A stretch of DNA of 64,000 bases, from contig CACIPQ010000001.1 in the NCBI GenBank assembly GCA_902588585.1, positions 62,001 to 126,000 of the forward strand. The letters run 5' to 3'. Each line of letters starts with the position of its first letter. The first letter of the stretch is position 1. A program made the translations under genes and the position numbers. Source of the DNA: an uncultured Pelagibacteraceae bacterium (GTDB lineage: Bacteria > Pseudomonadota > Alphaproteobacteria > Pelagibacterales > Pelagibacteraceae). The notes under the pieces are model-generated. The model ran no database searches and was not told the DNA's origin. It saw only the letters and a list, made by a program, of their open reading frames with translations. Below, one piece after another: positions 1-64,000 of the stretch.

Positions 1-687
1 CCAACCAGAGTATGAGTTAAGCATAGAGATAACTACTGGCATATCTGCTCCACCAATTGGAATAATTAATAAAACTCCAATTATGAATGATATTGCGATC
101 ATGCCCCAAAAGAAACTTTCCGATTGAGTTGTGCATAAATAATAAATTAATGCCAAAATTGATATTCCTAGTAATAAGTTAACAAAATGCTGTCCTATAA
201 AAGTTATTGGTGAACCTGACATTATTCCTCGTAGTTTTAAGAAGGCTATTATTGATCCTGAAAAAGTAATTGCTCCTACCGCAGCACCAATTGACATCTC
301 AATTAAACTTGCAAGTTTAATATTACCTGGTGATCCTAGATTAAAAGCTTGAGGATTCAAAAAAGCTGATACGGCTACAAAAACTGCTGCAAGACCTACA
401 AGACTGTGAAAACCAGCTACTAACTCTGGCATTGCAGTCATGGGTATTTTAAATGCAATAAAAGCACCTATTGCTCCTCCAATGACTAAAAATAGCAACA
501 CGTAAATTATTGCATTTGAAAAATTACCTACTGTTAAAAATGTAACAGTAATAGCAATTATCATTCCTAAAATTCCAAAGAAATTACCCTGCCTAGATGT
601 TTCTGGGGAAGACAAGCCTCTCAGCGCAAGAATAAAAAGTATTCCTGAAATTAAATAAAATATTGCCGACAAATTAGCTGATATCAT
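1..687 (-). CDS. pntB: NAD(P) transhydrogenase beta subunit (partial)
   Basis: This is the N-terminal part of the beta subunit of the proton-translocating NAD(P)+ transhydrogenase, an inner-membrane enzyme that uses proton motive force to make NADPH. The ATG at 687 overlaps the pntAB stop codon by 4 nt. My translation begins MISANLSAIF and stays open to the window edge. It shows a series of hydrophobic helices, including the stretch around TAMPELVAGFHSLVGLAAVF that is typical of PntB. The NADP-binding C-terminal domain lies outside the window. Position after pntAA and pntAB confirms the identity. Confidence 0.95.
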   Translation of the reverse strand, partial: MISANLSAIFYLISGILFILALRGLSSPETSRQGNFFGILGMIIAITVTFLTVGNFSNAIIYVLLFLVIGGAIGAFIAFKIPMTAMPELVAGFHSLVGLAAVFVAVSAFLNPQAFNLGSPGNIKLASLIEMSIGAAVGAITFSGSIIAFLKLRGIMSGSPITFIGQHFVNLLLGISILALIYYLCTTQSESFFWGMIAISFIIGVLLIIPIGGADMPVVISMLNSYSGW

Positions 688-995
688 TTTTTATCTTTTT
701 TCTTTTTTTTGTACATTTGAAGCATTCTTTGGGTAACTAAAAAACCACCAAATATATTAACAGCCGCCAAAATGATTGCCAGAAAACCAAAAATATTCGA
801 TGTTTCAAAAATATTGTTAGACGAGCTTGCTAAGGCTGCTATTATTGCACCGACAATGATCACTGAGGATATTGCATTAGTTACTGACATTAAAGGTGTA
901 TGCAAAGATGGTGTCACACTCCAAACAACATAATATCCAATAAAAATTGCTAAAATAAAAATGCTAAATCTGAATATAAATGGATCAATTTCCAT
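684..995 (-). CDS. pntAB: NAD(P) transhydrogenase alpha-2 (membrane) subunit
   Basis: This is the small membrane part of the split alpha subunit of proton-translocating transhydrogenase, 103 aa. Three hydrophobic segments are visible (about residues 8-28, 38-57 and 67-88), followed by a lysine-rich tail. A separate alpha-1/alpha-2 arrangement is usual in Alphaproteobacteria. It starts 1 nt after the pntAA stop, and its stop codon overlaps the pntB start, so the three subunits are probably translationally coupled. Confidence 0.93.
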   Translation of the reverse strand: MEIDPFIFRFSIFILAIFIGYYVVWSVTPSLHTPLMSVTNAISSVIIVGAIIAALASSSNNIFETSNIFGFLAIILAAVNIFGGFLVTQRMLQMYKKKKKDKK

Positions 996-996
996 A

Positions 997-2097
997 TCAA
1001 TTGCTTCCTTTTATTAAAGTGTTTTTAATTATTTCATCTTCTTTATTTATAAAAAACTGTTTTTTTTCTTTACTGTATAAATTTCTAACAAAGCTAAATA
1101 TATTTTTAGCATACAAATTTGATGCAGTAAGAGGTAATTTGTTCATAACATTGCCTATTCCAATTATTTTAACTCCTTTTTTAACAACTATTTTATCTGT
1201 TTCAGAATAAGCGGCATTTCCTCCTTGTGTAACAGCTAAGTCAAAAACGACTGATCCTGATTTCATATTATCAATCATTTTTTCATTAATAATTCTGGGT
1301 GCTGGCTTTCCGGGAATTAGAGCGGTACAAATAATAATATCACTTTTTGAAGCAGCATTTTCTAGCATTTGTGCTTGTTTCTTTTTAAAATCTTCCCCAG
1401 CTTCTTTGGCATAGCCACCCTTGGTTTCTAGATTCTCCGAACCTTCAACTGTTAAAAATTTTCCTCCTAAACTTTCAACTTGTTCTTTTGCTGTTAATCT
1501 AACATCTGTAGCTGAAACTATTGCTCCTAGTCTCTTGGCAGTAGCAATAGCTTGTAGTCCAGCTACTCCCGCACCAACGACTAATACTCTAGCTGCCGGA
1601 ACAGTACCCGCAGCAGTCATCATCATGGGAACAGCTTTTTCATATTCGTAGATCGATTCTATAACCGCTCTATATCCCGCAAGGTTAGCTTGGGATGAAA
1701 GAACATCCATTGATTGTGCTCTTGTTATTCTAGGCAATAAATTTAAAGCAAAAATATTAATTTTACTTTTTAAATAAAAATTTTGGTGATTTTTTTTATC
1801 TTTTTCATAATTATAATCTGATACAATTAAATTTGAATTTTCTTTAATGTTTTTAAATTCTTCTTCGGTAGGTAATTTTACTTGGCATATTAAATTCGAT
1901 TTAGAGAAAATTTCCTTTGAATCATTTAAAATTTGGGCCCCCTTATCTTTGTATTCTTGATCTTTATAGCCCAAACTTTCCCCATATCCTTTTTCCAAAA
2001 AAACATTTAGCCCTAAACCTTTTAAACTTTTGGAAGTATCGGGAGTAATGGAAATTCTTTTCTCTGGATTTTTTTCTTTTGTTGACCCTACATTCAT
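997..2097 (-). CDS. pntAA: NAD(P) transhydrogenase alpha-1 (NAD-binding) subunit
   Basis: This is the soluble NAD(H)-binding subunit of proton-translocating transhydrogenase, 366 aa, similar in size to other alpha-1 subunits. It has an alanine dehydrogenase/PNT N-terminal domain and a Rossmann domain with VVGAGVAGLQAIATAKRLGA near residues 173-192, followed by SATDVR. The C-terminal part has the FDLAVTQGGN segment of the family. It begins 9 nt after rpmJ and is followed directly by pntAB and pntB, so rpmJ and pnt may share a transcript. Confidence 0.95.
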   Translation of the reverse strand: MNVGSTKEKNPEKRISITPDTSKSLKGLGLNVFLEKGYGESLGYKDQEYKDKGAQILNDSKEIFSKSNLICQVKLPTEEEFKNIKENSNLIVSDYNYEKDKKNHQNFYLKSKINIFALNLLPRITRAQSMDVLSSQANLAGYRAVIESIYEYEKAVPMMMTAAGTVPAARVLVVGAGVAGLQAIATAKRLGAIVSATDVRLTAKEQVESLGGKFLTVEGSENLETKGGYAKEAGEDFKKKQAQMLENAASKSDIIICTALIPGKPAPRIINEKMIDNMKSGSVVFDLAVTQGGNAAYSETDKIVVKKGVKIIGIGNVMNKLPLTASNLYAKNIFSFVRNLYSKEKKQFFINKEDEIIKNTLIKGSN

Positions 2098-2106
2098 GAA
2101 AAAAAT

Positions 2107-2232
2107 TTAGCCTTGTCTAGCTTTGAACTTGGGTTTTTTCTTATTTATGACGTAAACTTTACCCCTTCTTCTAACCAATTTAGAATCAAGGTCTCTTTTT
2201 TTTAAGGATTTAAGTGAACTAGCAATTTTCAT
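2107..2232 (-). CDS. rpmJ: Ribosomal protein bL36
   Basis: This 41-aa gene encodes large-subunit ribosomal protein bL36. I read it by hand: it starts [18 protein letters not shown] and ends [14 protein letters not shown], with the [13 protein letters not shown] core. It is the longer variant of about 41 residues that lacks the zinc-ligand pattern of the 37-38 residue form. It begins only about 9 nt after the 3' end of the 5S rRNA gene. Its placement next to 5S puts a ribosomal protein and an rRNA under what may be one promoter. Confidence 0.93.
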
Positions 2233-2241
2233 AATTATTAG

Positions 2242-2356
2242 CCTGGCAACGACCTACTCTCCCATATCTTAAGATAAAGTACCATCGGCGCTGAAGGGCT
2301 TGACTTCCGAGTTCGGAATGGGATCGGGTATGACCCCTTCGCAATAATCACCAGGC
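2242..2356 (-). rRNA. rrf: 5S ribosomal RNA
   Basis: On the minus strand the gene opens CCTGGTGATTATTGCG and closes CGTTGCCAGG, which pair as the terminal helix. Inside are the highly conserved CCGATCCCATTCCGAACTCG and the GCGCCGATGGTA region of bacterial 5S. The length is about 115 nt. No 16S or 23S gene is adjacent: the upstream side is a tRNA and then the glycan island. Confidence 0.96.
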
Positions 2357-2361
2357 AACGA

Positions 2362-2390
2362 TTTATAATATTTTTATTTAGGATTGTAAA
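2362..2390 (-). promoter_or_regulatory. Sigma-70-type promoter directly before 5S rRNA
   Basis: On the minus strand TTTACA (2385-2390) and TATAAA (2362-2367) are separated by exactly 17 nt, close to the sigma-70 consensus. A start about 7 nt after the -10 would fall near 2355, the mature 5' end of 5S. The spacing and position are seen directly; activity is inferred. AT-rich DNA produces such boxes by chance, but the placement against a detached 5S gene makes this one credible. Confidence 0.6.
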
Positions 2391-2420
2391 TAGCTGAAAA
2401 ATAGCTTTGAGGAAGGATTT

Positions 2421-2495
2421 TGGTGGGCGTGATAAGAATCGAACTTATGACCTCTACGATGTCAACGTAGCGTTCTACCATTGAACTACACGCCC
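2421..2495 (-). tRNA. tRNA-Val (anticodon GAC)
   Basis: The minus-strand sequence folds as a tRNA. The acceptor is GGGCGTG/CACGCCC. The D arm is GTTC...GAAC. The anticodon stem is CTACG/CGTAG with loop TTGACAT (anticodon GAC, valine). The T arm is ATAAG-TTCGATT-CTTAT. The 3' CCA is encoded in the DNA. It lies 11 nt after the stop codon of the last island gene and about 65 nt before 5S, so it marks the edge of the variable island. Confidence 0.95.
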
Positions 2496-2506
2496 CGAGA
2501 GAAGCT

Positions 2507-3274
2507 TTACTTAAAGCCGTATTTTTTTAATGAATTTATAGAAATTAAAAAAATTGATTTTAAATTTTGAAAATTTGTAAATTTGTTAAAATTTTTATTT
2601 ATATACCAAATCCAATATACATTTCTAAACTTATTACTTTGTAAAGAGTTTTTTGCAATTCTGTAATACATTAAAACATTTGGGCATTTAAAAGCCTTTC
2701 CAATTTTTTTTAAAATTTCACACTTGTATAAATAATCCTCACATATTTTTAATTTTTCAAATTTTGTTTGACCTATAATTGATCTTTGGATTATCACAGA
2801 ACTCATAGCTATAGAGGTATTTTGAATGAATGAAGTAAAATTGAAATAAGAAGGAACGGATATTTTTTTTTTAAAAGATTTTTGACTATTTTTTTCAGTA
2901 AATGGAACATAGTCAGAATAGGTAAATTGATAGTTGTTTTTTTCCATAAAATCTATTTGATCTTTTAATTTGTTTTCGCTCCAATAATCATCTGAGTCTA
3001 AAAAAGCAATATACTTAGAAGAAGTTTTGTTAATTACATGATTTCTGCAAAATCCTGGTCCTTCTTTTTTATCCAAATTAATAATGCTTATATTGTCTAT
3101 AGAGTTAAATTTATTTATTATAGACTTTGAGTTATCATTAGAATTATCATCAATTATATAAAGGTGCCATTTTTTAAATGTTTGATTAATGACTGAATTT
3201 ATAGCGTTCTCCAAAAAATTACCTTTATTATAATTTGGCATGACAATATCTACTATGTTGTTTTCATGTCCCAT
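2507..3274 (-). CDS. GT2 family glycosyltransferase
   Basis: A 255-aa family 2 (GT-A fold) glycosyltransferase that would transfer a sugar from a nucleotide donor to a growing glycan at the cytoplasmic membrane face. The N-terminus VDIVMPNYNKG and YIIDDNSNDNS (about 39-49) is the nucleotide-binding part. The DSDD at 93-96 supplies the metal-binding DXD motif. There is no membrane segment. It is the last island gene, starting 2 nt after the upstream glycosyltransferase stop. An AAGGA in the end of that gene may serve as its ribosome binding site. Donor and acceptor are unknown. Confidence 0.85.
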   Translation of the reverse strand: MGHENNIVDIVMPNYNKGNFLENAINSVINQTFKKWHLYIIDDNSNDNSKSIINKFNSIDNISIINLDKKEGPGFCRNHVINKTSSKYIAFLDSDDYWSENKLKDQIDFMEKNNYQFTYSDYVPFTEKNSQKSFKKKISVPSYFNFTSFIQNTSIAMSSVIIQRSIIGQTKFEKLKICEDYLYKCEILKKIGKAFKCPNVLMYYRIAKNSLQSNKFRNVYWIWYINKNFNKFTNFQNLKSIFLISINSLKKYGFK

Positions 3275-3276
3275 AT

Positions 3277-4302
3277 TTATCCTTGACCAATTATTTTTGA
3301 CATTTCATTTAAAAAACTTTTTTTAGTTGGAAATTTATTAGACATCATTTTTTGTTGAATATCTTTATAATTATTCATAATAAATTTTATTTTATTTGAT
3401 AACGACTCTGAATTTCTCTCTGAAATAAAAACTCCTTCTCTATTTCTTGTAACGTGAGATATTTCTGGAAAAATTATAACTGGTCGCAATCTTGATAAAG
3501 ATTCATCTAAAGCTTGCGGATGGCCCTCGGTATAAGATGGTAAAATAAATACGTTGTGATCGTCATATATTTCAATAAGAGATTCGTGATATTTTTTAAA
3601 ATGAACTATTTTTACTTTGTCATTTTCTAATTTTTTATCATAAAACTTTTCTGGGTTAATAATTGTAAAAGTAAAATTTAATTTTATTTCTTTAAGAACT
3701 TTTAAAAGAGAAAAAATGCCTTTTTCAATCCGAATTCTTCCCGCATATAAAAGTTTAATTTTTTTAAAATCTGATGATTTTCTATTGTTAAACCATTTTT
3801 CATTAAGTTGAGAGGGCGATACTAACTCCCCTTTTTTTCCTTTTAAAAGATGTGATCTACAAGCAATAAGTTTTGATTTCCAAGATATCAAGCTAAACAT
3901 CATATGATAAATTATTGGTCCAAAATATTTTGAATAACATTTATATTCCTCGTACCCATCGCTTCTTAGATAAACAAAAACTTTTTTTCTAAGTAAAAAT
4001 AACAATAAGCAGATTATAAAACTGTATGGAGATAAAGAAATAACCAAATATTTTTTATAGAGGTTGGCAGTTTTAATTATGTTTAAAATATAAGAAATCA
4101 TTCCTCCAGAAATAACAATATTGTTTAAATTTATTTTGTGAGATGTTCTTGGAAATTTTGATTTTCTAACAAAAAGCTCTACTTGAAAATCCTCACTTAA
4201 ACCTTCGGGTATTGACTTCATATCAACGTTATCACAAAAACAATTTTTTCCATCAAATTGAGTTTTTTCATTGGTAACTATTGCCAAATTTTCTTTTTTC
4301 AT
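3277..4302 (-). CDS. GT4-like glycosyltransferase (GT-B fold)
   Basis: A 341-aa GT-B glycosyltransferase. The C-terminal half has LLYAGRIRIEKG (about 184-195) and LPSYTEGHPQALDE (254-267), the latter giving the E-x7-E motif of retaining GT4 enzymes. The N-terminal half is divergent, with a hydrophobic stretch near 94-113 that could attach it to the membrane. It sits between two GT2 genes, so the three probably add successive residues of one glycan. Substrate specificity cannot be read from the sequence. Confidence 0.8.
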   Translation of the reverse strand: MKKENLAIVTNEKTQFDGKNCFCDNVDMKSIPEGLSEDFQVELFVRKSKFPRTSHKINLNNIVISGGMISYILNIIKTANLYKKYLVISLSPYSFIICLLLFLLRKKVFVYLRSDGYEEYKCYSKYFGPIIYHMMFSLISWKSKLIACRSHLLKGKKGELVSPSQLNEKWFNNRKSSDFKKIKLLYAGRIRIEKGIFSLLKVLKEIKLNFTFTIINPEKFYDKKLENDKVKIVHFKKYHESLIEIYDDHNVFILPSYTEGHPQALDESLSRLRPVIIFPEISHVTRNREGVFISERNSESLSNKIKFIMNNYKDIQQKMMSNKFPTKKSFLNEMSKIIGQG

Positions 4303-4317
4303 AACAATTTATAAAAT

Positions 4318-5223
4318 TTATGTAAGACTTATTATTTTTTTGGTTATTGTTTCTGGCAGTAATAATAGTAAAAAAAGCTTAATTTTGTTTATATTGTTTG
4401 GATATTTCATTATTTTCAAAAGTACTGAAAAACCTCTTTCTGTTTTAACAAGAATAAGATTGGAGTAAAATCTTTCCCATTCCTCAAATACTCCTAAATT
4501 TTTTTTTCCTCCAAACATATTTTTAGAAATTAATTCTTTATACCACGCACTGAATTGAACTGATTTTTCTTTAAAATATTTTTCTTGCATTTGATTTTCA
4601 TGCTGTCTGTAAATTCCAACAACTTCTTGTACCCCTGCAAATTTATATTTTAAAGAAAATCTTAATACAAAATCTAGATCTGCTAAAAAGTTATATTGTG
4701 TTTTAAAAATTTTAGCCTTATTTAAAAATTTCTTTCTTAGCATAATTGTTAGTAGACCAACTTTATAATCTTTTAAAAGATCTTTTGTAATATAACCTTC
4801 CGGAAGTTTTCCTGCTGTGATTAACTGTTTTTTTCTGAAAAAACTATTTTCATTTATTTTAAAAAACTTTCCATATACTAACCCAACATTTGGATCGCTA
4901 AATTTTTTTATTTGTAACGATAATTTGTTTGGAAACCAAATATCATCTTGATCTAAAAAAGCTATAAATTCTCCTTTTGCCTTTTTAATTGCTGAATTTC
5001 TGGATTCGTATAAACTTACTTTTTTTTTTCTAAAATAATACTTTAATCTTTTATCTTTAAAACTTTTAAAAATTTGCTCACTAGCATCTTTTGAATTATT
5101 ATCCCAAAATATTAATTCCCATTTTTTATATTTTTGCTTTACAACGCTTTCGATGGCCTCTTTTAAAAAAGCCTCTCCGTTGTGACAATTCATTATTACA
5201 GAAACAAGACCCTTTGATTTCAT
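4318..5223 (-). CDS. GT2 family glycosyltransferase
   Basis: A 301-aa family 2 glycosyltransferase. The N-terminus VSVIMNCHNGEAFL and FWDNNSKD (about 39-46) match the nucleotide-sugar binding region, and DQDD at 91-94 is the DXD metal motif within IAFLDQDDIW. The C-terminal 100 residues are less conserved and end in a hydrophobic stretch. It belongs to the same closely spaced group as the two downstream glycosyltransferases. The N-terminal half is similar in pattern to the 2507-3274 product but the tails differ, so they are unlikely to be a recent duplication. Confidence 0.85.
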   Translation of the reverse strand: MKSKGLVSVIMNCHNGEAFLKEAIESVVKQKYKKWELIFWDNNSKDASEQIFKSFKDKRLKYYFRKKKVSLYESRNSAIKKAKGEFIAFLDQDDIWFPNKLSLQIKKFSDPNVGLVYGKFFKINENSFFRKKQLITAGKLPEGYITKDLLKDYKVGLLTIMLRKKFLNKAKIFKTQYNFLADLDFVLRFSLKYKFAGVQEVVGIYRQHENQMQEKYFKEKSVQFSAWYKELISKNMFGGKKNLGVFEEWERFYSNLILVKTERGFSVLLKIMKYPNNINKIKLFLLLLLPETITKKIISLT

Positions 5224-5255
5224 ATAAAATTAGTTGTTTATCTTAAAAAATAATA

Positions 5256-5822
5256 TTAATTTGGAGGATATTCAGTTTTACCTATTATTAAATCTACTAA
5301 AGATAATAGAAGTATTTGATGGACATTCTCTATATGATTATAAGCTTTACTATCAACCCAAAAGTTAATGTCTCCAAGTTTTTTTAATTTGTTGCTCTCA
5401 TCATTCCCAGTAAACGTAATAATTTTTTTAATTTTTTTCTTCCTTGCCTCTTTTGCTGCATTAATCATATTTGGAGAATTGCCCCCTGCAGAAATTAATA
5501 TTAAAGAATCTCCTTCATCAGAATAAAAATTTATTGCTTGCTCAACCCATCTCTCATAACCAAAATCATTAGAAAAGCAGGTAATTAAGTCTGATTCATT
5601 ATAATTGGTACATCTAACTTTGGCATTTTTAGTTAAATCTACACTGAAGTGACTTGCTATCGCTGCACTTCCACCGTTGCCAAATATCATTGTTTTTTTT
5701 CCTTGTGAGTGGGTTTCTTTTAAAATTTCTTTAACTTTCACAAGATCTTCCAGGTACTTTTCGTTGCTCAACAATTCATTTAGACTACTAAAATATTTTT
5801 TTAAGAATTTTATATCTGACAT
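5256..5822 (-). CDS. SIS-domain phosphosugar isomerase (GmhA-like)
   Basis: A 188-aa sugar isomerase (SIS) protein resembling GmhA/DiaA. GmhA converts sedoheptulose 7-phosphate to D-glycero-manno-heptose 7-phosphate. FGNGGSAAIASHFSVDLTK (about 47-65) is the characteristic phosphosugar-binding segment, and ISAGGNSPNM follows later. The length is usual for GmhA. The next gene upstream (5825) carries a nucleotidyltransferase domain 3 nt away, and a PfkB-nucleotidyltransferase fusion lies at 61497, so heptose-type activation is possible. I cannot separate GmhA from other SIS isomerases by eye. Confidence 0.75.
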   Translation of the reverse strand: MSDIKFLKKYFSSLNELLSNEKYLEDLVKVKEILKETHSQGKKTMIFGNGGSAAIASHFSVDLTKNAKVRCTNYNESDLITCFSNDFGYERWVEQAINFYSDEGDSLILISAGGNSPNMINAAKEARKKKIKKIITFTGNDESNKLKKLGDINFWVDSKAYNHIENVHQILLLSLVDLIIGKTEYPPN

Positions 5823-5824
5823 TA

Positions 5825-6604
5825 TTATTTTAACTTACCTTCCTTTCTCATTTTGTCCCTTATTTTTGTTGCGGAAATTTCTTGAATTTCCTTCGGTAAA
5901 GCGACTTCTTCAATCTTATAACCTACACCCCTACCATAACAGATATTGGTTATATTAGGCACCAAAGAAATTTTAATACGATTTTTAAAGTCCTTTAGAG
6001 CATTTTCTATATTATTTTTAACTGTCTCAAAGTCAAAGGGATTGTCACCAACTCCTTTCACATCTCTAACCATAATATTTACTTGTCCTGTTTTTTTAAT
6101 TATTTCTTCAAACAAAGCTTGGTGGCCATCGTGCCATGGCTGCCATCTACCTAACATTTGAGCCGTTGGTTTTCTATTGTCCCATTTATAAGGGATTATT
6201 TGATCTGCTATTTTTATTGACCAAATTTCAGAATTTTTTTCTGTTACTCTTGAATCATATTTTTCAGGTTTAACAAAAATTTTATTTGTATCCTCAAATC
6301 TACCTTTTTCGATTGTATCTACCCAAATGATAAAATCCGGGTTAAATAACTCTCTTGCTTTTGGAGTGGGACAAACAAAATCTGCTACAACATCAAAACC
6401 ATCTTGTTTAAATTTTTCAGCTTTTTCAGCCATTCTCTTTGCTTGTCTTTTTCTGCCTTCATCAGAAAAATCCCAATCATTCGCTTCTTTTCTTACCTCG
6501 TCAGCATTAAGCCATTTTGCTTTTAAAAGTGGTACCAATTTAGATGCAAGCGTAGTTTTGCCAGCACCGGGCAAACCCATTATTAATATTTTCTTTTTTT
6601 TCAC
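5825..6604 (-). CDS. APS kinase-like P-loop kinase fused to a nucleotidyltransferase
   Basis: A 259-aa two-domain protein. Residues 1 to about 140 resemble adenylylsulfate kinase (CysC), with P-loop GLPGAGKTT at 10-18 and the LNADEVRKEANDWDFSDEGR region. From about 145 a cytidylyltransferase-like domain begins, with HDGH at 158-161 (HxGH motif) and ISATKIR at 243-249 (ISxTxxR motif). The start codon is GTG at 6604; the next in-frame Met (residue 9) would remove the first beta strand, so GTG is preferred. A kinase plus nucleotide transfer suggests making an activated small-molecule substituent or sugar. The substrate is unknown. Confidence 0.7.
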   Translation of the reverse strand: MKKKKILIMGLPGAGKTTLASKLVPLLKAKWLNADEVRKEANDWDFSDEGRKRQAKRMAEKAEKFKQDGFDVVADFVCPTPKARELFNPDFIIWVDTIEKGRFEDTNKIFVKPEKYDSRVTEKNSEIWSIKIADQIIPYKWDNRKPTAQMLGRWQPWHDGHQALFEEIIKKTGQVNIMVRDVKGVGDNPFDFETVKNNIENALKDFKNRIKISLVPNITNICYGRGVGYKIEEVALPKEIQEISATKIRDKMRKEGKLK

Positions 6605-6668
6605 TGATTTTTACAAGTTAACGGTAGACAGAACAATTCGATAGAAAACTTTTATACAACATTTGTTT

Positions 6669-7163
6669 CTAAGAAACCTTAGAACTACTAACTAATTTAG
6701 TTTTATATAAATGGTATGCTGATTCTATAAGTAAAGAAAATAAAAATGTGGACAATAGACTAGATGCGAAGAATGGAATTGCTAAAGTATAACAAGTTAC
6801 AAGGCCCGCTACACTGTATCCATAAGCTCCAGTTGACCAAACTCCAAAATTAGTCACGACAAAAAATATAACTGCACCGGTCAGCGCACCTGGTATTCTT
6901 AGTTTAATACTATTTTTAAAGAAAATAGGAAGAAAACCGATTAAAAAAACGCTACCCCAAGTCCAGTGGGTTAAACTATGATAACCAATAAAAAAGTCTG
7001 TTATGGCAAAAGAAAGTATTAACAAAGGTATATATCTTAAACCAAGAATAGCTGGCACATAAAAACTCAAAGCTAATAAACTAGTAAAATTCCATGGATG
7101 AGGAATAAATCTACTTGCCGCTAAGGCAACAAAAATACCTACAAATATTTTTAAATAGTTCAT
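6669..7163 (-). CDS. DUF6580-like small membrane protein, candidate B12 inner-membrane transport component
   Basis: A hydrophobic protein of about 164 aa with five to six predicted membrane helices. RFIPHPWNFT near residues 18-27 resembles the signature of DUF6580 proteins. Size and layout recall the S (substrate-binding) components of ECF transporters. The frame opens at a TTG at 7199, but ATG at 7163 (MNYLKIF) or 7169 is a more natural start. It lies just downstream of the BtuB-like receptor and its cobalamin riboswitch, so I infer a role in cobalamin uptake. It has a single cysteine (about residue 124, in VTCYT) within a helix. No ECF ATPase or BtuCDF is in the window. Function is not proven. 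Confidence 0.6.
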   Translation of the reverse strand: MNYLKIFVGIFVALAASRFIPHPWNFTSLLALSFYVPAILGLRYIPLLILSFAITDFFIGYHSLTHWTWGSVFLIGFLPIFFKNSIKLRIPGALTGAVIFFVVTNFGVWSTGAYGYSVAGLVTCYTLAIPFFASSLLSTFLFSLLIESAYHLYKTKLVSSSKVS

Positions 7164-7202
7164 AATCATGATTTTATGTAATAGAATAGAAAAAAACAAG
7201 TT

Positions 7203-9089
7203 TTAATATTTTCTACTAACTCCAAATTCAACTTCTCTACCCTCCTGTGCATATCCATGTGGACGTTGGTAAGATTCGTCAAATAAGTTATTGATATTAA
7301 AAGACCATTGGTAATTTTGAGATTTTTTTAACAGAGATATATCTGCCATATCCGTTGAATCCATAAGTATTGTCGTATAATTGGAGTTGTGTGTATCCCA
7401 GTGTTTTCCGTAGTGTTGATATTTAGCACGAAATTTAATAGGACCAAGGTAATTGGTAGAAACATCCTTTTCATATCTAAGGCCGTAAGTTTTTTCTGGC
7501 CTTCTTAATTGATCTGCTCCATTTGTCTTTTTGCTAGAGAGCGAAGTGCTGAAAAAAGATAACTTTTGACTTTCTCCTTGCCAATCTATACTCGATTCTA
7601 TACCTGACTGATTTAAATCAGTTTTGGTTGCATCATTAACATACTGATTATTTTTGTACTCAACATGATTGAATATGTTTGATTTAAATGCTGTAAGAGA
7701 AACTGAAAGGTTTTCAAAAATTTTATATTCTCCAAAAATTTCATTTGATTCACTTTTCTCTGGATCTAAATTTAAATTCCCAGAATATCCATAATTATCT
7801 GTTCCATGTAGTTCGTATAATGATGGATTTCTCAAACCTGTTGAATGCGTGAGACCAAATTTAAACTTATCAATAAGCTGTGTAATATTTATTTTTCGGG
7901 TATTATTTAAACCAGTAGTTTTATGTTCATCTGATCTTCCGTAAAGAGCTATCGTTGTATTTTCGAAAGGTTTAAATCCTATATTAGAAAAAACACTTGT
8001 ATTATTAACATTGCCTTTTGTAGAAGCAGAATATGATCCTCTGTTTTGGAATTCACCCCAGTCGTGTTTGAACTCTCCTCCAAGACCAAAAGAAAAGTTG
8101 TTGCCAAATTGCATCTTTCTTTCGGCTCTGGCTACAAGAGCATTGCTCAAATATTCATCGATAACTCCAGCTTCATCGTATTCTCTATCATACTGATGAA
8201 AGTGAAAAGTTACATAATCCTTCAAATCTTTTTGGTGGCGATCAAAACCAAATTGTGCAGCATACATTAAATTATCACCTTCATATCCATTTTCTGCAGT
8301 AGAAGAACTGTCGTACTCTGCAATTGTTTGTCTGCCATATACTGTTGATCTAAATTTAATATTATCACTTAACCACTTCTCGGCATTAAAATTTCCACTG
8401 AAATTTTTTACTTTATCAGATTCTAAACCGTCTTGGATTGCGCTGTCGGTCTCACTATCGACTAAACCACCTTTAAAATTAACGATCCAATCATCATTTG
8501 TTATCTTTGTATAGTTTCCACTGACAGTTTTGTTCTTGTTATTTTTTCCACTAATTTCAAAACTATTTTTGAAATCTCCGGCTGTAATAAAATTCACAGC
8601 CCCACCTATTGCGCTCGGCCCAAAATGTGCACCATTTGGTCCAATATACACTTCGACTTGATGTATGGTCTGTACAAAATCTACACCAAAATCATGTAGG
8701 CCTTGTGTTGTGGATTGGTCATTGATCGGAATACCATTTAGTAAAACAAGTGTATGATTTGAGTTTGTGCCTCTGGCAAAAATAGATGTCTGCTGCCCTT
8801 TTGGTCCTGATTGAGTTACATTTAAACCAGGTATCATTTCTAATACTTCGTTTATATCATTGGCACCATACTCTTTAATTTCTCTTGAAGTAATAATATG
8901 ACTTTTTAAACCATTTTTTGAGAATTCAGATGTATTTGGAACATCTTTTATTATTTTAATACAAGGTATGTCACTTTTGTTATCCCACTCACATTTAATT
9001 GAATTTTTTGCCGTCTCTACAGAAAATGCTTTATTAAAAAATAAAAGCATAATTATAGTAAAAAAAGATATTTTTAAATTTTTTCGCAT
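7203..9089 (-). CDS. btuB: TonB-dependent outer-membrane receptor, BtuB-like
   Basis: A 628-aa outer-membrane active transporter, probably for cobalamin. A signal peptide covers about residues 1-23 (positive N-terminus, hydrophobic core, then KAFS/VETA). The plug domain spans about 55-170, with EVLEMIPGLNV, FARGTNSNHTLVLLNGIPIND and IGPNGAHFGPSAIGGAVNF. The rest is a beta-barrel ending in Tyr, as barrel proteins usually end in an aromatic residue. The length matches BtuB. AGGAG at 9096-9100 is a good ribosome binding site 6 nt before the ATG. A cobalamin riboswitch lies upstream, which is the main evidence for the ligand. TonB/ExbBD are not in the window. Confidence 0.87.
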   Translation of the reverse strand: MRKNLKISFFTIIMLLFFNKAFSVETAKNSIKCEWDNKSDIPCIKIIKDVPNTSEFSKNGLKSHIITSREIKEYGANDINEVLEMIPGLNVTQSGPKGQQTSIFARGTNSNHTLVLLNGIPINDQSTTQGLHDFGVDFVQTIHQVEVYIGPNGAHFGPSAIGGAVNFITAGDFKNSFEISGKNNKNKTVSGNYTKITNDDWIVNFKGGLVDSETDSAIQDGLESDKVKNFSGNFNAEKWLSDNIKFRSTVYGRQTIAEYDSSSTAENGYEGDNLMYAAQFGFDRHQKDLKDYVTFHFHQYDREYDEAGVIDEYLSNALVARAERKMQFGNNFSFGLGGEFKHDWGEFQNRGSYSASTKGNVNNTSVFSNIGFKPFENTTIALYGRSDEHKTTGLNNTRKINITQLIDKFKFGLTHSTGLRNPSLYELHGTDNYGYSGNLNLDPEKSESNEIFGEYKIFENLSVSLTAFKSNIFNHVEYKNNQYVNDATKTDLNQSGIESSIDWQGESQKLSFFSTSLSSKKTNGADQLRRPEKTYGLRYEKDVSTNYLGPIKFRAKYQHYGKHWDTHNSNYTTILMDSTDMADISLLKKSQNYQWSFNINNLFDESYQRPHGYAQEGREVEFGVSRKY

Positions 9090-9095
9090 GTGGCT

Positions 9096-9121
9096 CTCCT
9101 ATTTTAAAGTTTTAACTTTAA
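9096..9121 (-). promoter_or_regulatory. Ribosome binding site and hairpin before btuB
   Basis: AGGAG (9096-9100) lies 6 nt before the btuB ATG and is one of the clearer Shine-Dalgarno sequences in the window. Just upstream, 9104-9110 and 9115-9121 form a 7-bp A/T stem with a TTTA loop. The hairpin may be part of how the riboswitch controls access to the ribosome binding site, but this is inference, and an all A/T stem is weak. Confidence 0.5.
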
Positions 9122-9149
9122 CATTTATTGCCACTGCTAATTTTAAATT

Positions 9150-9275
9150 GTAGAACTAGACTTTTCCTGGCCATCATTCAACAGCGGACTATACTGGGTG
9201 GCGCTCCGACTTTAACGGTTGCAGGAACAGCAAGTGAATTTCACACTTATTTCCCACCAAGCTTTTCAGTACATT
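9150..9275 (-). promoter_or_regulatory. Cobalamin riboswitch (class II-like)
   Basis: On the minus strand, TACTG (9267-9271) and CAGTA (9192-9196) form the closing helix P1. Between them are AAAAGC, GGTGGGAAA, GTGTGAAATTCAC, the B12-box-like CTGTTCCTGCAACCGTTAAA (9211-9230), GTCGGAG and CGCCACCC. These are the conserved parts of cobalamin aptamers in the right order. The lack of the longer P1/P2 region recalls the short marine env8 (hydroxo/methylcobalamin) type. About 40 nt after P1 would hold the kissing-loop hairpin. It lies about 60 nt upstream of btuB, so B12 should reduce receptor synthesis, probably at translation. Confidence 0.9.
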
Positions 9276-9307
9276 TTGTTAATAAATTATTATCTTTTAT
9301 TTGTCAA

Positions 9308-10927
9308 TTAAAGATCATCCTGATTTCTCTGATCTTTTAACTTGTCTCCAGGTAAAGGGACATCGATACAATAAGGATTTTCAACTGTTTTAAAATCTAC
9401 TGCTCCATGTGGATCAGCATCAGGCTTGGGCATATATCTTTCAAGATATTCTGCTTTTAAATTTTTATATAATTTATTTCCCTCCTCATCATTTTTTTCA
9501 GCTCTTTCTATTTCTTTCCATCTGTTTTTTGGGAATTTTACATACAATGCAAAACATTTCTTGATTTCTTCTATTTCATGAGGCGGGTATTGTGGCATAT
9601 TTAATTGACTTTCGGCTGTTAAACATTTTGTTATTGTTTCTGGTTTTATAAGGCCCAAATCTTCACACATTTTTCTAAGTGGAGTACCGTGAAATGGAAC
9701 AAAGGCATATATATTTGCATTGTCAGCATCGATATGCCTGTTCAGTTCTATTGTATCAAAAGCTAATTTTTTTGTCTCAGTGGGAAAACCTGTAATATTA
9801 TTAACACTAAAAGAAATATTATATTTTTTAGGAATTTTTAATTTTTCCAATATATCTTTATTTTTCCACCTTCTATCTAAAATTTTTTTTCTAAACTCCT
9901 CATTTCCATGCTCTACTCCAAAAGAAATTCTATGTAGACCTACTTTTTTTAGTTTTTTCATATTATCATCATTAACGGTCTCTGGTCTTGTTTGCATCCA
10001 AAATGGCAAGCGAATATCTGAATACATTTCGCAAAACTCATCGAGCTCATTATTGCTCATACCAAGAAAAGTATCGGCCCAAAAATAGTTGTATTCAACT
10101 TTATGAACATCTTTAAAATATTTTAATTCTTTGTAAACTAAATCCATTTTCTTTTTTCTATAAAAGTTTGTACCTAAGCCTTTATAAAGTTTCATTTGAT
10201 CAGGAGAATTGCAAAATCTGCACGTAAAAGGGCAGCCCCTTATTGTTTCAACAGGTAACATTTTATAAACTTTACCTGACATAGGTCTATAAAGTCTTTG
10301 TTCTTCGAAAAGTGAAATATCTAATAAAGGGTTTTCGTTTATATTTACAGGTTTTGAAATTGAGTTTTTTTTAACTACTTTGCCATCAACTTTTACCCAT
10401 AAGTTTGTAACGTCTGTGTAATCCTGTTTTTTTTCAATTCTATCACACAGATCTATTAATGCATTTTCTCCCTCACCTACACATACTAAATCTACCAATT
10501 CTTCTTTGATGCAAATTTCTGGAGCAAAAGTTGCAAAAACACCTCCGGCAATTACAGGAATTTTATTTTTTTTCTTATAATCTTTCATTTCATTTAATAC
10601 TTTAATTCCAAGTTCCCACATGTCTTCTGTTGATGAAATGGCAATTAGGTTAGGTTTGAATTCTTTAATTTGTTTTTGTAAATCAGCTTTCCAATCTGAA
10701 TTTTTTAAACGTATACCTTTTTCTTCCATTTTATAAGGAACGACATTTAATCTTTCCATTTTGCTTCCGTCTGAGTCAATACCGTAATCAAGGGAATAAT
10801 ATGTGGTATCAAATATTTGGGACTTATGACCATTTTTTTTGAGGATAGCAGAAAACATTGCTATTGCTGGCGGCAGCATATTCATGCCGTAAGTGTTCGG
10901 ATAAATAAATAATACTTTAATTCCCAT
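9308..10927 (-). CDS. B12-binding domain radical SAM protein
   Basis: A 539-aa protein with an N-terminal cobalamin-binding Rossmann-like domain (about 1-160; LIAISSTEDMWELG, VIAGGVFATFAPE) and a radical SAM domain with CPFTCRFC (Cys232, 236, 239) that would bind a 4Fe-4S cluster. The base-off DxHxxG histidine motif is absent, as is common in this class. GEGENAL near 151 is also typical. Such enzymes often methylate or rearrange unactivated carbons. The gene overlaps the upstream 605-aa gene by 11 nt and lies next to the B12 uptake cassette. The substrate is unknown; the glycan context suggests a sugar or its substituent. Confidence 0.82.
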   Translation of the reverse strand: MGIKVLFIYPNTYGMNMLPPAIAMFSAILKKNGHKSQIFDTTYYSLDYGIDSDGSKMERLNVVPYKMEEKGIRLKNSDWKADLQKQIKEFKPNLIAISSTEDMWELGIKVLNEMKDYKKKNKIPVIAGGVFATFAPEICIKEELVDLVCVGEGENALIDLCDRIEKKQDYTDVTNLWVKVDGKVVKKNSISKPVNINENPLLDISLFEEQRLYRPMSGKVYKMLPVETIRGCPFTCRFCNSPDQMKLYKGLGTNFYRKKKMDLVYKELKYFKDVHKVEYNYFWADTFLGMSNNELDEFCEMYSDIRLPFWMQTRPETVNDDNMKKLKKVGLHRISFGVEHGNEEFRKKILDRRWKNKDILEKLKIPKKYNISFSVNNITGFPTETKKLAFDTIELNRHIDADNANIYAFVPFHGTPLRKMCEDLGLIKPETITKCLTAESQLNMPQYPPHEIEEIKKCFALYVKFPKNRWKEIERAEKNDEEGNKLYKNLKAEYLERYMPKPDADPHGAVDFKTVENPYCIDVPLPGDKLKDQRNQDDL

Positions 10928-12734
10928 TTTTAAAACTACTAAAAATTTCTAATCTTTCATTATTAACTTCATTAAATCCATTAATTAAAGCCGTTTTTAA
11001 TTTTAAAAACTCGCCTTGATAATTAATAAGCTTAATTTTATCATTTTTTAACTCAATAAGTAAATTTTTTAAAGACAGTAAATCATGGGATTCCAAGTAC
11101 TTATGTTTATCTTGAAAAATATCCAAATAATTATCAGCTAAATTTAGTTCACTTTCTAAAGTAAAGGCAATACTTCCTTTTAAAATTGCATTGTATGCTG
11201 CGCCAGTAGCCATAAAAACTGAAAAATAACATTTATCCAATAACTCATCAACGCTTTTGTCTGAAATTGATATGTTGTTGGATAATAAATTCGAATTTGT
11301 TTCAAGAATTTTACTTACACTAAAGTTTGGATGGGGCTTGATTACAAGTTCATAATCTGTTTTGGACAACATTTTTCCTAAAATAAAAATTTTATTAATT
11401 AATTCTCTAGATGAGTCTTTAATCTGTGAAAGCGGAAATAAAATTTTATTAATATCTTTTTTGCTTTCAGAGCGGTTGGGGCCTGATAATATGTTGTGAT
11501 ATCTTAATGCAGGTCCATTTATAATTTTTTTGGATGGTGTACCTTGAGAAGTAAGAAAATTTTTAGAAATATTTCCACTTGAAATAACAAAATCTGGTTT
11601 AAAACTACTGTTCCACTCTGTTTCCAAACTATGCCAAGCAGTAAACTCTTTGCTAGATAAAGTATGATGATAACCATAAACAATTTTCTTTTTAATATTT
11701 AAATTTCTAATTGAAGCAATCAATGCGTGTTCGAATACCATATTCTCATAATGATCAATACAGATTAGTGAACTACAATTTTGTGCCCATTTTTTTATTG
11801 CAGGACGATAAAGCCAAAATTTTAAATGTGAAATCGAGTCTACCTGGTACTTAAGAGATTCTCTTTTTAATAAATCTTGTAGATTTATATCTCTATAATT
11901 TTTGCATGTTTCTATAATTTTTTTGGACTTAAAAAAATTAGAAATAGCAATTTTTAAATCATTTAAAGATATAAATTCTTCAACTATAAATCCAGATTGT
12001 TTTTTTAGAATTTTAAAAACTTTTATTCTATCTTTCCAAAAATTATTGAACCATGTCAAATAGTAGACTTTCAATTTTTTTTTTTTAAAAAAATCTTGTA
12101 AAAAAGGAAAATATCTACTTGTTAATAAATTGCTTTTTTTTAAAGCACTTATATTAGTGAAATTATGTAATAAAATTACTTCGCCTGAAGGTTTTTGATT
12201 TTTGCGATTAAATATTTTGGAAATTAACATCCAAGAAAAAATACTTATTATCGAAAAAATAAAATTTAAAACAATTTTAAATTTATAAACTGCTAAAGAA
12301 ATTAGGTAATTTTTTTTACTCAATAAATGTGTTTCAATATTATTTTCAGACAAAAATTTATTTAAAGTTCTTGCTAAAAACATATCATCACAAACAACTA
12401 AAAGCTCATCAAATTTTTTTGATTTTATAATTTTATTTACTGCAAGTATCTGGCATATAAATAAATAAAAATCTGAACTCAAATTATTTTTTGAAGACAA
12501 GTCTGTCATCCACCAATAAATGCTATCTTTATGCAGCTCTCTTTGGTCTTCAGTCCATTTAATATAATTTTTTAAATCTTCTTCGAAAATCTTGTGAATA
12601 TCATTATTAATTTTAATTCTTTTTCCTTTTATTTTTTTTTCAGCTTTTTCTAAATTGAAAAAAGATTTACCTAAAAAAATCCAATCTTTTGACCAAGAAA
12701 TATTTTTTTTAAAAAAACAGATCTTTACTTTCAT
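10917..12734 (-). CDS. Uncharacterised polysaccharide-cluster protein, GT-B-like C-terminus
   Basis: A 605-aa protein that I do not recognise. The C-terminal third has features of GT-B glycosyltransferases of the capsule or CDP-glycerol transferase kind: INGPALRYHN, ILFPLSQIKDSS, LVIKPHPNFS, then FMATGAAYNAILKGSIAF, the kind of segment that contacts the donor nucleotide. A hydrophobic segment near residues 150-175 could be a membrane anchor. A T12 tract on the plus strand (12075-12086) encodes a lysine run and is a possible slippage site. Similar KPHP-type motifs occur in the 17557-19242 product. Confidence 0.5.
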   Translation of the reverse strand: MKVKICFFKKNISWSKDWIFLGKSFFNLEKAEKKIKGKRIKINNDIHKIFEEDLKNYIKWTEDQRELHKDSIYWWMTDLSSKNNLSSDFYLFICQILAVNKIIKSKKFDELLVVCDDMFLARTLNKFLSENNIETHLLSKKNYLISLAVYKFKIVLNFIFSIISIFSWMLISKIFNRKNQKPSGEVILLHNFTNISALKKSNLLTSRYFPFLQDFFKKKKLKVYYLTWFNNFWKDRIKVFKILKKQSGFIVEEFISLNDLKIAISNFFKSKKIIETCKNYRDINLQDLLKRESLKYQVDSISHLKFWLYRPAIKKWAQNCSSLICIDHYENMVFEHALIASIRNLNIKKKIVYGYHHTLSSKEFTAWHSLETEWNSSFKPDFVISSGNISKNFLTSQGTPSKKIINGPALRYHNILSGPNRSESKKDINKILFPLSQIKDSSRELINKIFILGKMLSKTDYELVIKPHPNFSVSKILETNSNLLSNNISISDKSVDELLDKCYFSVFMATGAAYNAILKGSIAFTLESELNLADNYLDIFQDKHKYLESHDLLSLKNLLIELKNDKIKLINYQGEFLKLKTALINGFNEVNNERLEIFSSFKNGN

Positions 12735-12749
12735 TTTGTTATTTAGGAG

Positions 12750-13469
12750 TTATTCCCCGCCAGCAATGGTAAGAGTTTCACCAGTTATATATGAGTTATT
12801 TTCAGATGATAAATTGTATATGAATTTTACAATTTCATGAATTGTTGCCATTCTGCCAATAGGTATAAGTTTAATTCTTTTTTTCAAATTTTTTCCTTTA
12901 ATTTTTTTATGAATTTTAGTATCTGCCACTCCAACTCTAACATTGTTTATTAATATATTTTGTTTTGCTAAGTTTTTATAAATTGAAGGTATAAATTCTA
13001 ACGAATGTTTTGCAAATGAGTAACAAAAAGTATTTTCACCACCTCCATATTTAACACCAATGCTTCCACAATTAAGAATTCTACCCCATCGTTTTTTAAT
13101 CATCGACTGAAGCAAATTCCTTTGTATGAGGATAGGAATCACGCTATTTACTTTTAAGGAGTCTAAGAGATCATTTATTTTCATATTTTTAAAACTTTTA
13201 TTATTTATATATCCAACTAAATTAACAACCGAGTCATAATCATTTTTAGAAAAAATTTTTAAATTTTTATCAATTGAAGATTTAGTTTTTAAAAAATTTA
13301 ATTTAATTAATTTTATATTTTTTTCTTTTAATTTCTTTTTAAAATCTAAATTATTACCCGAATGATGAATGGTTGCCTGCCAATTATTTTTTATAAATAA
13401 TTTTGCAAGCTCTATCCCAATATCAGAGCTTCCTCCAAGAATTAAAACTTTTTTAACTTTTTTATTCAT
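12750..13469 (-). CDS. SDR-family oxidoreductase
   Basis: A 239-aa short-chain dehydrogenase/reductase. The cofactor site is LILGGSSDIGIELAKLF (about 9-25), the NAG-like segment is LVGYINN, and the catalytic Tyr and Lys are in YSFAKHSLEF. The C-terminus YITGETLTIAGGE is a usual SDR ending. It is a soluble NAD(P)-dependent enzyme. Neighbours are a SPASM-type radical SAM protein (8 nt away) and the GT-B-like protein, so it may reduce a keto-sugar or a modified side chain. The substrate is unknown. Confidence 0.8.
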   Translation of the reverse strand: MNKKVKKVLILGGSSDIGIELAKLFIKNNWQATIHHSGNNLDFKKKLKEKNIKLIKLNFLKTKSSIDKNLKIFSKNDYDSVVNLVGYINNKSFKNMKINDLLDSLKVNSVIPILIQRNLLQSMIKKRWGRILNCGSIGVKYGGGENTFCYSFAKHSLEFIPSIYKNLAKQNILINNVRVGVADTKIHKKIKGKNLKKRIKLIPIGRMATIHEIVKFIYNLSSENNSYITGETLTIAGGE

Positions 13470-13477
13470 TGCTAAAT

Positions 13478-14365
13478 TTAGTTAAAATAGGTTGAATTTT
13501 TTTTGCCCATAAATGTTCCATCTACATCACATACATTGCATGGAGAAAAATTTCTATTAGAATTATTTAACATTTTCCTTATTCCCATTGATTTTTTACT
13601 AAACCAAATGTCTATTAGTTTATTTTTATTTAGATTGCCTAATATAACTTTCTTGCCCCAATCGTGCGGACACATCAAAACGTCTCCTTGATAATCTAAA
13701 AAAAAAGTATACGAGGGGATGTAACAAGGATTTTTCAGAGGATTTTTCAAATTTTCAATTTTATATTCAGCATTTTGCATTGAGCCTGACCTATTGCTTA
13801 ATGTTATACCAAAGTCTTGGTCTTCGGAAAGATATCTGTGCCTAATAATATATTGTTTTTTATTAAGGTTTGCTTTTATACAAAGTTCTTCTAATTTTTT
13901 TGTTTCTTCTTTTCCATCATAGGCGCTTATTAAAATTTTATTTAACCCACTAGAAAAAAGTTTTTTTAATCTACCTAAATCTAATGGATCTCCATTAGTT
14001 ACAATTTCAATATTAGACTGGGGAACATTATTTCTAGCCATCGCTATGAGATTGAAAATATTTTTATCTAATAATGGCTCAACAAATCCGCTGTATCTTA
14101 TAGTTCCCCTATAATTAAGTTCTTTTAGTTCAATACACATTTTTTCATGAAGTTTATTGTCAATGAATTCCTTTTTGTCTTCATAATTAGGATCGCTTCT
14201 TGGGCAAAAAGAACATTTTCTATTACATGTGCCGGACTCGCTTATCTCTATTTCTGTTGGCAAAGGCATTCTTTTGTCTTCATAATTAATGAATTGTAAG
14301 TTTCCCTCAACAGTTTTTGACTTATTTTTTATGTTTGTATCTATAAATTTTTTTTTTTCAGCCAT
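13478..14365 (-). CDS. Radical SAM/SPASM-type protein
   Basis: A 295-aa radical SAM enzyme with CNRKCSFC (Cys47, 51, 54) for the 4Fe-4S cluster. The cysteine-containing C-terminal region (LMCPHDWGKKVILGN, then CNVCDVDG) suggests an auxiliary cluster of SPASM or twitch type. Codons 3-6 contain an A11 run, a possible slippage site right after the start codon. Such proteins in glycan clusters act on sugars or small peptides, but no specific role can be read. It has no B12 domain, unlike the four larger radical SAM proteins here. Confidence 0.75.
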   Translation of the reverse strand: MAEKKKFIDTNIKNKSKTVEGNLQFINYEDKRMPLPTEIEISESGTCNRKCSFCPRSDPNYEDKKEFIDNKLHEKMCIELKELNYRGTIRYSGFVEPLLDKNIFNLIAMARNNVPQSNIEIVTNGDPLDLGRLKKLFSSGLNKILISAYDGKEETKKLEELCIKANLNKKQYIIRHRYLSEDQDFGITLSNRSGSMQNAEYKIENLKNPLKNPCYIPSYTFFLDYQGDVLMCPHDWGKKVILGNLNKNKLIDIWFSKKSMGIRKMLNNSNRNFSPCNVCDVDGTFMGKKNSTYFN

Positions 14366-14373
14366 AAATATTA

Positions 14374-15090
14374 TTAAATTTTTCTATTTACCGCATGCAC
14401 ATCTTTTTTGGTATCAACTGCGATTGACTTCGTGCTCATTTTTAATCCCCTTAGTTTAACGCCTAGCTCCAAAAATCTTAAATATTCTAAATCTTCAATA
14501 TTTTCTAATCTTGTTTTTTTCTTTTTTTTTGAAAATAAATGTAATTGTTTTTTTGGAAATGCATAAGCACACACTTGCCTCCATGCTTTCACCAGCTTGC
14601 CCTTTTTGTTTGAGGGTATTGGGGCTCTGGATGCATATAGTATGTGGCCGTCTTGCGAAACTACAACCTTGGGCACATTAAAATCTTTATATTTTTTTTT
14701 ATCAAATATTTCACAGTAACCTGTGATTACATCTCTTGGGTATTTTTTTATCTCTTTAATTAATTTTTTTAAATCATTTGGGTTAAATAACGGCTCATCT
14801 CCCTGAACGTTTATATAGGTATCTGCTTTTATTTTTTTTGAAACCTCAAATACTCTATCGGTTCCTGTAAGACATTTTTTTGGTGTCATTATAACTTTAA
14901 TTTCATTCGACAAACATTCTTCTTTAATTCGACTATCATCAGTAGCTACATAGACCAATTCTTTATCAACGGCTTTGATACACTGCCTGTATGTACGAAC
15001 AATCATAGAGACACCCTTGAGCTTAATTAAAGGTTTGCCTGGTAGTCTAGAGGATTTGTATCTCGCAGGAATTATAACTATAAATTTCAT
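14374..15090 (-). CDS. kdsB: KdsB-like CMP-ulosonate cytidylyltransferase
   Basis: A 238-aa cytidylyltransferase of the KdsB family, which activates 3-deoxy-manno-octulosonate (Kdo) or a relative with CMP. IPARYKSSRLPGKPL (about 6-20) is the nucleotide-binding loop. YVATDDSRI, TGTDRVFEV and INVQGDEPL follow in the usual order. The length is typical. Because it sits beside an aldolase fusion and a NeuA-like gene rather than core LPS genes, it may act on a modified octulosonate instead of ordinary Kdo. A housekeeping kdsB elsewhere in the genome would support that. Confidence 0.8.
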   Translation of the reverse strand: MKFIVIIPARYKSSRLPGKPLIKLKGVSMIVRTYRQCIKAVDKELVYVATDDSRIKEECLSNEIKVIMTPKKCLTGTDRVFEVSKKIKADTYINVQGDEPLFNPNDLKKLIKEIKKYPRDVITGYCEIFDKKKYKDFNVPKVVVSQDGHILYASRAPIPSNKKGKLVKAWRQVCAYAFPKKQLHLFSKKKKKTRLENIEDLEYLRFLELGVKLRGLKMSTKSIAVDTKKDVHAVNRKI

Positions 15091-15102
15091 TTAATATAAA
15101 AT

Positions 15103-16713
15103 TTATATTGCATAGATTGAGTTTGAACCAATACTGTAAGTAGTTGGTGTTACAGCTAATAATGGTCTAGATCCAGAAGAACTAGAATAAAGATGTAGAA
15201 GTTCATCAATAATTTTAGTTCTTGAATCTTCAATTCCATATCCATCAAAACCCGCAAGCAATATCCTGTTGGCAGCTCCACTCGTGGCTATAGACAAGGC
15301 ATAAACAAGCGTGAACAATCTTGGCATAATTGCTCCGTTTTTATTAAACTTAAAAGTATTCTGTTCTAAGCCAACTCCAAAATCTAGAATTTTTAGATTT
15401 TTAAACTCTTTTTTCAAAGCTCTATTAATTAACGTTTTTGGAACAGCGAGCGGGCATTTTAAATTTTTGTAGCTATCTGAGTTGGCAATAAGCTTTAATG
15501 GGTTGCAGGCAGCATAAATATCAATTAACTTTTTATCAATTTCAACATCGGTATTTACTGCAATTACATATGGTTTTTTAGATTTAATATACATTTCAAT
15601 TTCGTTTTTATAATCTTTTGACTTTGGACCCGAAGCAACAAGTAACACCTCTTTTTTTCTGATATGATTTTGAGGAGACCATGATCCATTTTGAAGTTTA
15701 ATATTTCTTTGAAATTCAGATCTAACCAGATCAACATTGTACTTGCTTCCACCGCTATCTTTGAGTTGATTTATAGCTGCCAAAATCTCAGCATCGTCAA
15801 AATGAGTAGATATCATCTCTTGTATATATGTTGGGTGTATTCCATATAAGCCTGCTAAGTAGTAGTAAGTATTAGTGCCCCAGCTATATTTTGCTTTTAA
15901 TTTCTCGAAATAGTTTTTGATAAGTTTTAATATAGGCAAAATTTTAAACTTTTTATTATATCTGTTTTGAAGCTCAACTAAGAAATTTTCCGTTTGTGCA
16001 TTACCTGGTCCTCGACCCATGCCAGTGATCGTGCAGTCAACCCATTTAACACCTAAGTTGATAGCTTCAACAGTATTTAAAATGGCTTTTCCTAAATTAT
16101 CATGCGCATGAATTCCGATTTCGCCTTTCCAATTTGATTTTATAATTTTAACTATTTTTCTTATTCGAAATGGATCTAAGCTACCTAAACTGTCAGCAAA
16201 ATAGAAAATGTCTGGTTTGTTCTTTTGGATTTTCCTTACTACTGCAGCTAAATCATTGTCAGATAGTTCGGAAATCTGCATTAAATTTAAACCAACTTTG
16301 TATCCCAACTTTTTGAGTATTTTTATTATTTTAAAAGTTTTATCTAATTCATGGACATGACTAGCTATTCTTACCAAATGAATTTTACTTCTATTTTTTT
16401 TAATAAAAAGTTTTCTTACTGAAGACTCCAAATCATTTTGCATAATTATTTGTGAAGCGTTTACCATTACGGAAATTTTAAGATTATTTGGAATAGTTAA
16501 ACTATTTATATAGTTTTCAGTTGTATACCAGTTTGAACCTCTAAAACTTTTTGAGGAGAAAGATCTAAATCCTAGTTCAATATATTTAACACCTGATGAA
16601 GAAATGGTTTTTATATAATTTTTTACAAGATCTAGGGAAAAGTCCCAATTATTATAGTATCCACCATCTCTTAAAGTACAATCTAAAACTTCAATTTTAT
16701 TTTTCATTTGCAA
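15103..16713 (-). CDS. HMGL-like aldolase fused to an MptE/DUF115-like C-terminal domain
   Basis: A 536-aa two-part protein. Residues 1 to about 340 form a TIM-barrel pyruvate aldolase/HMGL-like domain: DCTLRDGGYYNNWDF (11-25, metal and substrate site), GIHAHDNLGKA (200-210), GMGRGPGNAQTE (231-242). From about 355 a second domain begins with VLLVASGPKSKDY, resembling the P-loop-like start of MptE/DUF115 proteins. The aldolase could condense pyruvate or a similar unit with an aldehyde sugar, or cleave it. It lies between KdsB-like and epimerase genes, so a ulosonate pathway is plausible. The role of the second domain is unknown. Confidence 0.65.
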   Translation of the reverse strand: MQMKNKIEVLDCTLRDGGYYNNWDFSLDLVKNYIKTISSSGVKYIELGFRSFSSKSFRGSNWYTTENYINSLTIPNNLKISVMVNASQIIMQNDLESSVRKLFIKKNRSKIHLVRIASHVHELDKTFKIIKILKKLGYKVGLNLMQISELSDNDLAAVVRKIQKNKPDIFYFADSLGSLDPFRIRKIVKIIKSNWKGEIGIHAHDNLGKAILNTVEAINLGVKWVDCTITGMGRGPGNAQTENFLVELQNRYNKKFKILPILKLIKNYFEKLKAKYSWGTNTYYYLAGLYGIHPTYIQEMISTHFDDAEILAAINQLKDSGGSKYNVDLVRSEFQRNIKLQNGSWSPQNHIRKKEVLLVASGPKSKDYKNEIEMYIKSKKPYVIAVNTDVEIDKKLIDIYAACNPLKLIANSDSYKNLKCPLAVPKTLINRALKKEFKNLKILDFGVGLEQNTFKFNKNGAIMPRLFTLVYALSIATSGAANRILLAGFDGYGIEDSRTKIIDELLHLYSSSSGSRPLLAVTPTTYSIGSNSIYAI

Positions 16714-17560
16714 TTTCCTGTTTAACTTCTTCGATGCTATTTTTCAGATTAAATTTAGAATTTACATATAATTTTAAATCTTTTTTTGGCTTATAATTAT
16801 ATGGAGTGACATCATAGTGTCCTCTATTTGGATTATATATATACACTGGTTTTTTTTTAATTTTAAAGATCTTTCCTAACTTATTCAATAGGTTAGAAAT
16901 TTTAATTAATTTGTTACCAGTTATTAAAACATTTTTGTAGTTATATTTTTTATGTATTACTTGAATACTTGCGTTAACTGCATCGTTTACATGAATTAAC
17001 CTTCTTTTAGCTTTATTAGAACCGCTGTACATTAAACTTTTGTTCATTATTGCGTTTCTTATAATCTTCTTTAATCCATTTTCCTTACTAGAACCTGGTC
17101 CATAAACTGTTCCAAATCGAATTATTGTATAAGGCAAATTAAATCTTTTACCAAATTCTTCTATAAAAAGCTCAGATGATTGTTTGCTAACACGATAAAA
17201 ACTACCTTGAGAGCTATGCACATATATTGTGCTGGCAAATACAAATTTTTTAATCTTCTGTTTTTTACAAATATCCAAGACTCTTGCATTATGAAAAAAA
17301 TTTGTTCTCAAAGTTTCTATTGGTTTTTTAATTGACTCCTCTATATCAGAGACTGCAGCAAAATTATAAACTACATCCTTGCCACTAATTGCTCTTTCAA
17401 GTTTTTTCTTATTGGAGATGTTTCCTTTAATAAATTTGATTTTATTGTATCTATTTCGGATCTTTGAATCGTACACTGAAACTATATGTTTTTTTTTATA
17501 TAATATTCTAGCCAAATGAGAACCTAGAAAACCACTGCCTCCTATAATTAAAATTTTCAT
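16697..17560 (-). CDS. NAD-dependent epimerase/dehydratase (extended SDR)
   Basis: A 287-aa extended SDR acting on nucleotide sugars. It has IIGGSGFLGSHLARILY (about 4-20) for NAD binding, FAAVSDIEESIKKP, and a Tyr/Lys pair in FYRVSKQSSEL. RFGTVYGPGS matches the later conserved part of GalE/RmlB-like enzymes. It overlaps the aldolase gene start by 17 nt and the upstream 561-aa gene by 4 nt. Epimerase, dehydratase and reductase cannot be separated by eye. Confidence 0.8.
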   Translation of the reverse strand: MKILIIGGSGFLGSHLARILYKKKHIVSVYDSKIRNRYNKIKFIKGNISNKKKLERAISGKDVVYNFAAVSDIEESIKKPIETLRTNFFHNARVLDICKKQKIKKFVFASTIYVHSSQGSFYRVSKQSSELFIEEFGKRFNLPYTIIRFGTVYGPGSSKENGLKKIIRNAIMNKSLMYSGSNKAKRRLIHVNDAVNASIQVIHKKYNYKNVLITGNKLIKISNLLNKLGKIFKIKKKPVYIYNPNRGHYDVTPYNYKPKKDLKLYVNSKFNLKNSIEEVKQEIANEK

Positions 17561-19242
17561 ATTTTCAACTCTGCTTTTGGTAAAATAAATTTTTTAATAT
17601 TTGAATTATAATCTTTATCAAGAATATATTGTTTGAAATCTATTTTTTTGCTCCTTAAAACAGTTTTTAAAGTTTTTGCAAGATCTTCTTTTTTTTTCAC
17701 ATAATAAATAGCTTTATTCAATTTTTGGATATTCCTTTCTGCTTCACAGTGTTGATATCGATTCCATTGATCAAATAAAATTACGGGCACACTGCTGTTT
17801 AATGAATCCTCTATAACAGTAGATGAGTAAGAAATTGTCACAAAAGCATCCCTTAAAGCATGATCAATTTTTTTGCTAGTAAATTCAAGATTTTTGAAAA
17901 AAGATTGTAGCTGAGCGGCACATTTCTGCTCTGATGGATGAATTTTAACTAAAAATTTAAATTCATTTTTTTGTGAGATTTCCTCAAAAGTTTTCAAATT
18001 TTCATAAAATTCATAAAACATTTCTACTCCCAAGAATTGGAGGTTGTAAAAATCCTTAAGGGTTACAGCAAAAAGAATTTTTTGTTTACTACTGTTATTA
18101 TTTGATGCAAATACTATATTACCTGTTGTTATTGGTTTTCCATTAATCTTTATATTCTTGAGAGATTTTTTTGTTATCTTGCTTTGAATTGAAAAATAAT
18201 TTGCATCACCGCTAAAAACAGCTTGTGCAATATTTTTTTTATATATTTTATCAAATTTGTTGAATGAATTAGTTATAGTTCCATGAGGTATGCAAACAGA
18301 ATTTGTTTGTTTATTTTTTGTCTTACACATTACAGCTCCCTCTATTCCTTTTGTTATATTTGCAGCAATAAGATCAAAATGATTATTCTCAAGAAGTTTT
18401 TTTATAGATTTATTTTTTTGATACAAATCAATAAAATAATTTTCAAATTTATTAGAAAAAAGTTTCAAAATTTTATATTCATATGTTTTTGAAATTTTTC
18501 TTAAAGAGTAGAAATTTTTAAATTTTATTTTTGTCTGTTTTTTTTTAAAAAATAATGGTTTTATATTAAAAAAATAAAAGACAGTTCTTCTTATTGCACC
18601 AACTTTAGAAAATGTTGGGTAAAAAAAAACATTTTTTCTGCTAAAATTAGAAAAAATTATTCTTTTAAAGTTATAGTAAAGATTGTTTAAAAGAATTTTA
18701 TTTTTCTTACTATAGCTTTTTAATTGAGGTTCAATATATTCATAAAAAATATTATTTTTGCTTAAGTCTACTTTTTTTAAAGTTTTATCATTTAGATTAA
18801 TAATTTTATTTTTTGGTATTAAAAATTGAATAATCTCAGACAAAATATATTCGTTTAAATTAAAGTGTGTATCTTTGCTCCAGCCAGATACAATAAAATA
18901 TTTAATGTTAGCCTCTTTTTTTAAAATTTTTTCAATCGAATATTTAATAAATTTAAAACTATAAACTCTAAATCTCAAAAAAACCTGTATTTCATGTAAC
19001 AAATTGCTATCTAAATTAGATGAAAAAATAATTTTTTTAATCAAATCGTCTGTTTCAATTAAAATTTTTTTATGAATATCATTAGATATAATTTTTTTAG
19101 GATTTATAAAATTCAAATTTTTGCTTACGCAATAAAGAAAAGTTTCTAGATTAACTGGTAATACCAGTATTTTTTCTCCAGATTTTTCTAATATGAATTT
19201 TAATTCTTCAACGCTTTGAGCTATACAAATTTTTTTTTGCAT
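17557..19242 (-). CDS. Putative GT-B/capsule-type glycosyltransferase
   Basis: A 561-aa protein without a firm family match. The C-terminal half looks like a GT-B transferase of the capsule/polysialyl or glycerophosphotransferase type: CIPHGTITNSFNK, KILFAVTLKDF, FLVKIHPSEQ, and VTISYSSTVIEDSLNSSVPVILFD. The last resembles the donor-binding segment with a conserved Ser/Thr-rich loop. The N-terminal half is lysine-rich and undefined. Its start overlaps the cytidylyltransferase gene at 19208 by 35 nt, a long overlap that suggests coupling. It may transfer the CMP-activated sugar made by that neighbour, which is inference. Confidence 0.5.
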   Translation of the reverse strand: MQKKICIAQSVEELKFILEKSGEKILVLPVNLETFLYCVSKNLNFINPKKIISNDIHKKILIETDDLIKKIIFSSNLDSNLLHEIQVFLRFRVYSFKFIKYSIEKILKKEANIKYFIVSGWSKDTHFNLNEYILSEIIQFLIPKNKIINLNDKTLKKVDLSKNNIFYEYIEPQLKSYSKKNKILLNNLYYNFKRIIFSNFSRKNVFFYPTFSKVGAIRRTVFYFFNIKPLFFKKKQTKIKFKNFYSLRKISKTYEYKILKLFSNKFENYFIDLYQKNKSIKKLLENNHFDLIAANITKGIEGAVMCKTKNKQTNSVCIPHGTITNSFNKFDKIYKKNIAQAVFSGDANYFSIQSKITKKSLKNIKINGKPITTGNIVFASNNNSSKQKILFAVTLKDFYNLQFLGVEMFYEFYENLKTFEEISQKNEFKFLVKIHPSEQKCAAQLQSFFKNLEFTSKKIDHALRDAFVTISYSSTVIEDSLNSSVPVILFDQWNRYQHCEAERNIQKLNKAIYYVKKKEDLAKTLKTVLRSKKIDFKQYILDKDYNSNIKKFILPKAELKI

Positions 19243-19870
19243 GAAGTTTGAAATTTTTTAAATCAATCGAATCGTCTATATCTAAGGACTCCATTTTAGA
19301 CACTTCCATAAAAAAAGGTTTTGCACCAATTCTACACCTGTATTTGATCAAGGCTTTTTTTCTAATACCGTAAAGACCGGTGGTCTCTACAATCACCGGC
19401 TTAGCATCCTGACTTCTGGGCAAGATTCTGGGATTATAATTTACTGGTTTATTTTTAAACCAAAACCAAGTGTATAGACTATTTGCCGTAAGTATTGAGT
19501 CGTATTTCTTATTTTTTTTTAAAAATTCTATGCATCTGTTAATGCTACTTACTTTTAATAATGGCGAAGTAATAAAAATTTGAAAATAGATATCAGCATC
19601 AATAATTTTTTGATGATAATTAATCAAATCATTTCCATTCGCACTATCTTTTGATAAATTTTTTTTTCTCTTTATAAAAATATAGTTATTTTTTTTGCAG
19701 TATCTTTTTATTGTCTCACTGTCGGAATCAACATAAATCTGATCAAAATTACATTTTTTAAGCTTGTCTAAAATAAATCTATAAAGTGGTTTATTATTAA
19801 CTAGTTTAAAATTTTTGTTCTTAATTCTTCTTGATTTTGATTTAACAGGAACTATTGCAACTATTTTCAT
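19208..19870 (-). CDS. Acylneuraminate cytidylyltransferase family protein (NeuA-like)
   Basis: A 220-aa cytidylyltransferase of the NeuA/PseF family, which makes CMP-activated nonulosonic acids. It has IVPVKSKSRRIKNKNF (about 6-21), a variant of the usual PARxGSxRxxxKN loop, then NNKPLYRFILD, IYVDSDSETI and ETTGLYGIRK. The final residues overlap the next gene by 35 nt. It is one of three cytidylyltransferases in the island (with 14374 and 33008), so at least two different CMP-sugars may be made. It lies closest to the aldolase and KdsB-like genes. Confidence 0.75.
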   Translation of the reverse strand: MKIVAIVPVKSKSRRIKNKNFKLVNNKPLYRFILDKLKKCNFDQIYVDSDSETIKRYCKKNNYIFIKRKKNLSKDSANGNDLINYHQKIIDADIYFQIFITSPLLKVSSINRCIEFLKKNKKYDSILTANSLYTWFWFKNKPVNYNPRILPRSQDAKPVIVETTGLYGIRKKALIKYRCRIGAKPFFMEVSKMESLDIDDSIDLKNFKLHAKKNLYSSKR

Positions 19871-19887
19871 TATTTTTTGGAGAAAAT

Positions 19888-21966
19888 TTAATAGCTATAT
19901 TTTTCAATAGCATTATTGAAAGCTGCCATCTGTGACATTTTAATTTTGGGTTCTTCGCCATTTTCTAAAATAATTTTTCTCTTTAATCTTGATAAATACA
20001 TTCTTTTTAAACTTGTGTAATTATACTTGTCCTCTTTTTTAAGATTGAATCCAAAACTTTTCCATAGTTCATCTTCTTTTTGTTTGGAATACTTTGTCTC
20101 AATGAAATGATAATTGGTTTTAACTTTATAATCAGACAATTTTTTAGTTTTGTAATTATTTTTCCAACTAATAATATCATAATCAAAGGATTTAGTAAGT
20201 TTATAAGTATTTTCGCCTTTATTTTTTCTTTCAAAATATATTGTTTCAAGAAAATCTTTCAGATTAATAACTTCTTTTTTTATCTCACCACTTTCCGGTA
20301 TTATTTGCAGCAAGCTATTTGTTATCCATTTCATCATATCTCTAAAATTTTCAATCCAAAGTTTTTGAGAATATCTCAAAAGATCTCCTCCCTTGACACC
20401 TAAAATATAATCATCCTTGTTTTTTCCTACATATTTAAATACCTCTTCTTCTTTATCAAAATTTTCAGTTTTTAAAGTGTGTATGTACTCCTCCAAAGCA
20501 GATTGAATTTTTAAAGGTGCTTTTTTCAAATTATCAAACATGTGCATAGTCAATTTGCTTCTGTTAATTTTTTTAGAGTCTAAATAATAAAAAATTTCAC
20601 TAATTGGTTCTTCTCTTAGCATCGCATCTAAGATGACAACATATTTCCTTGCTAAAAAAACATCATTTTCATTCATGGTTTCAGTGGCATAAATATTGCA
20701 CTCTGTTTCACAAACCAAATCTCCATTTACATAGCCCACAAGATTTTGATTTTGTCTATATTTTTTTATTAATCCAAATTTTTTGCTAGCATACTCTTTG
20801 TTCATATCTGTATTGCTTAATAGCAAGGTAGGATGAACAGTAAATCTTATAGGTGCTTTTGTATCTAACAATTCATTTAATCCTTTAATAAAACTTTTTA
20901 AAGTTTCGTTGGGTAGAGGCAAGATAATGTCTGGTTCTGAAATAGTTTCCATATTTTTAATATAATCCTGAAGGTTATGTAGATTAGTTCTTTTTATAGT
21001 TTTAAGAACATCGTTATCAAGAGATTGAACTGCGTTTGTAATTCTCAATGCACCATCTAAGATTTCTGCAGTTTTTATAATTCTGGGAAGCTGGCTTTTT
21101 CCGGTACTACAATGGATATACATTGGCCATTTGTATTTATCTTTTAATTTTTTTATATGGTAAGAAATTTCTACATCTTGTTGATACATTCCCCAGTTTG
21201 AATCAGCTATATGTAGGCCAACTGGTGGGTTTATTCTTTCAGCAATATATGAAAGTTCTTTTTTAACATATTCGACTGAATGAAAATGTATTTTATTATA
21301 GTAAGATAATCCCTCGTGACAAAAACTGCATTTATATGGACATCCTCTATTAGTTTGAATCAGAGGTTGAAATGTCCCTTCCTTTAAAAAATCATCAAAG
21401 AGCCCATCAAGATAAGGGGACACAGTCTGATCAAGATGTTTTACTCTAGTTATTTCTGGACTAGATATAAATTTATTTTTTTCATCAATAAAAAAGCAGT
21501 TCCCAAGCTCATCAATTTTTTCCCTAACTTTTTTAATGTCCTTGCCCTTCTCAAGCCATTTTTGAATAAGTTGACAGAATGCTAGTTCGCCCTCTCTTTC
21601 AATGAGCATATCTGCGTGCTTATATTTTTTTACAAAATTTTTAATATCTACGGGATCCTTGTTAATTTCAGGACCTCCATAAACAACTAAGGTTTTAGGA
21701 TTTTTTTTCTTTACGTAATTTGAAATTTTGTTTGATAAATTTGTGTTCCATAAATAGTTGCAAATACCAAAAACATCAATCTCATGTTTGTCTATATACT
21801 TTATTATATCATCGCTTTTTTTTAAAATTTTAACATTCACGTTGGGAATATTGGATTTTATATAACTTCCAATTAATCCAACGGCTAATGGAATAATATT
21901 ATTTGACACTCCTGAAGAAGAGTAGCAAGGATCGCATAGAAGAATTCTTAAATTATCTTTTTTCAT
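19888..21966 (-). CDS. B12-binding radical SAM protein with long C-terminal extension
   Basis: A 692-aa enzyme. The N-terminal domain is cobalamin-binding-like (IIPLAVGLIGSYIK; DVFGICNYLWNT; LVVYGGPEIN; LIEREGEL). The radical SAM domain carries GCPYKCSFC (Cys209, 213, 216). About 250 further residues follow with no recognised motif. It resembles the 671-aa product at 44845 along its whole length (same PLxxG start, same YGGP/FGGP segment, similar tail around KINRSKL), so the two are paralogs. It faces the only plus-strand gene across a 61-nt divergent spacer. The substrate is unknown. Confidence 0.8.
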   Translation of the reverse strand: MKKDNLRILLCDPCYSSSGVSNNIIPLAVGLIGSYIKSNIPNVNVKILKKSDDIIKYIDKHEIDVFGICNYLWNTNLSNKISNYVKKKNPKTLVVYGGPEINKDPVDIKNFVKKYKHADMLIEREGELAFCQLIQKWLEKGKDIKKVREKIDELGNCFFIDEKNKFISSPEITRVKHLDQTVSPYLDGLFDDFLKEGTFQPLIQTNRGCPYKCSFCHEGLSYYNKIHFHSVEYVKKELSYIAERINPPVGLHIADSNWGMYQQDVEISYHIKKLKDKYKWPMYIHCSTGKSQLPRIIKTAEILDGALRITNAVQSLDNDVLKTIKRTNLHNLQDYIKNMETISEPDIILPLPNETLKSFIKGLNELLDTKAPIRFTVHPTLLLSNTDMNKEYASKKFGLIKKYRQNQNLVGYVNGDLVCETECNIYATETMNENDVFLARKYVVILDAMLREEPISEIFYYLDSKKINRSKLTMHMFDNLKKAPLKIQSALEEYIHTLKTENFDKEEEVFKYVGKNKDDYILGVKGGDLLRYSQKLWIENFRDMMKWITNSLLQIIPESGEIKKEVINLKDFLETIYFERKNKGENTYKLTKSFDYDIISWKNNYKTKKLSDYKVKTNYHFIETKYSKQKEDELWKSFGFNLKKEDKYNYTSLKRMYLSRLKRKIILENGEEPKIKMSQMAAFNNAIEKYSY

Positions 21967-22027
21967 TTATATGTTGTATATCCTTAGCTTATATTTTGAA
22001 ATATATATGATAAAATCGAAGGTTTAA
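21967..22027. promoter_or_regulatory. Divergent intergenic region, likely bidirectional promoter
   Basis: This 61-nt spacer separates divergent genes, so it must hold a plus-strand promoter and possibly a minus-strand one. On the plus strand TATGAT at 22006-22011 is a possible -10; no good -35 is 17 nt upstream. On the minus strand AAGGA lies about 13 nt before the 21966 start. The exact sites are uncertain because the DNA is almost all A and T. Confidence 0.4.
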
Positions 22028-23143
22028 ATGCATAAATTAAAATATAATCCTGTCAAATGTTGTATTTGTAAAAAAAATATAGTCTATAAATTTAAAAACT
22101 CAAAAAGAACTTCTATTTATCCAACAACAAAAGGTATCTATAAATTAGAAAGTTATGACGTAATTTGTAAGAGTTGTAACTTGATTTATTCTAATCCAGA
22201 ACCAACTCTTCAAAGTCAAGGCCGCTATTATAAAAATAAATTTATGAACAAAAAACTAATTCCAGATTATAATATAAAAAATCAAATTAAATTTATAAAA
22301 AAAAACATATCAAAAAATAGTTTGGTTCTGGAAATAGGATCTTCAAATAACTTTCTGATTAATAAACTTAGATTGTTGGGATATAAAGCTTCAGGCACCG
22401 ATGTAAAATCAAAAACGATTAGTAAAAAGTTCGATTTGATATTAATTAATCATATGCTGGAGCACATTTCTAATCCTAAAAAATTCTTAATAAAGTTAAA
22501 AGAAAATTTAAAAAAAAATGGATTATTGGCAATTGAAGTTCCAAACCTTTTACAATACAGGTTGGATAATACTCTGGTCTTGTCTGCCGAACACATTTAT
22601 CATTTTACCGAAAAAACATTAAGATATCTTTTAGAAAAATCTGGTTATTCGTTTTTTTATAAAGAGAAAAAATATGTATCCAGAAAAGCATCAATAAGAT
22701 TAGTTTTTAAAAATAATGAAAGTAAGAAAATTTTAAAACCTTCAAAAAAAGATTTAATACTAAATATCAAAAGTTACCAAAATGAGCTTAATAAATTTAA
22801 AAAATTAAAAAATAAATACCGTAATTTAGCATCAAAATTAAATAATACGCCATCAAACAAAGTAATTTATTTTTGGGGTTACAATACTATTTTTCTAAAT
22901 ATTTTTAATTTCTTAAATAGACCAAAAAAACAAGGTTGTAAAATTGTAGATCAAAATTTTAATAAAATAGTTAATTTTAATTTTGATAAAGTAACAAAAA
23001 AAATATTTAATCCTAATAATTCTTTTTCTGATCGTAAAAAAAAATTAGTTGTTATCTGCAGTTTAACTTGGGCAAAGGAAATAAAAAAAAATTTAATTAA
23101 CAAAAAGATTAAAAATAAGAATATAATTGTTCCTAAATTTTAA
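22028..23143 (+). CDS. SAM-dependent methyltransferase with N-terminal zinc-ribbon-like motif
   Basis: A 371-aa class I methyltransferase-like protein and the only plus-strand gene of the window. It opens with two CxxC pairs (CCICKK; CKSCNLIYSNPEP), a small metal-binding module found on many glycan-cluster methyltransferases. Motif I is LVLEIGSSNNFL, then NHMLEHISNPKKFL and a late LAIEVPNL. The C-terminal 100 residues (IYFWGYNTIF) resemble the extra domain of sugar C-methyltransferases. Its 3' end overlaps the convergent 23133-23903 gene by 11 nt. The orientation suggests separate acquisition or inversion. Confidence 0.75.
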   Translation: MHKLKYNPVKCCICKKNIVYKFKNSKRTSIYPTTKGIYKLESYDVICKSCNLIYSNPEPTLQSQGRYYKNKFMNKKLIPDYNIKNQIKFIKKNISKNSLVLEIGSSNNFLINKLRLLGYKASGTDVKSKTISKKFDLILINHMLEHISNPKKFLIKLKENLKKNGLLAIEVPNLLQYRLDNTLVLSAEHIYHFTEKTLRYLLEKSGYSFFYKEKKYVSRKASIRLVFKNNESKKILKPSKKDLILNIKSYQNELNKFKKLKNKYRNLASKLNNTPSNKVIYFWGYNTIFLNIFNFLNRPKKQGCKIVDQNFNKIVNFNFDKVTKKIFNPNNSFSDRKKKLVVICSLTWAKEIKKNLINKKIKNKNIIVPKF

Positions 23144-23903
23144 AAGATCTTTTTGATTCAAAATTAGATACTTCTTGTCTTGATACCAATCTAGGAGTTG
23201 TAGGAATATAATTTGCATTATTATATACCTTGTTATCCAAAAAATTATACCTAATTTGAATAGATATTCTTACAAATTTTTTAGAAACATTTCTTGTGCT
23301 TCTGTGGGGGACAGCATGATTAAAAACAATAAATTTACCAAAAGGCACATATGGTTTCCAGCTTGGTAATTTATTTAAAGATTTTTTACAAACTCTAAAA
23401 TATGGCCTAGTTTTATGAGTAGAATATTTTAATAAACCGATTTTTTTGCTGTCCCTTTTGATTTCAAGTCTACCAAGACTTTTGTACATCTTAACCAAAG
23501 GTAACCACAAAGTAATGGAGTCCCTTGGAGCGTCATAATTCATTGCTTCTTGGTGCCAAGGATCGTTATTTCTATTGTCTGGCAAATCCAACCTTAGTCT
23601 TGGATAATCACCTATTTGTATTAATTTAAAATTAAAAATTTTTTTTATATCTTTTAATAAATTTGAATTCAAAGAATGAAGAGACGGAATACATTGAGAG
23701 GCATCAAAAAACTTTCCAAATAATTTTCTATCTTTTTTTGCCAAAGTTACCATTTTTTTATGAAGATTTTTCTTTATGAAAGGTAAACTTTTATTTTTTT
23801 TATTTCTAAAATTTAAATAAAAATCTACGAGATTATCTAACTCTAAAATAATTTGATTCAAGTTATTTTTATTTGTTATATTTTTTATAAAATATTCTCT
23901 CAT
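23133..23903 (-). CDS. PhyH-like 2-oxoglutarate/Fe(II) dioxygenase-like protein
   Basis: A 256-aa protein of the phytanoyl-CoA dioxygenase superfamily, which hydroxylate small molecules using Fe(II), oxygen and 2-oxoglutarate. The iron ligands would be His and Glu in WHQEAM and His in FNHAVPHRSTR; the Arg in VRISIQIRY could hold 2-oxoglutarate. The first acidic ligand is Glu rather than Asp, as seen in some active members. Nearby nonulosonate genes suggest a sugar or sugar substituent as substrate. Its 3' end converges on and overlaps the plus-strand gene. Confidence 0.65.
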   Translation of the reverse strand: MREYFIKNITNKNNLNQIILELDNLVDFYLNFRNKKNKSLPFIKKNLHKKMVTLAKKDRKLFGKFFDASQCIPSLHSLNSNLLKDIKKIFNFKLIQIGDYPRLRLDLPDNRNNDPWHQEAMNYDAPRDSITLWLPLVKMYKSLGRLEIKRDSKKIGLLKYSTHKTRPYFRVCKKSLNKLPSWKPYVPFGKFIVFNHAVPHRSTRNVSKKFVRISIQIRYNFLDNKVYNNANYIPTTPRLVSRQEVSNFESKRSFKI

Positions 23904-23911
23904 ACTAAATC

Positions 23912-25027
23912 TTATTTTTTTAATTCTTTAAAAACTATTTTGTTCAAAATTGAATTTTTGGCATCATAATACATCAAATTTTGATATTTTTTTAGCATAC
24001 TATGCCAACGTTTATCGCTCATTCTTAATAAATTTTCAATAATTTTAAAAAATACTTTTTTTTCTTGTCCTTTATACCAAAACGGTCCTTGGTATGTATT
24101 TTTACCAAATGGCCAATTATAGGCAAAAGAATGAAAATTAAAAAATAAAACTTTATGGCCTTTACTCAATAATTCTAGGCCAAGGTTCGATGTAAGACAG
24201 ATAATAATTTTTGATTTTTCCGCTAAAGACTCTGAATCAATTTTTTCAGAATAATATCTAGATATAAATGCATTGTAAAACAATCGTTCATCTGATGATG
24301 ATACTTTGTTTTTTTTTTCAATTCTATTAGAGGAAAGAGCTATAGAAACCTTAGTATTTCTTTTATTTTTTTGATATTCATTTATTGCTTTTAAGGCATA
24401 AGCGCTACAAACATTTGTAAATCGCTTTGTAAAAGACTCATTGTAATCAAAATGAAGTCTTTTAAAATTATCTTTAAAAACAGAGGTGTTATCAGTTAAA
24501 GGATCTATTTTTCTAAATTCTGAAATAAACATAATATCATATTTCTTTTTAATTTTTTCTTTAGATCTCTTGTTATTTCTAATTGAACCTGTAACTACAA
24601 ATTTTGTTTTCATTTTTTTTAAAATTTTCGGCACTGAATGGTTAAAAACTAAGAAATAGTCACATACTTTATTTTGGTATCTAACTTTAATTTCTTCATA
24701 AGAGTTGGAAAAAAAATAACCCAATTGATAAATGACTAAAACTACTTCTGGAAAAACTTTTTTTAATTTGAATCCACTCTCGTTATGAGAATGGTCTATA
24801 ATAATTTTGGGTCTAATTGCATTAAATAAAGCAATTAAATAGCATTCTCTTAGAGTAAATTTACCTAAGTTTATAATAAAAAAATAAATTATATGAAAAA
24901 AATAGAAAATATTTATTTCGTTTTTGTTAAGAAAATATTGACTTACATTTTCTAAAATAATTTTATCCTTTACGTTGTCAAGCATTAGAATGTTAAAATG
25001 TTCGATTTTTCTAAAAGTTATTTTCAT
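23912..25027 (-). CDS. Uncharacterised surface-carbohydrate cluster protein
   Basis: A 371-aa protein that I can only place loosely with surface-carbohydrate biosynthesis proteins found beside NeuB genes. It has short motifs such as IIIDHSHNESGFKLKKVFP, VTGSIRNNK, IICLTSNLGLELLSKGHKVLFF and KNTYQGPFWYKG. The SNLGLELL segment resembles the C-terminal donor-binding region of GT-B enzymes. A hydrophobic segment near 40-55 may be membrane-associated. It lies 2 nt after the NeuB-like gene. A transferase role for the nonulosonic acid is possible but unproven. Confidence 0.4.
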   Translation of the reverse strand: MKITFRKIEHFNILMLDNVKDKIILENVSQYFLNKNEINIFYFFHIIYFFIINLGKFTLRECYLIALFNAIRPKIIIDHSHNESGFKLKKVFPEVVLVIYQLGYFFSNSYEEIKVRYQNKVCDYFLVFNHSVPKILKKMKTKFVVTGSIRNNKRSKEKIKKKYDIMFISEFRKIDPLTDNTSVFKDNFKRLHFDYNESFTKRFTNVCSAYALKAINEYQKNKRNTKVSIALSSNRIEKKNKVSSSDERLFYNAFISRYYSEKIDSESLAEKSKIIICLTSNLGLELLSKGHKVLFFNFHSFAYNWPFGKNTYQGPFWYKGQEKKVFFKIIENLLRMSDKRWHSMLKKYQNLMYYDAKNSILNKIVFKELKK

Positions 25028-25029
25028 GT

Positions 25030-26049
25030 TTAAATAAAATGTTTTTTTTGTATTTTAGAATTTATCTTAATATTAATTTTTGCTTTTTTTCCTAATAAGA
25101 AATTTAAATATTTTGGGTGTAAACCGTTCGCGGGTCTTTTTAAGCATATATTGTATTTTGAATATTTTTCGCCTTTCTTGATATTTTTTAGAGCAGTTAC
25201 GCTTCTTCTAAAAATTTTTTTTGTTTTTTTCTCTGTTTTGGATGGCAAAATTGATTTGTTGCCCAAAATAATTTGGGCTTTCTTTACGTTATCGTGTAGT
25301 GATTTAAACTCTTTTGGATCCATTGAAAGCTGATGATCAGGACCAACTAGATTTTTGCTTAAGGTAAAATGTTTCTCTATAACTGCAGCGCCCAAAATAA
25401 CAGCTGCTATGCTGGCCTGTATACCTATGGTGTGATCTGAAAACCCAACTTGAGTTTTAAATTTTTTTGATAAACTAACCATTCTTAGCAAATTAGTTTC
25501 TTCATCTGGGGTTGGGTAAACAGATACACAGTGCAAAAGGATAAAGGGAGTTTTAAATTTTTTAAAATAACCTATTGCTCTTTTGATCTCATTTTCATCT
25601 GCCATCCCTGTTGATAATATTGTTTTTCTTCTTAATGATGCCACGTACTCAACCAAAGGATAGTTGATTAAATCTTCAGAGCTTAACTTAATGGCTTTGA
25701 CTTTGAGTCTGTTTACTAAATCAGCAGTTTTTATGTCGGCTACCGAAGATAAAAAATCAACTTTATGTTTTTTACAGGTATATAAAATTTTTTTTAACCA
25801 TTTATCTGAGAATTCGAGCCTTTTAAACATTTTGAACATATTTTCTGATTTAAAGCCTTTTTTTGTTTTGTATTTATAATTTATTTTTTTATCTGACATA
25901 AATTCTTCAGTGTTAAACATTTGAAATTTAACTGCATCTGCACCAGATTTTGCGGCTTGCTCGATAGATTTTAGCGCCAGGGGCAAACTTCCATTATGGT
26001 TTACTCCTATCTCTGCTATCAAATAAGGTTTTTTGTTAAAAAATTTCAT
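25030..26049 (-). CDS. Nonulosonic acid synthase (NeuB/PseI family)
   Basis: A 339-aa enzyme that condenses phosphoenolpyruvate with a 6-carbon amino sugar to make a nonulosonic acid. AEIGVNHNG (about 12-20), ADAVKFQMF, LSTGMA, LLHCVSVYPTP, VGFSDHTIG and GPDHQLS follow the NeuB order. The C-terminal SAF (antifreeze-like) domain holds RRSVTAL and KRPANGL. The length is typical. With PseB, PseC and PseG-like genes in the same block, PseI (pseudaminic acid synthase) is the best guess, but NeuB or LegI cannot be ruled out by eye. Confidence 0.9.
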   Translation of the reverse strand: MKFFNKKPYLIAEIGVNHNGSLPLALKSIEQAAKSGADAVKFQMFNTEEFMSDKKINYKYKTKKGFKSENMFKMFKRLEFSDKWLKKILYTCKKHKVDFLSSVADIKTADLVNRLKVKAIKLSSEDLINYPLVEYVASLRRKTILSTGMADENEIKRAIGYFKKFKTPFILLHCVSVYPTPDEETNLLRMVSLSKKFKTQVGFSDHTIGIQASIAAVILGAAVIEKHFTLSKNLVGPDHQLSMDPKEFKSLHDNVKKAQIILGNKSILPSKTEKKTKKIFRRSVTALKNIKKGEKYSKYNICLKRPANGLHPKYLNFLLGKKAKINIKINSKIQKKHFI

Positions 26050-26826
26050 TTATTGGTTTATCTGTTTATAATTTACCCAATCATTCGATTTTTTTAGTTG
26101 GTCAATTGTTATGTTGTCCTTTTTAATTATCTCAATTGATTTTTCAGAACCATGGTTTAGCAGCAAATCTAATATTGATAAATTTTCCTCAAAGCCTTGA
26201 TAATTTTGTTTATAAGTCGGATGTTTAAAATTTTGAAAATAAACTAATATTTTTTCTTTATTAAATTTCTCTATGTTTACATAGTCCTTGCCATGTTTTC
26301 CAAAAACAACCGCATTACCTTTGAGTTTTTTACAATGGTTTAAAACCAAATCATCTTTTCTTCCTTCAAATTTAAATTCTGACATTTTAATTATTTCTAT
26401 ATTGTTAAGTTTTAAAATTTTTAAAAAAAAATTTAGTTGGTACCAACATAATTCAGATAGTTTCTTCCAAATTTTATTAACATACATGTTCTCGAGCTCA
26501 TCAGAAAATTCTTTAAAGTAAGGAGCTTTACTGTAATTAATTAAAATACTTTTCCAGTGTTTTTTTTGCCAAAAGTCCCTTGAGTCTTTGTTTAAATATC
26601 CATGAATATAAATTTCATTCAAATTATTGAAATTTGATTTCTTTTTATCTATTGGCACTGTTAAGTAAAGAGGACTCTGTGATGTTTTAATCTTATTTCG
26701 ATTATTCCAGTCTCCATCCAAATATTGTACTGTGTCCATAAAAACAAATTTATCGCATAAAGAAAATTTATGAAAAAGTCCTAACCAAGGTAAATATGTT
26801 GGCTGATGACCTGAGATAATTAACAT
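26050..26826 (-). CDS. WbqC family protein
   Basis: A 258-aa protein of the WbqC family, which is common in O-antigen and nonulosonate clusters. The N-terminus ISGHQPTYLPWLGLFHKF with DTVQYLDGDWNNRNKIK (about 31-47) is the family signature. The biochemical role is not settled; a function in adding an acyl or amino-acid substituent to an amino sugar has been proposed by context. Here it is packed between the NeuB-like gene (0 nt gap) and a DegT aminotransferase (4 nt), so it probably works on the nonulosonic acid or its precursor. Confidence 0.8.
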   Translation of the reverse strand: MLIISGHQPTYLPWLGLFHKFSLCDKFVFMDTVQYLDGDWNNRNKIKTSQSPLYLTVPIDKKKSNFNNLNEIYIHGYLNKDSRDFWQKKHWKSILINYSKAPYFKEFSDELENMYVNKIWKKLSELCWYQLNFFLKILKLNNIEIIKMSEFKFEGRKDDLVLNHCKKLKGNAVVFGKHGKDYVNIEKFNKEKILVYFQNFKHPTYKQNYQGFEENLSILDLLLNHGSEKSIEIIKKDNITIDQLKKSNDWVNYKQINQ

Positions 26827-26830
26827 TTTA

Positions 26831-27850
26831 TTAAATTAATCTTTCAAATTTTAAAATATTCTTTTTGATTAAATTTAACTCTTTATTTGTTAAAGATGGG
26901 TAACATGGAAGCGAGATAGTCTTTTGAGCCAAATTTATAGAATTTTTATATTTTCTTCCAGTGCTTAAAAGTTCGTATTTTTCTAAAGGATTTATTATTT
27001 TTATTTTATTTTTTTCAAATTTTTTTATTAGTAGTTTTGGATTTTTACAAAGTAAAATTGTTCTATATCTAACTGGGGAAACATTGTCAGATTTAACATC
27101 AAGAAGTGGTAAACCAAGTGATTTATAAAATTCAAATATTCTTTCTCTTTTTTCCAAAAATTCACGAATTCTTCTCAATTGGACTATTCCCATCGCTGCT
27201 TGAACATCGGTCATGTTAAAATTAAATCTTTTTTTGTTATCTTGCCTTTGATCAAAATTTAAAAAATCTCTTATCTCTGAAATTAATGAAGAATTTCTAG
27301 AAATTATCATGCCTCCTTGTCCTGCTGATGTAATTAGTTTAGTTGCATAAAAAGAAAAAATGCCTATATCCGTCTGCAATCCAACCTTTTTGTTATTTAT
27401 TTTTGCCCCTAAAGATTGGCAGACATCCTCGATAATTGGGTGAGAACTTTTACTTTTTATTTTTGAAGGAAATCCGTACATGTGAGGAAATATGGTTATT
27501 CCTTTGCTTTTATTTATGTAGTCTATTTTCATATTTGGAAAATTCTCCATTACATCCAGAAGTCTCTCTTTAGCACCAATCATTCCCGTCGCATGTCTCA
27601 AAGAAGAACATGAATAAACTGGAAAAAAAACCTTTTTACCTCTTGCTCTAAGCGACCATAAGGCCAAGTATAAAGCGGAAGTGCCATTGCTAACCGCAAT
27701 GACATTTTTGCTGGAAAGATTAAAATAATTTGCAAATGCATTTTCAAACTTTTTTACTTCTTTAAAATTTGATAAATTTCCTTGCTTCGCAACTTTTGTC
27801 ATTGCTTTAAGCTCAAGATGGCCAATGGTTGGTTTGTTATGGGGTATCAC
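26831..27850 (-). CDS. DegT/DnrJ/EryC1/StrS aminotransferase
   Basis: A 339-aa PLP-dependent sugar aminotransferase that converts a keto-sugar nucleotide to an amino sugar using an amino acid donor. VSNGTSALYLAL is the N-terminal substrate/PLP loop, IIEDVCQSLGAK holds the PLP-contacting Asp, and FSFYATKLITSAGQGG contains the PLP lysine. It is slightly shorter than usual. It lies in the WbqC/NeuB/acyltransferase group, so it may make the amino group that the LbH acyltransferase (27856) then acylates. It is one of five DegT-family genes here. Confidence 0.85.
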   Translation of the reverse strand: MIPHNKPTIGHLELKAMTKVAKQGNLSNFKEVKKFENAFANYFNLSSKNVIAVSNGTSALYLALWSLRARGKKVFFPVYSCSSLRHATGMIGAKERLLDVMENFPNMKIDYINKSKGITIFPHMYGFPSKIKSKSSHPIIEDVCQSLGAKINNKKVGLQTDIGIFSFYATKLITSAGQGGMIISRNSSLISEIRDFLNFDQRQDNKKRFNFNMTDVQAAMGIVQLRRIREFLEKRERIFEFYKSLGLPLLDVKSDNVSPVRYRTILLCKNPKLLIKKFEKNKIKIINPLEKYELLSTGRKYKNSINLAQKTISLPCYPSLTNKELNLIKKNILKFERLI

Positions 27851-27855
27851 TTTTT

Positions 27856-28293
27856 TTAAGATTTTTTATAATAATTTTTCTTAATTTTGCATGGATTTCC
27901 AATTACCAAGGAGTATGGCGGAATCTTTCCTTTTCTAACAACTGTCCCTGCACCTATCACGCTATGATGTCCGATCTTCACACCTCCTAAAATGACAGAA
28001 TGTGAGCCAATAAATACATTGTTTTCAATTTTTATACTTTCATAATTAATTTTATTTTTTTTTTCGATACATCTTTTATGGCTATCGGCAACATTTATAG
28101 ATACAAACGAAGCAATATCACAATTATCACCAATTAAAATTTTTGCTCCTTTTGCATTAACTTCAGAAAATCCACCTATATAAACATTTTTTCCAATTTT
28201 TGGTTTTCCCCCTATCCATACAAGAGGGTGGTATGGATTTTTTTTGTTTGAAATTAATTTAAAAAAAAGCTTTTCAAATATTTTTAGATTCAT
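27856..28293 (-). CDS. Left-handed beta-helix acyltransferase
   Basis: A 145-aa acyltransferase with hexapeptide repeats (IGKNVYIGGFSEVNAKGAKILIG, then FIGSHSVILGGVKIGHHSVIGAGTVV), which form a left-handed beta helix. Such enzymes acetylate sugar amino or hydroxyl groups as trimers. It is short for the class, with few residues outside the helix. It follows the aminotransferase at 26831 (5 nt away), which suggests acylation of the new amino group. It could stand in for the missing PseH-type N-acetyltransferase, though that is inference. Confidence 0.8.
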   Translation of the reverse strand: MNLKIFEKLFFKLISNKKNPYHPLVWIGGKPKIGKNVYIGGFSEVNAKGAKILIGDNCDIASFVSINVADSHKRCIEKKNKINYESIKIENNVFIGSHSVILGGVKIGHHSVIGAGTVVRKGKIPPYSLVIGNPCKIKKNYYKKS

Positions 28294-28321
28294 ATAAAAA
28301 ATTTATTTTTTTAGTAGAGGA

Positions 28322-29827
28322 TTATTGTAAAAAGTTTTCAACTATAGGAACACCGGCGTTTTTGTCTAAATTCTTTTGAATGCTGCCTTTTCTATTAACT
28401 ATTTGATATACCATTCTTCGACAGTATTCTAAAACTTCTCTGCTTACTTTGGTGTTTATTAAAGTAGGCAAGGCAGACTTCATATCTTCATATGTAAGAT
28501 TTTTTGGTAGATATCCATTTTTTTGAGCAAAATCATAAAGTTCTGTTCCAGGATATGGCTGTATAATATAGAAGGCTGCAACATTTAAACCTGCTTCAAC
28601 CATTTTTCTAGCAAATAAAAAAGTTTTTGTTAGCTCTTCATAGCTTTCGTCAGGGTAACCTATTGTAAAGAAACCTGATACTTTCAGTCCTCTTTTAACA
28701 GATTGTTGTACAAGCTCTACCATGTCGTGATCTTTGTGGTTCCATTTACCTGTTGCGTAAAAATCTAATATTCTCTGAACTCCAGATTCAAATGGATACG
28801 CTATTTCGACCCAACCCACTTCTTTCATTAAATCTAAAAGTTCAACATCGACATCAAGTTTTTTGGTTTCTTTATTTCTAGTAAAAAAGTGAGCAAGATT
28901 TACTCCGTTAACGTCAACAATTTTAAGTTTTTTTGTTTTTAAATTATTAAATATAGTTTTAATTCTCTTTTTCTTGGCTAATAGACTATCGTCCTCAAAG
29001 AATAAATATTCTGCCCCTAAACTTATAATTTTATCAATTTCCTTATCAACTCTTTCTATACTTTTTAATCTAAGCTTTTTAGCTTCTCCTTCTTTTGAGA
29101 TATGACAGTAGCTACAATTAAACGGACAACCCCTAGAAGTTTGCATTGACAAATAACGTACCTCTTGACCTTTTTTAAATGTTCCGCCATGTGGCTCCCC
29201 AATTTTCCACAATTTTTTTAAAGGCAAAAGATCCCAGGCTGGCATTGGAAGTTTATCTAAATCAAACTCAACTGGTCTTTCTGGATTTACTATATATTTA
29301 TCCCCATCTTTAAAAGCTAAATTTTTAATCTTTTTATAATCTAAGCCTTTCTCAATACTTTCAACAAATTCGAGAACTGCATTCTCTGCTTCACCAAAAA
29401 CAACAACATCAAAACCGTTATTTAAAAAATCTTTATATAATGCTCTTGCATTTCCGCCTCCCGCAAACAATATTTTTTCAGGGTATTTTTTTTTTATCGC
29501 TTGGGCTACCTCAAAACAATTAAATGTTTGTGGTGTAAAAATAGAGCCAACTCCTATTAATTTGTGTTTCTCTATTTTTGTTAGCATGTGATCGATAGAC
29601 ATACCTACTCTAATATGCTTTTCATCAATCTTTGTTCTTCTGTAGAAAGTTTCTTTTAAGTCATCTGTTTCATCTCCTACAAGCATGTCTAAAATTGAGA
29701 CATCAAAATTATTGTCACGCAACTTTCCTGCAAGATATAAAATTCCTAGTGAACTATCTGGTCTGGGATTTTCAGTAAGTTCGAACTGTTGAGCTGGATA
29801 AATTAATTTTACTTTAGTATTTTTCAT
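28322..29827 (-). CDS. B12-binding domain radical SAM protein
   Basis: A 501-aa protein. The N-terminal cobalamin-binding region includes SLGILYLAGKL, IGVGSIFTPQTFN and LFAGGGNARAL, ending in VFGEAENAVLEFV. The radical SAM core has GCPFNCSYC (Cys234, 238, 241), then IDKIISLGAEYLFFEDDS and SGFFTIGYPDES. It shares the overall domain plan of the 9308 product more than the two large paralogs. Its start overlaps the stop of the amidohydrolase gene by 4 nt, so the two are coupled and may act in sequence. The substrate is unknown. Confidence 0.82.
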   Translation of the reverse strand: MKNTKVKLIYPAQQFELTENPRPDSSLGILYLAGKLRDNNFDVSILDMLVGDETDDLKETFYRRTKIDEKHIRVGMSIDHMLTKIEKHKLIGVGSIFTPQTFNCFEVAQAIKKKYPEKILFAGGGNARALYKDFLNNGFDVVVFGEAENAVLEFVESIEKGLDYKKIKNLAFKDGDKYIVNPERPVEFDLDKLPMPAWDLLPLKKLWKIGEPHGGTFKKGQEVRYLSMQTSRGCPFNCSYCHISKEGEAKKLRLKSIERVDKEIDKIISLGAEYLFFEDDSLLAKKKRIKTIFNNLKTKKLKIVDVNGVNLAHFFTRNKETKKLDVDVELLDLMKEVGWVEIAYPFESGVQRILDFYATGKWNHKDHDMVELVQQSVKRGLKVSGFFTIGYPDESYEELTKTFLFARKMVEAGLNVAAFYIIQPYPGTELYDFAQKNGYLPKNLTYEDMKSALPTLINTKVSREVLEYCRRMVYQIVNRKGSIQKNLDKNAGVPIVENFLQ

Positions 29828-30678
29828 AATTTTTTAAAATTAAACAGTTTGATTGCTTGTTCCCCAAGTATATCTTTTTTAATTTTTTTTGAAATATTCA
29901 TTTTTTTCATTTCTTTTAAAGGTAATATTTGGCTAAAACAATGATTTCCAGGATAGTCTGTGCCAAATAAAATTTTTTTATGGTCTACTTCAGCCGCAAA
30001 TTTAACCATTTTCATTGATGCGCTAACGGATGTTATAAAATAAGCGTTCTTAAGATATTTTTTTATAGGCTTATATAATCCATATACACACAACATTCCT
30101 CCCATATGTGGTATTAATGTTTTTATATTGGGGTATTTTTTTAAAAATTGCAAAGTTCTGTATGGAGAGTCTCCATCAAGTGTTTGGGTAATATGTGCGG
30201 TATAAATTTTTAAGAAAAAGTTTTTTTTAATAATTGCTTTAAAAATAGGATCTAATTTTTTTTCGTTTATGTTTATATTTTGCCATTTTGGAATAATTTC
30301 TACACCAATATATATTTTTTTATCAAGTTTCATAATTTCTTTTGCTGCTTTAACTGGATTAGATACATCGGGAATATATAGTCCTTTAAATTTATTTGGG
30401 TATTGATATAAACATTTTTTGACATAATCATTGTTCTTTCTTAAAGTATCTTTATTAATCCACGCCAAACCGCTTATTATTCCGTAATCAATTTTGCACT
30501 TTTTCATCGATGATAAGACCGAATTTAAATTAAATAAGGGAATCTTTTTTTTTGCCTTTGGGTGTGAAAAAACATCTCTATTAACACCTTCTTTAGAGTT
30601 TTTAAAATTTTTTATTTGCCTTGCTCCAGTATGAAGAAGCCTTAATTCACAATCAACTATTTTATATAAATTTTTCAT
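29824..30678 (-). CDS. Amidohydrolase-family protein lacking the N-terminal HxH
   Basis: A 284-aa protein of the amidohydrolase-2 (TIM-barrel metal hydrolase/decarboxylase) type. IYTAHITQT, LIPHMGGM and ILFGTDYPG look like the later metal-binding His, His and Asp segments. The usual N-terminal DxHxH is replaced by VDCELRLL, so metal binding must differ. It overlaps the B12 radical SAM gene (28322) by 4 nt and follows the PseG-methyltransferase gene by 2 nt. It may be a decarboxylase or hydrolase acting on the same molecule as the radical SAM enzyme. Confidence 0.65.
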   Translation of the reverse strand: MKNLYKIVDCELRLLHTGARQIKNFKNSKEGVNRDVFSHPKAKKKIPLFNLNSVLSSMKKCKIDYGIISGLAWINKDTLRKNNDYVKKCLYQYPNKFKGLYIPDVSNPVKAAKEIMKLDKKIYIGVEIIPKWQNININEKKLDPIFKAIIKKNFFLKIYTAHITQTLDGDSPYRTLQFLKKYPNIKTLIPHMGGMLCVYGLYKPIKKYLKNAYFITSVSASMKMVKFAAEVDHKKILFGTDYPGNHCFSQILPLKEMKKMNISKKIKKDILGEQAIKLFNFKKL

Positions 30679-30680
30679 TT

Positions 30681-32309
30681 TTAAATTTTTTTAGCAATAA
30701 GCATTAAAGTATGAGAATGATTTCTCTGAACGATTTTGTTTAATGATGGATCGTAATCACTAAGTTTGATTACTTTAATTCTTTTTATTTTTTTTAGACA
30801 ATGAATTATGTTTTTTCTTTTAAACCACAAATGTCTGACCTCAGGATAAAAGTTTTTTCTTTTAAAATTTTTCCAGTCGTAATTGGTAAAATCGGCAATA
30901 ATAAAGCCTCCTTTATCTAAAACTTTTTTTGCTTTTGAAAAAAAAATATTTAAACTTAAATTAGTTTTAGACATTACACCCAAACAAGTAATTAAATCAA
31001 AATGTTTTTTTTTAAAATTTTGAAAATCTGTATTATAAAATTTAGCCCTGACATTTCTTCTTTTTAATATTTTGAAGAGTTTATCTGAAATTTCTAATCC
31101 GACTGAATTTATTTTAGAATTTCTTTTTAAAACATACTTTTGTAAACCACCAATGCCCGAACCAATATCTAACCAATTTTTTATACTCCTACCTTTTATA
31201 AAATTATTAATAAATCTATACCTATTCATCATACTTTTTTTAGATCCCCAATGAATTCTCTGATGATCTTTTTTTAATTTTGAAGATACGTTGTATTCGT
31301 TAATAATTTCTTCTGAAGTATATGGTGAATAAATTTGACTATTTTTAATCAAATACCAATTTAAAATATCTTTCACCAATTTTTTTGGACCTTTTCTAGT
31401 AATCAAAATTGTTTTTTTTTGTTTTGTGTTCAGTTTGGTTTCAAATAATATTAATTTTTTTTCAATTATTGCATTACTTACTTTTTTAAAATAACCAAGA
31501 TAATTCATAGATTTCATTTTAGAAAAAAATTTAGCTAAGTTATTCTGGTTTTTCCCCAGCGACATATAAGACAAGGGTATTTTTGTTGCAATTAATTCAT
31601 ACAACATGGTTCCCGATCCAACTATTGCATAACGACAATTTTTTAATATTCTGCTAATATTTTCATTAGAGCGATGAGTAATAATTCTGGGATTTTTTTC
31701 CCATTTTCTTATTACATTTTTTTGCTTGAAACCCGGCCCATATAAAACTTCAATTTTTCTTTTTGTACAAGACAAAATAATTGAAATGAGTCTAGTGGTT
31801 TGGTTTTCGGGATCGCTACCTCCCATACATAGAAATATATTTGATTTTTTTTTATAATTAATTGTATTTTTAAAAAAATCTTTTTTTATAAGCAAATATT
31901 TCTTTCCAGAAAAAATTTTTATGCCCGGTTCATACTTGTGATTTTCAACATAAATATTTGGATTTATTACTGCTGAAACATATTTCGGAACTTTGTATTT
32001 ATTATCATCAAAAATCAATATAGTTTTGATAAACTTTCTTAAATTAAAATAAAACTTTTCATCATAAATATATTTATCGACGATACAAACGTCAGATTTT
32101 GGTAAATGGTTATAATTAATTTTTTTTTTAAAATGAACCCATCTCTTGCTATTAATTTTATTTTTTAAACTAAGATCTCCTTCCAAGAAAAATTCCACTT
32201 TATGTCCATTTTTTAAAATTTCTTTAGCCAGTATTACGCATCTATTAAAATGCCCCAATCCAACACTGGATGATGCGTGTGTTATAATTAAAAATTTAAT
32301 AGATTTCAC
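30681..32309 (-). CDS. PseG-like nucleotide-sugar hydrolase fused to a methyltransferase
   Basis: A 542-aa fusion. Residues 1 to about 315 resemble PseG, which removes UDP from the bis-acetamido sugar before PseI acts: GLGHFNRC (17-24; His20 is the expected catalytic residue), MGGSDPENQ (162-170) and VGSGTMLYELIATKIPLSYM (230-249). From about 345 a class I SAM methyltransferase begins, with WLDIGSGIGGLQKYV (379-393) and a DLITCLGVMS segment. The start is GTG at 32309. Two-domain PseG proteins with acetyltransferase partners are known; a methyltransferase partner is unusual. The fused domain may methylate the same sugar. Confidence 0.75.
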   Translation of the reverse strand: MKSIKFLIITHASSSVGLGHFNRCVILAKEILKNGHKVEFFLEGDLSLKNKINSKRWVHFKKKINYNHLPKSDVCIVDKYIYDEKFYFNLRKFIKTILIFDDNKYKVPKYVSAVINPNIYVENHKYEPGIKIFSGKKYLLIKKDFFKNTINYKKKSNIFLCMGGSDPENQTTRLISIILSCTKRKIEVLYGPGFKQKNVIRKWEKNPRIITHRSNENISRILKNCRYAIVGSGTMLYELIATKIPLSYMSLGKNQNNLAKFFSKMKSMNYLGYFKKVSNAIIEKKLILFETKLNTKQKKTILITRKGPKKLVKDILNWYLIKNSQIYSPYTSEEIINEYNVSSKLKKDHQRIHWGSKKSMMNRYRFINNFIKGRSIKNWLDIGSGIGGLQKYVLKRNSKINSVGLEISDKLFKILKRRNVRAKFYNTDFQNFKKKHFDLITCLGVMSKTNLSLNIFFSKAKKVLDKGGFIIADFTNYDWKNFKRKNFYPEVRHLWFKRKNIIHCLKKIKRIKVIKLSDYDPSLNKIVQRNHSHTLMLIAKKI

Positions 32310-32318
32310 CGAAAAATA

Positions 32319-33011
32319 TTATTTTTTTCTTCCAAGAATAAAAGCTTCTGCAGCTTTATATCCACTGCTCGCACCTCTCCATTCGGCCAAAGTTTTAATG
32401 CCCTTTAATGATCTTGGGTGCGGCCATTTTCTTAGTTCTTTTTTATACATTTTTATTGCATTCAGCTTAAATTTTAATGTGTTCGAAATATCTTCAAACC
32501 AATTAGGATTAAAATTTGACTTCCTTGATGTTTTTATCTGCCATTCAGTACTGGAAGGTACTTCAAAAAACAGAATTAAATTGACCGGATTATCTCTCAT
32601 TGGCCTGCAAGCGGTTATTACTGCTTTGCTTACAAGTCTATGATCAATATTTAGATCCTCTGGACAATGAGTAAAAATTAGACCTGGCTTATGTTTCTTT
32701 ATATTTATCTCTATTAATTTAATAATTTTTATAAGGGGAACGCTGTCTAATTGATTGTCAGGAAAATTAAAAAAAGTAGGCTTGCTTATTCCCAATATTT
32801 TGCATGATTTTTGACATGAAATTTCTCGGTCTTTGATTTCCCTTTTTGTTTGTTTTTTATTTTTATTTCGAGAAGTTACACCGTCTGCAAGTATCAGGGT
32901 ATTAATTTTAAATTTTTTTCTTGCTAATTTTGCTAAAGTTCCACCACAACCCAGAACTTCATCGTCTGCGTGGGCGGCTACTACTAAAACATTTTTATTT
33001 TTATTTTTCAT
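32319..33011 (-). CDS. PIG-L family deacetylase
   Basis: A 230-aa zinc-dependent deacetylase of the PIG-L/LmbE family. AAHADDEVLGCGG (about 11-23) is a variant of the AHPDDE metal motif with Ala in place of Pro, and HCPEDLNIDHRLVS holds the later His ligands. These enzymes remove N-acetyl groups from sugars. Its stop is 10 nt from the PseG fusion start and its start overlaps the SpsF-like gene by 4 nt. It may remove an acetyl so that another acyl group or methyl can be added. Confidence 0.85.
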   Translation of the reverse strand: MKNKNKNVLVVAAHADDEVLGCGGTLAKLARKKFKINTLILADGVTSRNKNKKQTKREIKDREISCQKSCKILGISKPTFFNFPDNQLDSVPLIKIIKLIEINIKKHKPGLIFTHCPEDLNIDHRLVSKAVITACRPMRDNPVNLILFFEVPSSTEWQIKTSRKSNFNPNWFEDISNTLKFKLNAIKMYKKELRKWPHPRSLKGIKTLAEWRGASSGYKAAEAFILGRKK

Positions 33012-33682
33012 CTAACAATGCTTTCCCATTTAGTATTTACGGGGTCTTTGATATTTTCAAATAATTTTTTTATTCTTTTATAGTCTTGGTAATTATCTAT
33101 TGACAATTTTTTCTTTATCTTTTTTTTAAAATTGTAAGGAGATTTATATTTCTTATAATTAAATTTTTTCTTACTCATAGTAACACAGACATGTTCTTTA
33201 TCGCCTTCAATTATAGGTCTTTTGTTTAATTCCCTTAATACTTTTACATAAAATACTTGAACAACAACTCCGTATGGTAAATTAAAAATCTTATGAGTGT
33301 CCAAATAATCAAGCTTGTTTTTCCTAAAAAAATTTAAAGTTTTTTTTATAAATGAACCATCAGGCAGAGGGTTGTCTGAGGTTGCCCTGATAACAATATC
33401 ATTATCTCTAAGTTTTTTAGTGGCATTTAAATATCTTGAAAAAACATTTTTATGACTACCTCTGGATGTTTCTAGTTTATATTTTTTTAAAGTTTTATTT
33501 AAAATATCGTCTTTTTTAATTGAAGGTATAGCAAGAATTACTTTATGACCTAAATTTGATAGCCTTCTAGAGCAAAGAACTGCTAAGGGTAATTTTAATT
33601 TTGATAATGGCATGAGAACTTTGGCTGGCAATCTATACGACTGGATCCTAGCCTGGAGAACAATTAAAATTTTTTTTTTCAT
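33008..33682 (-). CDS. SpsF/PseF-like cytidylyltransferase
   Basis: A 224-aa protein of the SpsF family, cytidylyltransferase-like proteins found in pseudaminic acid and spore-coat glycan clusters. IVLQARIQSYRLPAKVLMPL (about 6-25) is the nucleotide-binding loop, and DNDIVIRATSDNPLPDG resembles the TGDxP/D metal region. It overlaps both neighbours by 4 nt. By context it could be the CMP-pseudaminic acid synthetase, although the 19208 NeuA-like protein is an alternative. Confidence 0.75.
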   Translation of the reverse strand: MKKKILIVLQARIQSYRLPAKVLMPLSKLKLPLAVLCSRRLSNLGHKVILAIPSIKKDDILNKTLKKYKLETSRGSHKNVFSRYLNATKKLRDNDIVIRATSDNPLPDGSFIKKTLNFFRKNKLDYLDTHKIFNLPYGVVVQVFYVKVLRELNKRPIIEGDKEHVCVTMSKKKFNYKKYKSPYNFKKKIKKKLSIDNYQDYKRIKKLFENIKDPVNTKWESIVR

Positions 33683-34338
33683 GAATATGCAGCTCTAACA
33701 ATACAGGCCCAACGAGGTAAGCCCTTGGTTTTTTTTGCAGTACCATGGGGAACATATTTTCCCAAAATCAAAAGGTCGCCAGTTTTAAAAGTAATTTCAG
33801 CAACTTTCTTTTTCCATAAATTTTGATTTTTAAGTATTGGATAACCTGATTTATTTATTAAATGATTGTATGGTTTATTTTTAAAATTTTTTGAAACTAT
33901 TAATCCACCAGAAGATTTTGGAATACTATGCAGTGCTATCCAGAAAACAAAAAAGTTTTTTTTGTTTACACCCACAAACTCTTGGTGCATAGGGTAATTT
34001 CTTTTGTCATTTTTTTCAATTATTCTTACTCCTTTAGATAAAATTTTTATTTTATTATTAGAATATTCTTTTGATATTTTAGAAATTTTAGGTACCACAA
34101 TTTTTTTCAAAGTTTTCAAATTTTTAAAACTATCATAAATCTTCGGCCATTTATTATTTTTTCTAGATTCTAAATAATCTGTCTGAAATTTTTTGTAAGT
34201 GAAATGATATCTTTTATTATTCGATTTAATATTCCTAAAAATTTTATAATGAATTTCTTTTAAAATTTTTTTTATATCAGACTCTGATAAAAAGTTTTTA
34301 ATTTTCCTAATTTCATTTGAATGAATTTTTTTTTTCAT
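33679..34338 (-). CDS. PhyH-like dioxygenase-type protein
   Basis: A 219-aa lysine-rich protein with a pattern of the 2-oxoglutarate/Fe(II) dioxygenase fold: a possible His-x-Glu in MHQEFVG, GDLLILGKYVPHGTAKK with the second His, and a late Arg in WACIVRAAY. HxE in place of HxD resembles the 23133 product. It is packed directly against PseC (0 nt) and overlaps the SpsF-like gene by 4 nt. A hydroxylase for an amino sugar or its substituent is possible. Similarity is weak and I would not call it catalytic without a structure prediction. Confidence 0.5.
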   Translation of the reverse strand: MKKKIHSNEIRKIKNFLSESDIKKILKEIHYKIFRNIKSNNKRYHFTYKKFQTDYLESRKNNKWPKIYDSFKNLKTLKKIVVPKISKISKEYSNNKIKILSKGVRIIEKNDKRNYPMHQEFVGVNKKNFFVFWIALHSIPKSSGGLIVSKNFKNKPYNHLINKSGYPILKNQNLWKKKVAEITFKTGDLLILGKYVPHGTAKKTKGLPRWACIVRAAYS

Positions 34339-35505
34339 TTATTTCACGCCTGTTAATTTTTTTATATATTTTATTATTTTATAAACTTCTTCATCTTTTA
34401 AACCATAGTAAATTGGTAACGAAACTGTTTTTTCATAAAATTTTAATGAATTAGGAAAAGCTTTTTTTTTAAATCCAAATTTTTTTTTATAAAATGGCTG
34501 AGTATGCATTGGGGTATAGTGTACCTGTAAATGAATATTTCTTTCTTTTAACTTATTAAAAAAATTAAACTTAGAAATTTTCATTTTTTTAAAGTCAATT
34601 AACAAAGGATATAAATGATAGGCGTTTCTAATTTTTTTTCTTTTTGGTGGCGTTATAAATCCATTGATATTTTTAAATGCCGAATCATATATAGACGCAA
34701 TTTTGTTCCTACGAATTATAAATTTTTCCAATTTTTTTAATTGGCTTGTGCCTAGCGCGCACTGAAAATCAGTTATCCTGTAATTATATCCCAATGTTGA
34801 CATTTCATACAGCCATGGAGTTTTTTTTAGTTTCGTCTTTGAAAAATTTTTTAATATACCGTGAGATCTTAGTAGTTTTATTTTTTCATAAATTTTTTTA
34901 TTATTGGTTAAAACTGAACCGCCCTCACCTGTAGTTATGCTTTTTACTGGATGATAGCTATGAGTAACTACATCGGCATATTTACATGCATACTTTATAT
35001 CTCCATAAAACTTAGCTCCGATTGCATGACAGTTATCATTGACCAACTGAATTTTATATTTTTTTGAAATTTTTTTTAAGGCCTTCCAATCACAAGGGAA
35101 ACCTCCGTAATCTACTGCAATAATAGCTTTGATTTTTTTTTTTAATTTTTTATATTTTTGTATTTTTTTTATTATCTTTTTAGGATCAATATTGTAGGTT
35201 TTTAAATCAATATCAACAAAGTCGGGTTTAGCTCCGTTATAAATAGCAGAGTTAGGGCTAGCTAAAAAGCCAATCGGGGATGTTAGGATAACATCATTTT
35301 TTTTCCATCCCAAAGCATTTCCAGAAAGATGTAAAGCTGCAGTCCCGCTAGAAACAACACAACAAAATTTTGAACCAAATTTGTTTTTTAAAGAATTTTC
35401 AAATTTTTGAATCTCCGGCCCTTGTGTAATTAAATTATTTTTAAGTGATTTTAAAACAGAATTTATATCACTTCTGTCTAGATACTGTCTTCCATAGCTT
35501 ATCAT
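34339..35505 (-). CDS. pseC: PseC-like UDP-4-keto-sugar aminotransferase
   Basis: A 388-aa PLP-dependent aminotransferase that fits PseC, the second step of pseudaminic acid synthesis (UDP-4-keto-6-deoxy-AltNAc to the 4-amino sugar). The N-terminus ISYGRQYLDRSDINSVLKSL and ITQGPEIQKFE is typical, followed by VSSGTAALHLS, LVNDNCHAIGAKF and HSYHPVKSITTGEGGSVLT with the PLP lysine. HYTPMHTQPFYKKKFG near the end is also characteristic. The length is usual and pseB lies directly upstream, 16 nt away, which strengthens the call. Confidence 0.9.
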   Translation of the reverse strand: MISYGRQYLDRSDINSVLKSLKNNLITQGPEIQKFENSLKNKFGSKFCCVVSSGTAALHLSGNALGWKKNDVILTSPIGFLASPNSAIYNGAKPDFVDIDLKTYNIDPKKIIKKIQKYKKLKKKIKAIIAVDYGGFPCDWKALKKISKKYKIQLVNDNCHAIGAKFYGDIKYACKYADVVTHSYHPVKSITTGEGGSVLTNNKKIYEKIKLLRSHGILKNFSKTKLKKTPWLYEMSTLGYNYRITDFQCALGTSQLKKLEKFIIRRNKIASIYDSAFKNINGFITPPKRKKIRNAYHLYPLLIDFKKMKISKFNFFNKLKERNIHLQVHYTPMHTQPFYKKKFGFKKKAFPNSLKFYEKTVSLPIYYGLKDEEVYKIIKYIKKLTGVK

Positions 35506-35521
35506 GATGATTTTATTGTCT

Positions 35522-37384
<1,863 letters not shown>

Positions 37385-37385
<1 letters not shown>

Positions 37386-38716
37386 TAACCTAATAATTCT
37401 TTATTGTTTCTCAAGAAAGAAGGGCTGATTTTATAATTTTCTGAATAAAAAAATTCGTTTTTAAAAATATCCCAAAACTTTTCTTGTAAATAAAAATCAT
37501 CATCCGATAATTCTAATTTTCTATCTAAGAAATCATTCATTTCGTGGCTTACATTCCTGATCTCATCAACTGAATTATTAACAACTTTTACTCCCATTTT
37601 TTTAAAATCATTATCCTTAATAATTAAACCCACATTTGAATTAGCAATTTCTGTGAATGTATAAAATCTTTTTTCTTTTTCGTTATATAGTTTTTGTGGA
37701 ATAAAAAAAATATCTTCTCCTGTAAATTGAAAAAATTTTTTTTTCGATATTTGATTGCTTACTTTTTTTTCTTGTTTTAGCTTTTCTCTTTCAACAGATC
37801 TTAATTGAATATTAATCAATACTATTGGTTTCCTAAGAAAATTCATAACCTTGTCCAATCCACTTTCTGTGCCCACAAAAAATTTAGATTTCAATAGCAA
37901 ATATATATCTAGGTAATCTGATTTGTAGTTTCCTTGACTATAATCAAAAATATTTTTACCATTAAAATTCATCTTTTTTTCTGAAATATTTCCCACTCTT
38001 ATTAAGAAAAATTTTTTATTAGAAAAATCTTTTGCAAAATCAATAAAATCATCTGGAGAAAAATTTCTAAAATTGTGGTACGACAGGTCCATTTCTGGTA
38101 ACTGATATTTTTTATAAGCTCCATCTCTGTTACAAAAAGTTATAATTTCTTGCTCTGAATTAATATTCATGAAATTATTTATTTTTCTAAATTCATCGTC
38201 ACACTTAATAAGATCATTTTTACTAAAGTTAATGAATGGTTCATTTATGCTTTTGTAGTTTTCAACATCTGATTTGCTGCTTCTAAAATATCCTAGAAAA
38301 TCATCTAAATTAACCTGAAATCTTTTGAGTCTTAAAATTGAAATCACTTTATAAATATTTTGAATTATAGAATTAAATATAACAAAAATTAGTTTTTTTT
38401 TGGGACTTACAAGAATCAAGCCTTCTGTGACTTTCTCAATCCAAAATTTATTTGTAATTTTTCTTTTTCCATAATAAATATTAAAACTATCAGGTATAAA
38501 AATGATATCTTTATAAACAAAGTTTTGTTTTTTTTTTCTAGATAAATAAACCTTTAAATTTGTGCTTCCACCTAAAAAATAATTTAATTGATAAAATCTT
38601 ATTTTTTTTAAGTAAAAGTAAGGAATTAAAATAACTGTTACGGGAAAAAATATTATAAAATTTAAACAAGCCTTCAATAATGAAAAAGCTATCTTAATAT
38701 ATTTCTTAATAAACAT
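37385..38716 (-). CDS. TIGR04372-type glycosyltransferase
   Basis: A 443-aa protein that fits the putative glycosyltransferase family TIGR04372, as I recall its pattern. FLIRVGNISEKKMNF, IFDYSQGNYKSDYLDIYLLLKSKFF and VGTESGLDKVMNFLRKPIVLIN are the family's C-terminal segments. An N-terminal hydrophobic segment near residues 7-32 could anchor it in the inner membrane. It is related to the split gene at 42107-43565. It lies beside the ABC exporter (4 nt), consistent with lipid-linked glycan assembly. Confidence 0.7.
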
Positions 38717-38720
38717 AAGA

Positions 38721-40532
38721 TTATTTTTTAATTATCTGATTTTCATCAATTAGACTCATCTTTTCAAATTTTTTATTTTTACTAATCAATGTTGAATAAT
38801 CTTCAAAATTTAATATTTTTCCGTTATCAAAAAAAATTATTTTATGACAGTTCCTTAAAGATTTAACCCTGTGCGAAATTACTATTATCGTCGAATTTTT
38901 GAATACTTTAAAAATATTTTCTATTATTTTACTTTCATTAATAGAATCTACAGCGTTAGTCGCCTCATCGAGAATAATTAGTTCGGGATTATTATAGATT
39001 GCTCTTGCTATAATTACTCTTTGTGCTTGACCGCCGCTTAATCTAACGCCATTTTCACCGATTACAGTTTTGTAAGAGTCCTTTAAATTTTCTATGAAAT
39101 GAGATATTTCGGCAATTTCACAAGCTTTTTTAACTTTTTCATGACTTATTTCTTTATCAAATTTTCCAAATGCAACATTTGCAGCGACACTAGAGTCTAA
39201 TAAATAACCCTTTTGTGGCGCATAACCTATTCCCTTTATTTTTAAATTTTGATTAGGGATCAATAAATCTTTATCATCTAATAATATTTCTCCATCAGTA
39301 GGCTTTAAAAGACCCAGCAGTAAATCAACAAATGTGGTTTTGCCGCTGCCACTTTCTCCGGCTATGCCTATATATTGTCCTTTTTTTATTTGAACATTTA
39401 TACTGTCTAATGACTTTGATGTGGCATTTTTAAACTGATAACTAACATTTTGAAAATTAATATTTTTCTTTAATGATTTTTCTATCAATTCACTCTTTGA
39501 GCTTTGGTATTTATGAGAAAATGATGCATTATAATAATCATCATAAAGACTATCAAAGTAAGGCTTGTTATATCTGATTTGAATTAGATTGGTGTATATC
39601 AGTTGCATAGATGGCATGATTCTTTTTAAAGACATTGCAAGCAAACCCAATAGTGGAATTAGATGATACAAATTATCAAATCTACTTGCTATAGAAACAG
39701 CAACAATTAAAATTACACTAAATAAAAAAACCTCTATTAGAGCATTGGGGATATAGGAAAAAAGATTTATATTTATATTTGCATTTGTATATAATTTTAA
39801 ATTTGGAAAATATTTTGTTAAAAAAAAATTCTGAGTTTTATTAATCTTTGTTTCTTTAAAGGATCCAAATGCATCTGTAATTATTTTAGAAGAATTTGAA
39901 AAGAAACTTGGTATTGTTTCTCCAAGTCTGCTTATTTTATTTTTAATTTTTTTAAATAATAAAAAATAGAAAGCTACAAGAAAAACAGAAATGATTATAG
40001 TTATAGTCGGATCATAAAAAATTAAAAATAATATAATTATAAATGCGGAAAATACATTCTGAAATATTGCAAATATTGGAGCGATATAGCCAACTATAAC
40101 ATTGTGCATTCCAACTAATATTTTTTGAAACATATTAGCAGAGCTTGATAGTAGATAATTAGAATAACTTTGATCTAGGTAATAGTTAAAAACTTTAACA
40201 GATGTTTCTTTAAAGTAGTTTTCAAAAACAAAATCTTTATAGTATTGAGATAAAACTTTAAAACTTTGATTTATTAATAAGGAAAATAGTGTAACCAGCC
40301 CAAGGAATATTGTTAAATCTTTATTATTTAAATTTAATTCACTTTTAATAGACAAGATAATCTTATTTGTTTCTATTAATTCTGGGTTTATAAGAACACT
40401 TAAAAAAGGTAATACCGATACAATACCTAGTAAATCAGACAGGCTAGCCATCATAGAAATCAGCACTAAAAAAACGATTTGTTTTTTTTGTTTACCATCT
40501 AAGGTGCTCCAAATTTTTGAGTATTTTTTCAC
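38721..40532 (-). CDS. ABC transporter, fused membrane and ATPase domains (PglK/MsbA-like)
   Basis: A 603-aa half-transporter. Six membrane helices lie in about 1-315 and the ATPase domain in about 340-600. Walker A is GESGSGKTT, the signature is LSGGQAQRV and Walker B is LIILDEATNAVDS; the H-loop is VISHR. The start is GTG at 40532. The fusion order and length match flippases such as PglK, which move lipid-linked oligosaccharides across the inner membrane. It is the only export protein I see in the island, with no Wzx/Wzy, so it probably carries the island's product. Confidence 0.88.
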   Translation of the reverse strand: MKKYSKIWSTLDGKQKKQIVFLVLISMMASLSDLLGIVSVLPFLSVLINPELIETNKIILSIKSELNLNNKDLTIFLGLVTLFSLLINQSFKVLSQYYKDFVFENYFKETSVKVFNYYLDQSYSNYLLSSSANMFQKILVGMHNVIVGYIAPIFAIFQNVFSAFIIILFLIFYDPTITIIISVFLVAFYFLLFKKIKNKISRLGETIPSFFSNSSKIITDAFGSFKETKINKTQNFFLTKYFPNLKLYTNANININLFSYIPNALIEVFLFSVILIVAVSIASRFDNLYHLIPLLGLLAMSLKRIMPSMQLIYTNLIQIRYNKPYFDSLYDDYYNASFSHKYQSSKSELIEKSLKKNINFQNVSYQFKNATSKSLDSINVQIKKGQYIGIAGESGSGKTTFVDLLLGLLKPTDGEILLDDKDLLIPNQNLKIKGIGYAPQKGYLLDSSVAANVAFGKFDKEISHEKVKKACEIAEISHFIENLKDSYKTVIGENGVRLSGGQAQRVIIARAIYNNPELIILDEATNAVDSINESKIIENIFKVFKNSTIIVISHRVKSLRNCHKIIFFDNGKILNFEDYSTLISKNKKFEKMSLIDENQIIKK

Positions 40533-40542
40533 TATAAAATGA

Positions 40543-41646
40543 TTAAGATTTGTATTTTTTTAGAATATTTATTATTTTCTTAACTTCATTGATTTTATAA
40601 CCGGGTCCTGAAGGCAATCTAATAACATTTTTAGATATATCCAAAGAGTTATTTAAATTTTTTTTATAATCAAATAAATTTGTTTCGCTTAAAGTTCTTA
40701 AATTATAGTGAAGCTCAATATTATTATATTTACAAAATTTAATAAATTTTTTTCTTTTTTTTACAATAGCCAATATATAGATGGGTAAAGAGTTTTGTTT
40801 TTTGGAGTTTAAAACTTTAATAAATTTATTATTTCTAAAAGAATTTAGATATAAACTATTTATTAATTTTACTTGACTAATATTATGTTTTAAATTTGAT
40901 AAATTCGTTAATCCAACACTGGCATGTAGATTACTTGGTTTAAAATTTAAACCATTGATACTTGATAGCTCCATTTTAGCATTTTCTGGACTTGCATTAA
41001 CGCCATTATTTCTTATTGAGATTAATTTTTTTGCTAATTTATCTGAATTAGTTACACAAAAACCACCGTAGACCATATTTACTAGTTTGCTTATAGCTAG
41101 GGAAAAACAGCCAATTTCGTGCAAAGTTCCACAAAATGAATTTTTTTTAATTTTAACTGGAAAACATTGTGCCGAATCCTCAATTACAGAAAATTTAAAT
41201 TTTTTTTTTAATATTTCGAATTCACTATTGTAGGTAGGCTCCCCATTTAAATGAACTAAATAAACTAAATCTGGTTTATATTTTTTAATTTTTTTATTTA
41301 AGAGATTGAAAGAGACATGATGAGAACCTTTTTCTGTATCAACTAAAATAATTTTTGATCCCATTATTTTTGCTGGATTGATTGTTGCTATCCAGGTCAT
41401 ATTTGTACATATAACTTTTGATTTTTGATTAATATTTAAAGCAATTGTTGCCATCATTAATGCGCTGGTTCCGCTAGTAGTTAAAATTACATGTTTTACT
41501 TTTAGAAGATCTTTTAGTTTTTTTTCAAGTTTTAGACAGCTAGAACCCATGGTCATTTTATCTTTATTAATAAGTTTTTTTATTTCTTTGATGTAAATTT
41601 TTTTATCAGCTGAAGGTTTAAACCAAGGGAATTTATATTTTGTCAT
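40543..41646 (-). CDS. DegT/DnrJ/EryC1/StrS aminotransferase
   Basis: A 367-aa PLP-dependent sugar aminotransferase. LTTSGTSALMMA is the N-terminal loop, VIEDSAQCF holds the PLP Asp, and CFSLAISKLVNMVYGGFCVT has the PLP lysine, although the usual TxGEGG after it is changed to VNMVYGG. It lies between the ABC exporter and the WbuC cupin, 3-10 nt from each. The substrate is likely a 4-keto or 3-keto nucleotide sugar. Confidence 0.82.
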   Translation of the reverse strand: MTKYKFPWFKPSADKKIYIKEIKKLINKDKMTMGSSCLKLEKKLKDLLKVKHVILTTSGTSALMMATIALNINQKSKVICTNMTWIATINPAKIMGSKIILVDTEKGSHHVSFNLLNKKIKKYKPDLVYLVHLNGEPTYNSEFEILKKKFKFSVIEDSAQCFPVKIKKNSFCGTLHEIGCFSLAISKLVNMVYGGFCVTNSDKLAKKLISIRNNGVNASPENAKMELSSINGLNFKPSNLHASVGLTNLSNLKHNISQVKLINSLYLNSFRNNKFIKVLNSKKQNSLPIYILAIVKKRKKFIKFCKYNNIELHYNLRTLSETNLFDYKKNLNNSLDISKNVIRLPSGPGYKINEVKKIINILKKYKS

Positions 41647-41649
41647 TCT

Positions 41650-42105
41650 TTATCTCCAATCAGTATAGGAATTTTTACTTTTAGAAAATTTACCCTTACT
41701 AACTTCATAAAAAATTAAAAACGGTGATTTAATGATAAGTGTATGATAAGTTTTTTTTGGTATTTTATAGTAAAAAACTTTTTTAGAACCAAACTCTCCC
41801 ATTTCAATAGTCTTAATTACTTTTCCTCGCTTATTATAAATCAGAATATCAACTCGTCCCTTTATAATCATCATTGACTCTGCATTTCTAGGATGCATAT
41901 GTGATTTAACTTTATATTTTTTGGGATGTATTATTATCATTTCATTCAAAACATCATTTTTATTTTTATGAGTGCAAAGTCTAATAGTTTTGTCTGGATT
42001 TTTTTTAGCTAATTTTATTAAATATTTTATATCTCTTTGAGCAACAGTAATTAGGCTGTCCTTTGCATATAAAACCTTGTTGCTTTCTTTCCTAGTTTTT
42101 ATCAT
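41650..42105 (-). CDS. WbuC-family cupin metalloprotein
   Basis: A 151-aa single-domain cupin. The His-rich metal site is in KSHMHPRNAESMMIIKGRVDILIY (about 78-101, shown in part), and TYHTLIIKSP holds the later His. It resembles WbuC proteins, which occur widely in O-antigen clusters without an assigned reaction. It lies 3 nt after the aminotransferase start side and 1 nt from the split glycosyltransferase. A role as sugar isomerase or epimerase-like enzyme is possible. Confidence 0.75.
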   Translation of the reverse strand: MIKTRKESNKVLYAKDSLITVAQRDIKYLIKLAKKNPDKTIRLCTHKNKNDVLNEMIIIHPKKYKVKSHMHPRNAESMMIIKGRVDILIYNKRGKVIKTIEMGEFGSKKVFYYKIPKKTYHTLIIKSPFLIFYEVSKGKFSKSKNSYTDWR

Positions 42106-42106
42106 T

Positions 42107-42670
42107 CTAGTTTATTATATCTGAGTTTTTTTCTAAAAATTTTTCACTAGGGGCAGTATGTACAACCAAATCTAAAGAAAAATTTTTCTTTAATAGTTGG
42201 TTTCCCTTTTCAATAAATTCTTTCTGTAATTTACCTAAATTAAAATTTTTTATTGATCTTGATTGAGGGCTTGTTCTGTCCATTAACTCTTTGGTTGCAT
42301 CCAATATATCTTCATCAGTATTTTCTATGAGAGCCAATCCTTTATTTTTAAATGACTTTTCTACATTTGTCTGAATTGAAATATAATCTGGAGTAAAGTA
42401 TTCCTTTAGCTTCATCTTCATTCCGTTCTTATTATCTTTTAAAAGTCTTGGTAAGAATAAATCATACCGATTCATGCCTATTAATGTAGATATCAATGGT
42501 GTTTCAGATATTAAACTCGGTACGCCAAAATAATCCGCCATCACCATGTGTCCGGAGTCTGTTCCTAAGTAAAATCTACTTCTTGCCGACAAATATACGT
42601 CCCAAAAATCACTTTTTTTTTCGTGATGAGCGTAATCTATTACCCCTTTTTTTGTTTTAACAATTGGCAT
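42107..42670 (-). CDS. TIGR04372-type glycosyltransferase, C-terminal fragment
   Basis: This 187-aa frame carries the C-terminal half of a TIGR04372-type glycosyltransferase: GVIDYAHHEKKSDFWDVYLSAR, then YLGTDSGHMVMADYFGVPSL. Its apparent start (ATG at 42670) overlaps the end of the upstream 302-aa frame, which ends in the preceding segment of the same family. The two frames differ by one base at an A8 run (42670-42677). Either the gene is broken, the run is read by slippage, or the base is an assembly error. I do not think it is an independent gene. Confidence 0.7.
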   Translation of the reverse strand: MPIVKTKKGVIDYAHHEKKSDFWDVYLSARSRFYLGTDSGHMVMADYFGVPSLISETPLISTLIGMNRYDLFLPRLLKDNKNGMKMKLKEYFTPDYISIQTNVEKSFKNKGLALIENTDEDILDATKELMDRTSPQSRSIKNFNLGKLQKEFIEKGNQLLKKNFSLDLVVHTAPSEKFLEKNSDIIN

Positions 42671-43565
42671 TTTTTTTGTTTCCCATTATGAAAACCTTTC
42701 CGCCCAAATTTACTATGAATTCAATTGATTTATTAAACTTTTTTATGTGCGAATTTTTAAATGAATCATAATCATAATCATTTTTTGTACTTCCTGATCT
42801 TGCATGGACTGTAACAAACCAATCATTACTACTTATGCCAAAATCTCTTGCTAATTTCTTATTGCCTTCTTCCAAGTGTTCTTTAGTTAAATTAAAAAAA
42901 GATTTATTTAAGTTCTCTTTGTATTTTTTTTGTAAAATTTGATTTTTGGAGAATTCATTAATAAAATAACTTCTCTTGAAAGGAGATACCCCTAAATCAA
43001 GTGGAGCTTTAAAATATTTTTCCAAGAATAGAGTATTTCTAGTAAAATCAAGATCTTTAATTATATTTATTCGTTTTTCAAAATAAGTAAATAAAGTTTT
43101 GTTTGTAATCAGATCTTTGTTCGAATTTATATAAGATATTGGGTAATCATCAATTAATCCTAGCTCTTTAGCTTGTATTAAAGTCGAAGCGTTATGTGTA
43201 TTCCCAAGAGAACCACAAAAAACTTGCCAAGGAATAAGGTGTTGAAATTTATGGTCTAATTTAAATTTTTTTAACCAATTTAACTTTATATTAATATATT
43301 CTTTCAATTCATAAAAAAAATCAAAGTTGTTTTCATGTAAAAAAGAGTAATATTTCTCTAAAATTAATGGATTTAACGGAAATTTTCTTTTTAAATTCAT
43401 AAATAATTTTTTTTTTTTTTCAATGTCTCTTATTTTTTCAATTTTTAAAATTGATTTCTCTTCATCAGATTTTCTAAAAAATAAAATCTTATAATTGACA
43501 GGTTTAATTAAATACCGAGTTACTGAATTATTAATTATTTTTTTAATTTTTGATAAATTTTTCAT
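42657..43565 (-). CDS. TIGR04372-type glycosyltransferase, N-terminal fragment
   Basis: This 302-aa frame is the N-terminal part of the same glycosyltransferase. Near the end it has WFVTVHARSGSTKNDYD and IVNLGGKVFIMGNKK, after which it falls out of frame at the A8 run and stops at NANC. Removing one A restores a protein of about 485 residues in which KVFIMGNKK joins to MPIVKTKKGVIDYAH, matching the family order. A second homopolymer, T14 on the plus strand (43407-43420), encodes its EKKKKL stretch. It is a likely pseudogene or phase-variable gene. Confidence 0.7.
   Translation of the reverse strand: MKNLSKIKKIINNSVTRYLIKPVNYKILFFRKSDEEKSILKIEKIRDIEKKKKLFMNLKRKFPLNPLILEKYYSFLHENNFDFFYELKEYINIKLNWLKKFKLDHKFQHLIPWQVFCGSLGNTHNASTLIQAKELGLIDDYPISYINSNKDLITNKTLFTYFEKRINIIKDLDFTRNTLFLEKYFKAPLDLGVSPFKRSYFINEFSKNQILQKKYKENLNKSFFNLTKEHLEEGNKKLARDFGISSNDWFVTVHARSGSTKNDYDYDSFKNSHIKKFNKSIEFIVNLGGKVFIMGNKKNANC
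42670..42677 (-). other. A8 homopolymer at a frameshift
   Basis: Eight consecutive A residues on the coding strand (T on the plus strand) lie exactly where the two glycosyltransferase frames meet. Seven would keep the frame. Slippage at such tracts causes phase variation or transcriptional slippage in AT-rich bacteria; sequencing error is the main alternative. Confidence 0.6.
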
Positions 43566-43588
43566 TTTAAAATTTAATGATAGATTTA

Positions 43589-44827
43589 TTATGACTTTAT
43601 TATTTTATATTCTGGCAAAGGAACGATGAAGCAGCCGCCGTTATCCAGGAATCTTTTGTGTTTTTTTATAATCTGATCCTTGTATCGCCATGCTAAAATT
43701 ACAATATAATCAGGTTTATCTTTGTAAATTCTTGAAGAAGCATGTACAGGAATATGGAATCCGGGACTATAAAGATTTTGCTTAACTGTAAAATCATCAT
43801 ACAAATTTTTAAGGTAGTTCATATTATAGTGATACATTAGAGTTGTCGATGTAGCCGATGCTCCGTAACCAGCTATTTCTTTTTTGTCTGAAATTATTTT
43901 TTTTATTTTATTTATAAAATTTTGTTTAGAAGATTCAATTTTTTTTGAATAATTCTCGAATAATTCTCTTTTATTAAATCCATAATTTTTTTCTTCTTCG
44001 ATGCATTTATTTACTGAATTATCTACATTTTTTATTCCATCTAGTAATTGTAAAACACATCTCATTGAACCCCCTTTTACCAGGTTGGTTTCAACATCAA
44101 TGATTTGTAGGCCCAGTTTTTCAAAATATTTTTTAAGCGGTTCCACTCTAAAATAAGATAAATGTTCATGATAGGTAAAATCCCAAACAAAATTTTTTAT
44201 TTGCAAAGGCAAATAAAAAGTCTCAAAAAAGAATATGCTTTTTTTGTTCATTATATTTCTTACGCCCTTAAAAAAATCATCTAAATCGTCTATGTTGGCC
44301 ACTACATTATTTGCAGAAATAACATCTGCGAAACCATGCTTTTTTTTTAAAATTTTAGAAAACTTCTCTGTAAAAAACTCGGTTACTGTAGGAATTCCTC
44401 TTTTTTTAGCTATTTCTGCAATATTTGGCATTGGATCGATACCTAAAACTTTCATGCCATAATTTTTAAAATAACTTAAAAGTGTTCCATCATTGCTTCC
44501 TATATCAACCGCCAAGCCAACTTTATTTGGTTTAAACTTATTAATTATGCTTAGAGCTGAATCTTTAAAATGTTTACTTAACCCAAATGAACTTGATGTT
44601 TCGTAAGTATAATTTAAATAAACTTCAGATGGATCTATAACATGATCTAACTGACCGTTTCCACAATCGGCGCAAACACAAAGCGTTATAGGAACCAATT
44701 CATGTTTCTTTGACAAATTAGACTTAGCAACATAATCATCTGCCCATGGACTCGGGGTTAATACTAATGACTTTTTTAAACTTTTGCTCTTGCAAAGCCT
44801 GCAGTCAGTTCGCTGATAGTAATTCAC
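43589..44827 (-). CDS. Sugar C-methyltransferase-like protein
   Basis: A 412-aa class I methyltransferase with the three-part layout of NDP-sugar C-methyltransferases (NovU/TylCIII type). An N-terminal zinc module has CRLCKS and CVCADCGNGQ. The SAM-binding motif is GLAVDIGSNDGTLLSYF, with GIDPMPNIAEIAKKRG. The C-terminal domain has EIAGYGASATSTTLMYHYN. These enzymes make branched methyl sugars from keto-sugar nucleotides. It lies next to the split glycosyltransferase and the large radical SAM gene. The plus-strand gene at 22028 is a shorter relative. Confidence 0.82.
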   Translation of the reverse strand: MNYYQRTDCRLCKSKSLKKSLVLTPSPWADDYVAKSNLSKKHELVPITLCVCADCGNGQLDHVIDPSEVYLNYTYETSSSFGLSKHFKDSALSIINKFKPNKVGLAVDIGSNDGTLLSYFKNYGMKVLGIDPMPNIAEIAKKRGIPTVTEFFTEKFSKILKKKHGFADVISANNVVANIDDLDDFFKGVRNIMNKKSIFFFETFYLPLQIKNFVWDFTYHEHLSYFRVEPLKKYFEKLGLQIIDVETNLVKGGSMRCVLQLLDGIKNVDNSVNKCIEEEKNYGFNKRELFENYSKKIESSKQNFINKIKKIISDKKEIAGYGASATSTTLMYHYNMNYLKNLYDDFTVKQNLYSPGFHIPVHASSRIYKDKPDYIVILAWRYKDQIIKKHKRFLDNGGCFIVPLPEYKIIKS

Positions 44828-44844
44828 TTTAAATTTTTTTAGAT

Positions 44845-46860
44845 TTATTCTACAGATAAATATAGACGATCCATGTTTGCTCTTAGAAGAATTCTTCCTA
44901 ATCCAATAAGATCTGTTCCATATTGATTTTCATACGTCTTAATAAGTCCAACTTGTTCTTTTGTATGGCTCAAGTTGGTTTCAACTCCATTAGGATTGTA
45001 AACATCAAAGGGGTTTATTTGGAAATGACTTTCAATTATTTTTCCAAAATCAAAATGAAAAGTTTTTTTCTGCTTATTAGAAACATCTAAACAATTGTTT
45101 TTTCTAAGAATACTAAAATCAAATAGTTCGCTTAAATAAGTTCCCACTTTTTCATCTAACAAATTATTTTCTTTTAATAAGAATTTAGCTGCTTCATAAG
45201 CAATTTCGTGTAATTCTTTTATATGGCGAAAAACTGCAATCGCTCTATATTTGTAAAGCTCGTTTGTACCATACTCTCCATCTATGTATTTCTTGATAAC
45301 ACCTTTTTGTTTAGTGAACTTCTCTAATGGTTTGGGGTCAGTCGCTAAATTTTTCTTTTCTTCTGCGTTAAATTCCTCATAAAACTTACTAAACACAGGA
45401 TGAAGCAGGCTTATTTCATGAATTTTTTCAATTAATTCTGAACGTTTAATATTATTCATTCTTAAAAAACTCATTAAATCGGCAAGTATCGAGTCGTTGT
45501 TAAATATCTCGACCGTTAAATCGAATTTTCTACAAGCCTGATAATCTTCATATGGCATAGTTTTATTTGCAACACATATTTCTTCTATTTCTGCCACAGG
45601 AAATTTTGTTCCTCTAAAAGTGTATTCTCCAAAACATCTAGGCAAAACTCTGTATCTGCAAATATACTCCCATTTTTTTCTAGATTCATTTGTTGTTGAT
45701 TTTGTTCCTGGCAACATCATGAATTGATACAATCTTATAAATTTCATATCAGCGTCCAACATATCTTTAACAGTTTTAAAATGTTTTTCCTTCGTGTCTC
45801 CTTCTAAGCAGAGAATAATTTCAGCTTCACTTTGGCCGCCTTCTTTCTCAATGCTTTTAGAAAAATTTACTAAAACCTCCTGAGAAACATTTTTTCTTTT
45901 AATTTCGCTCAAGACTGTTTTATCGGTAGACTGTACCGCTGCTGTAGCTGGCAAAGTTGGACCTAAAATTTTAACAATTTCAACAGTTCTTTCTTTTCCT
46001 GTTTTTGCAGTTGCCGCTAATACAGTTGCGGGATAACCTGCGTGCTTTTCTTGACATTTTTTTATTGATTTTGCTGTCTCAATATCTTTTGGAAACATTC
46101 CAAAGTTAGCATCTGTAATTTGTAAATCTCTAGTTTTGGCTCGCTTTGCTATATATTCTAATTCTTCCACTATTCTGTCTTGGGGGTATCGAGGAGTTTT
46201 GGTAAAATATGATCCTCCCTCCCAACAGAATGTACAAGTAAATGGACAGCCTCTTGTTGATTGCATCATAGGAATTAAAGTGTCATCAAAAAATTTATCC
46301 ATCATTCCTGACAAATAAGGTGATGGTAATGTTTCTAGATGCATAAATTTTTCACCTAAAGGACATGTAATTAGCTCATCTCCATCTAAGTATCTAATAT
46401 TGTGAACTAAAGGTTTGTTTTTTAAAAATTTTTCTTTATCAAAATTTATTTTTTTTAATTCATTGTAGAGTTCTACAAACGATTTTTCACCTTCATACTC
46501 TAAATAAAAATCAATTGCAGGATACTCTTTCAAAAAGTCTTTTTGTTGATCTGGTTTGTCTGGAAAGTTTGGGCCACCAAATACTGTGATTGTTTTTGGT
46601 GAAAGCTCTTTAATTCTCTTGGCATATTCATGGCCCAGTTTAATATTCCAAGAAAAATTTGAAAAACAAGCTAGCTGAGGAAGCTCCTTATCAAGATAAT
46701 TGCTGAAATCTTCTGGATACTTAAAAATTTCACAATCAATTTGATCTTTCAGATGAGTTTTTGCATAAGTAGCTACATATGCAATACCCAATGGTATGGT
46801 ATTTGCCGCAACTATTTGGCCTGTATGCGTTAAATCTGCAAATGTTATTTTTGTTCCCAT
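44845..46860 (-). CDS. B12-binding radical SAM protein with long C-terminal extension
   Basis: A 671-aa enzyme. The N-terminal cobalamin-binding-like region has NTIPLGIAYVATYAK, LACFSNFSWNIKLGHEYA and TVFGGPNFPD, with LEYEGEKSFVEL later. The radical SAM motif is GCPFTCTFC (Cys205, 209, 212). The remaining residues after the barrel, from about 430, have no known motif (NNIKRSELIEKIHEI). It is a full-length paralog of the 19888 product. It is followed by a 61-nt gap before the methyltransferase start side. No substrate can be named. Confidence 0.82.
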   Translation of the reverse strand: MGTKITFADLTHTGQIVAANTIPLGIAYVATYAKTHLKDQIDCEIFKYPEDFSNYLDKELPQLACFSNFSWNIKLGHEYAKRIKELSPKTITVFGGPNFPDKPDQQKDFLKEYPAIDFYLEYEGEKSFVELYNELKKINFDKEKFLKNKPLVHNIRYLDGDELITCPLGEKFMHLETLPSPYLSGMMDKFFDDTLIPMMQSTRGCPFTCTFCWEGGSYFTKTPRYPQDRIVEELEYIAKRAKTRDLQITDANFGMFPKDIETAKSIKKCQEKHAGYPATVLAATAKTGKERTVEIVKILGPTLPATAAVQSTDKTVLSEIKRKNVSQEVLVNFSKSIEKEGGQSEAEIILCLEGDTKEKHFKTVKDMLDADMKFIRLYQFMMLPGTKSTTNESRKKWEYICRYRVLPRCFGEYTFRGTKFPVAEIEEICVANKTMPYEDYQACRKFDLTVEIFNNDSILADLMSFLRMNNIKRSELIEKIHEISLLHPVFSKFYEEFNAEEKKNLATDPKPLEKFTKQKGVIKKYIDGEYGTNELYKYRAIAVFRHIKELHEIAYEAAKFLLKENNLLDEKVGTYLSELFDFSILRKNNCLDVSNKQKKTFHFDFGKIIESHFQINPFDVYNPNGVETNLSHTKEQVGLIKTYENQYGTDLIGLGRILLRANMDRLYLSVE

Positions 46861-46921
46861 AATATCTAAAGTCTAATAATGTTTAATAATATTATTACTA
46901 ATAACAATCAAGTAGTGAAAT

Positions 46922-47587
46922 TTACTCAAAATATATGAATTCATAGTCTCCTTTATATTTCGAATGGTTAAATATCCATTTCCATTCCTCATCATCAAAA
47001 AAAGATTCTGCTGTTAATGCCCAACACTGTAAGTTGAATAATTCTTTCTCATTTCTATAACCTTCAACCATTAAATATGATTTTTTTCCAACTCTTTGAA
47101 TTTCTTTTAAAGATTTAACCAGGTCAAATATTTTTAAATTGTGAAGTGTCGCAAGAGATATTACTAAATCAAATTCTTTATTTTTAAATTTAAACTTATT
47201 TTTTGCATCATGTACAAAGAGGTTTTTTTTTATCTCTGGAATAGCATGCTTGATTGCATGTTTTGATATATCAAAACCAAAAACCTTAAGTTTTGGTAAA
47301 ATTTTTTTCATTTCATAAAGTACGTGGGCTTTACCACATCCTACATCTAAAACTTTAGAATTATTATTTAATTTATACTTATTAATTAGCTTTTGAGCCA
47401 CATTTCTCCATCTTCCCGGTATATATTTATAGCCACCATATCCATAGCGTCTTTTTCCATCCCAAAAATCAAACTCAAATTTTCTTGCAATTTTCATGCA
47501 CTTAACTTTTGAATTCATCATTCTTTTTAAATAATTTCTTTTGGTGGACTTATGTAATGATGTAACTAAATTAATTTTTTTCCGCAT
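46922..47587 (-). CDS. Class I SAM-dependent methyltransferase
   Basis: A 221-aa methyltransferase. VLDVGCGKAHVLYEMKKIL is the SAM motif, VFGFDISKHAI holds the acidic ribose-binding residue, and DLVISLATLHNL and SYLMVEGYR complete the fold. The N-terminus is basic and includes RRYGYGGYKYIPGRWRNVAQKLI. It starts directly after the transketolase-C stop. It may O- or N-methylate the product of that ThDP enzyme pair. No further assignment is possible. Confidence 0.8.
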   Translation of the reverse strand: MRKKINLVTSLHKSTKRNYLKRMMNSKVKCMKIARKFEFDFWDGKRRYGYGGYKYIPGRWRNVAQKLINKYKLNNNSKVLDVGCGKAHVLYEMKKILPKLKVFGFDISKHAIKHAIPEIKKNLFVHDAKNKFKFKNKEFDLVISLATLHNLKIFDLVKSLKEIQRVGKKSYLMVEGYRNEKELFNLQCWALTAESFFDDEEWKWIFNHSKYKGDYEFIYFE

Positions 47588-48505
47588 TTATGAAATAATT
47601 TTTTTTATTTTTTTAATTAAACTTTTTAAATCTAAATTGTATTTTGTCATCATATTATGTTGCCTACCATAACCCTTTGGAAACTCATCTGGGATTCCGA
47701 TATTTTCCACTTTTTTAAATTTTTTTCTCGTTATCAGATCGTTAATTGTACTTCCTAATCCACCTATGACGCTATGTTCTTCAATGGTAATAATGTTAGA
47801 TGTTTTGGATAAAAGATTAAAAAGCGAAGAACTATTAATCGGTTTTATTGTTGGACAGTGTATCACTCCTAATTCATAATTTAATTTTTTAAAATGTTGT
47901 CTAATTTTCATAGCGGTATCAAGCATAATCCCAGTCGTTATAATAATATTTTTTTTTTCTTTTCCTATTTTGTAAGGCTTTCCAATTTCAAATTTTTTAT
48001 AAATATTTTTTGTAACTACCGGATCTCCTCCTTTGGCTATTCTAAAATAAATAGGACCAGGGTGGCTAACTGTATTTTTAATCATTTTTGCAACTTCTAT
48101 TTCATCTGCTGGAACTAATATTGTCATGTTTGGAACTGACCTCATTAACGCAATATCGTCGGTAGCTAAATGGGTTGGGCCTAATGGTGCGTAAACCATT
48201 CCTCCTCCATTAGCTATTAATCTTACTTTGGTTTTTAACAAACCTAAATCTATACAGATTTGTTCATAACATCTTCTGGTTAAAAAAGTTGCAATGGTAT
48301 TCACATAAGGTATCAAACCTTCTTGTGCCATACCGCTAGCAAGTGAGATAATATTTTGCTCAGCAGCTCCCTCCATAAAAAATCTACTAGGAAATTCTTC
48401 ACTAAATTTTTTTAATATATTTGGACCCAAATCTGATCCAATAAAAATCATTTTGTTATTTCTTTTTGCAAGCTGATAGAACTCTTCTATAATTCTTTTT
48501 CTCAT
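47588..48505 (-). CDS. Transketolase-like C-terminal subunit
   Basis: A 305-aa subunit holding the pyrimidine-binding and C-terminal domains of a transketolase/DXS-type thiamine-diphosphate enzyme. FMEGAAEQNIISLASGMAQEG (about 38-58) has the Glu that would activate ThDP, with NTIATFLTRRCYEQI after it. VITIEEHSVIGGLGS lies near the C-terminus. It is split from its N-terminal partner with a 4-nt overlap, as in many secondary-metabolism transketolases. It would move a two-carbon ketol unit, here probably onto a sugar. Confidence 0.87.
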   Translation of the reverse strand: MRKRIIEEFYQLAKRNNKMIFIGSDLGPNILKKFSEEFPSRFFMEGAAEQNIISLASGMAQEGLIPYVNTIATFLTRRCYEQICIDLGLLKTKVRLIANGGGMVYAPLGPTHLATDDIALMRSVPNMTILVPADEIEVAKMIKNTVSHPGPIYFRIAKGGDPVVTKNIYKKFEIGKPYKIGKEKKNIIITTGIMLDTAMKIRQHFKKLNYELGVIHCPTIKPINSSSLFNLLSKTSNIITIEEHSVIGGLGSTINDLITRKKFKKVENIGIPDEFPKGYGRQHNMMTKYNLDLKSLIKKIKKIIS

Positions 48506-49332
48506 TTTAGATAAGTGTTTAGTTCATTGCTGATTTGTTTAAGAACTTTATCCTCTAAGTTTGCTTTGTGATGCCAGTCCGGATTGTTTTCTGCAAAAGA
48601 AATACCTTTGCCTTTTACCGTGTGGCAAATAATAAACTTAGGTTTAGTTTTGTTTTTACTTTTTAATACTTTTTTAAGTTCTTTAATCGAATGACCATTT
48701 ACCTCGGAAGTATTAAAACCAAAACTTTTAATTTTTAATTTAATTTTATCTAAACCAGCAACTTTGGCTGGGGATCCGTAAGTCTGCAAATTATTATAGT
48801 CTAAAATTACTATTAGATTGTCTAAATTGTTTTTATATGCCGACATTAACCCTTCCCACATAGAGCCTTCGTTTAATTCTCCATCGCCAATTATCACATA
48901 AACATTTGATTTAATTTTTTTGATTTTAAGAGCGATAGCCATACCTATAGCTATCGAAAATCCATGACCCAATGATCCTGTTGAAGTTTCTACCCCTCTA
49001 ATATGTTTGTCTGGGTGTCCGCCAAGAATGGAATTAGATTTACAAAATGTTTTTAGTGTGTCTTTAGAAAAATATCCTTTATCAGCTAGAATAGAATATA
49101 AAGCCAAACATCCATGTCCTTTACTTAAAATAAGTCTGTCTCTCTTATTTAAGTTTGGTTTTTTTGGATTGAATTTCATAATGTGATCGTAAAGAACTCT
49201 TAAAATTTCTACTATCGACATTGAAGAACCTATATGACCTCTTTTGCCGCCTTTAAGTCCTTCTAATATTAATTTTCTGAGATAAATAGATCTCTTGTCC
49301 AAAATTATATTTTTTTTATTTAATTTACCCAT
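48502..49332 (-). CDS. Transketolase-like N-terminal subunit
   Basis: A 276-aa subunit with the diphosphate-binding domain of transketolase. KGHGCLALYSILADKGYF, STGSLGHGFSIAIGMAIALK and the ThDP motif GDGELNEGSMWEG with NN at the end (IVILDYNNLQTYG) are clear, and KGKGISFAENNPDWHHKA follows. It overlaps the upstream HAD-kinase fusion gene by 13 nt and the C-terminal subunit by 4 nt. With that subunit it forms one enzyme. Confidence 0.88.
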   Translation of the reverse strand: MGKLNKKNIILDKRSIYLRKLILEGLKGGKRGHIGSSMSIVEILRVLYDHIMKFNPKKPNLNKRDRLILSKGHGCLALYSILADKGYFSKDTLKTFCKSNSILGGHPDKHIRGVETSTGSLGHGFSIAIGMAIALKIKKIKSNVYVIIGDGELNEGSMWEGLMSAYKNNLDNLIVILDYNNLQTYGSPAKVAGLDKIKLKIKSFGFNTSEVNGHSIKELKKVLKSKNKTKPKFIICHTVKGKGISFAENNPDWHHKANLEDKVLKQISNELNTYLK

Positions 49333-50849
49333 TTTAAAAATAACTCTTCCTCACAAATCTTAAGCATTCTTTTTGCTTTATTTAGCTGTACAAGCATTCT
49401 AGTTTTGTTAAAACGAAAACTATTATTAAATCTAAATTCATTTAATATAATTAATGACCACCTTATTGCATAAAAAGGTAAATAATAAATAAGTCTATTT
49501 TGAAAATCTTTATCTTTCCTGAAAATTTTTTTAACTTTATTAAACCAGAATTTTTTTTGACAATCCTTGATTTTCATACCTGGATGCAATAAAAAATCTG
49601 CAACAAGTTTAACTGGATCATCTTTTCCAAAGTACTCAAAATCAAAAAATATAATTTTTTTATCTCTCCTCAGTGAATTATGAAAACCAAAATCTGAGGG
49701 GCTTAGAATTTCATATCTTTTTTTTATATTATTGAGATATTTTTTTTTTACCTTAAAGTTGTTTATTTTATATCTGATTTTCTTTATTAGAAAGTTTCTT
49801 AAAACAACAGGTAAAGATTTATTTAAAATTAACGATTTGTATTTGTCGTTTATTTGATCAATTATATCATTGACATTTTTACAAGATTCAACGGCATTAT
49901 AAGGATAATTGTCAGTAGTTTTTCTTTTAATAGAATACAATTTACCAATAAAATTTGATGTTTCCAAAAGATCTTTGTTGTTAATTTTTGAAATTTTTCT
50001 TCCATCTATCCATTTAAATGACGCACAATTAACAAGAAGATTTGTGTTTTTGATCTTTGTTATATTGGTAAAATGCAATCTTTTTAGTAAATTCAAACTG
50101 ACTAACTCTCTTTTTAATCTTGCTCTAAGATCTAAATCATAATCTGGGTAATTTTTAATCAAATATTTGCTTTTATCAACGCAATAACATTTGTAAATTT
50201 TACTGTTTCTTAACTTTTTAAGTCTAATTATTTTTTTAATTCTTTTTTTTAAAATAAATTCAAATACTTTTTGTAAATTTTTTTCTTTATTTATATCAAA
50301 AATATTATCTTTTATTTTTGACCATGTTAATAAATCAGAATAGTGTATTTTTTTAATTTTTTTGGATAGATGTTTATTATTAAGTATAATTAATAAGTCA
50401 TCAATAAAATAGTCCAGATTAAGCTTATTAATTCTCTTAATTTTATCTTCTATCGATTCTTCAAAAAAAATATTATTTTCTTTTATACCAACATTTTTTT
50501 TTATCCACTTTGATGCTTCGTTTCTTAAAGAAATTTTTGACTTATCATAATGTCCGTATTTTGTTTTGTGGCTTACTATAAATACATTACAATTAAAAAT
50601 TTTTGAGAATTGATAAAAGTTTTTAAATCCTTGATTTATGACTGCTGCATTCATATATCTACCGTAAGCTAACCCTTGGAGTTTTTTCCATTTTTCAACT
50701 GAGTAGTTTTTTGTTATTTTTTTTTTTAATTGACTCTTTGTTCCAGACCAATTTTTATTAATCAGCTTATTTTTATAAGCAATTGATTTAAAAACATGGT
50801 CATAATTAACAATTGTATTGTCTAGATCTATTCCAATTCTCATTAACAA
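49320..50849 (-). CDS. HAD-like hydrolase fused to an aminoglycoside phosphotransferase-like kinase
   Basis: A 509-aa two-domain protein. The first about 175 residues are HAD-like: IGIDLDNTIVNYD near residues 5-17 carries the nucleophile Asp, and DYFIDDLL the later acidic pair. From about 210 an APH/choline-kinase-like fold follows, with LSPSDFGFHNSL (catalytic Asp and Asn) and IIFFDFEYFGKDDP (metal Asp). It could phosphorylate and dephosphorylate related substrates, or one half may be regulatory. It is placed between the transketolase and SDR genes. Two starts, 2 codons apart, are possible. Confidence 0.72.
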   Translation of the reverse strand: MLMRIGIDLDNTIVNYDHVFKSIAYKNKLINKNWSGTKSQLKKKITKNYSVEKWKKLQGLAYGRYMNAAVINQGFKNFYQFSKIFNCNVFIVSHKTKYGHYDKSKISLRNEASKWIKKNVGIKENNIFFEESIEDKIKRINKLNLDYFIDDLLIILNNKHLSKKIKKIHYSDLLTWSKIKDNIFDINKEKNLQKVFEFILKKRIKKIIRLKKLRNSKIYKCYCVDKSKYLIKNYPDYDLDLRARLKRELVSLNLLKRLHFTNITKIKNTNLLVNCASFKWIDGRKISKINNKDLLETSNFIGKLYSIKRKTTDNYPYNAVESCKNVNDIIDQINDKYKSLILNKSLPVVLRNFLIKKIRYKINNFKVKKKYLNNIKKRYEILSPSDFGFHNSLRRDKKIIFFDFEYFGKDDPVKLVADFLLHPGMKIKDCQKKFWFNKVKKIFRKDKDFQNRLIYYLPFYAIRWSLIILNEFRFNNSFRFNKTRMLVQLNKAKRMLKICEEELFLKWVN

Positions 50850-50855
50850 AAATGA

Positions 50856-51635
50856 TTAAAAGTATCCGCCGTCAATTGAAATTATAGATGAAGCAGCATA
50901 AGAAGCCTTGTCGGAACACAGCAATAAAACAAAAGGAGCGATTTCGCTTGGATCGCCCAGCCTTTCTACAGACTGATGATTTTTGATATAACTTTTTACA
51001 AGTTTGGGTTTTGTTTTTTTTAATTTTTCCCAATACTTCCCTTTTGTTAAAATAACTCCAGGCATTACTGCAGAAACAATAATGTTATCCTTTGCTAATT
51101 CTCTTCCTAGAACTTTAGTGTACATATTTAAATATGATTTGGCGCATGAGTACTCAGGTGCAAAAGCTCCTCCCTTTGAACTTGTGCCTCCTGTAACTGC
51201 ATTCAATGAGGAAACATGAACAATTCTTCCCCATTTACTTTTTTGCATTTTAGGCACGATTAAATTGTTTAACTCGATTGCAATACCTGCATTGAATCTC
51301 AAGACTTTATTCCAATCATCAATTTTACTTAGAACATTTGATTTACCAAGACCGCCTCCCAAATTATGAATTACAATATCTATAGATCCCATATTTTTTA
51401 TAGCTTCAGATACAGCTTTTTTTGGTCCACCTTTTTTAACTAGATCTACCGAAGTGTAACTATGTAAAGCTTTTTTGCCTCTTAAATTTTGAATAGAAAG
51501 CTTAAGTTTTTTTTTATCTCTAGCAACCAAATGAATTCTGCATCCCTCTAAAGCAAGTTGTTTTGCGATTTCAAAACCAATTCCCTTGCTAGCGCCAGTG
51601 ATAAAGACGTTTTTATTTTTTAAACCCAGATTCAT
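50856..51635 (-). CDS. SDR-family oxidoreductase
   Basis: A 259-aa classical short-chain dehydrogenase/reductase of FabG-like type. FITGASKGIGFEIAKQLA (about 12-29) binds the cofactor, HNLGGGLGKS replaces the NNAG motif, HVSSLNAVTG has the Ser, and YSCAKSYLNMY the Tyr and Lys. The C-terminus ASSIISIDGGYF is standard. It ends 6 nt before the HAD-kinase fusion gene. It may reduce the keto group left after the transketolase reaction. The substrate is not known. Confidence 0.85.
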   Translation of the reverse strand: MNLGLKNKNVFITGASKGIGFEIAKQLALEGCRIHLVARDKKKLKLSIQNLRGKKALHSYTSVDLVKKGGPKKAVSEAIKNMGSIDIVIHNLGGGLGKSNVLSKIDDWNKVLRFNAGIAIELNNLIVPKMQKSKWGRIVHVSSLNAVTGGTSSKGGAFAPEYSCAKSYLNMYTKVLGRELAKDNIIVSAVMPGVILTKGKYWEKLKKTKPKLVKSYIKNHQSVERLGDPSEIAPFVLLLCSDKASYAASSIISIDGGYF

Positions 51636-51642
51636 AGTTTTT

Positions 51643-52719
51643 TTAATTTAGTGGTTGCAACCATCCACATCTATTACAAGCTTCAACTGTTCCTTCTTTT
51701 TTAATCAAAGATCTAAATTTTTCGAATTTTTCTCCTTTAATAACATTTTCCAAACCTTCTCTTACATTGCCCATATCTACGGCCAAACAAGGAAATAATG
51801 TCCCATCGACATTAATATGGGCTGATCCCCAAGGAGCTGCACATGGTTTAAATAATTTTTTGTCATGTTTTGAATTATTTAGCCAATTAATATTTATTTT
51901 TTGTGAATCATCAATTATTGAAGCCGCTGCAGGATGTAAAAATCCAGTTTTATTGTTTTCAATATTATATTTTCTTATTTTATTTAATTGATCAATTATA
52001 TGTTCCCAATTTTTATAAACTGGTGCTGTGCTTTTTTCAAAAATTTTTTCAAATTTAAACATTATATCAGAATGTTGTATAGGAGACCCTTTTAAAAATT
52101 GAAAAGCATGTGTATCGCACTTTAAATCTTCTACACAATATTTATGAATTCTTAATAAATCTTTGGCATTTTCATCTAAAACTACAGTTTTGGAATCTAA
52201 AATACAGTCCTGACGACCCAGCCTTTTTTTTGCCTCTTGAAAATACAACATCATCTTTTCAACATGATCCCATTTTTCATCCCATTTTTTTTCCTGAAGG
52301 TTTGCAGATCTTCTTATAGTATTTTTTTCATTATCAATTGATATGGATAAAACCTTGAAATTTTTATATCCTAACATAAAATCTATTAGTTCTTTGCTTA
52401 GGAGCAATCCATTCGTAATCATATTGCATTCAAATTTTTTAGCTACTTTGTCAAAAACTTTCTCAAAACCCTTGAGAACTATTGGCTCCCCCCCTGTTAG
52501 AGTAACACGAGAACCATCGGGTAACTGGTTGGTTAATTTTATCCAGTCTTCTGCTTCCATGGCGCCATTTTGTTTTTTTCGATCTTGAAAACAAAATGTA
52601 CAAGCTAGATTGCATAAGTTTGTAAGAACATAACAATATCTTTTTGGATAAAGTAAATTTTCTTTTTTTGCCTTATACAGATAATCAATTAGTTTATCGT
52701 GATATTCACTTTTTTTCAT
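51643..52719 (-). CDS. Radical SAM/SPASM domain protein
   Basis: A 358-aa radical SAM enzyme. CNLACTFC (Cys36, 40, 43) binds the 4Fe-4S cluster, and VTLTGGEPI (about 74-82) is the GGE motif. The C-terminal SPASM region is CAAPWGSAHINVDGTLFPC and then ACNRCGW, giving auxiliary cluster cysteines. It ends 7 nt before the SDR start. SPASM enzymes include peptide maturases and sugar dehydratases or dehydrogenases; the context favours a carbohydrate. It is distinct from the smaller 13478 product. Confidence 0.82.
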   Translation of the reverse strand: MKKSEYHDKLIDYLYKAKKENLLYPKRYCYVLTNLCNLACTFCFQDRKKQNGAMEAEDWIKLTNQLPDGSRVTLTGGEPIVLKGFEKVFDKVAKKFECNMITNGLLLSKELIDFMLGYKNFKVLSISIDNEKNTIRRSANLQEKKWDEKWDHVEKMMLYFQEAKKRLGRQDCILDSKTVVLDENAKDLLRIHKYCVEDLKCDTHAFQFLKGSPIQHSDIMFKFEKIFEKSTAPVYKNWEHIIDQLNKIRKYNIENNKTGFLHPAAASIIDDSQKININWLNNSKHDKKLFKPCAAPWGSAHINVDGTLFPCLAVDMGNVREGLENVIKGEKFEKFRSLIKKEGTVEACNRCGWLQPLN

Positions 52720-52741
52720 TCTATTCCCTAAATATTAATAC

Positions 52742-53644
52742 CTAATAATACAACCAAAGCAAATGTCTCTCACCATTTTTCGGAACAGTTCCATAATGAA
52801 CTGTTTTTAAATCCATTAAAACTAAGTCGCCTTTTTTACATTTTAAAATAGATTTGGCTTTCATATTATCTAAATATTCTATTTTTTTTGAATTTATCAC
52901 ATGACTTTCATTTTTGTCGACTTTGAAATCGAAAGACTCCAATATAAGGTTTAGATGGTTCTTTTTTATTTCATTAATATTTAGTGATTTCTTATAGTAA
53001 ATTGTCGGACCATTAGTTTCTTCGACATCACTTAATGCAATAAAACATCTAAGTTGGTGAAAATATAAATCAACGTGAGGATTACCCGCTATTGCTTTGT
53101 CGTTTACTTCTGGGTTTAACATAACGGGGTGTTGAAAAGATCCGGTGTGGGTTACATTATAAACTATAAGAGGTTCGGACAGAATTAAATGATATGTTTT
53201 AATTAATAAATCTATTTCATATTTTCTAATTATATTTTTAAGATAATTGCTTACATTATTTAATCCCTTAAACTTAATAGATCCTCCCAGCCTTTCAAAA
53301 TATAGTTTGGTATTACCTAAAGTTACTGGCATATTATCAATGTAATCTCTTGTTTTTAATTTTTCGACGGGAATTTTATCTAAATATTTTATACATTCAT
53401 CTTTAATTTTTTTTGTTTCTTCGTCACCATAAAAATTAGAAATAACAGCAACTCCATTGTTTTTGAGGTCTTTTAGTGCCTTTGAAACCTTGTTATTTTT
53501 TCCCAAAAATAAACTTAGAAAAAAAACTCTAACTTCAAAGAAAATATGGTCAAAGAATATTAAAAATTTAAAAAAAATTTTAGCTATTGGTCGCGGAAAT
53601 TTTCTTAAAAAACCCAACTTATGAACTACTTTATTAATTAACAT
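52742..53644 (-). CDS. PhyH-like 2-oxoglutarate/Fe(II) dioxygenase
   Basis: A 300-aa protein whose C-terminal part fits a phytanoyl-CoA dioxygenase-like fold. NPHVDLYFHQLRCFIALSDV has His-x-Asp, GDLVLMDLKTVHYGTVP has the second His, and RHLLWLYY the Arg. All three iron ligands are present, unlike two of the other PhyH-like proteins. The N-terminal 60 residues are basic and hydrophobic and may bind membrane. It overlaps the Gfo/Idh gene by 11 nt. A hydroxylase of a sugar or lipid is possible. Confidence 0.72.
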   Translation of the reverse strand: MLINKVVHKLGFLRKFPRPIAKIFFKFLIFFDHIFFEVRVFFLSLFLGKNNKVSKALKDLKNNGVAVISNFYGDEETKKIKDECIKYLDKIPVEKLKTRDYIDNMPVTLGNTKLYFERLGGSIKFKGLNNVSNYLKNIIRKYEIDLLIKTYHLILSEPLIVYNVTHTGSFQHPVMLNPEVNDKAIAGNPHVDLYFHQLRCFIALSDVEETNGPTIYYKKSLNINEIKKNHLNLILESFDFKVDKNESHVINSKKIEYLDNMKAKSILKCKKGDLVLMDLKTVHYGTVPKNGERHLLWLYY

Positions 53645-54692
53645 TTTTTTTTATGAACCTTTTCCAAATACTCTCTATAATTTCAATATCTTCTACTGCA
53701 GCTTTAGCATTATTTTGCTTAACACTTTTGGTCTTTATGTCATTAATAAAAGCATCAGACTGTCTTTTGAATGACCAAGATTTAAAAGTATATCTTTTGG
53801 TAAATTTATTTTTACTATTTTCATAAACTAGAACCGTTGATCCTTTATTTTTTTTATGCTGGGGGGGTAAAATAATTTTTATATGTCCGTGTTCAAAAAA
53901 GATTTCAAATGTCTCGTCCCATCCATTCTTTGTAAAAAAACCTGTTTCCAGAGAAGCTCTAAAATTTCCATAATCAAGTATTACTGTAGACATTCTCGTA
54001 TCAGATAAATCTGAAAAAATTATTTTTGGTTTTATATTTGTAAAATATTTAAACAGATTTATGTTATGACAATATAAATTTAAAAACTTTGCATACGTTC
54101 TTTCAAATTTTTTCGGTAACCAGTTTGGTTTTGCTTTCCACTCTGGTTTATTTAGTAAATTTTTTTCATTAGTTTTAATATAGATATTTTCTGAGTCATA
54201 ACCGCTTCCCGACAATCTATGCGATCTTATAAAAACTATTTTTCCTAATATTTTTTTTTTTAATATTTTTTTAAATATTGATTTAGCTTTTTGCACACCC
54301 TCGTCATATGTTTTGTTGTAACCTACTTTGTATAATGTTCTATTTTGATTTGAGACTTGAATAAGTTTTTTTGCTTGTAAGAGACTTGAGGCCATAGGTT
54401 TTTCGGTTAACACTGGCTTTCCTAATTTTAAAAAGTCATAAGCTATTGCCGGTAACATATTTCTTTTAGTAACTATGACAACACCATCAAATTTATTAAT
54501 GTTGTGAATGATTCCTTTGTGTGAAGAGTATTTGTTTTTAATCCCAAACTTCTTTGATACTTTTTCAAGTAACTTGGGTCTAGCCTCAGCAAGTCCCGCT
54601 ATTTCGCAATTTTTGTTCTTATGAAAGTTTTGTATAAATCCTATTTGTCCGTTAAAGCCTGAACCAACAAAAGCTAATCTTATTTTTTTCAT
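53634..54692 (-). CDS. Gfo/Idh/MocA family oxidoreductase
   Basis: A 352-aa NAD(P)-dependent oxidoreductase. LAFVGSGFNGQIGFIQNF (about 6-23) is the Rossmann motif; LTEKPMASSLLQAKKL holds the EKP motif with the catalytic Lys. The C-terminal domain shows LNLYCHNINLFKY and ILDYGNFRASLETGF. These enzymes oxidise or reduce sugars and inositols. It lies in the sporadic carbohydrate block (52742-58313) with a PhyH protein and a NUDIX hydrolase. Confidence 0.85.
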   Translation of the reverse strand: MKKIRLAFVGSGFNGQIGFIQNFHKNKNCEIAGLAEARPKLLEKVSKKFGIKNKYSSHKGIIHNINKFDGVVIVTKRNMLPAIAYDFLKLGKPVLTEKPMASSLLQAKKLIQVSNQNRTLYKVGYNKTYDEGVQKAKSIFKKILKKKILGKIVFIRSHRLSGSGYDSENIYIKTNEKNLLNKPEWKAKPNWLPKKFERTYAKFLNLYCHNINLFKYFTNIKPKIIFSDLSDTRMSTVILDYGNFRASLETGFFTKNGWDETFEIFFEHGHIKIILPPQHKKNKGSTVLVYENSKNKFTKRYTFKSWSFKRQSDAFINDIKTKSVKQNNAKAAVEDIEIIESIWKRFIKKNVN

Positions 54693-54698
54693 CTTACT

Positions 54699-55076
54699 TT
54701 ATATGTAATCAATAATAATTTTAACATCGTCTGCCAAATTAAGTTTTTTAATCTCACTTTTTCTAAACCAACCTAAGTCTTGTCCTTCTTTGAGATTTAA
54801 TTTTCTTACCTTGTTTAAATGTTCAACGTAAAAATAATTAATTCGACCTTCTTTTTTAAAATTAAACTGCTCATATAATTTCATGGTAATTTTAATTTTT
54901 AAAGAAAGTTCCTCTTTCAATTCTCTAATAAGACATTTTTCTGCTGTTTCATTTTTTTTAAACCTGCCTCCAAAAAAAGCCCAACGATTTGGATATACAA
55001 TACTTTTTTTATTATCTCTAAGCTGTAGAAGATATTTGTTATCATCGCGAATTATCGCTTTAGAAGAAAAATACAC
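54699..55076 (-). CDS. NUDIX hydrolase
   Basis: A 125-aa NUDIX protein that would cleave a nucleoside diphosphate linked to another group, such as a nucleotide sugar. The NUDIX box is complete: GGRFKKNETAEKCLIRELKEEL, starting near residue 36, has Gx5Ex7REUxEE (given here only in part of its 23 residues). It starts directly before the stop of the LIC12192-like gene and ends 6 nt before the Gfo/Idh gene. It may remove a nucleotide from an intermediate of the block. Confidence 0.9.
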   Translation of the reverse strand: MYFSSKAIIRDDNKYLLQLRDNKKSIVYPNRWAFFGGRFKKNETAEKCLIRELKEELSLKIKITMKLYEQFNFKKEGRINYFYVEHLNKVRKLNLKEGQDLGWFRKSEIKKLNLADDVKIIIDYI

Positions 55077-55493
55077 TTAATGTCGATTTGTATTAAAATT
55101 TTTTGGACAATATTTTAAACAATCCTGTACTCTAATAATTTCTTCAATTTTTTTTAGATTACTTTCTTTAGCAACCAGGATGTTTTCCGAAGAAAAAAAT
55201 ATTTTTTTTCCTTTCAAAACTGAAGCGTTATAAATTTTTTTTCTGTCCTCATAATTTTTCGGCAGCTGTAACAGACTATAAAAAGCAACTCCTTGAAATT
55301 TATTCTTCTTCAAATCCTGTAGAACTTGATTTAAAATTAAAAAACAATTTTTCATACCATACTCTGTTGCGCTTAAAAGAAATGTAAAACCTCTTTTATT
55401 ACAAGAATTCCTTATGACCATATTCTGTATGCTTTGATCTACAGAAACATTGTCATTAAGAGGTCTGCTAGATATGTAGCCTCTCAAAATCAT
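55077..55493 (-). CDS. Sporadic carbohydrate cluster protein, LIC12192-like
   Basis: A 138-aa protein resembling the LIC12192 family, a group defined only by occurrence in scattered carbohydrate clusters. I recognise it from LRGYISSRPLNDNVSVDQSIQN and VIRNSCNKRGFTFLLSATEYGM, and from being followed by an oxygenase gene with a 4-nt overlap. The reaction is not known. The conserved Cys, Arg and Ser residues suggest an enzyme. It lies between the NUDIX and oxygenase genes. Confidence 0.7.
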   Translation of the reverse strand: MILRGYISSRPLNDNVSVDQSIQNMVIRNSCNKRGFTFLLSATEYGMKNCFLILNQVLQDLKKNKFQGVAFYSLLQLPKNYEDRKKIYNASVLKGKKIFFSSENILVAKESNLKKIEEIIRVQDCLKYCPKNFNTNRH

Positions 55494-56272
55494 TCTTTTT
55501 CTTCTCCAGGAAATTTGTAGTTAAGACCAATTTTGGAAGCTGGCCTTACTATTAAAGGGGAAAAAAAACTTCCGAGTTTTTTTTGTGCATACGGAGTAAA
55601 CAAACCTTTGAATCTGCAATTGAGAGAAACTCTGGTTTCATTTGTTGAGTTAACAACATTACCATGTGGTAAATTTTGGTTAAAAATCAAGAATTGTCCA
55701 AATTTTATATTTAAAAACACCAAATCTTTTTTAAATTTTTTTTGAAGTTGTGATGAAAGTTTTAGTTTTTTATTCGAAAAATATTTTCTAAATTTTTCAC
55801 TTTTGTTCTGCTTTAAAATAAACATGGATTTTGTATTGTAAACATCTACCATTGGAATCCAAACGACAACCTCGAACGGAGAGTCTCCAGACCAAGTGTC
55901 TGAATGCAGGGGAAGAAGTGAACTATCATCTTGCGGTATTTGTATTGATAAGTTTATATTATTTTGCATAGCAAGCTCATTTCCAATTACTGAAAAAATT
56001 ATGTTTTTACCAATTTCAAAATATTTTTTTCTAAACTCTTTATCTTCATTAATAAAATTGATGAGTTTTAAACGGGTTGAATTTAGTTCTGATTTTTTCA
56101 CAAACTTATGTACATCATCTAACGAACCTGACTTTGATTTAATTTTAAGCAGGTTAAATAATTTATTTTTTATTAGAGAGTTAATATATTGAAGTGCTTT
56201 TTTGTCTTCGACATTTTGAATTAAATAGCCATCACGTAAGAATTTTTTGTTGAGCTTCTCAAGTTTTTTCAT
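55490..56272 (-). CDS. Sporadic carbohydrate cluster 2OG-Fe(II) oxygenase
   Basis: A 260-aa PhyH-superfamily oxygenase of the type that accompanies LIC12192-like proteins. The iron ligands are His and Asp in LPLHSDTWSGDSPFE (about residues 116-130) and His in FNQNLPHGNVVNS; the 2-oxoglutarate Arg is in TRVSLNCRF. VVVWIPMVDVYNTKSMFIL is the central strand pair. It overlaps the LIC12192-like gene by 4 nt and ends 2 nt after the E1 beta stop. It should hydroxylate a sugar intermediate of this block. Confidence 0.75.
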   Translation of the reverse strand: MKKLEKLNKKFLRDGYLIQNVEDKKALQYINSLIKNKLFNLLKIKSKSGSLDDVHKFVKKSELNSTRLKLINFINEDKEFRKKYFEIGKNIIFSVIGNELAMQNNINLSIQIPQDDSSLLPLHSDTWSGDSPFEVVVWIPMVDVYNTKSMFILKQNKSEKFRKYFSNKKLKLSSQLQKKFKKDLVFLNIKFGQFLIFNQNLPHGNVVNSTNETRVSLNCRFKGLFTPYAQKKLGSFFSPLIVRPASKIGLNYKFPGEEKE

Positions 56273-56274
56273 GA

Positions 56275-57342
56275 TTAAAAAGGTCCTTTAAAATCTTTAT
56301 AAGGTATATCAGATTCGCTAGTATTTATCTTTTTAAGAAATAAATTTTTCTTTTTTTTATTAATATTTTTCCCTGTTATAGATATAATTTTTTCTAAAAT
56401 ATTTTTTGAGTTTAAATAGCAATGCTTTGCAAGCTCTTTACTACTAGGAATCATGACATTTTTTATACCGATTCTTTGAGGTGATTTTTTTAGTTTTTTG
56501 AATATAGACTCTGTTACGATAGATATTATTTCGGCGCTTATACCATAAGTGGTCCAGCTATTATCAATCACTAATAACTTTCGTGTTTTTTTAACTGAGT
56601 TAATTATAGTTTTTTTATCAATTGGCCTGAGTGTTCTTAGGTCTATTATTTCAGGCTCAATTCCATTTATTTTCAAAAATTTATAAATTCTCATTACCTG
56701 AACTATTGCTTCCGAAAATGAAACTATGGTTATATCTTTCCCTTTTTTAATAATTTTTGCTTTTCCAATTTTTATATCATAACTTTTTTTTGGTACATTT
56801 CCGGAAATATCGTGAAGCCATCTATGTTCAAAAAATATTACTGGATTATTATCTTTTATACTTTGTATTAACAGGCCCTTGGCATCAAAAGCATTGGAAG
56901 GAGCAACTACTTTTAAACCAGGTATATGAGAAAAAAGTACTTCCAAACTTTGAGAATGTTGTGGTCCTTGCCCCCAACCCTTGCCAATAATCATTCGAAT
57001 AACAATAGGAACTTTTTGTTTTCCGGCTGACATAAAGTGCCATTTTGATAACTGATTTACAATTTGTTCCATACTTAGCAGAGAGAACTCTACTCTTTGA
57101 TGTGTTAAAATTGGCCTCATTCCCTTTATCGCAGCTCCTAAAGCTATTCCTGTTATGGCATTTTCTGAGGTAGGTGTTTCTATAACTCTAGTGGATCCAA
57201 ATTTTTTTCCTAAGTCTTTTGTTGTACCAAATATTCCTTTGGGGTCAGTAACGCCTAATCCCATTAAAACTACTTTTTTATCCCTAAGCATGGAAAGTGT
57301 TAACGCTTCTTTTACAGATTGATTAAATTTAATTTTTCTCAA
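56275..57342 (-). CDS. 2-oxoacid dehydrogenase E1-like beta subunit
   Basis: A 355-aa thiamine-diphosphate enzyme subunit of the pyruvate/acetoin dehydrogenase E1 beta type. TPTSENAITGIALGAAIKGMRPI has the ThDP-activating Glu, GKGWGQGPQHSQSLEVLFSHIPGLKVV is diagnostic, and DLRTLRPID lies in the C-terminal domain. The only sensible start is TTG at 57342, 5 nt after the E1 alpha stop; the next Met is residue 19. The last 35 residues are an unusual lysine-rich tail. No E2 or E3 gene is nearby, so it may use a different acceptor, such as a sugar aldehyde. Confidence 0.85.
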   Translation of the reverse strand: MRKIKFNQSVKEALTLSMLRDKKVVLMGLGVTDPKGIFGTTKDLGKKFGSTRVIETPTSENAITGIALGAAIKGMRPILTHQRVEFSLLSMEQIVNQLSKWHFMSAGKQKVPIVIRMIIGKGWGQGPQHSQSLEVLFSHIPGLKVVAPSNAFDAKGLLIQSIKDNNPVIFFEHRWLHDISGNVPKKSYDIKIGKAKIIKKGKDITIVSFSEAIVQVMRIYKFLKINGIEPEIIDLRTLRPIDKKTIINSVKKTRKLLVIDNSWTTYGISAEIISIVTESIFKKLKKSPQRIGIKNVMIPSSKELAKHCYLNSKNILEKIISITGKNINKKKKNLFLKKINTSESDIPYKDFKGPF

Positions 57343-57347
57343 GAGAT

Positions 57348-58313
57348 TTAGTTTGAATAAATAAATTTATTTAAAATTTCTTTTTTAGGAAACTTAGCAT
57401 TTTTAGCGAACTGAAAAGCATTCTCTATTTCATAATTAATTTTTTTCTCTATTTTATCTAGGGTATTGTTTTTTTTTGAATTTGAAAAAATTTTTCCTCT
57501 TAATTTTTTTAAAGGGCACTTGTTCATCCAGCTTTTTAATTCACCTTTTGGTCTATAGTTTAAATTGTCATCCCAGTTTGGACCGCAGTGTTCTAGCCAT
57601 CTGTAGGTTTTGAATTCTAAAAATATAGGCCCTTTCTTTTTTCGAATCTTATTTATACTTTCTTTTGCTAATGAATATACATCTAAAACATCATTGCCTG
57701 TAGAGGTGTGTGACTCAATACCATTTGATTCTACAATTTTTTTTATACTTCGATTCACATGTTGTCTATCTTTAAGTCCTGTGTAAACAGAATACAGATT
57801 ATTTTCGCAGACAAATAATATTGGCAATTTGTGCAAGCTTGCAAAATTAATTGATTCATGAAAAACCCCTTCTTCTGTTGCTCCCTCGCCAAAGAAAATT
57901 GTTGTTATATTATTTTTTTTTAAGAAAAACTTTGAATAAAAAGCAATACCTACACCGATTGGTATAGTGCTTCCAACTATAGGAACAGATCCAAAGATAC
58001 CGTTATCAAGATCTTGTAAATGCATTGAACCACCTAGTCCTTTTGCACAACCCTTATCCTTTCCGTAAAGTTCCGCTATCATATTTTTTAAATTGCCTCC
58101 CTTTCCAAGATAATGGGCGTGAGATCTATGCGTACTTATAATCTCATCCTTTTTTCCAAGGTTTGCACAAACACCTGCTGCAACTGCTTCCTGACCAATA
58201 GAAAGATGTACAGGACATCTCATTTCCTGATGTTTGTACATCGTAGAAATTTTTTTTTCTACACATCTTATTTTGTAAATTTTCTTATATAAATCCCGAT
58301 ACAATTTATTCAT
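57348..58313 (-). CDS. 2-oxoacid dehydrogenase E1-like alpha subunit
   Basis: A 321-aa E1 alpha subunit. STHRSHAHYLGKGG and GSMHLQD match the active-site region, and GEGATEEGVFHESINFASLH with CENN is the ThDP-binding motif, with GEG in place of GDG. FLEFKTYRWLEHCGPN lies near the C-terminus. It pairs with the beta subunit directly downstream. It lies beside aminotransferases and the LIC12192 block, not with lipoyl-transfer genes, which points to carbon-carbon bond formation on a sugar rather than energy metabolism. Confidence 0.87.
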   Translation of the reverse strand: MNKLYRDLYKKIYKIRCVEKKISTMYKHQEMRCPVHLSIGQEAVAAGVCANLGKKDEIISTHRSHAHYLGKGGNLKNMIAELYGKDKGCAKGLGGSMHLQDLDNGIFGSVPIVGSTIPIGVGIAFYSKFFLKKNNITTIFFGEGATEEGVFHESINFASLHKLPILFVCENNLYSVYTGLKDRQHVNRSIKKIVESNGIESHTSTGNDVLDVYSLAKESINKIRKKKGPIFLEFKTYRWLEHCGPNWDDNLNYRPKGELKSWMNKCPLKKLRGKIFSNSKKNNTLDKIEKKINYEIENAFQFAKNAKFPKKEILNKFIYSN

Positions 58314-59415
58314 TTTGAAAAAAATTATTTATAGTTTTAATTACATGATCCAAATGATGTCTTTTTAGATTGTGGTGAATTGGAAGAGACAAAATTTGTT
58401 TGGATTGTAGTTCTGTTACTGGCAATGATTGTTCTTTCAAATTCATTCTCTGGATTGGTTTTTGTTTATGAATTGGAATTGGATAATGAATGTAGGTAGA
58501 TATATTATGATTTTTGAGATAACTTTTTAATTTATCTCTATGAGGAACCTGAATAACAAAAGTATGATAGGTATTGAATTCATGTTTTTTTTCCTGAGGA
58601 AAATAAACATATTTTTTGTTTAACCTTTTGATATAATAATCTGCATTTACTCTTCTTTTTCTAATAATATTATGTATTCTGCTTAATCTAAAATTCAAGA
58701 TAGCTGCTTGAATATTGTCCATTCTCGAAACAAAACCAAAAAATTCCATTTCATCTCTGTTTTTCAAACCATGATTTCTTGCTTTTCTAATTTTTTCTGC
58801 CGCTTTAAAATTATTAGTAACCACAAAACCGCCGTCACCCATACCATTTAAGTTTTTTAATGGATGGGTTGAAAAACATCCAATTTCTCCCCACGAACCG
58901 CATGGCTTATTTTTATATCTACTTCCAAATGCTTGGGCACAATCTTCAACAACAGGTATTTTATATTTTTTAGATATTTTTATAATTTCATCCATCTTAC
59001 AAGACCTTCCGGTTAAATGGACAGGCATGATTGCTTTTGTTTTTTTCGTTATTTTTCTTTCTATTTCTTTAGGATTAATATTTTGATCTGGTAATACATC
59101 CGCAAAGACCGGTTTTCCTCCCAAATGAACGATAGAGCTTGTTGAAGCAACATAGGAATTTGCTGGAGTTATTACCTCATCTCCTTTTTTTACCCCCACA
59201 CTATGTAATGCAAAAGTAAGGGCATCTGTACCGCTATTCAAAGATACGGCATATTTCATTCCGCAATCTTTGCTAACTTTTTTTTCAAATTTTGATATTT
59301 CTTTTCCTCTTACTCCAACATATTGGCCTGAACCTAAAACTTCTAATAAAACAGGGAGTAATCTTTTTTTCTCTTCTTTCCACTGTTCTGTAAAATTTAA
59401 ATAATTTACTTTCAT
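58306..59415 (-). CDS. DegT/DnrJ/EryC1/StrS aminotransferase
   Basis: A 369-aa PLP-dependent sugar aminotransferase. LNSGTDALTFAL is the N-terminal loop, VVEDCAQAFGSRYKN holds the PLP Asp, and CFSTHPLKNLNGMGDGGFVVT has the PLP Lys. It overlaps the E1 alpha gene by 8 nt and the next aminotransferase by 4 nt. The two tandem proteins are clearly paralogous (same HPLKNxNxxxDGG segment), but differ in many places, so they may have different substrates. Confidence 0.88.
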   Translation of the reverse strand: MKVNYLNFTEQWKEEKKRLLPVLLEVLGSGQYVGVRGKEISKFEKKVSKDCGMKYAVSLNSGTDALTFALHSVGVKKGDEVITPANSYVASTSSIVHLGGKPVFADVLPDQNINPKEIERKITKKTKAIMPVHLTGRSCKMDEIIKISKKYKIPVVEDCAQAFGSRYKNKPCGSWGEIGCFSTHPLKNLNGMGDGGFVVTNNFKAAEKIRKARNHGLKNRDEMEFFGFVSRMDNIQAAILNFRLSRIHNIIRKRRVNADYYIKRLNKKYVYFPQEKKHEFNTYHTFVIQVPHRDKLKSYLKNHNISTYIHYPIPIHKQKPIQRMNLKEQSLPVTELQSKQILSLPIHHNLKRHHLDHVIKTINNFFQNE

Positions 59416-60515
59416 TTTGCTCTATAAAAATTTCTAACAATGTTTACAATATATTTTTTTTCTTTAGGTAAAAGATGTTGGTCACAAGGGAAGGAGATTA
59501 TTTTTTTAGTGTGTTCGTCGGTAACTGGAAACATTCCTTTTTTTAAACCTCTTTTTAAAAATGGAGTCTGTCTATAGATTGGTGTTGGATAATGAATTTT
59601 TACCTCTATACCTTTTTTGAGACAATGTTTATAAAGTCTGTCCCTATTTTTAACAAAAATAATATACAGGTGATAAACGTGTTTAACATTAGAAAGTCTA
59701 GGTGGAATTGTTACCTGATGTATCTTAGAAAATTCCCTGTCAAAATACTTGGCATTTTTTATTCTTTTTTCAGCAATAGATTTTGCTTTCGGAAGCAACC
59801 AGTTTCCAACAACAGCTTGAAAAGTATCTAACCTTGAATTGTAACCAAGAATTTTTACAGTGTCTCTATCTATTAGCCCATGATTCCTAAGCAAACTAAT
59901 TTTATCAAAAATTTTTTTACTATTGGTAACTACCATGCCACCGTCTGACCAAACATTTATATTCTTTAAAGGATGGAATGAAAAAGCAGACGCTTCTCCC
60001 CATGTGCCACTTTTTTTTTTATCATACTCACCTAAAATTGATTGGCATGCGTCTTCGATAATCGGAATTTTATATTTTTTAGAAATTGTCTTTAATTTTT
60101 TCATGTTTGGCATATTCCCAGTGTAATGTACGGGTACAATAGCCTTTGTTTTTTTTGAAATATTCTTCTCTATCAGACTTGTGTCAATGCAAAAAGTATC
60201 ATCGCAATCAACAAATTTAATTTTTGCACCAATTTCTTCGATTGCTCCTACTGTTGCCACGAACGTATTGGCGGCTGTAATTACCTCATCTCCTGGCTTA
60301 ACACCTATTGCTTTGAGGGCAAGCTTTAATGCATCCGTACCTGAATTAACACCTATTGCATATTTAACTCCAATAAGTTTTGCAAAATTTTTTTCAAAAA
60401 TTTTTAATTCTTTTCCTAAGGTAAAGTCTCCAGTTGATACAAATTTCTTTAGTTTTTTCCAAAGTGAGCCTGTATTTTTAAATTGTCTTGGTAAATAAGA
60501 ATAGTTAATTTTCAT
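59412..60515 (-). CDS. DegT/DnrJ/EryC1/StrS aminotransferase
   Basis: A 367-aa PLP-dependent sugar aminotransferase and tandem paralog of the previous gene. VNSGTDALKLALKAIGVKPGDEVI, IIEDACQSILGEYDK and FSFHPLKNINVWSDGGMVVT (PLP Lys) are present, and KIHYPTPIYRQTPFLKRG is near the end. It overlaps both neighbours by 4 nt, one of them an epimerase, so epimerase, aminotransferase and aminotransferase are probably translated together. Confidence 0.88.
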   Translation of the reverse strand: MKINYSYLPRQFKNTGSLWKKLKKFVSTGDFTLGKELKIFEKNFAKLIGVKYAIGVNSGTDALKLALKAIGVKPGDEVITAANTFVATVGAIEEIGAKIKFVDCDDTFCIDTSLIEKNISKKTKAIVPVHYTGNMPNMKKLKTISKKYKIPIIEDACQSILGEYDKKKSGTWGEASAFSFHPLKNINVWSDGGMVVTNSKKIFDKISLLRNHGLIDRDTVKILGYNSRLDTFQAVVGNWLLPKAKSIAEKRIKNAKYFDREFSKIHQVTIPPRLSNVKHVYHLYIIFVKNRDRLYKHCLKKGIEVKIHYPTPIYRQTPFLKRGLKKGMFPVTDEHTKKIISFPCDQHLLPKEKKYIVNIVRNFYRAK

Positions 60516-61492
60516 TTTAAATTTAAATTCTGCATTCTTTTAATGTTAAAATAAATTTCATTATTTAGCGGATCAGTAAAAATATTTTTTTTAAATGCAT
60601 TTACAAGATCAGCGACAGCATCTTTGACTTTTTTTTTAGGCTTAAAGTTCAATTCGCTTTCAATTTTTTTTGATGATATATGATACGATCTATTATCGTC
60701 TGTTGATGAGTGTATTATGTTTACATTTTTACCGACTGCTTCTTTTACTGTTTCTGCCAAAGATCTTACTGTATGATTTTCATAGCCAACATTAAAAATT
60801 TTTCCCGAAATAAGTTCGGGTTTTGATATTGTCAATAATAAATAAGAATCTACCATGTCGCTAATATGAATATTGGGTCTAAATTGAGATCCACCAAAAA
60901 CCGTTATTTGATTTTTATTGTATGCTAAATTTGTTAAAATATTTACTACCAGATCAAGTCTTTGTCTGGGTGAAAAACCGCAAACTGTAGCAGGTCTAAT
61001 CACGGTTGGTATGAAATTGTTGCTTTTATATTTTAGTAATACTTTTTCACAAATGGCTTTATATTTTGAATAGTCAGTAAGTGGTTCTAGAGACATATCT
61101 TCTGAGACATTATTGACATCTTTGATTCCATAAACGCTTGAAGATGATGCATAAATAAATCTATTTACCCCCTGTTTAATCGCTAATTTTACCATTGGTT
61201 CAAAAGCATCCAGATTGATTTTTTTTCCAAGTGTTTTATCTAATTCAAAACTTGGGTCATTTGAAATGCACGCTAAGTGAATAACTATTTCAACATTTTT
61301 TAATGCTGACTCTAAGTTTTTTGAATCCCTAATATCATTTTTAAAAATTTTCAAATTTTTGTGTTTTGGCAATGTGTCACCATAAATCATTAAATCAATT
61401 ACGTTGACTTCATATCCTTCTTGTAAAAGCTTTGGTGTTAAAACAGACCCAACGTAACCAGCACCACCTGTTATCAGAATTTTTTTTGGCAT
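60512..61492 (-). CDS. NAD-dependent epimerase/dehydratase (extended SDR)
   Basis: A 326-aa nucleotide-sugar epimerase/dehydratase. ILITGGAGYVGSVLTPKLL (about 5-23) binds NAD, HLACISNDPSFELD and YASSSSVYGIK follow, and the Tyr/Lys pair is in YSKYKAICEK. The RPATVCGFSPRQRLDLVVN segment occurs in proteins related to GDP-mannose or CDP-sugar epimerases. It lies 4 nt after the nucleotidyltransferase-PfkB gene stop. It could feed a keto-sugar to the tandem aminotransferases. Confidence 0.87.
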   Translation of the reverse strand: MPKKILITGGAGYVGSVLTPKLLQEGYEVNVIDLMIYGDTLPKHKNLKIFKNDIRDSKNLESALKNVEIVIHLACISNDPSFELDKTLGKKINLDAFEPMVKLAIKQGVNRFIYASSSSVYGIKDVNNVSEDMSLEPLTDYSKYKAICEKVLLKYKSNNFIPTVIRPATVCGFSPRQRLDLVVNILTNLAYNKNQITVFGGSQFRPNIHISDMVDSYLLLTISKPELISGKIFNVGYENHTVRSLAETVKEAVGKNVNIIHSSTDDNRSYHISSKKIESELNFKPKKKVKDAVADLVNAFKKNIFTDPLNNEIYFNIKRMQNLNLK

Positions 61493-61496
61493 TTTT

Positions 61497-63026
61497 CTAC
61501 TTTAGATATGACTCTAATGATTTGATTATATTTACTTTATTTAATGTTTTGCTATTGGCCATAAATTGAATGTTTTGTGCTGCGGCCAATGCTGAAAATA
61601 ACATACTAAAATAGACGTTATCTTTTTTATAAATACTCAAAGCTAAACTTGCTAACATAGTATCTCCTGTGCCCACTTTATCTCTAACTTTGCTAGCAAA
61701 TGCCGGACATTTTAAAATTTTATTTTTGCTTCTTATATACAAGGTGGATCCGTGGTTTCCGGACGTTACAACTGTATACTTTGATTTTAGGTTCTTGGAT
61801 AATAATTTTATTAATTTTTCTTTTTCATCAACTTTATTTCTTAGCTCATGACGCATTTCGTTTTCATTAATGATGACTAAGTCAGCACCCTTGTACATTG
61901 AAATTGTATGGTGGCCTACATTCGCAGCATTAAGCTGAGCATTGATAGCTAAAAACTTAGACTTTTTTAAAATAAAATCTGCCGTCTTTTTTGAAATTAA
62001 CCCGTGACCATAATCAGAGACTATTACCAAATCAGCTTTTACAATCTCTTTTTTAATCAAATTATGAAATTTTATTTCACTGTCTTTATTAAGAGGTTCG
62101 TCGTTTATTGTATATACTCCAAATATCTTTGTGTGATTAATGTTATCTACATATCTTTTCTTTAATATTGTAGATGAATTTTTTTTAAGTATGAATTTTT
62201 TTTTAATACTTTTGTTAAGATTGTCGTTGATCATTTTACTAAATTCTTTTTTCTCACCTAATGCGCTTATTAAGGTTATATCTCTACTAAAATTTGCTAA
62301 ATTATTTGCGATTGATAAAGCGCCGCCTAAAAATTGTTTGCTTTCTATATCTCTTAAAACTAAAACTGGCTCCTTGCCTGATTTTCCTAAAGTTTCACAT
62401 GCTACATAATCATCAATAATTGACTCTCCTATTACCAGAATCTTAAGATTGTCATAGTTATCAATGATTTTTTTAGGAAAGAATCTATTTCTAACATTTT
62501 TTTTTAAATCTAATAAAAATTTTTTTTGAAGATTGTTTAAGTTAAAACCCGATTGGTTAATTATTTTGCTAGAACTAAAAATTTCATCTGTAGTATAAAA
62601 TATTTTACCGCCGTAGTTTTTTACAAATTTAGATTCTTTAGTTATCTGACCTGAGCTGTCTAGAGAGTGATCTCTGTATTCTTTTCCTTTGCAGTAAATA
62701 TCCGGTTTTACAATTTTTAGAGCATCTACAGCATTGCTTGAAAAGTTTGGAAAAACTATGTCAACAGAATCTAAAGAAGATAACATCTCCATCCTTTTTT
62801 GTAATTCAAAAATTGGTCTGTTAGGACCTTTGTTTACATATTGGTCCGCTGTAACAGTGACGATTAATATATCCCCCAAAGATTTGGCTGTTTTAAAATG
62901 TTTTATATGGCCTAAGTGCAGAACGTCAAAAACTCCATGACATTGAACAATTTTTTTGCCTTTGGTTTTTAAATTTTTTATTTTTTTTGATAAAGATTCT
63001 AATTTTGTAACTATTTTCGTTTCCAT
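61497..63026 (-). CDS. Nucleotidyltransferase-PfkB kinase fusion (HldE-like, reversed order)
   Basis: A 509-aa bifunctional protein. An RfaE2-like nucleotidyltransferase comes first (about 1-155: CHGVFDVLHLGHIKHF with HLGH at 37-40, then SSSKI near 151). A PfkB sugar kinase follows (about 195-509: ILVIGESIIDDYV, FLGGALSIANNLANF, and GTGD at 452-455 with the catalytic Asp). Classical HldE has the kinase first. By analogy it phosphorylates a heptose 7-phosphate or similar sugar and adds a nucleotide. The GmhA-like isomerase at 5256 is a possible partner. It is followed by a 41-nt gap upstream. Confidence 0.82.
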   Translation of the reverse strand: METKIVTKLESLSKKIKNLKTKGKKIVQCHGVFDVLHLGHIKHFKTAKSLGDILIVTVTADQYVNKGPNRPIFELQKRMEMLSSLDSVDIVFPNFSSNAVDALKIVKPDIYCKGKEYRDHSLDSSGQITKESKFVKNYGGKIFYTTDEIFSSSKIINQSGFNLNNLQKKFLLDLKKNVRNRFFPKKIIDNYDNLKILVIGESIIDDYVACETLGKSGKEPVLVLRDIESKQFLGGALSIANNLANFSRDITLISALGEKKEFSKMINDNLNKSIKKKFILKKNSSTILKKRYVDNINHTKIFGVYTINDEPLNKDSEIKFHNLIKKEIVKADLVIVSDYGHGLISKKTADFILKKSKFLAINAQLNAANVGHHTISMYKGADLVIINENEMRHELRNKVDEKEKLIKLLSKNLKSKYTVVTSGNHGSTLYIRSKNKILKCPAFASKVRDKVGTGDTMLASLALSIYKKDNVYFSMLFSALAAAQNIQFMANSKTLNKVNIIKSLESYLK

Positions 63027-63067
63027 GATGATTTAATTAAAATTTTTAGTAATTTTTTTTGACTTGA

Positions 63068-64000
63068 TCATTTGTCTTTAAGAAGATCGAACCAGATTTT
63101 GGTAGCACGGCTAATTTTTTTTGGTGTCCATACAGGTGCATTCTTCCAATAACCTATGTTTTCTAGAAGGTTTTTAACTCCCTTGTTTATAGAAACTTTT
63201 GGTCTCCAATTAAGTTCTTTTTTAATTTTATTTATATTGGCTAAAGATCTATAAGGTTCGCCAGGTCTTTTTGGAATATTAATCCTCTTTCCACCAATTA
63301 ATTTAACCAATGTATTAACCTTAATTTCTTTTCCGCCTGCAACATTGTAAATTTTACCAACTCTTTTAGAATAAGCTGCTTTGATTATAGCATCAGTCAG
63401 ATCTTTTATATGCAAAAAGTCCCTAGTTTGATTCCCGTCTCCAACAACAGTTAAAGGTTTTTTGGCAATTTTTTGAGCTAAGAAAACTCCGAAAACAGCT
63501 CCATAAGTTCCGCTTGTTCTAGATTTTGGTCCATAAATATTAAAAAATCTAAGAGATATAGTTGGTAATTTAAATACCTTATTAAAATGCTGAACCAATT
63601 CCTCTCCTTGCCATTTTGTTAAAGCATAAGGGTACATGGGTTTTATTTTTTCATTTTCGTTTGTAGGAAATTTTTTAGGAAACCCATAACAACTTGCTGA
63701 AGCTGCATAAATAAGCTTTTTTATTTTACTTTGTCTTGAGGCTTGCAACACATTAAATGTGCCAATTACATTTGATTTAAAATATTTATCTGGATTCTCA
63801 ATGCTTGGTACAATATCTGCTAAACCAGCCATATGAAAAACATAATCTACTTTGGAAAAATATTTTTTTATTTTTTGGTAATTTGAAATATCGACATTTA
63901 CTATTTTTAGATTTTTCTTTGAATGATCTTTTAAATTTGATCTTCTACCGGTACTAAAATTATCTAGGACAATAACTTTGTGTTTCTTTTTAATGAGAAG
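63068..64000 (-). CDS. NAD-dependent epimerase/dehydratase (partial, N-terminus missing)
   Basis: An extended SDR truncated by the window edge. An ATG at 63832 exists, but the frame stays open to 64000 and the added 56 codons (IVLDNFSTGRRSNLK, NVDISNYQKI, YVFHMAGLADI) match the usual first third of GalE-like enzymes, so the real start is beyond the window. YPYALTKWQGEEL has the Tyr and Lys; LRFFNIYGPKSRTSG is typical. It is a UDP-sugar epimerase or dehydratase. The nearby kinase fusion suggests shared sugar activation. Confidence 0.87.
   Translation of the reverse strand, partial: LLIKKKHKVIVLDNFSTGRRSNLKDHSKKNLKIVNVDISNYQKIKKYFSKVDYVFHMAGLADIVPSIENPDKYFKSNVIGTFNVLQASRQSKIKKLIYAASASCYGFPKKFPTNENEKIKPMYPYALTKWQGEELVQHFNKVFKLPTISLRFFNIYGPKSRTSGTYGAVFGVFLAQKIAKKPLTVVGDGNQTRDFLHIKDLTDAIIKAAYSKRVGKIYNVAGGKEIKVNTLVKLIGGKRINIPKRPGEPYRSLANINKIKKELNWRPKVSINKGVKNLLENIGYWKNAPVWTPKKISRATKIWFDLLKDK

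Follow-up and report, generated by a model that had tools for sequence, protein, structure and literature searches.

The DNA analyzed here (hereafter the window) is a 64,000-nucleotide stretch from an uncultured Pelagibacteraceae bacterium, whose genome assembly (992 kb in 15 contigs) is 87% complete. At positions 6669-9275, the minus strand carries a cassette made up of a Cbl-II class riboswitch, a gene for a BtuB-like receptor, and a gene for a DUF6580 protein, for which ATG at 7169 is a more likely start codon than TTG at 7199. The cassette lies close to one end of an island that is the rRNA-flanked SAR11 variable region, a hypervariable surface-glycan region; 5S rRNA and tRNA-Val form one edge, and the other boundary, 16S rRNA, is outside the window (L064). 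An earlier note on this DNA had taken the riboswitch, receptor, and membrane protein for one unit and had pointed to four radical SAM (rSAM) proteins with apparent B12-binding domains in the same island. Profile searches bore out both readings: each part of the cassette matched its family model (Table 1), and all four rSAM proteins, denoted rSAM-A to rSAM-D, scored above the Pfam cut-offs for both PF04055 and PF02310 (32.1 bits for the latter).

Table 1. Features of the window considered in this study
Feature	Position	Strand	Evidence and remarks
5S rRNA and tRNA-Val	2241..2495	-	Island edge; Rfam and ARAGORN
DUF6580 membrane protein; putative solitary S component for cobalamin	6669..7169	-	PF20221, 92.8 bits (cut-off 27)
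BtuB-like outer-membrane receptor, 628 aa	7203..9089	-	PF07715 (Plug), 72.6 bits; type I N-terminus (CEWDN...PC)
Regulatory domain 3' of aptamer (P13-like helix, loop L13)	9125..9190	-	L13 CAGGAA, complementary to aptamer L5 UUCCUG
Cobalamin riboswitch aptamer, class Cbl-II	9191..9272	-	RF01689 (AdoCbl-II), 99.1 bits, E 2.4e-24, model 1-81 (full)
rSAM-A, directly upstream of cassette	9308..10927	-	PF02310, 43.3 bits; PF04055, 73.5 bits
rSAM-B, KedN5-like	19888..21966	-	PF02310, 33.0 bits; NF033712, 170 bits (below cut-off)
rSAM-C	28322..29827	-	PF02310, 47.4 bits
rSAM-D, TokK/CysS relative	44845..46860	-	PF02310, 36.9 bits; TokK, E 3.3e-37 over 61-469; CysS, E 1.8e-31

Cobalamin riboswitch upstream of the receptor gene

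The cobalamin riboswitch proposed in the earlier note was recovered by an Rfam search as a match to RF01689, whose gathering score is 36.5 bits, and it is the only RF01689 copy in the source genome. Among 197 genomes of the order, 14 contained RF01689 above the cut-off, every one of them from Pelagibacteraceae; no RF01689 match was found in three genomes that carry the cassette (G099, G136, and G147). The aptamer is followed by the P13-like domain and then by a ribosome-binding site near 9095. Across 14 sequences, L5 and L13 were complementary in 96% of cells, and pairing over the whole structure amounted to 91% of cells, dropping to 25-55% once the partners were slid; covariation in these 14 sequences was not significant and did not rise above that of shuffles. 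The predicted pairing between L5 and the downstream loop is the known L5-L13 kissing arrangement of Cbl-II.

The window aptamer resembles the Cbl-II riboswitch env8 (structures 4FRG and 4FRN) in its fit to the full RF01689 model, in its L5-L13 complementarity, and in its position before a B12 receptor gene. The P13 loop of env8 includes the ribosome-binding site (PMC10907184). In the window, ~70 nt separate the P13-like loop from the start codon downstream, so translation must be coupled to the switch in another way. We infer that the riboswitch mediates cobalamin-dependent repression. A hairpin pairing GUGGC with GCCAC just 5' of the BtuB start was also seen in the window, but it was not conserved in relatives and is not proposed as the switch.

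BtuB-like receptor

The best NCBIfam model for the receptor was TIGR01779 (B12 receptor), with 156 bits over residues 64-624. Because this score is far below the equivalog cut-off of the model (599.7 bits), "BtuB-like" is the right name for the protein. The Plug domain and the best family match, which extends over nearly the full length, are features in common with BtuB; by contrast, the CxWxN...PC N-terminus, the score far under the equivalog cut-off, and the lack of a recognized TonB protein in the order sample set the receptor apart. The receptors have two unrelated types of N-termini: type I, to which the window receptor belongs, has the CxWxN...PC motif, and type II carries a TonB-box-like strand (e.g., PIIVIAP). 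The source genome encodes a single Plug-domain protein, the cassette receptor, and within the family the Plug domain was found in exactly the genomes that carry the cassette, once per genome, with the exception of G028, in which the receptor is cut by a contig end. TonB (PF03544) was not recognized in any of the 54 genomes of the order sample. In the source genome, one TolQ, one TolR, and one TolA-like protein were detected, but no TonB, which raises the question of how a BtuB-like receptor works in these cells. TolQRA may drive uptake through the receptor, or the cells may have a TonB that has diverged beyond recognition by the PF03544 profile.

Predicted fold of the DUF6580 protein

The DUF6580 protein was modeled by AF2 with a pLDDT of 92.6. 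The best 21 structural matches of the model (VIA) were all ECF S components, counting the related CbiM-type subunits among them, with Z scores of 9.2-13.7, and the first row other than an S component had a Z score of 8.7; since helical folds easily give middling Z scores, the support lies in the consistency and margin of these matches. Superposition on BtuM with hydroxycobalamin gave a Z score of 13.6 (3.1 Å over 155 residues). Foldseek E-values for the model were not significant, and a sequence-level link between DUF6580 and any solved structure was sought but not found. EcfT (PF02361) was absent from all 40 genomes searched for it, as expected for a solitary S component. On the basis of the predicted fold, DUF6580 is most likely a solitary ECF-type S component that acts as a BtuM-like importer of cobalamin in the inner membrane.

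The protein is comparable to BtuM, the solitary cobalamin S component (PDB 8ovv and 8c7p), in its superposable predicted fold, the absence of EcfT, and the vitamin context, but it differs in having no detectable sequence similarity to BtuM and in belonging to a Pfam family of unknown function, of which no mention was found in the literature searched. BtuM possesses a cobalt-binding cysteine. Near-invariant residues in DUF6580 (A3) are His23, His63, and Cys125, and by analogy these might be candidates for the role of that cysteine. A probable function can now be assigned to DUF6580 (PF20221).

B12-binding radical SAM proteins

All five PF02310 matches in the source genome are radical SAM proteins: the four in the island and a fifth on contig C13. 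The match of rSAM-D to TokK and CysS spans both the B12 and the radical SAM domains. TokK, CysS, and KedN5 are cobalamin-dependent radical SAM methylases, and rSAM-D and, by family profile, rSAM-B resemble them in having both domains. Unlike these enzymes, which are found in antibiotic clusters, rSAM-B and rSAM-D sit in surface-glycan islands, and their scores against the KedN5-type profile NF033712 (170-175 bits) are below its cut-off of 700. The closest structures to the rSAM-A model were AprD4 (Z score 26.6) and, tied with it, the cobalamin enzyme MgmA (25.6), with OxsB also near; the model also fits cobalamin-bound OxsB, TsrM, and TokK. AprD4 is a sugar dehydratase that is not known to use cobalamin.

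The refuting outcome named in the earlier note, N-terminal domains that do not bind cobalamin, was not obtained: rSAM-D is related in sequence to TokK and CysS, and the rSAM-A model fits OxsB, TsrM, and TokK and AprD4 equally. Judged by its relationship to TokK and CysS, the use of cobalamin by rSAM-D is well supported. Cobalamin use by rSAM-B and rSAM-C is plausible. For rSAM-A, it is putative and draws mainly on the adjacency of the gene to the cassette.

Co-occurrence of the cassette and B12-binding radical SAM proteins

We compared the two features across a panel of 197 genomes of the order, comprising ~144 Pelagibacteraceae and 53 genomes of the sister family (the split may be off by one or two genomes). 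The union of the marker searches defined 18 genomes of the family as carrying the cassette, with DUF6580 itself in 16 family genomes. A clear B12-binding rSAM protein was defined by a PF02310 score of at least 28 bits and was present in 22 family genomes, including 16 with the cassette; weaker matches, at ~20 bits in ORFs 360-371 aa long, were taken as noise. Whether the cassette is equally frequent without such proteins had been set as a test beforehand, and this was not the case: a clear B12-binding rSAM protein occurred in 16/18 genomes with the cassette versus 6/126 without it (16/2/6/120; p = 1.5e-14, Fisher test, which ignores phylogeny, in a panel with many incomplete genomes). At the Pfam cut-off for PF02310, the table was 15/3/6/120 (p = 4.5e-13). 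The ten single-contig (closed) genomes were consistent with this pattern, two having both features and eight having neither (p = 0.02).

Five of the six apparent exceptions with a B12-binding rSAM protein but no cassette (G052, G080, G096, G185, and G191) carry only subfamily E, whose members in these genomes are 66-78% identical to the C13 protein of the source genome and whose closest solved relative is AprD4. When genomes with subfamily E only were set aside, the table became 16/2/1/125 (p = 3.7e-18), leaving a B12-binding rSAM protein in 1/126 genomes without the cassette. The remaining exception, G189 (89% complete), has a strong B12-binding rSAM protein, and the cassette was not detected in it. 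Conversely, the cassette was found without a clear B12-binding rSAM protein in G028, which has a fragment with no Pfam hit, and in G154, in which the PF02310 score is 17.6 bits.

The receptor could instead be a variable surface protein, exposed to phage for instance, that is kept in the island for diversification; B12 uptake would then be real and its link to the rSAM proteins a coincidence. The two unrelated N-terminal types fit such a role, as does the placement of the gene in a hypervariable region, often at the edge beside 23S or 5S rRNA. We rate this explanation as highly improbable, because it accounts neither for the absence of the receptor from genomes lacking B12-binding rSAM proteins nor for the conserved riboswitch control and the paired DUF6580 gene.

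Physical linkage

GTDB genomes were scanned independently with the DUF6580 profile, which gave 40 Pelagibacteraceae loci, some of them from panel genomes, and 40 loci from SAR116, SAR86, Omnitrophota, Bacteroidota, and other groups. BtuB adjoins DUF6580 in most loci of both sets. A B12-binding rSAM gene adjoins the cassette in 21 of the 40 Pelagibacteraceae loci and lies within 6 kb in 26, versus none within 6 kb in the 40 loci of the other groups. Given a chance adjacency of ~13% per cassette (from 4 B12-binding rSAM genes among the 59 genes of the window), 21/40 corresponds to p ~3e-9, an approximate value because island gene content varies between genomes.

The arrangement varies. The rSAM gene is upstream on the same strand in the window and in G186, and downstream on the same strand in G078, G115, G136, and G114 (the last only on a 3-kb contig); it is convergent in G190 and G103 and divergent in G179. 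The co-directional order is BtuB-DUF6580-rSAM with short gaps in G136 and rSAM-BtuB-DUF6580 in G099, where the upstream rSAM gene is separated by a gap of ~5 nt, and 7 nt lie between DUF6580 and the rSAM gene in G114. Proteins next to the cassette belong to groups A, C-like, and D, the C-like ones being only ~22-29% identical to rSAM-C of the window. Subfamily E was never beside the cassette in the sample.

These data bear on the possibility that the rSAM proteins with a B12-binding fold are cobalamin-free sugar dehydratases of the AprD4 type, associated with the cassette as a by-product of a shared recombining island. AprD4 as top match of the rSAM-A model, tied though it is with MgmA, and the occurrence of the AprD4-related subfamily E without the cassette speak for this possibility. 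We nevertheless consider it very unlikely: the association is genome-wide, the adjacency exceeds that given by the gene density of the island itself, the genes form near-contiguous runs on one strand, and rSAM-D is related to TokK and CysS over both domains.

Search for other B12-dependent enzymes

The usual reason for a BtuB receptor with a riboswitch is a housekeeping B12 enzyme, such as methionine synthase, class II ribonucleotide reductase (RNR), QueG, or a mutase, in which case the location of the cassette in the island would be accidental. This explanation fits the sister family, where the cassette occurs together with such enzymes: NrdJ was found in 6/6 genomes, QueG in 5/6, and an adenosyltransferase in 8/10, and the one genome examined for mutases (G002) contains two proteins of the methylmalonyl-CoA mutase type. 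For the Pelagibacteraceae, we regard it as extremely improbable. MetH was absent from all 197 genomes of the order. Neither NrdJ (class II RNR) above the cut-off nor QueG was found in 34 Pelagibacteraceae genomes, including all those with the cassette, and adenosyltransferases of the BtuR and PduO types (PF01923 and PF02572) were found in none of 44 family genomes. RNR matches in Pelagibacteraceae fall below the class II cut-off, and the source genome has class I RNR, its RNR gene preceding one for a class I small subunit. No B12-dependent mutase was found in Pelagibacteraceae. Queries for MetE, QueG, and BtuC had no match in the source genome; with 87% completeness and only a few queries run, a B12 enzyme may have been missed there. 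Its five PF02310 matches are all radical SAM proteins. SAR11 has also been reported to be without MetE, MetH, and MtgBCDE (PMC12478193).

Probable cofactor supply for a glycan island

Comparative evidence, namely, the co-occurrence, the adjacency, and the finding of no competing B12 enzyme or adenosyltransferase, supports the link drawn in the earlier note between the cassette and the rSAM enzymes of the island. We consider it highly probable that this compact, cobalamin-repressed import cassette in a SAR11 glycan island supplies the cobalamin-dependent rSAM enzymes of the island. The BtuB-like receptor would carry a corrinoid across the outer membrane, and DUF6580, with its predicted BtuM-like solitary S-component fold, would carry cobalamin across the inner membrane. 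The imported form is probably hydroxo- or methylcobalamin, as no known adenosyltransferase family was found. The rSAM enzymes would use it, probably methylating or otherwise modifying building blocks of surface sugars, and the Cbl-II riboswitch would shut off both cassette genes once intracellular cobalamin is sufficient.

SAR11 are among the most abundant marine cells and have been described as B12 auxotrophs, and whether B12 regulates SAR11 btuB has been stated to be unknown (PMC9296465); the cassette riboswitch bears on this point. The proposed role is a specific, testable use of B12 for a subset of SAR11, consisting of surface-glycan enzymes whose cofactor supply moves with them, and it allows a prediction of which strains of SAR11 should respond to B12.

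Origins and riboswitch class of the cassette

The DUF6580 tree shows at least two origins in Pelagibacteraceae, with one lineage near SAR116 and another (G110 and G154) near the sister family, so the pairing of the cassette with B12-binding rSAM proteins was probably assembled more than once. The switches found at Pelagibacteraceae cassettes are all RF01689, whereas RF00174 was found at two SAR116 loci near the same DUF6580 lineage and before BtuB-DUF6580 in 7/7 sister-family loci tested; the class of switch thus goes with the B12 economy and not with the DUF6580 tree. By analogy with the env8-hydroxocobalamin structures (PMC10907184), RF01689 at Pelagibacteraceae cassettes would sense a non-adenosyl cobalamin.

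A broader reading, which we hold with evenly divided confidence, is that of a self-contained, horizontally shuffled B12-import module that combines a BtuB-like receptor operating independently of a classical TonB with a new family of BtuM-like solitary S components (DUF6580). It would make B12 of use in an otherwise B12-free lineage solely for the decoration of surface glycans, and RF01689 in place of RF00174 would track the absence of adenosylcobalamin metabolism. The component parts are of known kinds; what is new is their arrangement as a portable cofactor supply in a surface-glycan island, within a lineage in which no further use of B12 was detected.

ORFs of 1702, 1851, and 1973 aa beside some cassettes were set aside, as they probably represent masked (N) rRNA that was read through. 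Relatives also have the cassette in this rRNA-flanked region, at one edge or the other, and in G001 and G007 ~27 nt lie between the DUF6580 stop codon and the 23S rRNA match.

Variation of the cassette among relatives

Strong conservation continues for approximately 60 nt past the Rfam aptamer of the RF01689 cobalamin riboswitch (CCAGGAAAAGTCTAGTTCT) and exceeds the requirement of a simple kissing loop. Three cassette genomes, G099, G136, and G147 (loci L114, L116, and L117), gave no RF01689 match; there, BtuB overlaps the upstream same-strand gene or sits no more than about 5 nt from it.

The BtuB-like receptors fall into two types. Type I, confined to Pelagibacteraceae among the loci compared (L101, L105, L111, and L113–L117), carries an N-terminal CxWxN...PC motif, probably a disulfide, and type II (L102, L104, and L112) has a TonB-box-like strand, PIIVIAP. 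The family acquired DUF6580 on at least two occasions, because both copies in G110 group with that of G154 in a lineage of their own, close to the sister family of the same order (loci considered: L106, L120, and L104). The cassette is followed by a GmhA-like isomerase, as in G186 (L102), and by a protein with one adenylylsulfate-kinase-like and one NMN-adenylyltransferase-like half.

Radical SAM subfamily E and energization of the receptor

Radical SAM subfamily E has a B12-binding-fold domain, yet it is found at loci lacking the cassette (own contig C13, L183–L186, and L188); by analogy with AprD4, a sugar dehydratase not known to use cobalamin, it is possibly cobalamin-independent. TonB (PF03544) was matched in 0 of the 54 panel genomes, despite the presence of BtuB-like receptors; the genome containing the window has a single TolQ-TolR-TolA-like set and no second.

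Positions of the features discussed
Feature	Location	Position
Conserved stretch past aptamer	Window	9125-9190
BtuB-like receptor	Window	7203-9089
GmhA-like isomerase and two-half protein	Window	5256-6604
Radical SAM subfamily E protein	Own contig C13 (L100)	4132-5685
TolQ-TolR-TolA-like set	Own contig C1 (L063)	41886-45704
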